Under the pieces are notes generated by a model. The model worked only from the letters and a program-made list of their open reading frames with translations. It did no database searches and was not told where the DNA came from. A stretch of DNA of 64,000 nucleotides, from positions 384,447,461 to 384,511,460 of the forward strand of contig OY856187.1 of NCBI GenBank assembly GCA_963693315.1, read 5' to 3'. Source of the DNA: Diogma glabrata. Its lineage: Eukaryota; Arthropoda; Insecta; Diptera; Cylindrotomidae. The translations under genes were made by a program, and so were the position numbers. This document shows positions 1 through 64,000 of the stretch, piece by piece (within the stretch, counting starts at the first letter, position 1; every line of letters starts with the position of its first letter).

Positions 1-1260
1 AACTATAACGAAGTCTCCAATAATTATATTTCTGTGTGTTTAGAGGACCGGGGTAGAGGGGTTAAAAAAAATTTTTTTTGACCCAAGCGAGTGGGGTGTC
101 ATTTCAAAGAACATCTAATTTGAAATTCGTTGCATTTTGTTTAAGAATTTTGCCCAGTTTTTGAGTTATTGAAAAAAATGCAAAACACAGACCGTCCCCC
201 CCCCCCCCATACGTTTCGACACTGATTGACAGAAAAATTTGCAAAAATTCACAGAGTTAGAAAATTCGGTAAATTTTGTACGAAAGCTATAGCAAAGTCT
301 CCAATAATTATATTTCTGTATGTTTAGAGGACCGGGGAAGAGGGGGTAAAAAAAACTTTTTTTGACCAAAGCGAGTGTGGTGTCATTTGAAGGAACACCT
401 AGTTTAGAATTCCTTGCAATTTTTTTTAGAATTTTGCAGTGCCTAGTTTTTGAGTTATATTAAAAAAAAGTGCAAAATTCAGACCGTTCCCCCCTACGTT
501 TCGACACTGATTGACAGAAAAAAAAATTGTAAGAATCCACAGTGTTAGGAAATTTGGTAAATTTTGTACGACAACTATAGCGAAGTCTCCAATATTTATA
601 TTTCTATGTGTTTAGGGGATCGGGGTAGAGGGGTAAAAAAACTTTTTTTGACACAAGCGAGTGGTTCGTCATTTGAAAGAGCATCTAATTTAAAATTCGT
701 TGCAATTTTTTTTAGAATTTTGCGGTGCCTAGATTTTGAGTTTATGTCGAAAAAGTGCAAAATTCAGACCGTTCCCCCCCATACGTTTCGACCATAAATG
801 ACAGAAAAATTTGTAAAATTTCACAGAGATATTTAGTAAGTTTTGTATGAAAACTACAGCACAGTTTTTGAGTTATGGATAAGAAAGGGAAAAATTCAGA
901 TCGTGCCGCTCCCTACGTTTCGATGATGATTGACAGAAAAAGTTGAAAATATTCACAGAGACAGGAATATTGATAAATTTTGAATGTAAATCACAACGAA
1001 GACTCAAATAATTATATTTCTGTGTGTCTATGGGATGGGTGTGGGGAGGGAAAAACCATTTTTGACCCAAATGAGTGGGGTTACATATGAAAGAGCGCCT
1101 AATTTAAAAAATATTACAATTTGTTTTAGTATTTTGCCATGCACAGTTTTTGTGTTATTGAAAAAAAAAATATTTTTAGTATGTAGCCTTTCCACCCCCC
1201 TAAATTTCAACACTCGCTTGACCGAAAAAGAAATCAAATTTAATACATTTACAAGCTGGT
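1..1260. repeat. Tandem satellite, ~285-bp unit, about 4.5 copies
   Basis: The phrase CTATAGCGAAGTCTCCAATA recurs with small changes near 3, 286, 575 and (degenerate) 991, giving a period of about 283-289 bp. Each unit also carries a TTTTTGACCCAAGCGAGTGG-like stretch, a TTTTTGAGTTAT stretch, a C-run followed by TACGTTTCGACACTGATTGACAG, and CACAGAGTTAG. The fourth unit (about 851-990) has an internal deletion. The short open frames here are by-products of the repeat and no protein is supported. A diverged relative of the unit lies at about 50080-50480, followed there as here by a CACGGAACCCT motif. Confidence 0.85.
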
Positions 1261-2641
1261 TTAATTGAATCTTTTTTATGTTACCAAAAACATCTATGGA
1301 TAATATGTAACCTGAATTAACATTTTTTTTGCCATTTTTGATCAATGTAGATTTGATTGTAATTTACTATTGACATTTATAATTTAAAATTTATTTTGTT
1401 ATGTGTCTATGGTCTGGAAATATAAGGACATTACAACACAACTTTTTGTCAATAATTTTTGATATTGTGTTCTTTTACATTCACGGAACCCTTGACGAGC
1501 CAATTTTATTCGCACTTGTCTGACTGTTTTATTCCTATGCAAAACAAACATAAATTTTAAAACAAAACAGAAATAAAAATTAAACTTGTCGTTGGTGTGT
1601 TTGTATTGGAATTATAGTGTGGATTTATTTGTGATAATTTAAATAAAATACTTTCTCGATATTATTGATTTTGAAAATTTTTGGATGATCTTTTTCTTGA
1701 CTTGATAGTGTGAGGAACTTCTTTTTGAATAATTTTTCTCTGTCGGTTTCATTGTTTTGTTTGAATATGGCAAAGTTTCTTGTGTGAATTGATTTTAATT
1801 TTATTGAAATGAGAACACCAACAAATGACTGGGATGGATAGAAATTGCCTTCAAGATAAAAAAACCAGATGGAAAGCCACATTTTTATATAAAGTATTAT
1901 ATTTTTGGCTATCAAGAAAAATAGATTTGAATTTTACATAGATAAATGCTTAATAGACAAACAAGAAAAAATTTTTGTTTTCTTGACAAAAATGTATCTA
2001 GTTATTAATATCAATTAATCAGTTTTTTAATAATTAATATTGGGGAAAATTACATTACATTAATTAAAATGGGGAAAATTACATTTAGTGTGAGATTTTT
2101 GGTAGAAAATGGTCTCGAGGACAACCAAGCCGTTGTTTTGGAGTACTGGTTGTTATAATAAAATTAAATCGTTGATGACATTAAAGGAAAGGTAAAGGAC
2201 AATAGCGGGTTCGATGTGAAGAATTGAACTGGAAAAAATGAAAGCGAATATTCAATAGTTTGGGCTCAACTTGTGAATTGATGCGTACATGGATGTTACG
2301 CCGTTAGTATTTCAATACAACGAGACACACATAAATAAATAATACAATATATAACAGCTCATAAGTAATATTGGATAGCTGTTGCCTGGATCTCACTTCC
2401 TACATTAAGAAAGAAAACCACACTAATATTAAACGATAATTCTCCTTACAATTCTCTTAAAACTACAATTCAAAATATGGATATAAGTTTTATTTAATAT
2501 TAAGTAATTTTTCGTTTACAATTTTATAGTCTTTGCAACTCTTTAATTTAACTAGTTCAAGTAATTCGTTTATTAACCAAAAAAAAAACTAAACGAAAAC
2601 ACAATCTTATATATTAATACTCTAACGAAAAATTTGTGGAG
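1261..2641. other. AT-rich non-coding DNA, no gene recognised
   Basis: I see no convincing gene. At about 1483-1535 a CACGGAACCCTTGACGAGCC motif is followed by TTCGCACTTGTCTGACT; a close relative occurs at about 50600-50650. This suggests that 1-1640 and 49680-50920 are two copies of one repeat family. A 96-codon frame at 1625-1915 (minus) is AT-rich, low in complexity and has no recognisable motif. Confidence 0.5.
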
Positions 2642-3239
2642 CCTAAGGCTTTTTTAGATTAGATTAGATTATGTTTATTTCTCTTCTTATTAATTTGTTT
2701 ACAAAAGAAATGAATCAAATTTATACATTACATACTATATATCTTATCCTAATACAACTTACTTATAGTTAATTGATACTTGCATAATTAAGTTAGCAAT
2801 TTATTCAAAGTTCCACCGATTCATTTATTACTTAAGAAAACATATATATATGACAATGACTTTTAGTCGTCTGTCACGAGAGGCAAAACAAAATATTACA
2901 TTAATTTACATTCTTTCTTGCAATTCATCTTTCTATTCTATCCCATAATATGACTAATAAAAAATTAATTGTTTCTATACTTAAAGATAACTGTGAATAA
3001 TAAAAAAGGAATAAGGCTTAGCCAATGCTAGTTTACATGTCATTCAGATACTCCCCTATAGTGGGTATATGAAATTCTCCACTTGTAGCAAGATGTACAT
3101 ACTTCTGAGGACGGGAACACAAGTTACCTATCCACAAAAGCTCTGTCGCGGAAGTAGATATTCGTATGTGTAATTTAGCTTTGATTACGCTTCAAGAGCT
3201 TCTGTAGAACTAAACCCATGTGCCCGACCAACCGTATAA

Positions 3240-6200
3240 CTATGCGTTAAAGTCGTTAACTAAATATTGCCTGTATTTGAATGCCTGCGACAAAAACTCA
3301 TTTAAATTTTTCCAGTTTTTCCCATTCAACCAATCCCATAATACTTCTTTCTCGAGGGTTAATTTTCCCAAACATTTTAAACGAAATTCTCCCAGTATTG
3401 GACATACAGCTACAAAGTGATATGTATCTTCCACCTGATTCAAATTACACAAGGAGCAAGTCTTCACTTCTGCACGATAGGTTCGGCTGTTTAAATAAAT
3501 TAAGCCTCCTCTTGCGCGAAATAATGTTCGAATTATACTAAGACTGTGGTTGTCATTAAAGTATACATTGGGTCCGTTGTAACAGAGTTTCCGGTATTCA
3601 CCATGCGAAGATTCTCGAGCTTTTATAATATTTTCCAGGGAGTGCATATCTTTTATCTTTTCTAAAACTGCAGTGGTTTTGGACTCCCATACTTCTTTAT
3701 TAAACTGATTCAAATCAAAATGCACTTCCACTTTTTCAGCGAGACTTCTCCATTCTTGTGTCCAGAATACGTTTTCTTTGATACATTCCATCGCAAGGAA
3801 CTTTGTTAGTCTATTTTCTGGCAGTTGAAGGGTTTTTATGATAAAATCTACATGCAATTTAAAGGTAAATAGAAATAGCTTCGGTGCTCCGGTTTCTAGG
3901 CTAATCATGTAATTTGGCGTGTTTTGCGGAAGTCCAACCAATTTTTTAATGAAAAAACGCTGTAAGGATTCAACTTCTTCGAAATACTGGAAGCCCCATG
4001 TTTGAGCTCCGTAGGATAGTATCGCTCGAGATACTGCATTAAATAATTTATATTTATGCGACACCGGCACAAGTTTTTTGTTGAGAAAATTACTCCACGT
4101 TAGATTGATACTAATTTTCCCCATTTGTAACCTTTTCAAATGCTTTTTCATCGAAAGTTGGGGTGTTATTTGGACTCCTAGATATTTATAACTGTTTACC
4201 ACTTCAATGCTATTGCCCTGGAGATACCATGCTTCATTTGCAGATCTTTTACCCCCTCTGCTGAAAATCATTATTTTAGATTGATCTAGATTAATTGATA
4301 GGTTCCATCTGGTGCAATACTGTTCTAGATTTTGAATCATCTTCTGGAGTGTTTCAGGATTATCAGCTAGTAACACAATGTCGTCTGCATACATTAGAAG
4401 TTTGATATTCCAGTTTACCATTTTAATACCCCCTTCCAAATGTTCATAGATGTCATTTAAAAAAAGTGCGAACAATAGTGGGCTAAGAAGGCAACCTTGT
4501 TTAACACCCATCAATGTTTCAAACCAGTGTGATAAATCCTTACCATTCCAAACTGCTGACATTGTATTATGATATAGTGATTTGAGAATATTAATAAACT
4601 TTGTCGATACCCCCATATTAGACAGTTTATAGAAAAGTGCATCCCTATCAATGCAATCAAAGGCTGCTCGAAAATCCACAAAGAATGCGTAGATTTTTTG
4701 TTTCTTGTGTTTAAGTTTTAATTTGATAATACAGAACAATGAGAAAATGCAATCATTGGTGGAATATCCTCGTCTAAACCCTGCTTGAAATTCATTGAGG
4801 AGCTTTTTCTGAGCAACAAATTTCTCCAATCTGTTCAGAAGAATGCCAGTAAATATTTTCGCGACGGTGTTTATAAAAGAAATACCCCTATAATTTTCGG
4901 CTCTATTTACATCACCCTTCTTGAAAATTGGGAATATTATTGAACGTTTGAATGATTCGGGGGCAGTTCCACTGCGAAATATTTCATTTAGGGTTATTGC
5001 TAATTCATTCAGTAAAGAGATTGGTGCGCACTTATAGAATTCAAACGGGATGCGATCCATACCTGGGGCCTTGTTATTTTTAGCTGACTTAAGTACTGCC
5101 AGTATTTCATTTACCACAATATCTTCGTCTAAAATTACGTTGATTATCGAAGGTTCTGCATATGACGTTGGATTAGTATTAAAAGGGGGATTTAACAAGG
5201 AGCGAAAATGTTGCACTATATGTGTAATATCTAAGTTATTTCCTACTATGAGACCGCGCATTTGCAATTTGCATGCGATAGTCCACCACTCACCAGAATC
5301 TTTAACGTTGGAAAGTCTTCTTGTAAGCGATAGATAATATTCTTGTGTTTTAGTTCTACACATATGCTTGTATTGATAATTTGCTTGCAGCATATACAGG
5401 CTTTTGGTAAGTGCTGTATTTCTTTTTCGGAACAAATTTAATAATCGAAAGCACTTTTTACGGGCCAGCAAGCACTCATAGTCAAACCATTTATTTTTGA
5501 ATTCTACACATCTTTGTTGGATTATTTTTGGGACGGATTTGGTTACGTTATATATGATGTTTGTAATAAACTCAATTGGTTTTGGTTGTAGGTTCGGGTT
5601 GGGATCACGTGATAGTAAATGGTTAATCTTATTGTGGTATTGCTCTATTTTATCGTCAGCCCATTTAATTTTCGGTAAGAGTGTTAATGGTTGATGGGGC
5701 CTTTGTGCTTTATTTCCATATAATTGTAACACAATCGGCATGTGATCAGAGAAATTTTGTGGTACCACCTTGAAATCCTTTACTTCATGTAGCAGATCTA
5801 TTGAGGCGCTGCAAATATCAATTACTGACGAGCCTCTTTCAGCCACAAACGTAAATTCTCCTCCTGTGTCCCCAGGCGTGCGTCCATTTAAAATTACCCC
5901 ACCTATATCATCAACAAAATCTAGGAACTTCTTCCCTCTGCTATCAGTCTTACTATCTTTTGATATCCTTTCCAGGTACAGATTTGGAAATTGTTCAAGA
6001 ATACTGATTTCAAAATTCTGTTCACTACCGATTCGAATATTTAAATCTCTAATTATTATGTAATTTTCAGCCACACCTAAACCAAAAAAGCTTTTTAAAC
6101 ATTCGAAATCACTATCCCATTTGTTACAGTTGATGTATGTAGGCACGAATATCACACTTTGATGGCTGAGTTTGGCTGATAGGACTATTATATTGTTATA

Positions 6201-6512
6201 ATTACCGAATTTTAATTGAAGGACTTCTTTTAGATTTTTTCTGAATCCATATAAACACCCACCACTAGCTCGACCAAAGTTATGAGTTTTTGTTGCAGGC
6301 ACCCATTTCAGTTCAAAATTATTGAAATACTTTTCGTTTTCTTCCGTTACAAAAGTTTCTAAAAGAAAAAAAATTTCATGACTTTTTACGAAACTAAAAA
6401 AACTAGGTGATAAAATCTTATTGACTAAACCCGCTATATTATATGATAAGATATTAATATTACTAGACTGTGAGTTACTTAAATTTAAATTTGATCCACT
6501 TGTATGTAATTG
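3240..6512 (-). CDS. LINE ORF2: AP endonuclease and reverse transcriptase
   Basis: The frame is open for 1090 codons directly after the ORF1 TAG. In order it holds an APE-type endonuclease (SYNIAG about residue 25, LLET about 48, RDLN about 160, SDHM about 250), a reverse transcriptase (FVDFRAAFD about 610, GCLLSPLL, YADD about 708) and a C-terminal Cys-His cluster (CSLCN..H..CP about 1016-1036). It nicks target DNA and copies element RNA from the nick. No ATG lies between the ORF1 stop and the SDHM motif, so no AUG start could include the endonuclease. The usual Gly before DLN is Arg here (RDLN). The conserved N, E, D and H motifs and the YADD are present, so the enzyme looks potentially active. 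A GTG at 6302 is an arbitrary start that would cut off the endonuclease N terminus. Confidence 0.92.
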   Translation of the reverse strand, partial: QLHTSGSNLNLSNSQSSNINILSYNIAGLVNKILSPSFFSFVKSHEIFFLLETFVTEENEKYFNNFELKWVPATKTHNFGRASGGCLYGFRKNLKEVLQLKFGNYNNIIVLSAKLSHQSVIFVPTYINCNKWDSDFECLKSFFGLGVAENYIIIRDLNIRIGSEQNFEISILEQFPNLYLERISKDSKTDSRGKKFLDFVDDIGGVILNGRTPGDTGGEFTFVAERGSSVIDICSASIDLLHEVKDFKVVPQNFSDHMPIVLQLYGNKAQRPHQPLTLLPKIKWADDKIEQYHNKINHLLSRDPNPNLQPKPIEFITNIIYNVTKSVPKIIQQRCVEFKNKWFDYECLLARKKCFRLLNLFRKRNTALTKSLYMLQANYQYKHMCRTKTQEYYLSLTRRLSNVKDSGEWWTIACKLQMRGLIVGNNLDITHIVQHFRSLLNPPFNTNPTSYAEPSIINVILDEDIVVNEILAVLKSAKNNKAPGMDRIPFEFYKCAPISLLNELAITLNEIFRSGTAPESFKRSIIFPIFKKGDVNRAENYRGISFINTVAKIFTGILLNRLEKFVAQKKLLNEFQAGFRRGYSTNDCIFSLFCIIKLKLKHKKQKIYAFFVDFRAAFDCIDRDALFYKLSNMGVSTKFINILKSLYHNTMSAVWNGKDLSHWFETLMGVKQGCLLSPLLFALFLNDIYEHLEGGIKMVNWNIKLLMYADDIVLLADNPETLQKMIQNLEQYCTRWNLSINLDQSKIMIFSRGGKRSANEAWYLQGNSIEVVNSYKYLGVQITPQLSMKKHLKRLQMGKISINLTWSNFLNKKLVPVSHKYKLFNAVSRAILSYGAQTWGFQYFEEVESLQRFFIKKLVGLPQNTPNYMISLETGAPKLFLFTFKLHVDFIIKTLQLPENRLTKFLAMECIKENVFWTQEWRSLAEKVEVHFDLNQFNKEVWESKTTAVLEKIKDMHSLENIIKARESSHGEYRKLCYNGPNVYFNDNHSLSIIRTLFRARGGLIYLNSRTYRAEVKTCSLCNLNQVEDTYHFVAVCPILGEFRLKCLGKLTLEKEVLWDWLNGKNWKNLNEFLSQAFKYRQYLVNDFNA

Positions 6513-6518
6513 CTATTC
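6504..6518 (-). promoter_or_regulatory. Candidate stop-codon readthrough site (UAG CAA UUA)
   Basis: On the minus strand the ORF1/ORF2 junction reads GAA TAG CAA TTA CAT. TAG followed by CAA TTA fits the UAG-CAR-YYA consensus known for efficient readthrough in tobacco mosaic virus and related plant viruses. ORF2 is in the same frame and has no AUG before the endonuclease motifs, so readthrough is the simplest way to make it. A nonsense mutation in an originally fused ORF is the main alternative. Confidence 0.7.
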
Positions 6519-7322
6519 ATCCCTATTTGCCGCATGACCATTTTCCCTTGTAACTAATGAGTTTAAAAATTTGGTGATGTCCACATTTGTCAACACTTTA
6601 AGTTTCTGTATTCCATCGAGACTCCCATGTAATAATGTTTTGTTTTCTGTGTCCATTGTAAATATTTCCTTTTCAATAAATAGCTTATCATTTCTGACCA
6701 TGATTTTGTTCCTACATCCTTGTTTTACGATTTCTTTCCGAATTGCCAGCAATCTTAAGTGTTTTTTCCGATAGTATGGAGTATAGTCTCTGTTTACAGC
6801 CATTCCAGTATCCTTTAATTTTTTGCAGTTCTTCAGGATACGCCCTATATCATCTGGATTGTTAAGTTCTGCTAAAATTTGACGTGTTGTCCTGCCAAGT
6901 TGTGTAGCTTTGGCCATTTCCACATTTTCCACTCCAAGTATGTTCTTCAAGAAATCAAGAACATTCGTTTTCAGATCAGGCACATTTTGCGGGATGACTA
7001 TAAAGATTAAATTCTTTCGCCGATTGAAATTTTTTAATTGCTCAATTTCGTGCTGAAAGGCCTGACTTTGTATAGTAAGCTGTAGCATTTCGTTTTTTAG
7101 ATCTTTGTAATTTTCTTTTATCACATGCACTTCCGATAAGAGATCATTATTGGTTGCTAGATGCTGTAACTTATTATCGATCAATTTGCTGAACTCGGCC
7201 ATAAGTTGATCGAATGACATTGCACCAACTTTCATCGCTTCTCCCATTTGACTTCTTTTATTTGTTTGGGGCTGGCTCTCCGGAGAAGTTTCGTCGATTT
7301 TCCTTTTGTTATTGCCTTTCAT
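6513..7322 (-). CDS. LINE ORF1 protein (coiled coil plus RRM-like RNA-binding region)
   Basis: 269 codons starting at an ATG about 460 nt inside the element. The N-terminal ~30 residues are basic and polar. Residues about 40-100 are heptad-like and rich in L, K, E and Q, consistent with a coiled coil. A segment beginning NFNRRKNLIFIVIPQN (about residue 100) resembles the start of the L1 ORF1p RRM, and the following region with RDYTPYYRKKHLRLLAIRKE resembles the L1-type C-terminal domain. Proteins of this type bind element RNA and act as nucleic-acid chaperones in the RNP. No zinc knuckle is present. The frame ends in GAA TAG and ORF2 continues in the same frame with no AUG, so this protein is probably the abundant product and also the N terminus of a readthrough fusion. 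Domain calls are by eye. Confidence 0.85.
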   Translation of the reverse strand: MKGNNKRKIDETSPESQPQTNKRSQMGEAMKVGAMSFDQLMAEFSKLIDNKLQHLATNNDLLSEVHVIKENYKDLKNEMLQLTIQSQAFQHEIEQLKNFNRRKNLIFIVIPQNVPDLKTNVLDFLKNILGVENVEMAKATQLGRTTRQILAELNNPDDIGRILKNCKKLKDTGMAVNRDYTPYYRKKHLRLLAIRKEIVKQGCRNKIMVRNDKLFIEKEIFTMDTENKTLLHGSLDGIQKLKVLTNVDITKFLNSLVTRENGHAANRDE

Positions 7323-7797
7323 ATGCGAGATTGAATTTGTTATAACTGTTTGTGTTTATGCCACGGCAGTTTTCACAACACTCACAGATATTTGTTGATC
7401 AGAGTATGACTTATTGGCCATACAAATTTACACGGATTTTGTTTGTTTCTCACTTAAATGTTTGTGGTTTTTCAGTTAAATGTATTTTATATTAAAACTG
7501 GATATTTATGTGACCACTTTTTATTTTCTCAAATAATATGTTTGACGTTTAGAAAATAATATAAAAATTTGAGGTTATATCCAATAATTTTTCTTTTGGC
7601 AATATATTACGAATTTTTGATTTTTATTGTTTTTGCTTTCTATTTAATTATTTGCCTTGGTTTCTTATTGACAAAAAACACCACTTTGGTATTGCAAACC
7701 TTCTTAAACTATTAATTTACATTTATTTTTATGAGATAATAAAAAAATAGATGAAGTGCGATCGCAATCAGTGTTGCCAACCCCTAAGGCTTTTTTA

Positions 7798-8077
7798 TTC
7801 GCAGATGGATTCATTTCAAATTTTCACTGCTACTTGATATTAGTGTAACTTAGATTTTAAAGATTTTTCACACAAATCAGATCATAAATAAAAACGTTAT
7901 AAACGAATTAAATTTATTTTTGAATTTAAGCGAACTTCCCCATACAATATGAAATGGACTTGCCCAAGCCATATTTTTTTTTCACAAAAAACGCAAAATT
8001 TTGTAACTTTGTTATTATGTACGACCGTTAAAAGTGTGAAACAATCGTAGATGGAATGAGATTTTTTTTTTAATCTG
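7798..8077. other. AT-rich flank, nothing recognised
   Basis: DNA beside the LINE target site. I see no coding region or structured repeat here. Confidence 0.4.
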
Positions 8078-9780
8078 CTCTAAATTAAAACTTTTTCCGA
8101 AATTCTAAAAATATTGCAAAAATTATTACAAAATCAAAAATACAAACTTTTTCAAATTCCAAAAATATTTCAAAATTAAATTACATTTACGTCATAAAAA
8201 CAGCTAAATTTTTTTTTCCAAAAAATTGGCTAAGAAAATAAATAAAATCATTTTTTGACACACTTGACATCATGTTTTGATAAACTTATAATGCCATAAT
8301 TCTCTATAATAATAATAAAATATCATGTCATAAAAACTATTAATTTAATTTTTTTCTAAAAAAATTGGGTAAAAAATAAATAAAAATCTTTCTTTTGACA
8401 CACTTGACAATATTTTTTTGACAAACTTTTAATGCAATAATCTAGTTTTTGATCTCACATACCAATCCCAACCATCAAGATTTCTCCAAATTTAATGTTT
8501 CTACTCGTAATCACTTAAAATGAACGTTTTTTAAGCCAAAAATATGGAAATTTGCAATTTTTGACACACATGGTGATTTTTTTGACACACTTCCGGTACA
8601 GTTATCGAACACAGCGTCCTCTTGGACCTGTCCCTTGTGTATACCTATTTTTAGAAAAAAAATTTGAAATCCCTCAAGCGTTTTCCCTGCAGCGTAGGCA
8701 ATGACGGACATACAGACATACATTTTTTTTTTGGCGTTTTTAGAATCAGCATCTTCCAAAAATATTGTTAAATTAAATAAAATCAAACTTTTTCAAAATT
8801 CCAAAAATATTTCAAAAATTAGAATAAAATCAAATATTTAAATTTTTTCTAAATTCCAATAATATTTCAAAAATTCTTAAAAATTCAAACTTTTTTCAAA
8901 ATTCTAAAAATATGGCAAAAATTATTACAAAATAAATTAAAACTTTTGCCGAAATCCTAAAAATATTGCGAAAATTATTACAAAATCAAAAATACAAACT
9001 TTTTCAAAATTCCAAAAATATTTCAAAAACTATAAAAAATTAAAAAATTTCCATGTCCAATTTCATTTTAAATTAAATTTACGTCATAAAAACAGCTTAA
9101 TTTTTTTCCCAAAAAATTGGCTAAAAAAAATAAATGAAATCATTTTTTGACACACTTGACATTATTTTTTGACAAACGTATAATGCCATAATTCTCTATA
9201 ATAATAATAAAATATCATGTCATACAAACTATTAATTTAATTTTTTTCTAAAAAAATTGGGTAAAAAATAAATAAAAACCTTCTTTTGACACACCTGACA
9301 ACATTTTTTGACAAACATATAATGCCATAATTTTCAATAATAATAATAAAATTTCATTTCAAACAAACAATTTTATTTTTTCCTAAAAATTGGCTAAAAA
9401 AATAAATAAAAATCTTTTGACACACTTTACAACATTTTTTTGACAAACTTATAATGCAATAATCTAATTTTTGATCTCACATACCAATCCCGACCATCAA
9501 GATTTCTCCAAATTTAATGTTCCTACTCATAATCACTTAAAATGAACATTTTTTAAGCAAAAGCTATGAAAATTTGCTATTTTTGACACACATAATAATT
9601 TTTTTGACGCACTTCCGGTACAGTTATCGAACACAGCGTCCTCTCAGACCTGTCCCTTGTGAATACCTATTTTAAGAAAAAAAATTTTGAAATCCCTCCA
9701 GCCGTTTTCCCTGCAGCGGCCGACAGACAGTCATACATTTTTTTTTGCTTTTTTAGAATCAGTAGGTCCTAAAACGTCGA
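8078..9780. repeat. ~850-bp tandem duplication with internal ~115-bp sub-repeats
   Basis: The block beginning TAAATTAAAACTTTT at 8081 recurs at about 8933. Both copies contain the landmark CCGGTACAGTTATCGAACAC (about 8593 and 9615) and later a Pst I-like CCCTGCAGCG. Inside each copy a unit of about 115 bp (AATTGGCTAA, ATAAAATCATTTTTTGACACAC, TATAATGCCATAATTCTC) is repeated: two units in the first copy and three in the second, so the second has gained a sub-repeat. No protein is supported. This is probably a non-autonomous or satellite-like element; family unknown. Confidence 0.75.
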
Positions 9781-12657
9781 GAAATGCCAAAAAAGTGGGG
9801 GTAAGAATTTCACTTTTGGCTCATGAATGTAATACTTAGATCTTTCAGACCGAAGTAATTAAGTCAAACATATTACGCAGTTGCAGTAAATTAGTTTTGA
9901 ATACAAAATAGTGATTTCAAGCTTTGACTACAGTCAAATATATTAAACATTTATAAAATTAATATACGAAAGTTTTCTTTAAGACAAAATATTATTTTAA
10001 TAAAAGAAAATCGAAGTTTGTTTTATTTGAGTGAATTTTGTGGTTAAAAAACGTTCTTTTCGATTGCACGGCACAACAGAACCATATTTTCCAAAATTAA
10101 AAAAAAAGAATATTTTCTCTGATGATTGAAGGCTTTTACCAACGTTTCATTTCAAAGGAATTTAGATTTCAGTTTTCCACTTTCAATCATTTATCAATTC
10201 TGTTAAAATATTTTAGTTTAAATAACCAATAAATAATCCGGAACTCAACTCAATAAATAACCCGGAATCATTTTCTGCACGTTTCTTGGTTAACTTGTTT
10301 CTTGGTTAACTTTATTGTTTTAAGTTTTGTCTATTCCCCGTAAAAATTTATTTTTCAAATTAGTTAAACTCATTTCTACTTCATTTCATTTAAGTTAAGC
10401 CCATTCAGTTTTTTATATATTACATATATGTAAGTGATGTATCTTTAATTTATTCCAGATATTTTTAAAAAAGCTAACGGTTGATAAAACTTTTACAAAA
10501 CTAAATAAATACACCTAAGAAATGTTTTACATATACAACACTGTGTAGCAAAAAGATTATTCTATTCATAATTCTTCCTAAATTACAACTGTCAAAGTCT
10601 AAACCATCCTTTTATCTTCTTTTTTTTTTCTCAGAACAGGAAAACCGGAAAATTATAAACATAAGTAAAAACCAAAAATATAACGATTTTTCTGAAATTC
10701 ATGTTATAAATTTCTAGTCCCGCCGATTTAATTTTGTATGGATTTAATTAATTTATGCTGTTCTATATATGGCGAACATAAAGTAGTTTACTACAAAATA
10801 AAAGACAAAGCTGGAACCGAAAAATCCCCATCTTCATATAATATAAATATAACGAAAATGTTTTGCGGTAAATAAAGTCGAATGGTAAATGTTATGTGGT
10901 AGAGATTGGTAAATTGGTTTATTTTGTTATTGTTCTTGGTTCTACATTTTTTTTTGTTGCGTTTGTTATTGTTACAGAGATGATAACAATGTTGGACGTT
11001 GCATAATAGAAAAGTTTTTTTTCCGTTACGATATAAATAGAAAATTTTGCAGCATAATTTAACTTTCCTGGGTAAGTTTTCAACGATTTTAGTAAAAATG
11101 TTTTTAAAATGAAAATGGATTATGTAAAATTTGTAGAAAAATGGTTTTGAAAAAAATTCAAATTCTTCTAAATATTTAATGGTCATTACTTTGAATATTC
11201 CGATGACCGCAATATCAATGTTTTTAAAATTTTACATGAATAGTTTTTAAATTGATTGATGTTTTTTCAGCTATTGCAGATATGTAACAGGTCTATATAA
11301 AAATTAAGTTGTTAGGGTTTTAGTACTACCAAAAAGGTAATTTATTACGATTTTTTTATTTACCGAGATAAATAACTACGTTCTCCCCGCATGGAACCAC
11401 ATGCTTAGCCACTCACTATTATTAAAACATTAATCCAAGAAATAAAAACCAACGAAAAGGATAGTGTAAAACTCCCATATCCTTAAAAAATATTTCAACT
11501 GTAGACTGCTTGTAGAAAATAAAAATGGAATTTCTGTTTTCTGTTGTGTTTTTTCATTTTGAATTTAACAACGAAATCATTTATCAAAAATAAAAGGAAA
11601 TTAAAAAGCAAAACAACAAGGAAAATAGTTTACGTTTTCAACAAAACACAACTATTAATTACAAAAATTTTAACACTCATCTGAAACAAGAAATCATTTT
11701 AAATAATAAATTTCGTCGGGTTTGTTACAGAAATTTTTAGAAAATTTAACGTTGTTCGTTTGTAATCTATCTTACTATTATGATGGAGTTTCATTTAATT
11801 TTTTAACACACGAGTTGAGGGTTTTACGCCAATGTAAAAAACACTTAACACAAGAGAAAAACAACCATCGAACAAAGCAAGGTATTATCTACCTATCTCT
11901 ACCACCGTTACAAGATGGCTGAAATAAAATTAAATCTTATTACCTTTTTAGAAATTTGATAAAATAAACAAAAAATGTTGGTGTCTTTGTTTGAGTCAAA
12001 TTCCTTAATTTTTATACAAATATTTCCTGAAAAGATTCAATATCTGAGCTGCATAAACCATCCGGCTCGAAGGACCGATGCTAAATTTTTTAATCTGCAA
12101 TTAAGTAACATGACGTTAAATGATCAGCAAAGGTTGGGCTTAACATTGTTTTATTATTTTGAATTTTTGAGATCAATTAAACACAAGTAAGTACAGAAGT
12201 AATTGGAATTTTTTCAATTCAAAGGTATGGTTTGAAGTTTCTCAGAAAAAAAATTCCACTTCACATTTTACGTGTTTCGAAAGGGATTCGAACCTACCTC
12301 GCTATCGATTACGCCGTTGAGGCGATGACAATTTCAAAGTTGAAATTTTTTCATCACTTATTTATTTTTTACTTAAGTTGAATTTTTCCACTGTTATTAG
12401 TCTCCATATTATGAAAATGTTTTAACATTATATGGGATTTGTTGCATTCAATTTCTAGACAATACTTTGTGTGAATTCATAGAATGGGGAGCATTTCTAT
12501 TCTAATTAACAACCTAAGTCACGATTGTATAGTCAATATTGATTGTTTCCAATCAATGTGAAATCAATGGCTGACACTTGGTCAATTTGTAGTCCTATAT
12601 GTATTAACATTAGCTTACATTAAAATTGTTTTATTATATTCTAGATTACTATAGGTC
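9781..12657. other. AT-rich non-coding DNA, no gene recognised
   Basis: Open frames at 10791-11186 (minus) and 11722-12190 (plus) are AT-driven and lack motifs or credible composition. At 12059-12075 the phrase ATCCGGCTCGAAGGACC matches the arm of the hairpin at 44228-44299. A possible tRNA-like segment at about 12280-12340 is listed separately. Confidence 0.45.
12275..12345 (-). other. tRNA-like / SINE-type fragment with Pol III A and B boxes
   Basis: On the minus strand GGCGTAATCGATAGCGAGG resembles a tRNA D-arm (A box), and GGTTCGAATCC a few bases later matches the B-box consensus. The boxes are too close for a functional tRNA, so the anticodon arm is missing, and the T-stem pairs poorly. 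It could be a decayed SINE head or a tRNA pseudogene. Confidence 0.35.
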
Positions 12658-13314
12658 CACAGAGAGAAAAAAGGGTTAAATTTGATAAAAAAATCATCAA
12701 ATTGATGATTTTTGTATGGACGAGAATATGAGTTCTCAAATTGATATAAAATGCTGCATCAGATTGAACTCTGGTTTATTTTTTTGAGTTGATATAAATC
12801 TACTGATTATGATAAACAAATTTCTTATTTTGATATTTTATTCTCGATATTATTTTCAAAGCTTATAAACTTGTTGTATCAAAACAATACCAAAAGTATC
12901 AATTTAAGATGGAGTTGTATTTCTTCAAGAATTTGAGCGGAAGAAGTTGAGAAACCAAAAGCTCATTTTAAGAAATTCTGATCATTTTAAGAGTTTTTTT
13001 GATCGATATGATCGTATGTTACTTTTGGTATTGATCTGATATATTTAATTTTGAATCAATTCATTATCATTTTAAGAAAAATATTTTCTCAAATCGAAGA
13101 TAATAATATTTAGTTTGAGAAAAGATTTTTCTCAATTTTAGTGGCTTATATACGTGGGGGGGGGGGGGATTCGGTACGTTTAGCGACACGTAAAATAGCA
13201 ACATTGGAAAAAATAAGGCACTGGAATAAAACTCTCAATCCACCGATGTTCCATTAACCTTAAACGGGATAAAAAATTTTTAATTATGGCTTAATCTAAT
13301 TTTTTTTTTTTTTT

Positions 13315-13559
13315 CCAGATAATTGTTTATTTATTTATTGCATTTTAAATACATTTTCTGAGATCAGTATATATTACTTTACAGCAGATTACATAATTTT
13401 AGGTTTGAAATAATGTTTTTTTTTTTTAATGTTTTGCATAAGTATTTTTGTATGAACTCGATAATTTACATTTAGGTAATTCTTAGTTCTACTTAATACT
13501 AACCTAAATCTAGTTGTTTTTTTTTTTTAAAATTTACCTTATATGTGAAACAGAAACGG
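13315..13559 (-). other. 3' UTR of the jockey-like LINE
   Basis: AT-rich segment between the ORF2 stop (13560) and the poly(A) tail. It contains two further T-runs on the plus strand (about 13421 and 13517). No other feature is seen. Confidence 0.6.
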
Positions 13560-14380
13560 CTAAGAAATAGTTACAGACAAGTTTTGAATCAATATATTAT
13601 CATTATATATTAATTTATTTATATAGTTGCTATAAAGTTCATCAGTGTAAGGTTTAATATTTGCTAGAGAGTGAAGCCTTGAAGTGTTATATCTATTTGG
13701 TAGCTTAAATATTAGTTTTAGGAACCTGTTTTGAATTACTTGGAATTTTTTTAAGTGAACGCTTGCCATTTTACACCATATGGGACAACCGTACATAATA
13801 ACATTTAGTACCATTACTTTATATATTAACAATTTGTTACTTATACTAAGCTTAGATTTTTTGTTTAGCAAGGGGTATAAAACTTTTAGAAGCATATTGC
13901 ATTTTGTTTGAATTACGGTTGTGTGTTCTTTAAAAGTAAGACGTTTATCTAAATGAATGCCTAAATATTTTACTGAAGTTTTCTATTCAAGAGGCACGCC
14001 ATCAAGTAATATCGGTCTTTGTGGAGTTTTTCTTTGAGCTCTACAGCGCGTGAAGTATATTGCTTCGCATTTCATCGGGTTTAATTTTAGTTTCCATTTT
14101 TTTAAAAATTCCAGTATATCAATGATGTACAATTCCAAGTTATTCAATATAGTTTCCGCATTTTCATTTGAACAATATAAGGCCATGTCATCTGCAAACA
14201 GAGCCAACTCACCGTAATTTGTCTGAGGTATATCGTTTATAAATAAATTAAATAAAATAGTCCTGAGAACTGCTCCTTGAGGAACACCTGCTTTAACATC
14301 AATTGAGGGAGACATAGAGTTTCCAACTTGAACTTGAAAGGTTCTTCCTGCTAGGTAGGATTTTATGAGTTTAATTAAAT
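13560..14380 (-). pseudogene. Jockey-like ORF2, C-terminal part (RT core and thumb)
   Basis: This is the 3' half of the reverse transcriptase gene, cut from its 5' half by the RTE insertion. The frame up to 13983 holds VKAGVPQGAVL and LFADDMALYC, the RT motifs around the catalytic aspartates. After a stop at 13983 the same frame continues with the LLIYKVMVLNVIMYGCPIW thumb region typical of jockey and ends at 13560. The segment upstream of the insertion joins in frame once the RTE and one target copy are removed. The in-frame stop makes it a pseudogene. Confidence 0.85.
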
Positions 14381-14402
14381 TTTTTTTTTTTTTAAACGGC
14401 GT

Positions 14403-17400
14403 TCATGCTCCATGTAGGAGCGTTGCCAGGCTAATCAGCTTCGAATATTCACCACGGTCATTCGCAACAGCGACATAATTACCATGGCAGCCGATTTTTT
14501 TAAGGTCGTTTATTACGTCAGTCTCCCATTGTAGTCGTGGTCTACCTCGCGGTCGCCCACTCCCTGGGGTACTAACGTACATTTTTCTAATCATTCCAGA
14601 CTGTGAATCGGCTCGTAGAACATGCCCAAACCAAGCAATCCTATTAGAACGGATACAACCTATTATATCAGGACCCTCAAGAAGGTCTCTGATCTCAAAG
14701 TTATATCGGGTTCTATACTCTCCATCGTCTGTCTTAAGTGGACCAAAAATGTAGCGTAATATCTTACGCTCAAATACAGATAAATGCGATTCGTCATTCT
14801 GTGTAAGGGTCCACGTTTGTGATCCATACATCACAACCGGTCTAATCAATGTCTTGTATAACTTGAGCTTGGTGTTAGTTGATACATACGGAGATCCAAG
14901 GAGAGGTTTGATTGAGTAGAAAGTTCGATTACCTGCAGCGATTCGAGCTTTTATATCTGTAAGTATGCTGTTGTTTGAGTCAAGCATTGATCCCAAATAT
15001 TTAAAAGATTCAACTCCCTCAATTCGTTCATCGCCGCACATCAAATCTTTCTTCTCAGACTCTCTTGAAACATTCATATGTTTGGTTTTATTGTAGTTAA
15101 TTTGAAGACCAATATTTCTAGCTCCACTCTCAAGCGACTTAAAAGTCTCACTCATAACAGCTTCACTTCGGCCGAGGATGACAACATCATCAGCGTATGC
15201 AATCATCTGTACTGAGTTTATTGACAAGATATTGTTGTTAGTCGGTAGTTTCTTTTGACGGCACACATATTCCAAGGCTAAATTAAAAAGTATAGGAGAG
15301 ATAGCATCACCTTGTCTTAACCCGGAGTCGACTTTAAAAAACCTTGATATTTCGTTCTCTACTCGTACACAGCATTGAGAGTTCTGTACTGTCATTTTGC
15401 ATAGTGATACCAGTTTACCAGGAATTCCCATTGACACCAGAGCAGACCATAGAGTCTCTCGTTCGAGAGAGTCGTAGGCCTGCCTGAAATCAATGAAGAG
15501 TTGGTGCACTGGTATGTTGAACTCTCGGCACTTTTCCAAAATCATCCTTATCGAGAAAAGTGCATCGGTGGTACCTCGGCCCCGCCGGAAGCCACACTGA
15601 TATTCTCCAAACAGTTGTTCAGCAAAAGGATTGATTTTGGATAGCAAAATGTAAGAAAAGATCTTATATGCTGTGCAGAGTAGAGCGATTCCTCTGTAGT
15701 TTGCACATTGTAGGCGATTACCTTTTTTATGGATTGGTATCAGCATAGCTGTGTTCCAGTCCTGTGGCATGGTTTCAGTCCTCCAGATCATTTGAACAAG
15801 TTCAAACAATCTTAAGGATAGAGTTTCACCACCATGTACAATCATTTCGGATGTTATATCGTCGATACCAGGTGCTTTATTGCATTTTAATTTTGACAGC
15901 GCCGCATCGAATTCCTCTTTGGTGGGTTCGTCTACATGTACCTTTGACGCACGAATAAGCTTTGCTCGTCGCCCGACTTGTTTCTGGTCACTTAAGTTGA
16001 GAAGATTCTCAAAATAAGCGGCCCAAGTATCTAATATATTTTTAAGGTCTACTTGTAGCTCCCCATCTTCGTTTTGAATAGCAGTCGATCTAGTTTGAGG
16101 GCCCTTCTTTAAGGTTTTAACCTGTTGAAAGAAGTTACGCGATTGATGTTCCTTATTGAAGCTTTCAATCTCCTCACACTTTCTCTTCCACCATTCTCTC
16201 TTCGTTCGTCTACATAACTTTGTAACGGCTTGTCTTGCCAGTTTATAGTTCTCCTTCGTGGACCTGGTGTTGCGTCCTTGCAGACATTTCAGATAGCAAT
16301 CTCTTTTGTATTGAATAGCGTCAAGACATGCTTGATCCATCCATGGCTTCTGGGAGTGGTTTTGTGGTCGTCCAAGTATTCCCTCAGCAGCGCTTAAAAC
16401 AGCATCTTTGAGCAAATACCATGACTTATCGACGTCTCCATTAATGGTTTCTGATTTCTCCAATGTTTCGGCAATATGGTTTTGATATCTCTCTTCTGGT
16501 TCTGCATTCTTTAGTGATGAGATGTTAAATCGTTTCCGTTGATTGAATTTCGGAATGCTTGGGTTTGGGAAGTGGAACCTTATTTTAGCACATACAAGAA
16601 AGTGGTCACTTCCAATGTATGCACCTCTAAAGGATCGCACATCCAGAACACTCGAAAAGAAACGTGCTGTAACTAGCACGTGATCAATTTGATTTCGAGT
16701 GTTTCCATTCGGTGAGACCCATGTCTGCTTATGAATCGATCGGTGCGGAAAGAAAGTACTCGCAATTCTCAAATTATTTGATAATGCAAACTCAGTCATT
16801 CTCTCACCATTATCATTCGAATTCAAATGCAGACTGTTGGGGCCTACCACATTTCCATAAGAGATATCTCTTCCAACCTGCCCATTAAAGTCACCAAGAA
16901 CCATAGTGAAGTCGCGTGTTGGTGTTTGTTTCATAACCTCTTCCAGTGCTATGTAGAAATTATCCTTCTCGTCGACGGTTTTAGCTTCAGTAGGTGCATG
17001 CACGGCAATAAGAGAGATATTGTTATATGTACCACGAACACGTAGGTAGCAAATCCTCTCACTGACCGGGATGAATTTCATCACGGCTTCTTGTATGCGT
17101 GCACCAACAAGAAAGCCAGTTCCAAATTCTCTTCGAGAAGGATGACCACTACAGTATAGAGAGTGACTATCCAAATCTTGTTTTCCGATTATTGGCTGTC
17201 TAATTTCTTGCAGAGCTATGATATCCATCCCATACCTCTCAGCCTCTGTTTCTAGACTTATAAGAGCATCAGGAGCGCTCAGGCTGCGCACGTTCCACGT
17301 TCCGATTCGGTAGTCTGGTCCTTTTTCACGTCCAGGTAAAATTCTGTTGTTTTTGTCCGGGTCTGTTTTTCTTTTCTGATTTCCAAATTTAACAAATAAT

Positions 17401-17552
17401 TTTTTTTCCGGGGTTAGGGTGTTAACCTTAGGCCCAGCCCAAATTGTCGTGAATGGGTCCGTTCTGCATCTTAAGGTTACCAGAAACAACCTTTTGACAC
17501 GTTTATATAGCGAGCCGCTTGATCCAAGACAGACGCCCGCTTCAAGCCGCCC
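14403..17552 (-). CDS. RTE ORF2: AP endonuclease-reverse transcriptase
   Basis: The frame opens after a TAG at 17553-17555 and runs 1049 codons. The endonuclease begins with YRIGTWNVRSL (about residue 80), then LQEIRQ, GDFNGQVG and SDHFLV. The RT has APGIDDI, FIDFRQAYDSLE and AYADDVVIL (about residue 785), and the C terminus has IAWFGHVLR and GRPRGRPRLQWETDV, all hallmarks of RTE. There is no RNase H. The first in-frame ATG comes after the WNVRS catalytic motif (YGMDIIALQ), so translation must start at a non-AUG codon or enter from ORF1, which overlaps it in a +1-offset frame. TTG at 17489 is one possible non-AUG start, not an established one. Confidence 0.93.
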   Translation of the reverse strand, partial: GRLEAGVCLGSSGSLYKRVKRLFLVTLRCRTDPFTTIWAGPKVNTLTPEKKLFVKFGNQKRKTDPDKNNRILPGREKGPDYRIGTWNVRSLSAPDALISLETEAERYGMDIIALQEIRQPIIGKQDLDSHSLYCSGHPSRREFGTGFLVGARIQEAVMKFIPVSERICYLRVRGTYNNISLIAVHAPTEAKTVDEKDNFYIALEEVMKQTPTRDFTMVLGDFNGQVGRDISYGNVVGPNSLHLNSNDNGERMTEFALSNNLRIASTFFPHRSIHKQTWVSPNGNTRNQIDHVLVTARFFSSVLDVRSFRGAYIGSDHFLVCAKIRFHFPNPSIPKFNQRKRFNISSLKNAEPEERYQNHIAETLEKSETINGDVDKSWYLLKDAVLSAAEGILGRPQNHSQKPWMDQACLDAIQYKRDCYLKCLQGRNTRSTKENYKLARQAVTKLCRRTKREWWKRKCEEIESFNKEHQSRNFFQQVKTLKKGPQTRSTAIQNEDGELQVDLKNILDTWAAYFENLLNLSDQKQVGRRAKLIRASKVHVDEPTKEEFDAALSKLKCNKAPGIDDITSEMIVHGGETLSLRLFELVQMIWRTETMPQDWNTAMLIPIHKKGNRLQCANYRGIALLCTAYKIFSYILLSKINPFAEQLFGEYQCGFRRGRGTTDALFSIRMILEKCREFNIPVHQLFIDFRQAYDSLERETLWSALVSMGIPGKLVSLCKMTVQNSQCCVRVENEISRFFKVDSGLRQGDAISPILFNLALEYVCRQKKLPTNNNILSINSVQMIAYADDVVILGRSEAVMSETFKSLESGARNIGLQINYNKTKHMNVSRESEKKDLMCGDERIEGVESFKYLGSMLDSNNSILTDIKARIAAGNRTFYSIKPLLGSPYVSTNTKLKLYKTLIRPVVMYGSQTWTLTQNDESHLSVFERKILRYIFGPLKTDDGEYRTRYNFEIRDLLEGPDIIGCIRSNRIAWFGHVLRADSQSGMIRKMYVSTPGSGRPRGRPRLQWETDVINDLKKIGCHGNYVAVANDRGEYSKLISLATLLHGA

Positions 17553-17679
17553 CTACCATGGAGAACAGACGCTTGAGTCGCATTGGTTTTAAGGCGCCAA
17601 TTCGCCATGATGTACCATGATTGACTAAGCAGTTTTTACCCTGCTTGTCTCCGGTACACCAACCTAATTCTGTCAGCAT
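17542..17679 (-). CDS. RTE ORF1: 45-residue upstream ORF
   Basis: It starts at the first ATG of the element, about 48 nt from its 5' end, and encodes 45 residues ending SMVGAA. A short, roughly 43-codon ORF1 overlapping ORF2 was described for C. elegans RTE-1, so position and size fit the family. It overlaps the start of the ORF2 frame by about 11 nt, with ORF2 in +1 relative to it, and ends GCT TGA A. Its function is unknown; it may act in translational coupling to ORF2. Neighbouring open sequence upstream belongs to the interrupted jockey-like gene. Confidence 0.65.
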   Translation of the reverse strand: MLTELGWCTGDKQGKNCLVNHGTSWRIGALKPMRLKRLFSMVGAA

Positions 17680-17727
17680 TAACCAGGCAGCACGGCGTGG
17701 ACGTCGAATTTCGGATTTCGCTACCCC

Positions 17728-19516
17728 GAGTTTAATTAAATATAGTGGGAAATTCAATCTATACATTTTAAACACTATTCCGTCCATCCATACCTTATCG
17801 AAAGCATGTTCCAGGTCTAAAAGTATCATTCCTGTCGATTTCGCATCATTTCTATTTTGTTTGACATGATCCGTAATTCTGTGGATTTGATGTATCGTTG
17901 ATGATTGTTCTCTAAATCCCAGCTGCTGATTTACAAGTATGTTGTTATCTAAAATAAAGGATTGAAATCTATTTTTGATGGAGTATTCAAAAAGTTTTCC
18001 AAGAGTGTTCAGCAGACTTATTGGTCGATAGCTTCGAGATATTGTTGGGTCCTTACCGGGTTTCAAAATTGGGATTATCTTTGCGTGTTTCCATTTGGTT
18101 GGAAAATAGCTCAGTGTGTAACATTTATTAAAGATGATTTGTATAAAGCTAATCCCTTCTATCGGGAGCTTTTTTAATAATAAATTCGGAATTTTATCAA
18201 CCCCAGGCGATTTAAGTGGACGAATGACCTTTAGAATGTCTTATATTTCAGATATTGAAACCAGTTCAATTTCATTGGTATCAGGCTCTTGTGAGATTAT
18301 TTTGGAATTAATTTCATTGCATACAGTATTAACAATCTGTTCATTTGTATCGTTTTTTAAATCAATGTTATGTACGTCTTGAAAGGTTTTGGCTAACTTT
18401 TGAGCTTTTTCCTCATTTAAGAATAATTGGGTTGAGTTAACATCTACTTCATTGTTTTTTAGAGGTGGTATAGGGCGAGGTTTGTTTTTCACTTGTTTTA
18501 CAGTTTTCCAATAACGTTTTGATTGATATTCTAGACTCATCAATTTATTTTGCCATTTTTTATCAATGATCTCTAGGATTTTTTGACGTATAATTTGATT
18601 CAGATTGTTAAGCAACCATTTTTCATGATATAACTTATGTCGTATCCAGCGTCTTCTCACTGTATTCCTTAGTTTTATAAGTTTTAATAAATACTCCGGT
18701 AAAATTAATTTTTCAACAAAGGTGCTCGAAACAAGTGGGGTACTACGGTTTCTCGCTTCTTGAATAGTATCAGTGAGGAATTAAATTGCATTATCTACAT
18801 CATTGATATTTGAAATATTATTTTCAAAAGCATTTAGTTTGGTAGTAACGTAATATGAGTACATATTCCAATCACTTCTGTTATAGTCATATGTTTGAAA
18901 TTGACTATTAGTTTGTGCACACTCAAAATCCAATGAACAGAGAACCGGTAAATGATCAGAACTCAAAGCATTTATTGTTCTAACATTTTCAATGTTATAA
19001 TTAACACACAGTTGTCACTGCAAGTAGTTAAAGTGTTAAGGGTTCTTCCACCTGTATTATTACGAAGGCAGTTCCACGATGTATGTCAACAGTTAAAGTC
19101 ACCACCTATCAGGTAGAGACTTCGATATCTAGTCAATTTAATTAAATCATTCCGAAAGTTTGGATTATTTGAATATGGGCAATATATTGCAAATATTTGT
19201 AAATTTAAACCGTTGTTCAAAGCAATGCTGACACCAATGGATTCAATGCACTGTAAGTTTAAGTCTGAAAGTAAATTATGCTTTATACTTTTTTTAAGAA
19301 GAATTGCTACACCACCTTGATTTTGCAATATGCGATCTCTTCTATATAGTACATAACTTGGAATCGAGAATTGAATACTGGAATTTAAATGGGTTTCACT
19401 AAGAAGTATTATATCTATATTGTAACTTTCTAAAAAATGTATAAGCTCGTGTTTTTTATGTTTAACGCTATTTGCGTTCCATGTACATATTTTGAGTTTT
19501 TCAATTCGCTCCGACA
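17728..19516 (-). pseudogene. Jockey-like ORF2, N-terminal part (endonuclease and start of RT)
   Basis: ORF2 starts with ATG TCG GAG at 19514-19516, overlapping the ORF1 stop by 16 nt in a different frame. The endonuclease starts LKICTWNANSVKHKKHEL, followed by LLSETHL and IGGDFNC; the frame breaks around 19000-19086. It resumes in another frame with SSDHLPVL (about 18960), a linker region, and RT motifs including SYRPISLLN, LGFREQSST and LLDLEHAFDKV up to the RTE insertion at 17728. Stops at about 18781 and 18241 and the frameshift show decay. Order and motifs match jockey-clade ORF2. Confidence 0.85.
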
Positions 19517-20395
19517 TACTTGATGGCGAGACCTGTAATGAATTCAAATTGATCAATTTTAGTTTTGCAATGTCTTAAGCCTTTAACAACTTCAGAAAAA
19601 ATATTTAGCAACTCACGTGTATCAAATAGATCATCGTCTTGCTTGACAATAGCAGATGCACTATGCTTACCATATATTCCTAAATTATTATTTAGAATAT
19701 CAGAAGAATTGCCTGGTTTTACACTTGCTGTTTGTGTTGGTAATGATGGATAATCATCTAAATTAAAGTTCCTAGATGCCTGCTTTACATAATTTCTTGA
19801 ATTGATCTCAGTTTTTAATTTCAAATAATTTTGTCTTGCTGGACATGACACTGCATTAGCCGGATGGTTTCCCTCACAGTTTGCACATTTGTGTTGAGCT
19901 ACATCATCTTTTAGTGGACATTCCATGTCTTCACCATGATCCATACCGCAATAGCGACACTTTTGTTTCATATTACAGTTGGATACACCGTGACCAAACA
20001 TATTGCATCGTACACATTGTGTCGGATTATTTGATTTTGGGTGACATTGTTCCCACTTACATATTACATGGTCTATGCTTCTTAATTTACTTCGAAGATA
20101 ATTTAAGTTAACACTTCCTTTTTTGAAACTAACAAAATATATGGCATCATCTCCATGTCTTAAATGTTTTGGAATAGCTTTTGATATTTTAAGTGGTTGA
20201 AGTTTAAATTCTTTTAAATTCTCTTCAATAACTGATGTATCTATTGACGGCAGACCATACAAAACGAATTTAACAGTTTTGTTTTCTTCAGTAGGATGAG
20301 AAAAGTTTTCTATGTTTGAATCAATTAATTTTTTTTGTATAGTCTGATGATCAGCTAAACTGTATGTAATTATTTTTATAAACAAGCTTATATAT
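19501..20395 (-). pseudogene. Jockey-like ORF1 (gag), C-terminal part with three CCHC knuckles
   Basis: This frame encodes most of a jockey-type nucleocapsid protein. An N-terminal part with KTVKFVLYGLPSID resembles the jockey gag domain before the zinc fingers. Then come three CCHC knuckles: CVRCNMFGHGVSNC, CRYCGMDHGEDMEC and CANCEGNHPANAVSC. Such proteins package element RNA and target telomeric or nuclear sites in flies. It begins at the gypsy insertion (20395); its N-terminal coding part is on the other side at 26797-27007. The two halves are one base out of frame after removing gypsy and one ATAT, so ORF1 also carries a small indel. Confidence 0.85.
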
Positions 20396-21075
20396 TGTAA
20401 CGCCTCTTCGTTGGTTCTTTTAGATTATTGAACAAACACGACAGTAAAAAGACAGATCTTTAGTTAACAGAATCTCAAACTTTATTTATCAACCAGTTAC
20501 AGCAACTTCCGATTTTAATTGCAATAAATTCCAGGGTCTCCAATTTATGTACAATAAACTTCACCGCTTTTCCACAATTTGAATCAATAATATTCGGAAT
20601 CGTAAAATCTGTATTTACTATTCCACTAAGTTCAGATTCTTTCACTATTAGTACCCAGGCTCAAGTACCACCGATTATTCCTTATACTTTCGAATATTTG
20701 TAAAACACTTTTAATTGCAAAATTAAAACTGACTATCTGATATTTTTGTTTGCTTATTTATATCGAAAAATAAATAAATCGAAACTTCTATAATCCACTA
20801 GAAATCAATACTACGTAGTCCGTACATCTGAAATAGGCCACACCTGTTTTCATTCATACTTGCATTTGTATTAGCGAACTCAAATTTAATTTATGCAAAA
20901 ATGTATTAGGTAACTCCTTTTAATTCATTAATGTAAACATTTGTATAACAAATTTAATTTACATTAATTTATGCAATACAATTTGCAATACAAGTAAAAG
21001 ATTGAAAAAAGGAGTTAACTTTTAATTAATGAATGAGTAAATAAAATTAACCCATTCTGGACGAAGTTTATTACA
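20396..21075 (-). repeat. 3' LTR of the gypsy element
   Basis: 680 bp. On the minus strand it starts TGTAATAAACTTCG and ends GGCGTTACA. It matches the other LTR except for an A-run of five versus four near 20896. It contains a TATAAATA (plus 20756-20763) followed about 30 nt later by TCAGT (plus 20728-20732), the TATA-plus-initiator arrangement of insect LTR promoters. Confidence 0.95.
20728..20763 (-). promoter_or_regulatory. LTR core promoter (TATA plus TCAGT initiator), 3' LTR copy
   Basis: Minus-strand GATATAAATAAG with AGTCAGTTTT about 28 nt downstream. The identical pair in the 5' LTR (about 26450-26486) would drive the element. Prediction from spacing and motif only. Confidence 0.6.
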
Positions 21076-21092
21076 TTGCCCTCCATTTAGTT
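21076..21092 (-). promoter_or_regulatory. Polypurine tract
   Basis: Directly upstream of the 3' LTR, the minus strand reads AACTAAATGGAGGGCAA, a purine-rich stretch in the position expected for plus-strand priming. Confidence 0.7.
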
Positions 21093-22270
21093 TTGTTCGT
21101 CCCGAACAATATCAGAGATCGCATTGGTGCTGTTACCTTGGTACGGTGCCAACCTTTGCAGATGTATCACTTTCATCTTGGTACGGGGTCCCTTTTGTAT
21201 GCGGTAGATGACGTCATTAATTCGTTTGATTATTTTATATGGGCCTTCCCAATCTGGCTGCAGCTTGGGTGATCTTCCCTTAGTTCTTCTGGGGTTGTAT
21301 AGCCATACCAATTCTCCTTCTTGAAAACCGCCACTATTTGCATTTATGTCGTACCTGGTTTTCATTTTGTCACTGGCAATCTTAATGTGGTCTCGAACCT
21401 GCTGATGGATTTTATTCATCTTCTCCCTTAGTTGTACCACATAATCTGTTTTCGTGGATACCAGACCTCCAGGGATGCCAAACTCGATGTCACTAGGAAG
21501 ATGAAGTTCTCTTCCGAACATGATATTCGCGTTTCACTTGTCGTATCGTGCACTGCGCTACGATAGGCCATCAAGAATAACGGAAGATCCTTGTCCCAAT
21601 TTCTTTGGTTGGCTTCTACTACCTTTGACAAATGTTCTTCCATGGTTCGGTTGAATCGTTCTACCATACCATCCGACTGCGGGTTCATAGGTGTAGTTCG
21701 TGTTTTTCTAATGCCGAGTGTTCTGCACAGCTCTTCCATCAGTTGAGATTCGAAATTCCTTCCCTGGTCGGTATGCAACTCGAGCGGTGTTCCATATCTG
21801 CAAACCCATTCATTGACTAAGGTTTCCGCGACCGTAACTGCTTCCTGGTTCGGTATTGCATAGGCTTCCGGCCATTTTGTAAAGTAATCAATGACCACCA
21901 TGATGTATTTGTTACCTTTTGTGGTTTCCGGAAATGGCCCTGCGATGTCTATAGCAATTCTCTCCATTGGGGCGCCCACATTGTACTGCTGCATCTCTCC
22001 TCGAGTTCTAGTCTTTGGTCCTTTGCTCGCCGCACAAGTATCACATCGCCGACACCATTGCTCTACGTCGGTTCGATACCTTACCCAATAAAACCTCTCC
22101 CTTACTTTAGCCAGGGTTTTATTGACTCCCAGGTGTCCTCCAGAAATACTTCCATGCAGCTTTCCTAGTACCTCTCCCACTCGACTTGATGGCAACACCA
22201 GCTGTTCCAACACTTTCTTTCCATCAGCAGACTCCCATTTTCTTTTTAGCATCCCGTTGTCCATAATTAG
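21087..22270 (-). pseudogene. pol: Gypsy integrase (pol C-terminal part), one frameshift
   Basis: After a TGA at 22271 the pol frame continues with the RNase H-integrase linker. The HHCC zinc-binding region follows (HGSISGGHLG..H/CDTC), then the DDE core: DIAGPFPE, HTDQGRNFES and GMVERFNRTM. Near 21530 one base appears to be missing, and the next frame continues IMFGRELHLPSD to a C-terminal GPY/F-like module (WEGPYKIIKRINDVIYRI) ending at 21087. The enzyme would insert the cDNA into the genome. Catalytic residues are intact, so the frameshift and the upstream stop are the only visible defects. Confidence 0.92.
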
Positions 22271-24733
22271 TCAGTCCCATTGCGCCCAGTAGCATTTCAC
22301 CTCCGTAATTAAAGGTGCGACCTCTTTCCACTCCGGTCGCCTTCCCTCGGTTTTCCATTTCAATATTGGAGCCATAGCTGGATCCTTTAGCTGCTCTCTT
22401 TTCATTGCCTCGGTACACCAATCTTCAGGAGTTTGGAACTTGATTTGGTTCACTTTCATTGCCTCATTTCCCTCAGTTCTGCTACATGACTTGCACTCCT
22501 CTATACAGGGTCTTCTAGACAAAGCATCAGCGTTACCATGGATCCTTCCCTTGTGGTGTTCAACTTTGAAGTCGTAGTTCTGCAGGATCTCTATCCATCT
22601 TGCTGCTTGTCCTTCAGGAAATTTGAATTGTAATAACCATTTTAGAGCAGCATGGTCCGTGCGAATCAGGAATGGTTGTCCACACAAATACTTGTGGAAA
22701 TGTTTCACAGCCTTGATGATAGCTAACAGCTCCTTCCTCGTGACACAGTAATTCCGCTCCGGCTTTGACAGAACTTTACTGAAGTATGCCACCACTTTCT
22801 CATCGTCTCCAATTTTCTGTGATAAAACAGCTCCAGTTCCTACATTGCTTGCATCTGTGTCCAGAATGAACATCTTTCCGGATTCTGGATAGGCTAGTAT
22901 AGGGGTGTTGCATAGTTTTTCTTTTAAACTGCAGAAGGCCTCATTACATTCGGTTGTCCACAGAAACTTGGTATTTCCTTCTGTCAATTTATGTAGACTC
23001 TTGGCGATATTTGCAAAATTCTCCACGAATCTTCGATAATAGGTGCATAAGCCAAGAAAACTGCGTAGCTCATGAACATTCTTCGGTACTGGCCAATTTT
23101 TTACAGCATCAATCTTCTCGGGATCGGTTCTGACTCCATGTTCTGTAATGATGTGTCCAAGGTACTTCACTTCTTTGTGGAAGAGATTGCACTTTACCGG
23201 ATTCAACTTCATGTTGGCATTACTTATTCTTCTGAGTACTTCTTCGAGGTTCATTAGATGCTCTTCGAAGTTGCGACCCATTATAATGATGTCATCAAGA
23301 TAAACTAGGCAGGCCTTCCAGGTTAAACCATGCAACACGCATTCCATTAGACGTTCAAATGTTGCTGGGGCATTGCATAAACCAAACGGCATCACATTGA
23401 ACTCCCACAACCCATTGCCAGTAGAAAATGCTGTCTTTCGTCGATCTTCTGGATGCATTTCAACTTGCCAGTAGCCACTCTTCAGATCTAATGTGCTGTA
23501 CCATTTGGCCCCTGATAGTGTATCCAGTGTGTCATCAATTCGTGGCAGTGGATAGCGGTCCTTCATGGTTACCTCATTCAGCTTTCGATAGTCTACACAA
23601 AAACGAGCTGACCCATCTTTTTTTTTAACTAGCACCACTGGTGAGCTCCATGGACTTTTAGATGGCCTGATGACGCCATCACTTTTCATTTTGTCCAGCA
23701 TTCCTTGCACTTCCTCGTGTTTTGCTAGTGGTAGTCTTCTAGGAGGCTGCCTGATAGGATGAGCGTTTCCAGTGTTGATCCTATGTCGCACGATGTTTGT
23801 TCTTCCAACATTTTCATCTCCAGTAGAGAAAACGCTGCTCATCTTCGTTAATACCCTCTTGATTTCTTTGAATTCGGCTGGATTCATTCTTTTACTAAGA
23901 TCTTGAAGTATTGCTACTAATGCGGGATTGTTTCTCTGCATGAAGACCTTTTGCTCTTCTTGACAGCTGATTATTTCTTTTATGGTGCTGCATTTGGCGA
24001 TTTCTTCTCCATGATTGATGATCACTCGTTTATTTGAGAAGTTAATCAGTTGCACTGGAACTACCCCTTCTTTGGCTGCTACTAACGTTCGGCCAATCAT
24101 AATGTTTCCCCCGAAGTCATTGTTAGCTGGCTCAATCATCACAGGTGAATTTTGGTTACTTTTATTTAGTAGCTTAGTCCATATGATCTTCTCAGATTTT
24201 GCCGGGATCTCAGTTGGTCCATCACTAATAACACGGACCTCAGCATTGTCGTTGGTGGCGTGTAGCACTATTGCTGTATTTCCATATCTCAGTACTTGGC
24301 TACCCAGATCTAATATAAAATTGTATTCTTTCATGAAGTCAAGCCCAATTATGCACTCATCTTCTATATCTGCTACAATAAATCGGTGCCTAAATGAATT
24401 TCCTCCAAGGTGAACCTCTTGGTCGCTTTCTCCATGAACTAGAACTGTTTCACCCGTAGCTGTTTTTAGGGTGAATCGTCTTGCTGTCTCGATCTGACTA
24501 TCACAAACCCCATCTGGACGCACTATTGATCTCGAAGCACCTGTGTCCAAAGTCAACATGCACAATCTGCTTCCAACGGTTGCCTCTAAGACTAGACTAC
24601 TATTTTCTCTTTTTACTTGTGATACCACCAATGTAGGGCATTGTAATTGAGCCAGCTTTCGCCCTTCAAAACTGGCACAATCTAGTTTCCCGAATCCGGA
24701 ACGCGGCCTCTGTCTTCCGGGTGTGGCTCCCAT
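22271..24733 (-). CDS. pol: Gypsy pol: protease, reverse transcriptase, RNase H
   Basis: 820 codons from an ATG that follows a TAA in the same frame; it overlaps gag by about 50 nt in the -1 frame. Protease: LTLDTGASRSIV (about residue 60). RT: FCVDYRKLNEVT, LDLKSGYWQVEM, FGLCNAPATFERLM and YLDDIII (about 478). RNase H: LDTDASNVGTGAVLSQ (about 620) and IRTDHAALKWL. The frame ends WAQWD TGA CTA ATT, where the related sense codon would be CGA (Arg), so a C-to-T change cut it from integrase. Pol would normally be made by -1 slippage at GGGAAAC at the gag stop. Confidence 0.94.
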   Translation of the reverse strand: MGATPGRQRPRSGFGKLDCASFEGRKLAQLQCPTLVVSQVKRENSSLVLEATVGSRLCMLTLDTGASRSIVRPDGVCDSQIETARRFTLKTATGETVLVHGESDQEVHLGGNSFRHRFIVADIEDECIIGLDFMKEYNFILDLGSQVLRYGNTAIVLHATNDNAEVRVISDGPTEIPAKSEKIIWTKLLNKSNQNSPVMIEPANNDFGGNIMIGRTLVAAKEGVVPVQLINFSNKRVIINHGEEIAKCSTIKEIISCQEEQKVFMQRNNPALVAILQDLSKRMNPAEFKEIKRVLTKMSSVFSTGDENVGRTNIVRHRINTGNAHPIRQPPRRLPLAKHEEVQGMLDKMKSDGVIRPSKSPWSSPVVLVKKKDGSARFCVDYRKLNEVTMKDRYPLPRIDDTLDTLSGAKWYSTLDLKSGYWQVEMHPEDRRKTAFSTGNGLWEFNVMPFGLCNAPATFERLMECVLHGLTWKACLVYLDDIIIMGRNFEEHLMNLEEVLRRISNANMKLNPVKCNLFHKEVKYLGHIITEHGVRTDPEKIDAVKNWPVPKNVHELRSFLGLCTYYRRFVENFANIAKSLHKLTEGNTKFLWTTECNEAFCSLKEKLCNTPILAYPESGKMFILDTDASNVGTGAVLSQKIGDDEKVVAYFSKVLSKPERNYCVTRKELLAIIKAVKHFHKYLCGQPFLIRTDHAALKWLLQFKFPEGQAARWIEILQNYDFKVEHHKGRIHGNADALSRRPCIEECKSCSRTEGNEAMKVNQIKFQTPEDWCTEAMKREQLKDPAMAPILKWKTEGRRPEWKEVAPLITEVKCYWAQWD

Positions 24734-26088
24734 TTACATTCTCTTCGGATGTGCCCCAACTTCCCACAGTTCCAGCATCTTACTCTGCTAGATCTACTTC
24801 GTTGATTTCGTTCAGGTTTATCTTCCAAACTTTTGACACGCATGATCACTTCATCAAGCGCTGCTTTTATAGGTTCTTCAGTAACTTCCATCTGACGTAC
24901 TCTATCTGAACCGTACGCTCTTTTTCCAGCTTCCATTTGCAGGGCCAATGCTAAGACTTCACCAGGTAGCTTCTTTCCGCTTAGATAAAGCTGGTTTCTC
25001 ATTTGCACATCTCGAAGAGCATTGATGAATGTATCAGCTGCCAGTTCGTCTCGGTGTTCAGCGTTATAATTCGGATATGATAGATTAACCAGTCTGACAA
25101 TGTCAGCCTCTAATTCTTGCAAGGTTTCGCTGACTCCTTGTTTTCGTGTCTTGAGCTGCATGCGATGGAGAGCTTGCATATGGCTTTCCCCATATCTTAC
25201 TTCTAAGGCCTCCATTATCTTGCTGTAATCACGCTCTGTCGCTGATAGTGTCTGTAAAATTTCAGCAGCAGGTCCCTTCAATGCCAATATAAGCGCGTTT
25301 GCTTTTTGCTGGTGATCAACTCCAGTTGTTGCTATCTCAAATTGCATCTTAAATATCTGATACGATGTAGATCCATCAAATGCGGGTGTTTTCACTCTAG
25401 CTGGAGCTGAAGTAGTTGATGGATTGATCATGTTACCTGACTTTACTTGTGCTATTTCTTGGCGGAATTCACTCGAAAGATTGCGTAATTTCTCTTCATG
25501 TTCCTCGGTAATTTTCCGCAGCTCCTTTTCCACGTTGTTGATTTTAACCTCCGCACTGGATAAACGTGACTCGATTACTTCACGTAGACTTTCTTGCTTC
25601 GCCATCATATCAGCAAACTGTTGTCGTTGCTCTACTTTTTGTTCTGCTGCCAGAACTTTTTGTTCTGCTGCCTGTTTCTCTTGTCCGGCCATCAGATCAG
25701 CAAGTTGTTGTTGTTGGTTGTTTCCTTGTTTGGCCATCATATCAGCAAGTTGTTGTTGTTGCTCTACTTTTTGTTCCGCTGCCAGTTTCTCTTGTCGGGC
25801 TATCAGATTGTTTCCTTGTTTGGCCATCATATCAGCAAATTGTTGTTGCTGCTGTGCCATCATTTCTTTCATCAACGCCATCATCGGATCAATTGCTGGG
25901 GCACTCTGAGCCGGAGCTTCTTCCTGCTCTATTTCTATGACCTCTGTGTTTTGGCCTGCTTCTTCTAAAACTTTACGCAGCCGGAATGCAAGTTCTGCCT
26001 TCGTTCCATGGATTGGAGCATTCCTTTTCTTCAACTCATCCTTAAGCTGGGTCTGGCTGAGATCACTAATACTTACTGTCTTGACCAT
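24682..26088 (-). CDS. gag: Gypsy gag with N-terminal SAP domain and Q-rich repeats
   Basis: 468 codons from the ATG just inside the primer site; the open frame extends further up into the LTR but that part is not needed. Residues about 5-42 (SISDLSQTQLKDELKKRN..GTKAELAFRLRKVL) fit a SAP DNA-binding motif. Residues about 75-165 repeat (F/L)ADMMAKQ and AAEQKVEQ blocks rich in Q, then a coiled-coil stretch leads to a capsid-like region (TPAFDGSTSYQIFKMQFE). One CCHC knuckle, CWNCGKLGHIRREC, ends the protein. Gag forms the particle around the RNA. The frame is intact. The SAP motif at the N terminus is the unusual part; capsid fold is inferred from position. Confidence 0.93.
   Translation of the reverse strand: MVKTVSISDLSQTQLKDELKKRNAPIHGTKAELAFRLRKVLEEAGQNTEVIEIEQEEAPAQSAPAIDPMMALMKEMMAQQQQQFADMMAKQGNNLIARQEKLAAEQKVEQQQQLADMMAKQGNNQQQQLADLMAGQEKQAAEQKVLAAEQKVEQRQQFADMMAKQESLREVIESRLSSAEVKINNVEKELRKITEEHEEKLRNLSSEFRQEIAQVKSGNMINPSTTSAPARVKTPAFDGSTSYQIFKMQFEIATTGVDHQQKANALILALKGPAAEILQTLSATERDYSKIMEALEVRYGESHMQALHRMQLKTRKQGVSETLQELEADIVRLVNLSYPNYNAEHRDELAADTFINALRDVQMRNQLYLSGKKLPGEVLALALQMEAGKRAYGSDRVRQMEVTEEPIKAALDEVIMRVKSLEDKPERNQRSRSSRVRCWNCGKLGHIRRECKWEPHPEDRGRVPDSGN
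24685..24691 (-). promoter_or_regulatory. -1 ribosomal frameshift heptamer GGGAAAC
   Basis: In the gag frame the end reads TC G GGA AAC TAG, a canonical X XXY YYZ slippery site directly before the stop. Slipping back one base gives GGG AAA CTA GAT, which is the pol frame. The same heptamer stands at the gag/pol overlap of the second gypsy element. Confidence 0.75.
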
Positions 26089-26098
26089 TGTTTCAATA

Positions 26099-26116
26099 AT
26101 CCCACTTCTGACACCA
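26099..26116 (-). promoter_or_regulatory. Primer binding site, tRNA-Leu
   Basis: One base after the 5' LTR the minus strand reads TGGTGTCAGAAGTGGGAT, 18 nt complementary to a 3' end ATCCCACTTCTGACACCA. From memory this is the acceptor end of an insect tRNA-Leu whose 5' end is GTCAGGATGG. Confidence 0.75.
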
Positions 26117-26117
26117 C

Positions 26118-26796
26118 TGTAACGCCTCTTCGTTGGTTCTTTTAGATTATTGAACAAACACGACAGTAAAAAGACAGATCTTTAGTTAACAGAATCTCAA
26201 ACTTTATTTATCAACCAGTTACAGCAACTTCCGATTTTAATTGCAATAAATTCCAGGGTCTCCAATTTATGTACAATAAACTTCACCGCTTTTCCACAAT
26301 TTGAATCAATAATATTCGGAATCGTAAAATCTGTATTTACTATTCCACTAAGTTCAGATTCTTTCACTATTAGTACCCAGGCTCAAGTACCACCGATTAT
26401 TCCTTATACTTTCGAATATTTGTAAAACACTTTTAATTGCAAAATTAAAACTGACTATCTGATATTTTTGTTTGCTTATTTATATCGAAAAATAAATAAA
26501 TCGAAACTTCTATAATCCACTAGAAATCAATACTACGTAGTCCGTACATCTGAAATAGGCCACACCTGTTTTCATTCATACTTGCATTTGTATTAGCGAA
26601 CTCAAATTTAATTTATGCAAAATGTATTAGGTAACTCCTTTTAATTCATTAATGTAAACATTTGTATAACAAATTTAATTTACATTAATTTATGCAATAC
26701 AATTTGCAATACAAGTAAAAGATTGAAAAAAGGAGTTAACTTTTAATTAATGAATGAGTAAATAAAATTAACCCATTCTGGACGAAGTTTATTACA
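26118..26796 (-). repeat. 5' LTR of the gypsy element
   Basis: 679 bp, the near-identical partner of 20396-21075. It holds the active promoter copy (TATAAATA about 26478-26486, TCAGT about 26450). Confidence 0.95.
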
Positions 26797-27007
26797 ATAT
26801 TTTATCAAACTTTTTTATTCCATTTTTAACTAATATTTCTTTTATTTGCACTAGTGATCCTGTTTTAGCTATAACTGGCGGAATATTTTTATGTTTTGCT
26901 TGTTTTTCATTACGCAATAATAAAACATCAGCTGTTTGATTGTTTAACGGTTCAAATTGAGTTTTTAATTCTATACGAAATTTATTAGTTGATTGATTTT
27001 TTGCCAT
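26797..27007 (-). pseudogene. Jockey-like ORF1, N-terminal fragment
   Basis: About 70 codons from an ATG (MAKNQSTNKFR) to the gypsy insertion. The segment NIPPVIAKTGSLVQIKEIL matches the usual start of the jockey gag core (a PPI/V motif followed by a short helix). It continues at 20395 after the LTR element, with a one-base frame difference. Upstream, to about 27313, lies the 5' leader. Confidence 0.75.
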
Positions 27008-27313
27008 ATTAAATGATTTTGCTCAAGTACCGTTTTTTAACATAGCAGATGTTGAGTTTTTGTTAAGACTTTTCAGAAAAAGTTTTGATGATTCCCCAAC
27101 ATAGCGGTTTCTCATCAACAGGATCAGAAACAAACACTATTTGGTTAAATTTTATAACTATAATATAATTCTTTTTTGTTATAGTAGTATTTCCACTATT
27201 CACAATAACAATATACAAACAATTTATAATTTAATATAAATATCACTATACGATTTTAATTTATATACGACTGTACTCTATGAGTGTTCGTACATCAATC
27301 CTGGCTTAATCTA
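27008..27313 (-). other. 5' leader of the jockey-like LINE
   Basis: Non-coding AT-rich segment between the ORF1 start and the target duplication. The element appears to start near CGAACACTCATAGAGTAC (about 27276-27293) or at 27313. No other feature is seen. Confidence 0.5.
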
Positions 27314-28232
27314 ATGGCTTAATCTAATTATGGCTTAGCATATTGTCTGCCATCTAAAAAATAATGGACTTGCGATGGTTTGTTTATATCATCACCGAAA
27401 CGTATTATATCAAAAGTATTATATCAAAAAAAATTATTATCATTTCGATCTTATACTTTCAATTTGAGAGAAAAAGTATAAAATCGAGAATTTTTTTTTC
27501 TCAATTCTATCTACGTAAGATCAAATCGAGAGTAAACGAATATTAATTATTTTCATTTCGATCTCATAAGTTCAATTTGAGAGAAAAGGTATAAAATCGA
27601 TAATTTTTTTTTCTTAATTTTATCTACGTGGATCAAATTGAGAATACTCGCGTATAACTTATTATTATTTTGATCTTTAATTTTCTAAAAGAAACAAAAA
27701 GGATTAAAATGAAAATATTTTACTCTCATTTTGACATTTGTGAATCAAATAAATGATGGGAAAGTGACAAAGTGATGTGTACTTCTCTGTTCAATTTGAG
27801 AAATGGAAATCTTATTCTGATTCAAAATTTTCTTATATTTATACAGAAAAAATGAAAAAGTGTTTTATTTACTCAAAACAAGAATAAATGAATTTCCTAT
27901 TGTTGAACGAAAACAATTCTCAACATCAGTATTTAATTCTCCTATAGGATGATCGAGTTGATAGTTTTTTCTCACTTTTAAAGTTTTGTTGTATTAAAAT
28001 AATATAAATTTACTCGAAATGAGAATAAAGGTATCTTCTGTTTTTAATTATATATAATTCTCAATAATAGTATTTTATTCACTTTTTTGTGTGATTGAAT
28101 TGTTAGTTTTTATCTCAGTTTTAAATTTCGGAGCATTAAAATGATTTAAATTTTCTCAAATTAAGAAGAAACTGAATTTTCTATTTTCAATCAAACACAA
28201 TTCTCAAATCTAGAATTTTTTTTTTCTCTGTG

Positions 28233-28495
28233 TCGTTTGGTACATTAGATTATAAACAAATAATTTGAGATTCTAGTGTACTCCGAACCAAATTTGATTC
28301 TAGATTTCATCGTGAGATTGAAATTTACAAGCAACTAATTTGTATTTAGAGAACTGCAGTTCTATATATTGCCCGAGAAACATAATGTGCGTGACTCATG
28401 AGTGTATGCACATTTCGTGCGTTTTTTTACTAATTTTTAAGTTTGAGTGAATATTTTAAATTAAGTTGAAGCTTAAAAGTTTAACATTGCTAATT
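28233..28495. other. AT-rich non-coding DNA
   Basis: Nothing recognised between the CACAGAGA-type element and the next repeat. Confidence 0.4.
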
Positions 28496-28870
28496 AGACC
28501 AGTCAAATTAGTTTTTTTTTGGGAAAAAATTAGTAACAGGATGAAAACTATTTGATAAATAAGAAAATATTGCGCAAATGATGGGAAACAAAAATTAAAG
28601 GGGATCCGAGTTCCGGTGGTGAAATGGGGTCCCTAATATGCCTATGGGGTCCCTAATAGGCTCTATGTTTTTGGAATCAAAATATTTATTTTTACGTTTG
28701 ATTTTGATTTTAAGCCAAAAATGTGACCTCATTTTCACACGAAAATTCACCTATATAGAAAACAGTTTTTTCGAAAAAACATTAATCGTTATGTTTGTTG
28801 AAACGTCTACTTTTAAATGGTGTGAAAAAATTAACATTACCATGGCTTTTGTGACTAGGCTTTTCTGATA
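28496..28870. repeat. Partial copy of the dispersed repeat also at 34500-35331
   Basis: It starts AGACCAGTCAAATTAG, then TTAGTAACAGGATGAAAAC and AATATTGCGCAAATGATGGG, matching 34515-34570. Farther in, the segment with GAAACGTCTACTTTTAAATGG appears in the opposite orientation to its relative at about 34795-34825. So it has the same inverted-arm design, shortened. Confidence 0.65.
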
Positions 28871-29459
28871 CGTTATGAATTATTCCGTTCTAAAAACATG
28901 CAACCTATGCAACCAAGAATTATTGTTAATGGACCTAATTGGGAGAATTTGCATGAATTTTTTGTCTATTTCGACAAAATGAAATATAAAGTTTGTACTT
29001 TCCTTATAAAATGTTTAGACATAATAATCAAATTAACATATGTATATAAACTAAAATTCTCACCAATTTCAAATCAAGTTTGGTCTTTTTTGGAGAAATT
29101 TTTTTTTATTTATCATCATAAAAATTTTCTGAGGTTACCAATTTAATTAACAAACTAAAAAATATCAATTAATTCGTAATTAAACTATGACCAAATTAAA
29201 CTGTTTCTTGTGTGAGTTTTTTAGTTTATCATTAAATGTCCTTATCAACCACTTTAAAGCTTATCACCGTGTACCAGCTATTTAAAAATTTAAATGTTGA
29301 CAAGAAAATTGTAAGCAAAAGTTTCAAAACATTTATGCGTTCAAAAAGCATACTCAAAAACACCTCCTGAATTATTCTACAATAGATGCTCTCGGTAACT
29401 GTCAACCAAATGAGTGTTGTACGTCTACACAAATTTGATCAGATAGCACAAGTAGTTCA
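28871..29459. other. AT-rich non-coding DNA
   Basis: No gene or clear repeat is recognised. Short open frames here are AT-driven. Confidence 0.4.
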
Positions 29460-29888
29460 ATGTCTCAGCCTGAAACATCAAACATAACAAATGAATCATT
29501 TATAAAAGTGGATATGTTGGAGTCTATAGTAGAATTCATTTTAAAACTGCAATTGAATCCACCATATCTATCCAGAAAAGTAGTAACTGATATTCAGAAT
29601 AAGAATAACCTAACCGAGCTTGTGACAAAACCAATTTCTAGCTTAGTATTAAATTTTTATAATAATCATAGTCCAAATATTTCTAAGATACAGCTTCAAA
29701 ATTTTATCGAAAATATATCTGATCCTTTTAAAGAAATTTGTTCTGAATATAAACTCTTAAAACATCTAGAAACACAAGGAATATTTAGGCCACCTTTACG
29801 GATACCTATTCATCAAGAACTTTCAAATATTATTGTGAACAGTACTCCTAGACTAATATCTTTGGTAACGATGCGTCCTATTTTTTGA
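29460..29888 (+). CDS. Hypothetical 142-codon ORF, probably a fragment of a repeat-encoded protein
   Basis: It starts MSQPETSNITNESF at an ATG. The middle (VEFILKLQLNPPYLSRKVVTDIQNKNN) and the end (EYKLLKHLETQGIFRPPLRIP) have protein-like composition and amphipathic helices, unlike nearby AT-driven frames. They loosely recall a multicopy insect protein family with an EYK..K.LE..G.F..P motif. I cannot name it and assign no function. It ends abruptly, so it may be the 5' remnant of a larger element gene. A candidate promoter or intron was not identified. Confidence 0.4.
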   Translation: MSQPETSNITNESFIKVDMLESIVEFILKLQLNPPYLSRKVVTDIQNKNNLTELVTKPISSLVLNFYNNHSPNISKIQLQNFIENISDPFKEICSEYKLLKHLETQGIFRPPLRIPIHQELSNIIVNSTPRLISLVTMRPIF

Positions 29889-30163
29889 GATTTGTCATTG
29901 ATACAATTTAAATAAAAATAAATCAGAACAAAATTTAAATATTGACAAAGATATAAATATCATAAGATAATAAATTAAAATACAGAAAGTGAAAATAATT
30001 CAATGTTGTTCTTACTCCTAGACTAAATAAATATTTCCTTTCAAATACTCACATATTTAATTTTTGCTTCAAATTTGTTGCTTTTCTTCGTAAAAATCAA
30101 ATTGTTTTTACATTTTCTGAATGTTTTGCTTAATAAATAAAAATGGTGCTCCTAGAACAAGAA
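29889..30163. other. AT-rich non-coding DNA
   Basis: Nothing recognised. Confidence 0.4.
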
Positions 30164-31220
<1,057 letters not shown>

Positions 31221-32439
31221 AATAGATCAGCTTGTTCTTGGTTTCAGGATTGTGGATATTTACAATAGAAGTTGTGCAACCAGTGTAAAGAAAACATAAA
31301 ATGATCAACACGTTTAAGTGAACTTATTGCGAGGTTTGGTTGGTTGTTCATTTATATAATCATTTTGGTATATTCTTTTAAATTAATTTATTACTACTGT
31401 TGTTTTAGCTTTTAGATCAGCAAATTAATTTAGTTTATTCATTTGTATTAGGAAAGAAAGAGCGGCAGAATAGTCGTGTCATTACTTCCTCCGCTACAAA
31501 TGAACATATACAAAAACTTTGAGTTGATTAGGAATAACCTCAAATAAATGAAACCATCTACAACAATGTAACACAGAAAAATTCTGAACCAAAAGGAATA
31601 ATAATGGAAATATAAAGCCCTACGTATGTTAATTGTTAATTCGGAAAGCATTTCTTCATTATATTATAAATATGTTCTACACATATTTATGTGGGTATGC
31701 ATTTATTTAGTAAATTAATATAAGCAAATATTTTGACTCTGCTAAACAAATACCATTGAAATGTTGTTAAATTTTTCTTGTTATTCCTGTACGGAAAAAT
31801 ATTTATTTAATTTGAATATTTCTTTTGTAGTGAACATTTTAATTTATTATAAAATTTAATGATTAATAAACAACAACGTGTAACCTTTCTCTTCCCAACT
31901 TTTTATTTAATTAATTTTAAGTTTGTTTTTTTTTATCAATAAGTTCTGCCTTAGCTGTATAAAATTCCTGTTTATATAGGTCCCCTTGGATTCTGAAGAA
32001 AAACAATCGTACATGCGACAACCATATTCGCTCACACCCTCACACACACATACCTACAGACACGCATACAAAAAAAAAACAAATATAAAGCTTATCCACC
32101 CCATGTTCAGCTACGGTTCCCCCCTCGTTCCTCACAGCCTAGCCCCTTCTCATATTTTGGCTGGATAGGTTGAACAACTCGGAAATATTCATAAGTGACC
32201 CCGTTTGGGGGTCTGAATCCTTCATCTAGTCACTCCAGCAAATAGGACACAATAACATCAAAATAACTACGCCTATGGTTGAGGTCGTGGCTTGACTCAC
32301 TCAACCCCCTTTTGTTGATTTATATTACCTTGTGGGTATTAAACCAATAAAAAACACAACACAGTTTTAGCTCCGTGTTTTTTGTATTCACCAAAATTAG
32401 TAGTAAATTAAATTAATTACATGACGTAGATTTATTAAA
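31221..32439. other. AT-rich non-coding DNA with a short CA-rich stretch
   Basis: At about 32020-32220 a segment (CTCACACCCTCACACACACATAC..., then GTGACCCCGTTTGGGGGTC) vaguely resembles the TG-rich dispersed repeat and may be a diverged copy. Otherwise nothing recognised. Confidence 0.4.
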
Positions 32440-32685
32440 CAAGTTCATTAATTGATATTCAATATACGAGGTTTAATCACTAATTGCCTTAATGATACTA
32501 AGTTGATTCCTTACTTAAGTACTTTACGTGGTAAATATACGAGAAACAAGCACTAATCATTTTGATTATACTAATTTGATTTAATTATTAGGTTCGTTAA
32601 TTGTTATTAAATATACTAGAACCAACCACTAATTGTAAGGATTATACTAATTTGATTTATTAATTAAGTTCATTAATTGTTACTT
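32440..32685. repeat. Tandem repeat, ~76-bp unit, about 3 copies
   Basis: GTTCATTAATTG followed by ATTNAATATACGAG or ATATACTAGAA and then ACTAATTG recurs near 32444, 32520, 32592 and 32668. Confidence 0.6.
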
Positions 32686-34303
32686 CATTTGACCATCCCA
32701 GTAGGTCCAATCGGAATCGTAATCGTGGATGATACCCTATCCATGCAGTTTAAATATCACAAATCGTATATATAAATAATTCATGCATTGGCAGAACATA
32801 GCAACAGAAAGTGAATAATTTATTTAGCACTACCAACACGGCTCACAATACAATTTAAAAAGGTTTATCTGACACTTTACATTAATTTATCACAGGTTGC
32901 TCGAGCTTTATCCAGAGTTAACAATAAATCTATAATTTTCCATCGTTTACCAAAACCATTCACCAGATAAAGCGTCTATTTGGTACCTGCTAACTTATCA
33001 CACGATGACTAGTACCAAAACAGCCATCTTTTTGGTTTGGAACGGAGAATACGATTTCTTCACATTCATGTTTATTGAATAAATTTGTATGCAAACCATA
33101 TTACTATATCCCAATAATATTCCTTTTCGCTATCTCATAAAAATGGTTTATTTCGTTTTCTATTGTATTTGATTTGTTTTCTTGAATTTTGTTTAACATC
33201 GTGAAATATACCTAATGGACGGCTCGATCAGCAGCAAAACGTCAGAAAAAACACTACACAAAACAAACAGTTGTTTGTTTTATCAGACAATTCGTCGAAA
33301 TAATCGTCACAATAGACTAATCAAAATAAGAGCGTTTCCACGCGTAGCACATTTGGAATTCTTTTTCGATTAACTTACACGGCACGAACATATAGAATAT
33401 TTTCTTTTCTTTTTTAATTTAAATTGGTGGGACAAATTACGTTAACACAAAAAAAACTTGTACTCATTGAGCTAAGTACTTTACCAATTCCCGTTAGGTA
33501 AAAATTTTTATTACTTAAATTACCACAGAAAACCGTGAATACGATTCCACCAAGTCGGATGTTCACTCGACAATTTTTAGAATACAATAAGAGAGCGAAG
33601 CTAGCTATCGTGTTCTATTTATAATCAGGTTGTTGTTGTTTTTGTCAGCTAACATCGTTTCCTTGTCTATTCCCCAACAACAAATCGATAAAACAATTTC
33701 TTTGGGAAATTTGATTTACGTTATATCGCTAGTTATTATACCCATTAAGAAATACGGACCGCTATTCTGTAATAAAAATTGAAAAGGATTTCAAAAGAAT
33801 ACATTGTTTATGAAGCAATTGGACGAATTACAATGCAAATAATGTGATTATGGATCAATAATAATACACAATCGTTTTTCTGTTAATTTTATAGCGATTA
33901 AAGATTATGAATCAAACATAGGAAACTACTTTGGGAAATAATATTAATTAATAGATGACTGTAGGAAATCTATATGGGGTAGCGGAACTATGAATACAAT
34001 TTGAAAAAAAAAAAGGAAATTACAGTTGACAAATATTACCCAACTGTTTTATGTTCATTTTTATAGTGATTGATGAATCTAAACTAAATATAGGAATTCA
34101 CATTGGGCAATATTACACAGCTTCTTGAAGATAGTAGATCTTTGTGGCGGAAACTATGGTTGATGATGACCATGGATTGAGTACAAAAAAAATAATAAAA
34201 AAAGTCTCAGCCAACGCAAATTTGATGTATATGGGAAAGTAGTGAATCTATAAATCGGGGAATCATCCAACTACGTCATCGAGCACCTGGCTACTTCGTT
34301 ACA
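32678..34303 (-). repeat. LTR-like sequence, copy 1
   Basis: On the minus strand it starts TGTAACGAAGTAGCCAGGTG at 34303. It has TATAAATA at plus 33616-33623 and could end GAAGTAACA at 32678. The 34303-33600 part is similar, in opposite orientation, to 54699-55230 (shared CGCTATAAAATTA and CCGCTA..CCAT.TAGATTT.CTACAGTC). An internal duplication of about 200 bp makes it longer than the other copy. No coding region is adjacent, so it may be a solo LTR; limits are uncertain. Confidence 0.45.
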
Positions 34304-34499
34304 AGAACGAATATTAAAAATATTGAAACATTATTTTATGAATATTTTTTTTGATGAGTGAAATGAGCGTTCGAATAAAATGAAATTGTTGACCCTGATT
34401 TATTTTACTTGACGTTTTATTTTTTTCCTTACTTGTACAGTTATGAATCAATGCAACCATTGTATTTATTTTCGGAACTAATAGAACAGTGAAAACAGC
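34304..34499. other. AT-rich spacer
   Basis: Nothing recognised. Confidence 0.35.
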
Positions 34500-35331
34500 T
34501 TTTTGTAAAAAAAAAATTAGTAACAGGATAAAACTATTGGATAAAGAAGAAAATATTGCGCAAATGATGGAAAACATAAATTAAAGGTGATCCGAGTTAC
34601 TAGAATGAAATGAGTGAGCTTTTAGGGGTAGAAAATGGTTTTCAGGATTTTCACCGAAACTAGACTTTCTATCGAGTAAAAAGTTTACAGTAAAAATTGT
34701 AGGTAATAAAATGTTCTATAACTTTTACGTAAGACATTTTTTCACATAACGTAAAGTTTGCCATGGAAATAAAAAAAAACGAGAAAAAAGGTTTTACACC
34801 ATCCAAAAATAGACGTTTCAACAAAAATAAAGGTTACTGATTTTTTGAAAAGACTGTTTCCAGAACAGGAGAATTTTCGTGTGAAAATGAGATCACTTTT
34901 TTGGTTTGTAGTTAAAATTAAACGTAAAAATAAATATTTTGATTCCGAACAATTACAGTGTATTAAGGATATAATACGGTAGCTTTTCACCAAATTGTGT
35001 GAAAAAAAAATTTTTTTGTGGGTGATAAAGATCAAAACCAAAATCGGTTTTTTTCTATTTTCACGACAAATTTTAGGTTACGTGAAAAATAGCATATGTG
35101 AAAGCTATAGAACTTTTTATTGCCTTCAACATTTACTTAAGACTTTTTTCGATAGAAGGCCTAGCTTCGCTGAAAATCGTGAAAAACCATTTTTTACACC
35201 TTAATGCTCACCCCATGTCACCATTAAATTATGTATTGCATCATTTGCGCAATATTTTCTTCCTTAACCAAAAGTTTTCATGCTGTTACTAATTTTTTCC
35301 ATATTTTGCCTGTTTTTGACTGGTCTATAAA
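34500..35331. repeat. Inverted-arm (fold-back type) element
   Basis: The left arm from TTAGTAACAGGATAAAAC (about 34517) with AATATTGCGCAAATGATG is matched, inverted, by CATCATTTGCGCAATATT and GTTACTAATTTTTT at about 35240-35300. The arms are about 350-400 bp and clearly diverged, with a short spacer near 34940-34990. The right end TTTGACTGGTCTA matches, inverted, the AGACCAGTCAAA end at 28496. No protein is encoded. Confidence 0.7.
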
Positions 35332-35374
35332 GAAATTTTAATAAAAATATTTTCTTGATATGAACACCTCTCTG

Positions 35375-35860
35375 ACCGACCCATTTTTGATTTGGCTGAA
35401 ATTTTTTTTGCGGATTTTATGTCGAAAAAAAAGATATATGTGTTCGAGGATTTTTTTTTTTTTTTTGGAAAAGAGAGCTGTTCTAAATTTCGTGAATTTT
35501 ATGATTTTTGGCTTCAAGACTTATTTTCAAAAATTCGTAGTTCCGAATCTATAAGAGCTACAAAATTTTTATCCATCACTTTTTTGTAGCTGAAAAATTG
35601 AACTTTGAGGAAAAAATATTTTTTATAAAAAATATTAACAAATTCATATTATTATAAACAATTTAATTGTTTCAATCGATTTTTAACAATTGCCCCCAAA
35701 ACGAATCCAGTTCTTAGTATTTTCATTGTATTTTCCGTCAAATTTTACGTCAAAAACATGTTTTTAAAAGATGGTACCTTTTCAATTATTCTTAAAATAT
35801 TAATTTATGTAGCGCGTAACGACCCAAAAAACGGCTTTTTGCTAATAAAATCATATCTGT
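35375..35860. repeat. Inverted repeat arm 1 (partner 40978-41445)
   Basis: From GATTTGGCTGAAATTTTTTT to GCGCGTAACGACCCAAAAAA this arm matches the partner arm, inverted, almost base for base. One 36-nt insertion (about 35740-35775) and about a dozen substitutions are the only differences I see. The open frames within it are T/F-rich artefacts. Confidence 0.92.
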
Positions 35861-37569
35861 AACTTGTATCAAAAAAAGTTTAATGTAAAAGTTGTAGATA
35901 ATTAAAAAAAGGTCTACAACTTTTGTCTAAACTAGTTTTTGACATAACCTCAAAATTTTAAATTAAATTGCAAAAAATGTTACAAATCATCTTTCTAACA
36001 ATTATTTATTGAAAATTTGCATAAAAAAAATTTATGGGTTATTCGTTTTCAAACCGAATCTCCTGACTTGTGTAATGGATAGTCTGGGCTAATGTCTGAA
36101 CCCAGTGTATTATAGTCTCAGATTTATTGGTTTTCATTTTTTTATTATTCACATGTACCGCGCGTAGTAGTTTCCCATCCATTCACCTTTAATAGCCATA
36201 ATTTTATAGTCCCCGTAACTCATCGTTTTCCTATTCTTCTTAAAATTTAACCAAATTTTCATTAGCTGGACGGACGTGTTTGAAGAGAGTTGAGCTCCTT
36301 GCACTAATTGATTTGAAATTGTAATTAATTAAAAGTTGTCATTACCTACAGTAAACTTTCATCTTGATCGAAAATCGTATGAATGTAAAAATTTTCCTTA
36401 AGTTTTGTCTCTATAAACATTGCTATTTAATTTTGCAATTCACTAAAATTAACCCATACTATATTTCCATTCACTTTGGTTCACTCTATTACTTCAATTT
36501 GAATGCTCTAAACATCATACGTAACTTATACAACGAAGTTTTCAAAACCTTACAACAGCTGTGCGTTTATTTTTACAGTCATTAACCTGCAAAGAAGTAT
36601 TATCTTGCTTTGTTGTACATTCAATTTCTTCTCTTTGCACAAAAAGAAAATTTAATTCATTCACGCATTATTTCATTTTGAAAAACTCAAACGGTTTGGT
36701 ATAACCATAAAAATTTCCTACCAAATGTATATTTGCTTCGAATTAATGGTTTTGCATCGGAAACACTATATTCGAGGTTTTTCGATTTTCAAAAAAGGAA
36801 TTTTTTTGGTATATATTGGTTCTACTGTAATGTTTTTGTTATTTAGTTCTATTACGTTTGCATTTTGATGTTTGACGTCTCTTAGTCGACTGTCAGATTT
36901 CCATTTTTTTCTGTTGGGTGCGGAGTTGATTTTTGTTGGTAATTGGACGGATATCAAACTGTGGTGTGCAAAAAGATTGATTCTGGATACCGTGAACGAA
37001 TTTCTCAACAAAATAGGAATCTATATAAAACCATGAGTGGATTTTGGCTGATTATCATGGTGATTGGATAGGTCAACCAGGAAAACCCAATACGGACAAC
37101 CGTAAATAATTTATCCGTAAGTTGACACATTTTAATTAGAGAATTTTCTCGATTTAAGCCGCATCACGGCATTACGGTCATTGCTCCGTATTTGATAGAT
37201 ATCGTTTATAGTGTGCAAATATCCGAACCAAAGTATACGGGACTGGTACAAAGTTGCCGAGGAATGTTTTACCAAAACCGTACGAGGGAGTGCCGTTATA
37301 TGAACCTTTAATATGTTTGGGTTTTGTTGATTAATGTGATTTCCGAAATATTAATATAATAGTGCCACAACGCGATTCCGGGCACCTCTCTCCGATGTAA
37401 TAAAACATTGATATTACAATATTATATGATAATTTCTGTTATGTGCATAACCTAATGGCAAAATTAGAACTTCCGTTCATGTTAACCTTCAAACAGATGA
37501 ATCAACAAAAAAATTTAAAGAAACGTTATACCATAAAACAAAAGGAAAACCAATATAACCCTGTATGTG
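35861..37569. other. AT-rich non-coding DNA, no gene recognised
   Basis: Short frames at 36364-36585 and 36766-37011 lack recognisable motifs. Around 37150-37400 the composition is slightly more balanced (CGGTCATTGCTCCG, ACAACGCGATTCCGGGCACC), which might be part of an unrecognised element. No support for a gene. Confidence 0.4.
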
Positions 37570-38350
37570 AATGTACAGTTTTTGTGTGTTAAAATAAGAT
37601 TTTTTTTCCTTGTTAAATTCCGTGTTCCTAGCTAAATTTACTAAACGGTGTTAATTGATTATTAGAAAAACCGAGAAAAATCTGTGATCATAGGACTAAG
37701 TTATTTATTGATAATTTAAGATAAATTTGATGAACTGTATAGTGCGTGTATATTTTTTTTTAAAATCAATTTTTTTTTGTGTTTTCTTTTGAGATTCCGT
37801 GTACCTAGCTAAATTTACTAAACGGTGTTAATTGATTATTAGGAAAATGGAGAAAAAGTCTGTGATCGTAGGACTAATTTATTTATTGATAATCTAAGAT
37901 AAATTTGATGAACTGTATAGTGCGTGTATGTTTTAAATCAATTTTTTTTTGTTTTCTTTTGAAATTCCGTGTTCCTAGTCAAAAAAAAATGTATTGATTT
38001 GAGAGCGAGTACTGGTATATTGCAATGAACATTAGAAAATCAGAATTCGGTGATCTTAAATTTAATTTATTAACTAGTGATAGTAGAATATTGAAACACC
38101 GAGCGTAAACTCTTGATTCATGGGACTAATTTATTAATTATTACTATTATGCTGTGAAGTAAATTATATGTATTTTAGAGGGTTCGTTGTTAGAATCCGA
38201 ATATAACTAAAATAAAATATAAACGATCATTTGTGATTAATTATATATATATTAAATCAGAATTCAGTGTGATTAGTTTAATTGACTAGACTATTAAATG
38301 AATATAATGCCTTCCGTGTTATTAGTTTAATTCATCAAGTAGTGATATTA
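37570..38350. repeat. Tandem repeat, ~176-bp unit, two clear and further decayed copies
   Basis: ATTCCGTGT(T/A)CCTAGCTAAAT with ACTAAACGGTGTTAATTG and GATGAACTGTATAGTGCGTG recurs at about 37616 and 37792. A third start (ATTCCGTGTTCCTAGTC) is at about 37967 and later units are degenerate. Confidence 0.75.
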
Positions 38351-38704
38351 TGTTATTAAATTGTACATTATAAAATCTAAACTCTGTGTTCTTGGAAAAA
38401 ATTTATTTACTACCGCTACCCCCGTATTTATTCGTGGATGTTAGCTGTGTGACACCTGTACACGGTATTATCAGGATATTTGAATACAATGCAGCGTACC
38501 TAAATAATATTTCAATCAACTTATTAAGAGTACTACTTAAGTTTACGGTATTGGCTAACTTATCCAGCATTCATTTATACGAGCTGTCGTCCGGTAGTTT
38601 CCACGGATTCAACTATAATTACGAATTGCTGCCACGATTTATGGCAATGTATGGTCAGCGTTTCCGGCTTTAATTACCACTTTATTCGACGTCGTGCCAT
38701 ATTG
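38351..38704. other. Non-coding spacer with a weak 95-codon ORF
   Basis: A plus-strand frame at 38386-38673 has no recognisable motif, and the flanks on both sides are tandem repeats. I do not call it a gene. Confidence 0.35.
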
Positions 38705-39690
38705 TAGTTTCAACCTTTTTCTCAACTATATTCGCAAAGTGTGGCTACGAGTGTTTATATAACTATTGCCGTGGAGTATCAACATAGTCAACCATATTAC
38801 GAATTCAATCAACATTTAGTTACCCTAATAGCTACATTGCGTTTTTGGTACCGTAGTCAACTGTATTCATAATTGGACTCAACAATTCTTGATATCGATT
38901 GTTGCTGCATATTTTGTCTTCCTACCTACTCGACTGTAATTACCAAATTCATTCAACGATTTTGGTTACTACTTTGTTCAACAATTTTTATTACAATTTT
39001 GGTCAACGCTTTTGACTACCGATTCCTTCATCAATTGTGATTATAAAATTTATTCAACGATTTTGGATGGCAAGTTTGGTCAACGCATTTGACTACGCAG
39101 TTATTCAACGATTCTGATCATAAAGTTGTGCACCGATTTTGCTTACAAATTTATTCCACGCATCTGCTTATAAATTCAGTCAACGCATTTGACTACGAAT
39201 TTATTCAACGAGTTTAGTTACTACTTTATTCAACGCATTTGTTTGTAAACTGATTCAACGATTGTAGATATAAATTCAGTCAACGCATTTGACTACGAAT
39301 TTATGCAACGATTTTGATTTTAAGATTATTCAACGCATTTGTTTATAAACTGATTCAACGATTATAGATATAAATTTAGTCAACGCATTTGACTACGAAT
39401 TTATGCAACGATTTTGATTATAAGATTATTCAACGCATTTGTTTATAAACTGAGTCCACGATTTTAGATATAAATTTAGTCAACGCATTTGGCTACGAAT
39501 TTATGCAACGATTTTGATTCTAAAATCATTCAACACACTTGATTGTAAAGTTAGTCAACGCATTTGACTGCGAATTTGTTCAACGATTCTGATGATAAAC
39601 TTGTTCGACGATTCTCAATACAAATTTCTTCAACGCTGTTGATTACCAAATTAATTCATCGCTGCTTCATATCAAGTACGACCACCTAAT
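38705..39690. repeat. CAACG minisatellite: ~33-bp monomers in a 100-bp higher-order repeat
   Basis: The region is made of monomers of about 33 bp built on TTCAACG(C/A)(A/T)TT. In the core, CAACGCATTTGACTACGAAT or a one-base variant starts at exactly 39181, 39281, 39381 and 39481, so three monomers form a 100-bp unit that has been amplified. Monomers nearer the edges are more diverged. Confidence 0.9.
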
Positions 39691-39769
39691 TTTAATCAAC
39701 GTGTATATGGCGGTGCTGATGGAGGGCTGAAACCAGGCGGATTTTGGAGGTGAGGAGGATATAACCATG
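39691..39769. other. Junction between minisatellite and TG-rich repeat
   Basis: Contains GGCGGTGCTGATGGAGGGCT and ends ATAACCATGGGTGAGT. A similar ...ACTATGGGGTGAGT lies at 56190, at the start of a possible partial copy. The GTGAGT resembles a splice donor, but this may be chance. Confidence 0.4.
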
Positions 39770-40120
39770 GGTGAGTTTAGTTGATTGTTTTTTTTTTTTT
39801 ATTATTCGGGGGATTTAGGGGTGTGAATGTGTGTGTGTGTATGTGAGGGCGTATGTGAGTAAACGAGGGGGTTGAACGTGCCGACCGTGGTTCTTTCGTA
39901 GAAGGGGGTCGCCAGAGTCTCATTTTTGCCCTTGTATTTGTTTCCATTTCTGATCTATTTTGAAAATTCGCGTACATGTCTGCATTTGTATTGGAGCAGC
40001 AGGGTCTACCAATCGGACTCCATACTGTGATTAGCCGGAGCACAAAAATAAAACCTCATTTAGTTACGCGACCTGCTATGCCGCCTCATTGGTTCGCCAG
40101 TGAGACAGCTCTTCATTACA
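39770..40120 (+). repeat. Dispersed TG-rich repeat, copy B
   Basis: TG-rich stretch (39815-39860), GGGGGTCGCCAGAGTCTC, GGAGCAGCAGGGTC, GTTACGCGACCTGCTATGCC and the end CTTCATTACA at 40120. Same order as copy C and, inverted, copy A. Confidence 0.75.
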
Positions 40121-40434
40121 CTTGTTAGAAAACAAATCTTGATTGAAACAAAAAATTATTATCAAGCGTTTGGAAAAAAAAAATCCATCCAGTGCACTAC
40201 GTAATTTCAACCTGTCTGTTGTATTAGCCACCACTGCCATGACAAACTTTGACAAATAATAATAGAAGGTAAAAAAATCTTAGTAAATAAAAAAAATCAA
40301 GTAATGAAAAATAAAGTAATAATTCTTAATATTACTTATATGTACTTTATTGGAATAACCACATTTGTATAGTAAAATCAAAAATGAACACTCTCCTTGA
40401 CAGATTAATAATAATATTTTTTAATTGAAAATTT
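40121..40434. other. AT-rich non-coding DNA
   Basis: Nothing recognised. Confidence 0.35.
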
Positions 40435-40695
40435 TCACAAAATTTTTTTTTCATGCAAAGAAAATATCTTAGCTTCTAATTCTTGAAAAGATATTGGAAT
40501 CATGCAATGATATTTTTGAGTTCCCTTTATCGATTTCGCTTTTGTAAATCGTTCTGATAATAATTTTTTTTCTTCTTCGTAATCATCATTTGTAGAATAG
40601 CGACAAGTAATGTTTGGCAATAATTCTGTCGCCCAATTAAATAGTTCTTGTGGTGTTCGAATAGGCTCATTTATTCTCTGAAGACTCGCTCGCAA
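40435..40695 (-). pseudogene. Fragment of an unidentified multicopy-type protein
   Basis: 86 codons with protein-like composition: RINEPIRTPQELFNWATELLP, then ERFTKAKSIKGTQKYHCMIP. The IKGT..YH motif after an ERF..A block loosely recalls a transposon-associated family in insect genomes, but I cannot name it. There are no flanking exons or catalytic motifs. It is most likely a decayed fragment, possibly of the same family as the ORF at 29460-29888; that link is speculative. Confidence 0.35.
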
Positions 40696-40977
40696 AAATA
40701 GTTTATGAGATCGAATTTGTTGTATGGGATGGAAATTTTAGGATTGTTTTATGAAAAGAGCTGCTTATGATTTATTTGAAAAGAAATTAAATAATTATTA
40801 AATTTGTTGATGAAATGGTCTTTATGACAAAAGAATCTAGACGACGTCATGCTGGATAGAAATTGGAGCATGACACACGAAACGAAGTAGAGAGTAATAA
40901 ATAATGAATTCTATTACTTTAAACTTTAACTTTAACCAATATTTAAAAAAAAAACGCAAAGAAAAAAAAACGAAACA
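40696..40977. other. AT-rich non-coding DNA
   Basis: Nothing recognised. Confidence 0.35.
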
Positions 40978-41445
40978 AGGGACAGACTTGATTTTTGTAG
41001 CAAAAAACCGTTTTTTGGGTCGTTACGCGCTACATAAATTAATATTTTAAGAATAATTGAAAAGGTACCATATAAAATACAATGAAAATACTAAGAACTG
41101 GATTCGTTTTGGGGGCAATTGTTAAAAATCGATTGAAACAATTAAATTGTTTATAATAATATGAATTTGTTAATATTTTTTATAAAAAATATTTTTTCCT
41201 CAAAGTTCAATTTTTCAGCTACAAAAAAGTGATGAATAAAAATTTTGTAGCTCTTATAGATTCGGAACTACGAATTTTTGAAAATAAGTCTTCAAGCCAA
41301 AAATCACAAAATTCACGAAATTTAGAACAGCTCTATTTTCCAAAAAAAAAAAAAAATCCTCGAACATGTATATCTTTTTTTTCGACATAGAATCCGCAAA
41401 AAAATTTCAGCCAAATCGAAGAGGTGTTAATGAATTTTCATCAAA
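40978..41445. repeat. Inverted repeat arm 2 (partner 35375-35860)
   Basis: Reverse-complement copy of arm 1 at very high identity, from GTTTTTTGGGTCGTTACGCG to TTTCAGCCAAATCGAAGAGG. It lacks the 36-nt insertion of arm 1. Flanks beyond the arms do not match. Confidence 0.92.
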
Positions 41446-43648
41446 ATCCGTTCGGTTTGTAAAAGAATTACCCATATAAGAAGTGTTTGCTGATTTAATT
41501 AGATTAATTGTAAATGCCAAATTCATTTGGCTTTTTTACTAATTATTTAGGTTCATCAAAATGTTTTAAATATCTTAATATCATTGACCATTCTGCTTTC
41601 ACCTCCATAACGAGTTTTGGATCAGGTTTAATTCTTCGTGCGCAGTTTGTCATAACCATTTTAAATTTGACGTACTACTTTTAATTTGCGGGACCTGATT
41701 AACAACAAAAAATTCTTTTGGCGTGTAGAGTTCCTTCTAACGAGCAGCAGTGGCTTCTTGATCTTTGAATAACAATCTGGAACTGCAACGGAGTTGCACG
41801 TCTAGAGAGGACTCCAACCAGTGTCACCCGACCAGTGATCCGTGAGTTCGGATCTAACTACTCAGTCTATTGCAAATGCTAAAATGGCCGCTATAAATAT
41901 TAACAGGGGACTGAATGCAGAGGAATCAAGATCACTACCACCACGATCACGTACTCTTAATAAATAACAAAATTTTGCTCACTCCATGACTTCTTTTGAG
42001 TCCCTCATCGACCATCTTACTGTTAAACCATAAGCTAAAAATTATTATATCAATAACAATATATTATATCAATAACTCGTTGAATGTCATTTAGATTGAT
42101 GGAGATTGTATAAAATTTGAGGTGAATATATCGTTGATTAAAATTTTAGACGAACCAATCGTTGCACCGAAATAAATGATTAGTCGCAATAAAATAAATA
42201 TAGTTGTACCATTTCCAAAGTAAATATAGATTCGAGACAAATAAAATTTCCTTTAAGATTCCGCCATCTGTTGCTTGTATTGACGTCTGATAAATCTAAA
42301 ATTTATTGTTTTATTTTTGTTGGTTTCTCATAGATGTCATAATTTACAATTTTATGGTACTTGTAGCATCTCTCTAAAACAAAACAAGTTTGAATTAAAG
42401 CTTCTATTTTGGCAACAATCAATATAAAATTTATATATTTTCATTTGAGTTAAATCACAAATTAAATTACAAAAACCTTCGATAAAGTGTGCTTTCCACT
42501 TTTCAACAAAATAAAATATAAAATTGTTCAACATAAAACTTTTTAATTTTAAATCAATCAATCATTGAATACTTAACCTTAAAAAAGTTATATTGAAAAA
42601 AAAACACAATAGTTCCAAGCGATGTTAGAAAAAAAAATCAACAAATAATTGAATTAAAATGAACAGAAAATGTACTTTAGATTTGTCCCATTGGAAATTG
42701 AAATTGATTTTTTTTTTGCTTATTTACACCAATTGTACTACAAGTTTCTAAATTAAATAGAAATGTTTCTATATATATAAATAAAAATGTTATTTTCACC
42801 TTTTGGAGCAAGATTGAAAGTAGTGAGGCTACGTAAAAAGGTTAAACTTTGAAGGAGCATATCATATAAATTAGTATATTTTGGATCTAACTTTACATTA
42901 GTGAAAGACTTGGAACTTAACTCTTTTGCTCCCAACCCAACACATACATTTATGAATTAAATGGCCAATATATAGTTTATAAGATTTATATGTATAACCG
43001 TTTGCCCATCTTGCATTTATTTCAATTTTAAAATTTAATTACGTTAAAATAATTTGTTTAGCTTTCCATTTTTATGCAATTACTATTTACTGTTGTTCTT
43101 GAACAATTATTTTTCTACAACTAAAAATTTACAATGACAAAATTTTGCTTGTTTTTAACGGTAACAATGGATATCATCCATTATTCATACGAGACATTCA
43201 TACAATTAACATACGAGATATATTTGTTACCTTTATGTTTTATTTTAAATTGTCTCAAGAGTGTCGGACATTTATAATTCAAAGAGAAATCGCCTTTAGT
43301 CCCTGAGTTATTCCGTTTAATTATTTAATTGTCGTGCAAAAGAAATGAAACTTTTCAAACTTAATTGTTGTTTGATTGAAAAAGCTTGGCAGAATAATGA
43401 TAACAACAGATTTAAAGTTTAACAGGAAAAATACAGATTTGTTTTGTTTCATATCAAAACAAGTAACAAACAGTCAGTAGTTTTTATTTTTTATTTTTAC
43501 TCTGGATTTGACGCAGGGCTCGCAACTTGTTAATAAATTTAGAGACAAGGAAAGTTTAAAGTAGAAGTGTGCTTGAATGGATTAACCGATATAAATTATC
43601 TTATTTTTGTTTAAAAGGTACCAAGTGATGGCTTTATAAAAATATTAC
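41446..43648. other. AT-rich non-coding DNA, no gene recognised
   Basis: About 41690-41960 is less AT-rich (GCAACGGAGTTGCACGTCTAG, AGTGTCACCCGACCAGTG) and could be an element remnant, but no frame or motif supports a call. Two short minus-strand frames (42352-42561, 42753-42935) have no motif. Confidence 0.4.
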
Positions 43649-44232
43649 ACTGAAAATTTTTTGCTTTATTTTATTTTTAATTTAACTCACTGAAATTCTC
43701 TAAAATGTATTAACATCATTCAATTTGACCAATCACATTTGAATTATACCAATAACAAATAATTATACGTCTGGCCTACTGCGATATGACTTAATTATCA
43801 AATAATTATGAAATAATTAACTGATATCATAGGAGCCTAGACGTAGGTCTCGTGCTATTATCAGTAGTAATTTCCCAAAGGCAGTGATAATTCGAAATAA
43901 TTTTTTGCCAAAAATTTCGAAAGCAACCACTTGCTTGAGGAATTTTTCAAAAAATTATGAGAATTTATCACTGAACGAGGGAATTCGTTTAGAAAATTGC
44001 TTGCCATTTTTCATTTCTTTATATATTTTTATGAATTATACGTTGGCCTACTGCGATATCAGTTAAGTATTTCGAAATCTATTTAATATTTTTTATTATC
44101 CCAGTAGGCTAGACGCATAACTATTTGTTATTAGTATAATTCAAATGATATTGGTGAACAAATTGAATAATGTCATTACATTTTAGAGAACTTCATTGGG
44201 TTAAATAAAACTAAGGCCAAAAATTTTCATTG
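43649..44232. mobile_element. Fold-back MITE with long terminal inverted repeats
   Basis: The left end CACTGAAAATTTTTTGC and the inverted right end CAATGAAAATTTTTGGC begin arms of roughly 130-180 bp that share ACTGAAATTCTCTAAAATG-like and TTTGAATTATACCAATAAC-like phrases. TA stands next to both ends, as in a Tc1/mariner-type target duplication. Inside, GCCTACTGCGATAT occurs twice. About 584 bp, with no transposase. Confidence 0.7.
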
Positions 44233-44299
44233 TAATTTTTGGTCCTTCGAGCCGGATGTGAATCAGTATTTTCGGCTCGAAGGACCAAAAATAACAATG
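44228..44299. repeat. 27-nt inverted repeat with 18-nt loop
   Basis: 44228-44254 and 44273-44299 pair over 27 nt with one mismatch; the core is TGGTCCTTCGAGCCG. The 17-bp ATCCGGCTCGAAGGACC also stands alone at 12059-12075. It would form a strong hairpin as RNA or a cruciform as DNA. Confidence 0.85.
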
Positions 44300-45380
44300 A
44301 TAGTAAAAATATTAGCACATAATCACCACTAATCGATGCTTCACAATATATTGATTCAATTACATAAATTTTTCGATGATGATAAATAAATAGTCGATAT
44401 TGATGATCTAAACTGGAAATCAATGAAGGCGTTCAGTGATTCACATCACATTTATATGTAATGAATAAATAATCGATGATAAATTACTTGCATGTAATGA
44501 TCCAACAATGGCGTACAATAAATAAATACTCTAAATAACACTTATCTGATGAAATTAATCTATACAGTCAAACAGTTCAAAATAAGTCCGACGACGGTAA
44601 CAAGTCAACTGTTAGAATTTAAAACTTTACTGAAAATATCTGTACTAATAATATAAAACTAAATTAAATGACCTCTTAGTATGGGAATTGTATGATAAAA
44701 CGAAGGCTGTGTTCTCACATCGATGTAAAAAGTAATCAACAAAAAACCTGATTAACTAAATTAAATATACATATCAAATCGAAAAGGCTGATTTAACAGA
44801 ATATGTACACAACAGATGAAATGAAAATATTAATGGATGATGAACAAAACAAAGACATCACAGCTGAATACATCAATTCCATTGTGCGTATAGTGCAATA
44901 AGACTGCTTTAAGACTTTTCCTACTACTGTTAATATACGTATCGTAAAAATCTTTCTTCTTTATGATGTACGTTAGACTTAAGTTCTCGTTTTTGGTTAT
45001 GGTATAACACTACTGGTTTTGTTATGACCGCCAAATTACGTGATGCTAAGCATGTATCGTATGAACAAAAACCTACCATCTAATAAAAACCCTTGAGTTC
45101 TGAATAAAGTTGTTAGAAAAGGAAATAGTTCTTTGTAGGTCAAACAGCCACGGCTGCACTAACAGTAAAGACTAATTTCTTAATCAACCACCACACTTTT
45201 TCATCTTTCATTTATAATGCGACTTCATTGCATTTTTCATTAACATTTTATTAATCTCTTCTTCGGACTCCCTGTAAAACATCAAGGTTATAATAGTTTT
45301 TGTTATATATTCTTGCACTCTATTTGTAATTTTTCGTATTTTGTTTGCATTCCTTGTTTGCATAAAAACGAAAGCAGAGA
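44300..45380. other. AT-rich non-coding DNA
   Basis: Nothing recognised. Confidence 0.4.
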
Positions 45381-46690
45381 AGCTTCATATTGCTTTCACC
45401 TCCGGGTCTACGTGCTCTTTCCTTGCACGTGTGTTAATGATCCAAGTGTGGAGCGGGTCACGCTAAATGATTAGCAAATGGGCTGAATCAAGGTGTAATG
45501 CGATTAGTGCCGTGCCGATGATCGTCTAGGCTGGGAGTCCATTCAAATAGCCCAGTCACGAACGGAGCCACTTGGATACCGAGCAACCTCCAGGAGTATT
45601 TTGCCTTGCCAAGCTAACATAGCTCTGACTTGGTCGACCTACTTTCTCGTGATTCTTGTGGGAACAAAATGAAAACAAACAATTATAAAAAACACAAACA
45701 AACACAAAAGGCGGGATGTCACCACACTGACGAGAGGAGAGGGTAAAAGTGGCAGACGCAGGAGTGAGTCTCCTCACCGTACTGACGATGGACTGCTGTG
45801 GTTCGGAGCAGTATAGCTTCCATGCCAGCAGAAGTGGCACTGTGGCGATTAGAGTTGGTAAGGGTAGACGACATAGAGGTCCACTTCTACCACCTTTAGG
45901 TCAGCCTGAAGGGCTGGACGACCCACTGAGGTGGGGGCTCTGTGGAGCTGGTACCAGGTGGTACCTAAGGTTCCTCCCTTGCGGAGGGAATCTCTCCGGA
46001 GGACTCAAAGAGTAGAGCTCTGGAAAGCCTCAACCGTCGGAGCAGAAAACGTAAAGCGGGCCAGAGAGTCGACGACGCCGCAGGACAAGCACCGAAGGAC
46101 CCAGGATAGCCAACCGTCGGGAAGCAACACCATCTCAACCCAAGCACCAGCGCTGGGCACTGAGCAGACCAGGGAGAAATCTATCGCTATGCTAGAGGGG
46201 CAAAACGCCGGCTTATTTGTTAGGGAGTGAAAGCTGTCAGGAAGTCGGGATGAGGGCACAGGCCAACTTCTGATGGCCCTAATTGACGACAGGGCAAAGA
46301 CAGCCTTATTGGGGGTGTAGAATACTCTAAACTACCAGTTTGGCAAAGTCATTGGCCATGGACCTAGAAGGAAAATAGCAGAAGGTACGGGGAAAAAGGG
46401 GGCCAGTGGTATCTCGGGGGAAAGTACCTCAGTTATCACCATAGCCCGGGGAGGTAACCGCAACCGTAATGACACCCAGTGAGGTGATAAATATGGTTGT
46501 GGAAGAGGAGGGGGATTCTGCTGCAGAGGATTACAGTAGTATCGAAGACGTAGGGACCGAGGAGGAGGAGAGGGTGTTGATGGATAAAGGGGCATGTACG
46601 CCCCTCTCCGGCAACATCTAATGGAGGTGGCAGGAAGATTTTGCGTGGCCCAAGTTAATGTTCACCACGCCATAGTAGGGTCAGCTTTTT
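45381..46690 (+). mobile_element. 5' leader and decayed ORF1 region of an LOA/R1-type LINE
   Basis: The segment from CACCTCCGGGTCTACGTGC onward is clearly richer in GC than its surroundings and leads without a break into the endonuclease remnant at 46700. Position suggests 5' UTR plus ORF1, but stops and frameshifts are frequent and I cannot identify a zinc knuckle. The open frames in both strands here are short and inconclusive. Confidence 0.5.
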
Positions 46691-46694
46691 TGGC

Positions 46695-47576
46695 ATGAAC
46701 ATTCACCTAGAAACAGTTAGGGCTCACGCTGATACAAGAACCCTGGATCCATAAAAACAGGGTGTGGGGCCTTGCAAACAGCGAGGCAAAGGAAGTATGG
46801 GATACTAATGCAAACTCACCTAGAGCGTGCATTATGATTAGGAAAGACATTAATTATATTTGTCTTTCAGATTTTCTTACCAGGGAATTGGTGGCCATAT
46901 CAACTACCATCATACTCGGAGGCATTCGCCACCTGGTAGTGATAGCATCGGCATACAAGAGGAAGTGGCCTCTCATAATCGGGTGTGATGCAAATGCTCA
47001 CAGCGAAACATGGGGAAGTACGAATACAAACCAAAGAGGTGAGTCTCTGTTAGAATTTTTAATTAAACAAAACCTAAGCGTCTTTAATGTCGGAAACACA
47101 CTCACTTTACGGTAGGAGGTACCAATCTAGGACAGTTCATAAAGAACTGAAGAATTTCAAATGAACCCTCCTTGTCGGATCATAGAATCTGTTTGAATTG
47201 GATAGTATGAAAGAGGAATCACCCCCCGGTTCGGAACCCCAGGAACACAATGTGGGATCAATTTGAGGAGAATCTTAAGGAAGGTCTATAGCTAGTAACG
47301 GTTAGAGGGACCGTAAAACACTATACCGGGCTGAAACAAGCGGTGGTAAACCTGGCAATCACTAAGGCGTTTGAAGCCAACTGCTCAATTACTAAGGCAA
47401 AAGAGAAGAGGGACGAGTTTTGGTGGAGCAAGGTGTTATCATAATTAAGAACAGATGGACGGAGGCTCCTTAATAGAGCAAAGTATTCCGAAAACTGGGA
47501 AGAGTATACTAGGGTGCTTACCACCTACAATAAGGAAATCAGGAAGGAAAAGAGGGGCAGCCTCTTAAACTATTAA
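46695..47576 (+). pseudogene. LOA/R1-type LINE ORF2, endonuclease and linker remnant
   Basis: The frame starts with LIQEPWIHKNRVWGL (about 46730), the usual first endonuclease motif of the R1/LOA group, then RACIMIRKDINY, IIGCDANAHSETWGST and RGESLLEFLI, VFNVGNTLT, with a stop near 47113. After broken sequence (SDHR-like at about 47175) a later frame reads RDEFWWSKVLS and, past a stop, AKYSENWEEYTRVLTTYNKEIRKEKR, the linker before the RT. The RT and 3' half are absent. LINE copies usually lose the 5' end, so a later deletion or insertion must have removed the 3' part. Confidence 0.8.
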
Positions 47577-47594
47577 ATAGTGTAATATTTATTG

Positions 47595-48466
47595 TTATGG
47601 GGGGAGGGTATGGTTTTAAAATTATTTTTTTTGCATTTTTTTTTTAATTTTTTTTCTCAATGAACAATATGTCGTGAATATTGTGTACAAATTTTAAGTC
47701 AATCCGAGTAAAACTAATGGAGTTACAGCGTTTTAAACGACCGGCAGTGATACCTGATTTTACTACCTGTCTGTCTGTTTATACCTGTCTTTCAAAGGAT
47801 GTAAACTGACCTTGTACATATTGTATATTTTCAGGTACATCGGATATAAACTAGTTAACTGGTACACTTTCTGCTGCACGGTTGTTTACTGTAACAGAGC
47901 TAAAATTTTCTGGAAACTATTCTCAAATTTTCGTTTCTATTCGTTCGTTTATAGTTGCATTTTTACTCGTTTAGTGTTGTTTTGTAGGTTCGTGAACATT
48001 AGAACTCAAAATCTACTGAACCGATCTGTTTGAAAATTTGAACATTGCTTCTTTACATAAATCAACAAGTAATCAGGAAGAGTTTTTTTTTTTCATTTTT
48101 TTCTATTTCTTAATAACAAATTAACAGCGATTTTTGAGCTAAACATTTTTCACTTCCAAGTGCTGCAAAAAATAGAAAAAAAAAAAAAAACTCTTTCTGA
48201 TTACCTCGAGAAATACATCATCTTTAAAATGCATATCAATTTTTTGGTTTCAAATGATCCGTTAACGATTTATAATGTTCACCGCAAAACCACCTTTTTT
48301 CAAGGCACTTCTGGAGATTCAACGTCACAGGCTTATTTATCAATATTTTTCATGGAAATTTTTTTCTGAAATACTTCAAAAGTTGTGCAATAGTATGTAA
48401 TTAAATTTAATAAAATTATATTACTCTTATATTACTTTTTTGTTCGTCTTTAAAACCATACCATAA
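47595..48466. mobile_element. Small TIR element (~870 bp)
   Basis: Left GTTATGG...GGGTATGGTTTTAAAA (47594-47621) is matched, inverted, by TTTAAAACCATACCATAAC (48449-48467). The interior has CTGTCTGTCTGTTTATACCTG and no open frame of note. It is inserted at or near the broken end of the LOA-type remnant, so it may have caused or followed that truncation. Confidence 0.55.
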
Positions 48467-48955
48467 CCATTATTTTTCTGTAATTTTTTCGCTATTTATT
48501 AGGAAATTTATTGAGCACAAATAAGCTTGTCTGAGTTTAAAGAACTTCCCGAACGAAAACAATATTATTTTAAAGATATAGCATAGTTTTATGCATAGAC
48601 ACAAAACTATATATCTGGAAACTATTAATTTAATACCGATGGAAACCTAATATATATTTTGTTACAACTATGACGTAAAACTCAACCAATTCTGACCTGT
48701 TATCGTCTTGTTTATCATATCAAGGTCAAAAAGATAGAAACAGTTTTAAAATTTCTCAAAGATAACCATGGTACCTGCAAAAACAACTTATACTGCTACA
48801 GTGACGAATTATATATAATCGTTTTCAGTCCAAGTGTCAATTTATATGGACTGTATTTTTGTAATTTTAAGCATCAATTCTTCAAAAGTAAATGCAGATC
48901 AATGAATAATATGACGCGTGGGCATTGTTAGTTAACTTAATAGGCAGCATGAATG
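48467..48955. other. AT-rich non-coding DNA
   Basis: Nothing recognised. Confidence 0.35.
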
Positions 48956-49200
48956 AATGACGAGTTTGATAGATAAACGAGCATGCTAGAAACAATGCCA
49001 CGCGAGACACTCCATCTCGGATATAATCCAATAAATGATCCAGTTTCCATTGTAATGGCGGAAGATTGTCTTCGTGTAAAACTACAATATCTCCAAGATT
49101 AAATGGAACAATCGCACTCTGTCATTTTCTACGATAATGCAACTCCGATAAGTATTCATTTTGACATCTAGTCCAGAATCTTTGCACCATTTGCACCGTT
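48956..49200 (-). pseudogene. BEL/Pao integrase C-terminal relic
   Basis: On the minus strand one frame reads MVQRFWTRCQNEYLSEL, then after an in-frame TGA NLGDIVVLHEDNLPPLQW, and about 15 residues on DGVSRV. The W.RW...YL..L and GD.V.L.EDN.PPLQW pattern is a hallmark of the integrase C-terminal region of BEL/Pao retrotransposons. Only about 80 codons are left, with a stop, and the end (LPIKLTN) is out of register. No LTRs are seen nearby, so this is an old fragment. Confidence 0.75.
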
Positions 49201-49256
49201 TGCATTTGCAAACAATACTTCTTTCAAGCAAACAACTTCGTTATTATCCGGCTTGA

Positions 49257-49560
49257 ATGACCAAATGCTACCTGTTTCTGTGTAGTGAGCTTTTTTTGTA
49301 ATTATAATCATCAATATTTAAAATGTTGAATAAACCGACGAAAAAGTATATAAGTTCACAATAATCCAGCTCAGAGGACCAAATGTTACCAGCTTCTTTG
49401 AAGTGGACAGTATATTTGCAATTAAAAGTATCAATGTTGAAAATGTAGAAAAAATCGACGAAAAAAGGGGATAGATTTCAACATGGACGCTTATAACTAC
49501 AGAAAATAAGGTCCACTCCAAAGAAGTAGGTAACATTTGGTTTTGCGACGGAGTATTGAT
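49257..49560. repeat. ~119-bp direct repeat plus an inverted partial copy
   Basis: GACCAAATG(C/T)TACC...TTTGTAATTA/TTTGCAATTA...ATCAAT...CCGACGAAAAA/TCGACGAAAAA begins at 49259 and again at 49378. The segment GTCCACTCCAAAGAAGTAGG at about 49511 is the inverse of the GCTTCTTTGAAGTGGAC part of the second unit. Confidence 0.7.
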
Positions 49561-49679
49561 GCTTATAACTACTCAAACAAAGTGGCTTACTTGACAAAAG
49601 TTTTGTTTTTGACAAATATTAAAAATTGGTACTAATTGGTTGGTAAATATTAAATTAAAGTAATTAATAATTTTTGCGT

Positions 49680-50920
49680 AATAATACAACTTTGATTTAG
49701 GGTCATTCCAAAGTGACTAACGTAACATTTATACCAAAATTCACAACTTTGTTTACTTATAACTAAAACAGTAAAGATTATTTGAAGCACTTGTTGACTT
49801 TTTAAAATGTAGATCAAGTTTGTTTATCTAAATCAGAAAGATCTTAGGGTTCTGGACTTTGAAAAAATAAAAACGGTACCCTATTGGTGAGACTTCGGTG
49901 TCCGTCCAAATTTTTACATAATCAATTTACTCACAAACCATAAGTGTTATCAACTTGAAATTTTCTATAGTTATTCAATGCGTTGTCCCACACCTGATGA
50001 TAACGAAAAAATTTGAAATATTTGTTTTTATCTATATTTTATGGACATGGATAAGGAGATAATAAAACAAAAAATCGGAAAAAATGGAAGTATTTCGAAA
50101 AAATTTGCATTGAATTTTTGACTGCTTAGTTTTTGAGTAATTACCAAAAACAAGTGGGTTTTTTCATCCCCCCCCCCCTTTGACTTCGAACATTACAAAA
50201 GAAAAAATTTAAAAAAATTCATGGGTATAACATGGGGATATATGGGGATATATGGGGATATATGGGGATAACAAAATTTTTTTGTTGGTTGTTATAATTT
50301 CAAATGTTCATTAGAGGGGGTTTAAAGAAGAAATTTTGAAAAAATATTATTTTTGATCATGGCATGGCATGTCATATGAAAGGTGATTTTTCTTGTAGTG
50401 TAAAAGAATTTTTTTGTGATTTTTGAAAAATTTATTTTTATAAAAATTATCAACGAGCATTATAAAAGAAAGAATTTAAAAAAATTCATGGTTGTATGGA
50501 TTTTGCTAAATCGATACTAAATTTTTTTACTAGTTATAATTTCAAATAAATGTGAAACTATACTAACAAAAACTGTTTTTTTCTCAAATATTATATACAC
50601 GGAACCCTCAGCGAGCGCATTATATTCGGACTTGCCTGACTCTTTTAGGTAGATTTCATATAAAAATTTACTATTGCAATGGGCTTCATCTCGGAATTTC
50701 GGAAAAATTTTTAAACCAAACGACTATATATGATAAGCGGAGACGAAAAAACAAAAACAAAAATTTATATATACTTTATATATACTTTGTTATTGACATT
50801 TTTCCTATAGCTTTAGCCATTTATGAAATAAAAACAAAAGAACAAGAAATTCACATAAAACTGACTTTAGTGATCTGTAGTGTGTCACCGGTGTAAGTTA
50901 CAGTTACATCGATTTAGGCT
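49680..50920. repeat. Diverged relative of the window-start satellite family
   Basis: At about 50080-50480 the order TTTTTGAGTAATTACC, C-run, TTTGACTTCGAACATTACAAAAG, AATTCATGG and GTCATATGAAAGG parallels the 285-bp satellite unit at 1-1260. CACGGAACCCTCAGCGAGCG with CGGACTTGCCTGACT (about 50605-50650) parallels 1483-1535. A 10-bp unit TATGGGGATA is repeated four times at 50231-50270. No coding region. Confidence 0.6.
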
Positions 50921-52372
<1,452 letters not shown>

Positions 52373-53335
52373 ACCGGCACTCTCACGGTAGCATTTGTTG
52401 AGGTAGATCAAAAAAATTTTCTGTACTTGTGTGTTCTAATAATATCTTGGACAATTTCGTGAATCAGCAAAATCCAACACGTGGTTAAGAAGCTAGAGGT
52501 TTTTTTCTGAAAAAAATTGATTTTTTAAAACCATTATAACAGCCGTTTGGATACTAATATTTCAAAAAATTTAACAAATTTAGAATCTTAGAAATCTTTT
52601 TTATCAATTTGTTTCAAAAATAGTCCTCTGCGGCTAGAGGTTTCTGAGTGAGCGGCTCCAACAAAAAAGTTTGCAAAAAAAATTTTTTTTACAAACAACC
52701 GGCTCTCTCACGGTCACATTTGTAAGGCCAGATAAAAAAACCTTTTCTAAAAATGTGCGTTTTATTAATATCTTGGACAAGTTCGTAAATCAGCCTAATC
52801 CAACACATGGTTAAGAAACTAGAAGCTTTATACTAGAAAAAAACTCTGTTTTTTAGATCCGTTATAACGACCGTTTGGATTCTAATATTTTTAAAAACTT
52901 CATAAATTTAGAATTTTTGAAACCTTTTTAATCAGTTTCTTTCAAAAAAAAGACCTCTGCAGTTGGAGGTTTCTGAGTGAGCGGCTCCAACAAAAAAGCT
53001 TGTAAAACACAAAATGCGTTTGAATTAACCGGCGCTCTCACGGTTGCATTTGTGGAGCCAGATCAAAAAACCTTTCTTAAAAATGTGTATTTTATTAATA
53101 TCTTGGGCAAGTTCGTAAATCAGAAAAATCTGACACATGGTTAAGGAACTATAGGCTTTATACTAGAAAAAAAAGTGGTTTTTTTAATCCGTTATAACGG
53201 CCGTTTGGATACTAATATTTTTAAAATCTTCATAAATTTAGAATCTGTGAAAACATTTTAATCCATTTCTTATATATTTAAACCTCTGCAGTTAGAGGTT
53301 TTTGACTTGTTGGCTTCAACAAAAAAGTTTGCAAC
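52373..53335. repeat. Tandem satellite, ~328-bp unit, three copies
   Basis: ACCGGC(A/T/G)CTCTCACGGT starts at 52373, 52698 and 53028. Each unit also has ATATCTTGG(A/G)CAA, CACATGGTTAAG, CGTTTGGAT(A/T)CTAATATTT and CCTCTGC(G/A)G followed by AGAGGTTT. The copies are clearly diverged from each other, so the array is old. Confidence 0.9.
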
Positions 53336-54698
53336 AATGTCAACCTTATAACAGTCAAAAAAATAAAAGATTTGAATAGAAGAAATTCATTTTTTTTTCT
53401 TAGAAATAAACTGTTTTGATATTTTGCAGTAAATGCACGACATATGATATGGAGTAGGTTTGTGTCATAAATTGTCACACACATGTTCTGTGGTAGATTT
53501 GATATTTTTTTGTTGCAAAATTGGATAGATATAATTTTGCTTGTAGGTAGCTAATTTTCTTTTTAAAATTTGTTCGATATCTGTTTGAAATTAGTTTGTT
53601 TTGTTAAAACTAATCTGATAAATCAGATTCTACTGGAACACAAAACTGTCTGATCTCGAAATCTACCTATTTCTAGCGGATAAACGTGCCGCTTGGACTT
53701 TTTTTTTATTTAAATTAAATTTTTTAGATATTTTTTAAATAAAAATTTAAATGTGACTAACGAACATTTTTTATACCATTATAATTAACACTTAAATTAT
53801 GAACCGAAATTCTCCAGATGTTGACAATGTTCATAAAATTTATTTATAAGTTTCTTCAATGCAATTACTGTATTTTTTAAAAAGGCCAATAACTTTTTAA
53901 AAAATATGTTAGTTTTTCATAAATTGACTCTTTTGATTCAAATGATGTGTGACCAACGTGACTAACGTAACATAATAAAACAATAAAAGAATTCATGTAT
54001 TTAAAATGCTTACCTCATTTAATTGACAAGAAAAGCAGTCCAATTCAGATACTCCAAACTTGAGCTTTCAGAAAATAAAAATTCTAAAACAATTCAGTTT
54101 ATTATATTTGTGATTTGCTAAATTCTTTTTAGATATATTTTATCTCGTATATTAAGCCTCTTTTACAACCATGCGCTTAACTTCGTTCTAAACAAGAATA
54201 TTAGATTGTAATTTTCAAAGTTATTGCTATATCTTCTACTAAAATATATGAAAAATAATTTGATTGGTCACATCATAGGTCACCTATATGATAGGTCACA
54301 GTTTTATGAAGAAAAAAAATGTTGCTTGAAGGTTGACTTTAAAATGGCATGACACTTTACATTATTTTATTTTTAAATTAAAAAACTACTCACCACGGAT
54401 TCACTGAATGAAATCATCATAATAGGAACTGTTACGATTTTGCAAATAAAGATAAGTTTTATATGAAATTTTTGAATTATTTAATTTGCAGGAATTTTTC
54501 ATTTTAGCGTCATCCAACAACTCCAATGACTATCAAATCAAATAGATTTGTAACTTGTTAGTTTTAATCTTGACTCAAGTAAACCTGATTATATCCACGG
54601 CAATGCTGTTGGTGTTAACATGATTTCTGACCTTTAAGGGAACTTTAAACGTCAATCTTACTTCCAACAATGGTGCAACTTTTATTCTGTCATCAAAT
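53336..54698. other. AT-rich non-coding DNA
   Basis: GTGACTAACGTAACAT at about 53959 also occurs at about 49712, a further small dispersed repeat. No gene recognised. Confidence 0.4.
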
Positions 54699-56064
54699 TG
54701 TTACGAAGTAGTCAGGTGATCAACGAAGCAGTTGTGAAAACCCCTGATTTAGAATGCACTACTTTCTCATGCGCTTTAAATTTACATTATCGGAAGCTTT
54801 CCCTTTAACCATTTTTTCTTATACTCAACCCATAATTGCAATCTACAATGGTTTACGTACAATAGTTTTCAGGAAAAAATTGTCTTAAAACGGTTGTGTG
54901 CTATTTCCCGGTGTGGTTTCCTTTTTTCAGTTTGTAATCGTTAATCGCTATAAAATTAGCATAAAACCGTTGAACAATATCATGAATTCGCAATTCCGCT
55001 ATTCCCATGTAGATTTTCTACAGTCGTTTTATAATCAATGTTTCTGTTTATAATACCCTATCAATTTTAGTACAAGTCGATGGCGAAGATTCTTTAGTGA
55101 GTACACATTAATTAACAAAGAAAAAACTAGAAACCAATTTATCGGTTGATCGACTTGTTATTATTCCCTCCAACGATCGTTATTGTGTTTGCCTATAAAT
55201 ACGCCTAGCCGCGTATAGAGGCTCTCTTAGTCGTTCTTTATCATTAAATTGGATTTTCTTTTGACAAGCGAGCTGTCATCGCATGGCATGAAAATTGCAT
55301 TTTTTTTCATGATAGCTGGAGAATTTTAAAACAAAAAAACTGTGTGGATATGTTCCAAAATAGTTCATTGTTTGGTGTTGTTTGATTATACAGCGGATGA
55401 GTGAACTTTATTGGCCGGCACGATCAGGTGTAATTGACGGGATTAATAGAAATAATATTTACGGGAGAACATCCAATGAAGGGTTAGATTTATTGTTTTT
55501 TTGCGTGAGTAAAATTAACATTCTTTTTATTGTCTTAGTTACTGATAAAGTCAGTGTATCATTTAATGAATCTAAAAAAGTTACTAAATAAAATAAAACA
55601 AAAAAATCGAAAGAATATATATAGAATGAACTTAAAAATAAATAAAGAAATAAGCTAAAAGCCAAAATATTGTTATGTGTATTGTGACTTTCTAAGAAAA
55701 TTAATCTATTCGTGCAGTTATTCTAGAATGATATGATTAGTTAATATAGGAAATTTTAATGAATATTGTAAACTTTTTGGTTTGAGATTCCCGTGATAAA
55801 TTAGAATAGAACTAATGAACCTCCGATATCACACCGAATGTGGTGTCTCTCAAGGCTTATTTCTGGTTTAGATATGCGGGATATTACGTGTCAGGTGGTC
55901 AACAATTAATATTCAGTGTTGGTCGGTTCATGACGGGATTGGCTTTAACTCATCTAGCCACTAAATTTATAATCAACTAGCGTCCATTCACTGGACGCCT
56001 GATAACTGACAAGCATTACGTAATCTTATTGGTAATAAACGATCACTGATTTACTATTCTAACA
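54699..56064 (+). repeat. LTR-like sequence, copy 2
   Basis: It starts TGTTACGAAGTAGTCAGGTG and could end TTCTAACA at 56064. TATAAATA lies at 55194-55201, with CTCTTAGTCGTTC about 27 nt downstream, an LTR-type promoter. Immediately after 56064 comes ACACCCAGAATTTGGGGCC, a possible primer-site region. The 54699-55230 part is similar to copy 1 at 34303-33600 (opposite strand). No gag or pol follows, so the end at 56064 is tentative. Confidence 0.45.
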
Positions 56065-57234
56065 ACACCCAGAATTTGGGGCCAACAATCATTTTTATCA
56101 ATTTATCATTAAACCTGTGAATGCAAAACATTATGTGGAAGATGCTTAAATAAGGAACAGGAGCTGAGGAGCGGGATCAGATTTTACTATGGGGTGAGTC
56201 ATATCTAAATTTTTTATTTTATTTTTATGCTTGAATGATTATGGTTATGTATGTAGGTGTATGAGTGTGTGTATACGGATATGTGGATGTGGGTATGTAT
56301 AAGCAAATGGATATGTTGCATGCACGTATGTCTGGCAGGCAGAAACCAATCGAACCAGAATTGAGCGTATAAAATCTTAATTCAGAGAATATAGGTAGTA
56401 AATTCCGTCTAAATTAATTAACCATTTTTTTTAAACATGCGTGAACCTGATTGTGGTGTGTGTACACATATTAAAATAGTTTTCGTAATTAGTTTATCGC
56501 AGTAATTAGAAAAGTATTTATATTAAGAGAAAAACAGGCAGGTTAGAATATATAATTGTAAGTATATTGACTTGCTTCCCCATAAGCAAAAAAAACATCA
56601 TTAACTTAAATTGTTGATAACAAACAATGTGCAATTACCGTGATAATCTAGAAACCACAATAATCATAATGTTAAATATTAAAGTACGTTCAATCATCGG
56701 AAAAGGTGCCTCATTAGTAAAATAAATAAAATCAATATATCGGCCACAATAATGATGAATAGTAAAACTTTGATTAAATCAATTCAATAATGAATCAAAT
56801 GCGTCTGTAAAAGCTTATTCAATTCGTCAACAGTTAATTGAAATTTTATGTTTACTTAGATATAATTTAACGTGAACGAAATTTTAATCCAAAGTGATTG
56901 AATAATAAAGACTGGTTTTATATTATTATTATAATTCAATGCAGCTTCTCGTTTGATCTTATTTAAAGTATGTGATTTTCATCGGAATTACAAGGTCGTG
57001 CGGTGCATGATGCATTGCATTCTAGACAAGATGCAGAATTATGACTTCCTGCTACAGTGAAACGATGTTTGTTACAACCAGCTAAGTGTGATAAAGAATA
57101 CTCAATAGTGTTGGCCGCAGTATCACAACAAGGATTAATAAAAGATCGTGTTGACGAATTTGGGGGTAGCCTTTTATCTAAGGCATGGCATACGATCATG
57201 GATGGAGCATACATTAGATTACAGATTATATGAA
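56065..57234. other. Non-coding DNA with a partial TG-rich repeat (copy D)
   Basis: At about 56185-56345, ACTATGGGGTGAGTC is followed by a TG-rich stretch (GTGTGTATACGG, GTGGATGTGGGTATG), resembling the start of copy B of the dispersed repeat. The rest is AT-rich. The distal part of a frame at 56963-57234 (minus) lacks retroelement motifs. Confidence 0.4.
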
Positions 57235-57624
57235 AGTTGGGGTATTTTTCGGGATCTTGTATGATACTTTTTCTAAGTGAATTGTAAGTTTCATCTGTAT
57301 CTTCTATATTGAGTTCATCAACCTCCATTAACCTAGACAAGGCATCAGGCACGACATTTAATTTGCCCTTCCTATGGATGATTTCAAAATCAAACGCCTG
57401 TTATTTTAATGACCAACGAGCTAATTTAGATGTGGGATCTTTCAGATTCAACAGCCAACGTAGTGAAGCGTGATCTGATATCACAAAAAATTTGGTACCT
57501 TCGACATACGATCGGAGTTTGTAAATAGATCGGACGACTGCCAAACCATTCTCTTTCCGTCGTGGAATATTTTCGCTCAGTGGGACTCAATTTCTCAGAA
57601 AAATAAGCTATTACACCTTCATTT
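57235..57624 (-). pseudogene. pol: Gypsy 2 RNase H, broken
   Basis: The RNase H region (VIAYFSEKLSPTERKYSTTE, ISDHASLRWLLNLKDP, HRKGKLN, VPDALSRLMEV) is recognisable but spread over frames: one shift near 57625, a second near 57550, and an in-frame TAA after ARWSLK near 57400. The frame is retroelement-like to about 57235 (QDPEKYPNFH), where integrase would follow, but none does. Confidence 0.85.
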
Positions 57625-59232
57625 TCACCTTTCCCTTGAGTCTTGAGTCAAAATAGCTCCAACACCCAATTCGGATGCATCACATTGGATGGTAAATTTC
57701 TTTTTGAAATCTGGTGTAATCAAAACAGGAGCAGATACCAAAGCAGTTTTTAATTTTATTAGTGAGGTTTGAGCTTCATCTGTCCACAAAAATTTGGTTT
57801 GAACTTTCTTTAGTAAATCGGTTATCGGTGCAGTTATCATAGAAAAATCTTTTATAAATCTACGATACCAATTGGCCATTCCTAACAATCTTCTGACATC
57901 TTTCACATTTCTTGGATGTGGTATGTTTAAAATTGGTAAAATTTTTTCAGGTTCTGGAGAAAGCCCATTTTCGTCCATTACATATCCTAGGTACCTGATT
58001 TCCCTAACACGAAAGTTTGATTTTTCTAAGCTTATTGTTAGATTCGCGGCTTCCAATCTCTCAGCTATTTCTGCAAGCAATTGTAAATGTCTCTCAAAAG
58101 TACTTGTTGTAATTATTATATCATCTATATAGACGAATACTTCAGGTTCCAAATCGTGTCTCAAACATTTTTCCAAAACACGACACATAGTTTGTGCACT
58201 ATTGCATAACCCAAATGGCATACGTTTAAACATGAAGTGTCCTCTACCAGGAACAATAAAGGCTGTTTTTGGACGTGATGAAGGGTGGAGTGGAACCTGC
58301 CAAAAAGCATCAGAAAGATCTATGGTAGACATAAATTTCGAGGATTGAATTTGCGCTAAAATACTTCTAATATGTGGTAGTGGGTAAGCATCTTTAACAG
58401 TTATTTGGTTAAGTGCTCGAGCATCAAAACATAATCTAACTTTCCCAGATGCTTTTCTTACACACACCATTGGATTCGCCCATTCACTCTGTGAAACTTC
58501 TATAACATCCAATTTGAGTATACGGTCTATTTCAACATCTACTTCTTTTTGCAGATATGGTGATAATGGATATGCTCGCTTTACATTTGGTTTAGCATCG
58601 CCCGTGTCTATAACATGTGTATGTAAACTGGTACACCCAATTGTATTTGGGTCCGAAACCTTGAATTTTTTTATTACAGCGTCGAGATATTTTATTTGGA
58701 TTGGATCTAAGTGTGCATTGTTTTCATTTCTTTCATATTGAATTGAACTACAGTTTTCTACTATGTCAAAGAGCTTTCGTTTGATCCCAAACTGTTCCCA
58801 AAAATCTATTCCTAGTATTAAGGTTTTCGGAAGGGAAGGAATAACAAATGTAGACACAACTTTTGTCATGTTCAATGCTTGAAATGGTATATCGACCTTA
58901 CATACGGCAGGATGAACGGTTCCATCTACAGTTCTAATAGCTGTTGAAATCGGTTGTTGTTCTAATTTCAATTTTTTTATAATTTCGAGACCGCCAAGTC
59001 CAAGAATGGTGCAACTGGCACCAGAATCCATTAAACCCTTAAACTTATGGCCTAAAATCTCAACTTTCAAATATGATCTTTTATCCTTATCTAAATTAAT
59101 AGTAGACGATAAAATTTCTAAATTTAATTTTAGCTGTCTAACACATTCAACGGTTTGCACACAGTTTTGTGCCTGGAAGTTGTCGGAAGTTCGCTGGCAC
59201 CACTTTTTCGATCTTCCCCTACGTCGTTTCCC
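57625..59232 (-). CDS. pol: Gypsy 2 pol: protease and reverse transcriptase (partial)
   Basis: The frame opens one codon before the GGGAAAC heptamer at 59226-59232 (TAG TTC GGG AAA) and is read after -1 slippage from gag. Protease: LMDSGASCTILG, about 70 residues in. RT: VRLCFDARALNQIT, IDLSDAFWQVPLH, FGLCNSAQTMCRVL and VYIDDIIITT; then RFIKDFSMIT and the start of RNase H (FTIQCDASELGVGAILTQD). The frame is intact to 57625, where a frameshift ends it. It would copy element RNA to DNA, but the loss of RNase H and integrase makes this copy inactive by itself. Confidence 0.9.
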   Translation of the reverse strand, partial: GKRRRGRSKKWCQRTSDNFQAQNCVQTVECVRQLKLNLEILSSTINLDKDKRSYLKVEILGHKFKGLMDSGASCTILGLGGLEIIKKLKLEQQPISTAIRTVDGTVHPAVCKVDIPFQALNMTKVVSTFVIPSLPKTLILGIDFWEQFGIKRKLFDIVENCSSIQYERNENNAHLDPIQIKYLDAVIKKFKVSDPNTIGCTSLHTHVIDTGDAKPNVKRAYPLSPYLQKEVDVEIDRILKLDVIEVSQSEWANPMVCVRKASGKVRLCFDARALNQITVKDAYPLPHIRSILAQIQSSKFMSTIDLSDAFWQVPLHPSSRPKTAFIVPGRGHFMFKRMPFGLCNSAQTMCRVLEKCLRHDLEPEVFVYIDDIIITTSTFERHLQLLAEIAERLEAANLTISLEKSNFRVREIRYLGYVMDENGLSPEPEKILPILNIPHPRNVKDVRRLLGMANWYRRFIKDFSMITAPITDLLKKVQTKFLWTDEAQTSLIKLKTALVSAPVLITPDFKKKFTIQCDASELGVGAILTQDSRER

Positions 59233-61082
59233 GAACTATTAAATTTAATATTTAGCCCTTTGGAAGCGGTAGTCTTATTTGTCGGATTATTATACCCTAT
59301 CTTGAAAATTGGATGTTTTCCACAAGTTTTAACTGTTTTACCTGGATTTCCACAATTAAAGCAAAAAAGTTGTTGTTGTGGTTTTTCACAACTTCTGTAG
59401 GAGTGACCATGCTCGCAACAATTCCAACACAGGAGCTTTCCATTTGAGTTTTGAAGTTCAAGATTCTGTTTGGTATTTGAAAACTTAGTGTTTCGGTTAA
59501 CATCGAAAGCGCATACACAATTAGACGTAAAGTTTTCCCGATAAGTTGGTTGCTGTTCTGTGGTATTTTCCGAATTTACTTGATCACCCTGAGAAATACT
59601 CCTTTGATCTGCACATTTTCCTTGGTATTGAAATTCCCTTTCTACCTTGGAATTGGACTCTGAATTAAAACAATCAACCATTCCGTGACGCATTGGTTTT
59701 CTAACATGAGATTCTTGTTGGTTTAAATTAAATGTGTAAGATGACTCAACCATAACGGATTGAGGTAAATGTGACATATATGATCGACGTTCCGCAAGCA
59801 TTTTTACCTCATCTATTCGTTTACATAGACTCGTGATGTCTTCTATAGTTGTTGCACCTGTCATAGCTAGATTGTAGCTATACTGTGGCAACATATTCTT
59901 TTGCACTACGTAAACTTTAAACGCTTCGTCCAATACAGGGTACGCCCTACTGAATAATATCTTAAGATCAGTTATGAAATTCGTAAAAGTTTCCGTACGG
60001 CCCTGCAGTCGATTAAGAATCTCTTCTTTTAACATAAAATCATAATTTCGGGGAAGGAATTCACTTTTAATGCTTCTAATAAACTCAACCCAAGTGTTAA
60101 ATGAATCAACACTACTCCAATACCATCGTTCTGCCTTGTTTGTTAAAAGATAATGAATAATTTTAAGAAGTGCTTCTCTGTTTACCATTTCACCACGCGC
60201 ATAAACATCGACCCTAGTCAAAAACTCGTTCAACGAAAGACCCTGTCCATCACCACTGAACCGAATATTCCATTTAAAAATACACTTAGCTCCAGTAGAA
60301 TTAGATGTATTTGGTGATCCAGAACCAGTATGTCCGAATCGGTTGTAAAGCTCGTCATTCTCTACTATATTTTCATTACAATCCGCAGGAAGGCTACGTC
60401 TTAATGAAGAATTCCTACGATTGCTGAATACTTCACCTATATTGTCAAGTGGATTGTTTTCCTTGACTAAAAGAGATATGTTTGGATTTCGCCTACCTCT
60501 ACCTCTCCCTAGACTTGTTTGTCTCATTTGCTTCGAGAGATCTTCATAACCCAAGTTTTGTTGCTTTTCTCTTTCAAGCGCCGAACGAATACTTAAACTG
60601 GATTCAACGGAAGAAATTGGGGGGATTGTATTTTCAATGGATTCAACTCCACTCAACTGAGTCCTTACTTGCGTGAACAGATTTTTAAGTCTATCTAGTA
60701 CATTTTCAAAACCCATCAAAGTGTTATCTTCGATTCGTGAAATGCGATTGACCCACAAACCAACTCTTGACCTAATAACTTCTAATAATAGCCTATCGTT
60801 TTTTGCTTCTGCTATTGACAGTTCATCTGTTAGTACTACTAACATCTTTTTACCTCTATCTAATTCTTCTATTGGTGTGGTGGAATGTGTGAGTAGCCTG
60901 GTATCCAAAATTGTATCCTTTTTTGATATAATATTTCTTAACTCGGCTGTTTCAGCTCTGGCTGTCGTTAATCCTGTAATTCCTCTAATCAACAACTCAT
61001 GCTTTCTTTCTTCCTCACTTAGATGCATTGGCTCATAGCCAAAGCCATTTAAATTCAACATGTTAAAAGAGGTCAAAAACAC
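59130..61082 (-). CDS. gag: Gypsy 2 gag
   Basis: 650 codons from MFLTSFNMLNL; the second Met is a possible start too. Residues about 15-130 are helical and charged (HLSEEERKHELLIRGITG). The capsid-like region is about 270-420 (IFKWNIRFSGDGQGLSLNEF, MVNREALLKIIHYLLTNKA, WYWSSVDSFNTWVEF). Two knuckles stand near 590: CWNCCEHGHSYRSC is a normal CCHC, while CFNCGNPGKTVKTC has Lys in the His position and may not bind zinc. The frame is uninterrupted, in contrast to pol. It overlaps pol by about 100 nt. Confidence 0.92.
   Translation of the reverse strand: MFLTSFNMLNLNGFGYEPMHLSEEERKHELLIRGITGLTTARAETAELRNIISKKDTILDTRLLTHSTTPIEELDRGKKMLVVLTDELSIAEAKNDRLLLEVIRSRVGLWVNRISRIEDNTLMGFENVLDRLKNLFTQVRTQLSGVESIENTIPPISSVESSLSIRSALEREKQQNLGYEDLSKQMRQTSLGRGRGRRNPNISLLVKENNPLDNIGEVFSNRRNSSLRRSLPADCNENIVENDELYNRFGHTGSGSPNTSNSTGAKCIFKWNIRFSGDGQGLSLNEFLTRVDVYARGEMVNREALLKIIHYLLTNKAERWYWSSVDSFNTWVEFIRSIKSEFLPRNYDFMLKEEILNRLQGRTETFTNFITDLKILFSRAYPVLDEAFKVYVVQKNMLPQYSYNLAMTGATTIEDITSLCKRIDEVKMLAERRSYMSHLPQSVMVESSYTFNLNQQESHVRKPMRHGMVDCFNSESNSKVEREFQYQGKCADQRSISQGDQVNSENTTEQQPTYRENFTSNCVCAFDVNRNTKFSNTKQNLELQNSNGKLLCWNCCEHGHSYRSCEKPQQQLFCFNCGNPGKTVKTCGKHPIFKIGYNNPTNKTTASKGLNIKFNSSGNDVGEDRKSGASELPTTSRHKTVCKPLNVLDS
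59226..59232 (-). promoter_or_regulatory. -1 ribosomal frameshift heptamer GGGAAAC (gypsy 2)
   Basis: In the gag frame AGT TC G GGA AAC GAC. The pol frame has a TAG stop just before TTC GGG AAA and no stop after it through gag's end, so pol opens exactly at this heptamer, about 96 nt before the gag stop. Confidence 0.78.
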
Positions 61083-61980
61083 TCAGCGAAAAACCAAAAA
61101 TTAAAGTTACTTGTAAACAACCAAAACCTAGTCAAATATATTGTTTTTCACAAAAAAAAAATCAAAAAAGCACAGCGCACAAAATATTGGAAATATCACG
61201 CAGTATTAGAAAATAAAATAAATTACTATAAATAATAACTACAGCAGAATTTTATTTTAAAGAAACGTTATTTATTTTATTCATTTGTCAAAAAAAAAAA
61301 TGTAATGCATAAAATGTACCTTGTAAATTATCAGCATTCTAGAAGTCAATATCAACGTTCCACAATATCGTCAAAACATTTTTTTGACTTAGAAGTCACA
61401 GCAAGGAATTAATAATATCACAAACTACGAATTTGTATTGATAAATTTTAACTTCACAATTATTACGTGGTTACGAAAATAACCTTTTTTTTTATAATAC
61501 TCGTAACGATTACTGTTTTACAATTTACACCACAACAAAAAATATTATTTTACTAATCACCAAAACAACCACAATTTTACATATATTACACAAATTTCCT
61601 TTTCTTCTTAAATTCTCAATAATTTTCTCGAAACTCAGTTTTAACAATAAAACACTTAACACAAATTAAACTATCCAAAAAAATATTCCGTCACCAAAAC
61701 AACACAATTCACAATTATTATAATTATTTCATAAACATTTTCTTTTTATTTTATTTTTTTTAAATTCTCCTAAATTTTCACTAAAACAAATGTTAAACAA
61801 TAAAACACTTAAAACAACATAAACTTCCAATCCACAAAAAATATAATATTTAACCTCACCAAAAACACAATTTTTTTAAGTTTCAACACAAACAATTAAC
61901 GTAAAAGAAACTATTTTATCAGAACTTAGCTGACAAAGCTGTTGTTTTCGCTGGATATGTCCCCACAAGGGATCCCAAAT
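61083..61980 (-). repeat. Gypsy 2 leader with ~140-160-bp tandem repeats
   Basis: CACCAAAACAAC(C)ACAA..., AATTCTC..., TTTAACAATAAAACACTTAA recurs with starts near 61559, 61696 and a partial at 61857. The end next to the LTR reads on the minus strand ATTTGGGATCCCTTGTGGGG, the primer-site region (TGG three bases in); I cannot assign the tRNA. Confidence 0.7.
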
Positions 61981-62450
61981 TGTAACGTCACCTTTCACGC
62001 AGCGCTATATTTATTTTTTTAGGTGGGACGGGCCTTTGTCAAATATGCTCTGATGAAGCGGTTTCTTTAATTTTTTTCTTTTAAACACACAACACAAAAC
62101 AGCAATATCTAAAAAAATACTCAAACACAATAAATAAATAAAAACAAATTAAATTAAATTTTACCAATTATTTTTCCATCAACCATAATTTTTTTTGGAT
62201 TCAAAATTTAAATTAACAAATATCTAATAAATTAAGAAATGAAACAAATTATAACTATCAACAAATACTTAAATTTTGATGCGGCAAGCGTTGTTCTTCA
62301 TATCGTGTTTTTCGCTTCCAAATTCTTTAAGTATTTCAGCTCAATTATAGGTGTGTTGCTGTTGATTGCCAAAATCGAATAGTGTGTTGCTGGTGAACGC
62401 CAAAAACGAATAGACTGATCGGTAACTTTTATCAGCTATATATACCCATA
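61981..62450 (-). repeat. Gypsy 2 LTR (inner limit clear, outer limit unknown)
   Basis: On the plus strand it starts TGTAACGTCACC at 61981. TATATATA (plus 62436-62443) and TCAGT (plus 62414-62418) give an LTR promoter on the minus strand. Just downstream, a 31-bp unit TGTGTTGCTG(T/G)TGA..CGAATAG is repeated twice (about 62351-62412). No second LTR is available to define the outer end. Confidence 0.65.
62414..62443 (-). promoter_or_regulatory. Gypsy 2 LTR core promoter
   Basis: Minus-strand TATATATAGC followed about 27 nt later by GATCAGTC, the insect TATA-plus-initiator spacing. Confidence 0.6.
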
Positions 62451-63235
62451 ATTCTCCATCCATCAACATAATATTTTTTTGTAATAAATTTCCCCTCGAT
62501 TGTTTATTTTTTGTTATTTGGCCACTTTGACGACTTGAGCTATTTTCGTTGTCAGGCATATGTCGGTTTAAACTTCAATTATTTCCCATTTAATGTGATA
62601 GATTACCTCAACGATTTCCAAACTTTCCAAAGTAGAGTTTATAAACATAATTACGACCAACTATTATTTCTTAGTTCGATCTTTCAACTTCTGATAACAT
62701 CTCGCTTAAACAGAGCACCACATAGTTACACCATCTGTTGGTTGTTTTTGTTTATTTTCTTGAAACATTTACTCGCAAACAAATATAAAATATCCAAAAA
62801 AATAGCAGTTTTTGATATTAATTGATGAACCGATGAATCATTTGATTATAGTTTCTTGTTTATGTTTTACTTTAAAATGGTATGTGTTGTATTTTCATTT
62901 TTTCTTTGTTTTTTTTTTTTCTAAATCTAGGTTTTACCATTGGTTTTACAATATTATTTATTCAAAAGAAATCAGAAAATTTATATAAATCAAATTAAAA
63001 TTAGTTCTTCTACAAAAAAAACACTACAAACGTTAATCGATTTAAATAATTGGTTTGAATTTTATTAATTAATATTTATATTAATGAATTTAAAATACAA
63101 CAAAAGCAAATTTAAGCAAACATTTAGGCGAATAAATTACGTTAAACAATCACAACAGAAAATGTGTGGATATTTTTTAATTATTAGTTAATAAATTTTT
63201 ATAAAATAATCCGTAGATCAGATTATTTATTACCG
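62451..63235. other. AT-rich non-coding DNA
   Basis: May include the outer part of the gypsy 2 LTR. A plus-strand frame at 62511-62825 has no motif. Confidence 0.4.
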
Positions 63236-63648
63236 CGTTACAGGTATGAGCGCATGAATGTGGTAGTGGATGAGTGGGGTGGTGTGAATGTGCGTATGGG
63301 CCTGGATGTGTGTATGTGTGTGTGGGTATAGGTATATGTGTGTGAGTGTAAGTGGGTGGATGAAGTGCGAGAGCGTGTGAATGTGTTCGAATTATTTGGT
63401 GGGACGTGGTGATCGTGGTTCGTTCGTACATGGGGGTCACCAGAGTCTGTTTTGTTCACTTACCTTGTTTTTCACATCTGTTCTTATCTCATATTACGCG
63501 TACGAATACAGTTATTTGTGCTGGAGCAGCAGGTATTCTTCTCCCGACCCCATAGGCTGCAGCTAGTCTGGGGCTAAAAATAATCTCGCTAGGTACGCGG
63601 CCTGCTATGCCACTTCGTTGTTATTCAACGAAGCAGCGCTTCATTACA
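63236..63648 (+). repeat. Dispersed TG-rich repeat, copy C
   Basis: TG-rich stretch (63260-63380), TGGGGGTCACCAGAGTCTG, GCTGGAGCAGCAGGTATTC, TAGGTACGCGGCCTGCTATG and the end CTTCATTACA at 63648. Compare GGTCGCGTACCT and AGGATTTC..CTGCTACTTCTGCAC in copy A (inverted). Confidence 0.8.
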
Positions 63649-64000
63649 AAATTAATATGTAATTGAAGCTTAAACACTGTGCAACAGTATTTTAACTTTT
63701 ACATAAATTAAGTATTTAATCAAATAGACTTGAAAATATCATATTTTAATACCAACATTGTTATATCGATTTAACGTTTTGAAAAATAAAACTGCTTAAT
63801 CCCTTGGTGTTGCTTACAATGCATCATTAAATGATAAACATTTAGTAACTGAATCAGTTGTATCACAAAATTATATTAATAAAAAATTTACTACTTTTTC
63901 TACATAATAGCATCATATCTCAAACCGATAAAACTAAAGGGTTAGTGTTTATCAAAATTTCAAAATAGAATATAAAAATATTCTGAAAAACTCATCAACC
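63649..64000. other. AT-rich non-coding DNA
   Basis: Nothing recognised. Confidence 0.35.

Follow-up and report, generated by a model that had tools for sequence, protein, structure and literature searches.

The window, by which we refer to the whole 64-kb stretch of DNA analyzed here, harbors a full-length LINE on its minus strand (2657..7782, ~5126 bp), whose 5′ end (7782) and 3′ end (2657) were placed by means of flanking direct repeats and the alignment to other genomic copies. The element is framed by a target-site duplication, an exact 15-nt direct repeat (CCTAAGGCTTTTTTA) found on its 5′ side (7783..7797) and on its 3′ side (2642..2656), and it ends in a tail of TAATC repeats (2657..2675). 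Behind a 5′ UTR reaching from the element start to the first ATG of ORF1 (7323..7782), ORF1 (6516..7322) comprises 269 codons counted from this ATG (7322) and has NRDE as its C-terminal residues. A TAG codon (6513..6515), the proposed readthrough stop, separates ORF1 from the ORF2 frame and is directly followed by CAA TTA (6507..6512). The ORF2 frame (3243..6512; 1090 codons, terminal TAG at 3240-3242) encodes an APE-type endonuclease and a reverse transcriptase, and starts with an open, ATG-free linker of codons 1-21 (6450..6512; QLHTSGSNLNLSNSQSSNINI, also given as QLHTSGSNLNLS).

Within ORF2, the reverse transcriptase domain (4167..4922; PF00078, E 3.7e-38) contains the motif YADD at 4380-4391, and the structures of L1 and R2 match the protein across this part. 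The endonuclease domain PF14529 was matched with an E-value of 4e-05, weaker than its curated cut-off, and the alignment revealed that the endonuclease motifs are common to relatives. With an endonuclease and a reverse transcriptase in ORF2, a target-site duplication and a simple 3′ tail, the element is an APE-type LINE; a protein search with ORF1 gave no match. Judging from its sequence, the window copy itself may be impaired and is perhaps inactive: 12 nt are absent in frame from the endonuclease (at 6335..6338; four residues present in the copies L039, L040 and L042), and an Arg (6048..6050, codon 155) replaces the Gly of aligned relatives at an otherwise nearly invariant position. In seven other copies tried by script, target-site duplications of 14 bp (L044) and of only 7 bp (L041) were found, and five copies gave none.

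The stop junction of the window copy

According to the first-pass annotation, ORF1 and ORF2 share one frame that is split by GAA TAG CAA TTA, and no ATG occurs between this stop and the SDHM motif of the endonuclease (5739..5750). The first point was read directly on the minus strand and the second holds as well, the first in-frame ATG of ORF2 being codon 258, the M of SDHM. The endonuclease N and E motifs had further been placed within 50 codons of the stop, which applies to SYN (6438..6446, codons 23-25) but not to the Glu of LLET (6357..6359), which is codon 52 and lies two codons beyond. Two features of type I readthrough are found at this site, a UAG directly followed by CARYYA (TAG CAATTA at 6515-6507) and a conserved in-frame downstream ORF lacking a start codon of its own. 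CARYYA after TAG is rare by composition: counting the two strands of the 64-kb window together, only 4 of 1572 TAGs are followed by it, the ORF1-ORF2 junction being one of the four. In the two UTRs of the element, 76 of the 911 22-codon frames were free of stops. The last 30 nt of ORF1 hold three ATGs in the +1 frame (one in GGGATGAATAG), all of which reach a TAA after 11 codons. An AUG at the ORF1 stop that would open ORF2 in the manner of SART1 is absent in the window; the ATG in ATGAATAG is in the +1 frame and its frame ends after 11 codons.

A local contrast is provided by a jockey-like LINE with a broken ORF2 (17542-20424, minus strand), which features the usual ATG layout: its ORF2 has an ATG that lies 10 codons upstream of the endonuclease motif and, in a different frame, overlaps the stop of ORF1. 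Directly adjoining this element is a further endonuclease-reverse transcriptase LINE (14403-17552, minus strand) with an open frame of 1049 codons, the first ATG of which is codon 109, within the endonuclease. Two LTR-retrotransposon-like stretches (21428-26181 and 57625-61082, minus strand; Gypsy-like by eye) display long open gag- and pol-like frames. The window also contains ~750 bp of CA/TG dinucleotide repeat (30440-31190) and an AT-rich block (8000-9800) with near-duplicate segments, e.g., GAACACAGCGTCCTC at ~8610 and ~9630.

Copies of the same family in the genome

A 616-bp query around the junction gave 26 matches in the assembly from which the window stems (1.33 Gb), and 20 regions were retrieved. 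GAA TAG CAA TTA is kept in all 10 family copies bearing the junction (window included; 88-97% identity), a count that leaves out four copies with later element parts only as well as L052, which consists of the start and later parts without the junction. None of the 10 copies contains an in-frame ATG in the linker, and the frame is kept even in L044, the linker of which carries a 6-nt deletion. In L039, L040 and L042, the TAG is flanked by an uninterrupted ORF1 (280 codons) and an uninterrupted ORF2 (1094 codons). Comparison of the window ORF2 with these three copies yielded dN/dS values of 0.28, 0.29 and 0.34, respectively, so that the frame 3′ of the stop is selected as protein. Values against L043, L044 and L046 were 0.73, 0.57 and 0.77, and two of these copies (L043 and L046) are decayed or align poorly; the ORF1 values against the closest copies exceeded 1, but are based on one to two synonymous changes, which are too few to read. 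Across both ORFs, L039 and L040 differ by one synonymous change and are located on different contigs, which argues that this young family was recently mobile with the TAG already present.

Related junctions in diverged families and other species

To what extent this layout is found beyond the window family was followed with the first 300 residues of ORF2 as protein query of the same genome, giving 131 matches among 717 candidates, of which only the best were scored. Junctions were read in 70 cases, comprising 65 of the 131 protein matches (64 and L058) and five regions from the nucleotide search (L046, L053, L054, L056 and L057). A stop followed by strict CARYYA was present in 45 of them and TAG CAA ATA in another seven. 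In four junctions the stop is in the endonuclease frame and is not followed by CAR (TAG GATTTA in L121, TGA GAN in L058, L114 and L116). Three others read TAG GAA TTA and are disturbed in their frame (L094, L096 and L097), and a further three have an altered stop or none (L056, L080 and L086). The remaining eight were truncated, decayed or too short to be informative (L066, L067, L069, L071, L100, L111, L115 and L120).

Grouping by eye, which excluded the disturbed TAG GAA TTA group, resulted in 21 junction types: 15 with UAG or UAA and CARYYA, two with UAG CAA AUA, and four without CAR (TAG GATTTA, TGA GAT, TGA GAG and TGA GAA). As CAAATA fits CARNBA, CAR after the stop is counted in 17 of the 21 types; these counts have to be read bearing in mind that the families are not independent and were partly grouped by the stop-context signal itself. 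While the shared C, A and final A of the 17 CAR types are given by definition, the membership of 17 out of 21 types is not. Over the 15 nt 5′ of the stop, the same 17 types hold ~0.4 bit per position on average. Along the same lines, the position of the stop in the endonuclease frame results from the way in which the junctions were found, whereas the identity of the preceding frame as ORF1 is not a matter of construction. In six families the ORF1s are homologous, with 32-49% identity (32-39% for the window family vs. the five others) and alignments ending at most 16 residues from the stop; the remaining families have an open frame of 22 to 104 codons 5′ of the stop, mostly extending to the edge of the sequence stretch read.

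For 18 types the stretch reaches the YN motif of the endonuclease, and in 17 of these the frame is open from the stop up to the motif, the exception being the L092 copy with one further TAA. In none of the 17 open types does an in-frame ATG occur before the motif, which agrees with the view of the first-pass annotation that no AUG supplies the N terminus of the endonuclease. The window LINE belongs to a set of families, all from a single large genome, that lack an ORF2 start codon. Linkers range from 8 to 24 codons across the types (21 codons in the translation of L058) and are all in frame, pointing to several length changes without loss of frame. The endonucleases of eight families share 37-60% identity, from which the families can be considered old.

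Some of the junctions deviate in ways of their own. In L058, L114 and L116, ORF1 ends with TGA GAN, the stop is in the ORF2 frame and GCYGTCTGT follows a few codons 3′; L058 and L114 have no ATG and an open frame up to the YN motif. In L094, L096 and L097, TAG GAA TTA is followed by TTGTCTGTCGG and a long A tract, whose variable length shifts the frame; this family is decayed, or the A tract might be slippery. Junctions without CAR and the disturbed ones could represent either copies that are off or copies driven by something else. Contig C2 holds none of the 131 listed protein matches, some of which are located on C1, C3, C4, C5 and many small contigs; given that only the best candidates were scored, this absence may have little meaning.

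A second shared stretch was observed in 14 of the 21 types, in which GTCTGY is found 10-18 nt 3′ of the stop, seven times as GCCGTCTGY. Read in frame, it encodes V-C and the longer form A-V-C; it may act either as RNA or as peptide. The stretch is absent in the window family and in L053, altered in L105, L109, L110, L119 and L121, and retained in all three TGA types without CAR. With respect to a local stimulatory RNA structure on the 3′ side, the window junction folds no better than shuffled sequences (z 0.86), no base pairs emerged from two consensus folds around the stop, and eight families folded one by one gave z-scores of -0.57 or higher. One alignment of five families produced a long-range consensus fold (-8.76 kcal/mol vs. 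-0.33 for shuffled columns) pairing the stop region with a site ~250 nt 3′. This fold was set aside, albeit not disproved, because most of the pairs are G-U, constant or broken, and because they extend into the codons of a conserved protein motif.

Two protein searches gave 123 relatives from other sources, for 66 of which N termini were listed. About 36 of the 66 start 3′ of the endonuclease N motif (P0015, P0071, P0084 and P0095 not counted), including the NCBI models P0080 and P0094 from Haematobia irritans and P0099 from Stomoxys calcitrans. Such late starts are as expected if no AUG is present upstream, and truncated or decayed sequences would look the same. In four relatives the first residues are MC; these might correspond to V-C of the shared stretch, the V being a GTG used as start codon. 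Readthrough is not universal among the relatives, as an M immediately precedes the endonuclease motif in P0033 (Glossina) and P0061, and ORF1 and ORF2 of P0015 form a single open frame of 1388 residues.

In a tree that took in only unnamed relatives, without a reference set of named LINE clades (Jockey, CR1, L2), the CAR and TGA families are found among relatives of other origin: P0004 is the neighbor of the TGA family L058 (support 99/98), and P0001 and P0002 group with six CAR families (96/95). The best-scoring named relatives come from flies (Teleopsis, Glossina, Haematobia and Stomoxys) and a pseudoscorpion, and no relatives were found among viral contigs. A search of genome contigs gave 18 distant matches (L001-L018) inside bacterial assemblies, LINE-like contigs in MAGs and symbiont bins that probably represent contamination from animals or other eukaryotes; the ORFs of seven were inspected and have no bearing on the junction.

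Probable readthrough of the ORF1 stop and its alternatives

Taken together, ORF2 is very probably made as an ORF1-ORF2 fusion by programmed readthrough of the ORF1 stop, of the type described for tobacco mosaic virus (TMV), a strategy familiar above all from viruses. The layout and its conservation, the presence of the hexamer in diverged families and the selection acting on ORF2 are directly visible in the DNA, and the missing AUG, the retained stop, the retained frame and the CARYYA context in combination make programmed readthrough the best explanation. In the proposed mechanism, most ribosomes finishing ORF1 would stop at the UAG (UAA in some families) and release the ORF1 protein. A minority would insert an amino acid at the stop, aided by the TMV-like type I hexamer CAAUUA on the 3′ side, and would proceed across the short linker to translate the endonuclease and the reverse transcriptase. 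The product would be a low-abundance ORF1-ORF2 fusion, comparable to Gag-Pol of murine leukemia virus (MuLV). Stop suppression as the origin of such a fusion had already been proposed in the first-pass annotation; we infer it strongly from the conservation of the junction and the missing AUG. The low rate of readthrough and the role of the fusion as active enzyme are putative. Speaking against this reading are the four types without CAR, the disturbed TAG GAA TTA group, the three places with a changed or lost stop, the higher ORF2 dN/dS against L043, L044 and L046, the relatives P0033, P0061 and P0015, the possible impairment of the window copy, and a negative reporter result for the LTR element Tca2.

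The strongest rival, albeit an unlikely one, is a termination-reinitiation process without AUG, in which translation would restart after ORF1 at a non-AUG codon of the linker (e.g., AUU), perhaps guided by GUCUGY. Unconventional initiation of ORF2 is known for the LINEs SART1 and L1 (PMC5972666; PMC2881922, in the parts available), every one of the 10 window-family copies has an AUU ahead of the endonuclease, and GTCTGY, found 3′ of the stop in the 14 types mentioned above, occurs also in the three TGA types that have no CAR. Such a restart needs no shared frame, yet the frame is kept across all linkers of 8-24 codons; it moreover leaves the CAR after the stop in 17 types unexplained, and inspection by eye revealed no one non-AUG codon that recurs at a constant position in the linkers of the 21 types. 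Less probable still is the removal of the stop from a fraction of the messages, either by splicing or another alteration of the RNA or by an in-frame bypass of the ribosome. The same fusion would be expected here, with the frame likewise kept, but neither process predicts CAR-N-B-A right after the stop in 17 of the 21 types.

Finally, the TAG, the missing start codon or a frameshift could be a defect confined to one dead copy, with a merely coincidental hexamer, an explanation that we regard as highly improbable. The window copy indeed differs from its sisters at two other sites, a +1-frame ATG overlaps the stop, and an M is present near the endonuclease of some relatives. The first-pass annotation had named a private TAG as the result that would speak against its proposal, to be checked by aligning copies from the same genome; this alignment refutes a private TAG, since the codon is common to all 10 junction-bearing copies. 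These copies also share the frame and the ATG-free linker, and junctions of this kind occur in diverged families. Three specific candidates were dropped on reading the other family copies: a private nonsense mutation (the same TAG is present), a private ATT in place of an ATG start codon, and a frameshift of 1 nt relative to the +1-frame ATG (the same frame is present).

Moloney MuLV possesses LTRs and a protease. Like the LINE, it has an in-frame UAG between a first protein and the reverse transcriptase, and its Gag-Pol fusion is made by readthrough with the help of a 3′ pseudoknot (PMC5009743), whereas no local structure was found at the LINE junctions. In the replicase gene of TMV, UAG and CARYYA stand between two in-frame parts, the second including the polymerase, and the type I consensus is UAG CAR YYA (PMC3542737). 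According to the parts of these studies that were available, CARYYA is also active on UGA and UAA (PMC3542737), UAG with the TMV hexamer CAAUUA served as readthrough cassette in HeLa cells, the hexamer being used in yeast as well (PMC4446449), and CARNBA supports readthrough in yeast (PMC4132726). In contrast to TMV, the families described here are retrotransposons of an animal genome, several of them with UAA and two with CAAAUA, most types add the conserved GUCUGY 10-18 nt 3′ of the stop, and their readthrough is putative.

Among LINEs, SART1 of the silkworm likewise has two ORFs and couples translation of ORF2 to ORF1, in this case via UAAUG (PMC5972666), the AUG of which overlaps the stop, whereas the window LINE has no AUG near the stop that opens the ORF2 frame. 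L1Tc and other LINEs with 2A StopGo sequences also obtain their proteins by recoding in one frame (PMC5972666), but 2A separates the products without a stop codon; by eye, no 2A motif was seen in the linkers of the 21 junction types. The fungal copia elements Tca2 and VdLTRE5 resemble the LINE in having an in-frame stop between gag and pol and differ in being LTR elements without CARYYA, as far as the sources cover them; in a reporter test described for the gag-pol stop of Tca2, no readthrough was obtained (PMC7175516, in part). Among the matches listed from the open-licence literature, none described a LINE whose ORF1 stop is read through.

A broader proposal, which we put forward tentatively and as falling somewhat short of an even chance, is that a fly-type branch of LINEs replaced initiation of ORF2 by programmed readthrough with a signal in two parts. 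These would be the stop with CAR-N-B-A and, 10-18 nt 3′, the primary-sequence element GUCUGY (often GCCGUCUGY), which in some families would serve UGA-GA stops without CAR. The layout would then extend to the horn fly and the stable fly, whose annotated relatives begin inside the endonuclease. If true as second element, GUCUGY would represent a new cis signal for readthrough.

How LINEs synthesize their second protein is a long-standing question, for which the reviews, in the parts available, offer reinitiation, overlapping stop-start codons (stop-start coupling) and 2A as answers (PMC5972666; PMC2881922). LINE families with a leaky stop would join retroviruses and tobamoviruses in setting the ratio of a first protein to the polymerase in this way, and readthrough would in addition link ORF1 physically to ORF2. 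Gene models of such elements in which the N terminus of the endonuclease is missing might likewise be accounted for by the readthrough layout, and the junction variants represent a natural sequence set for dissecting readthrough in animal cells.
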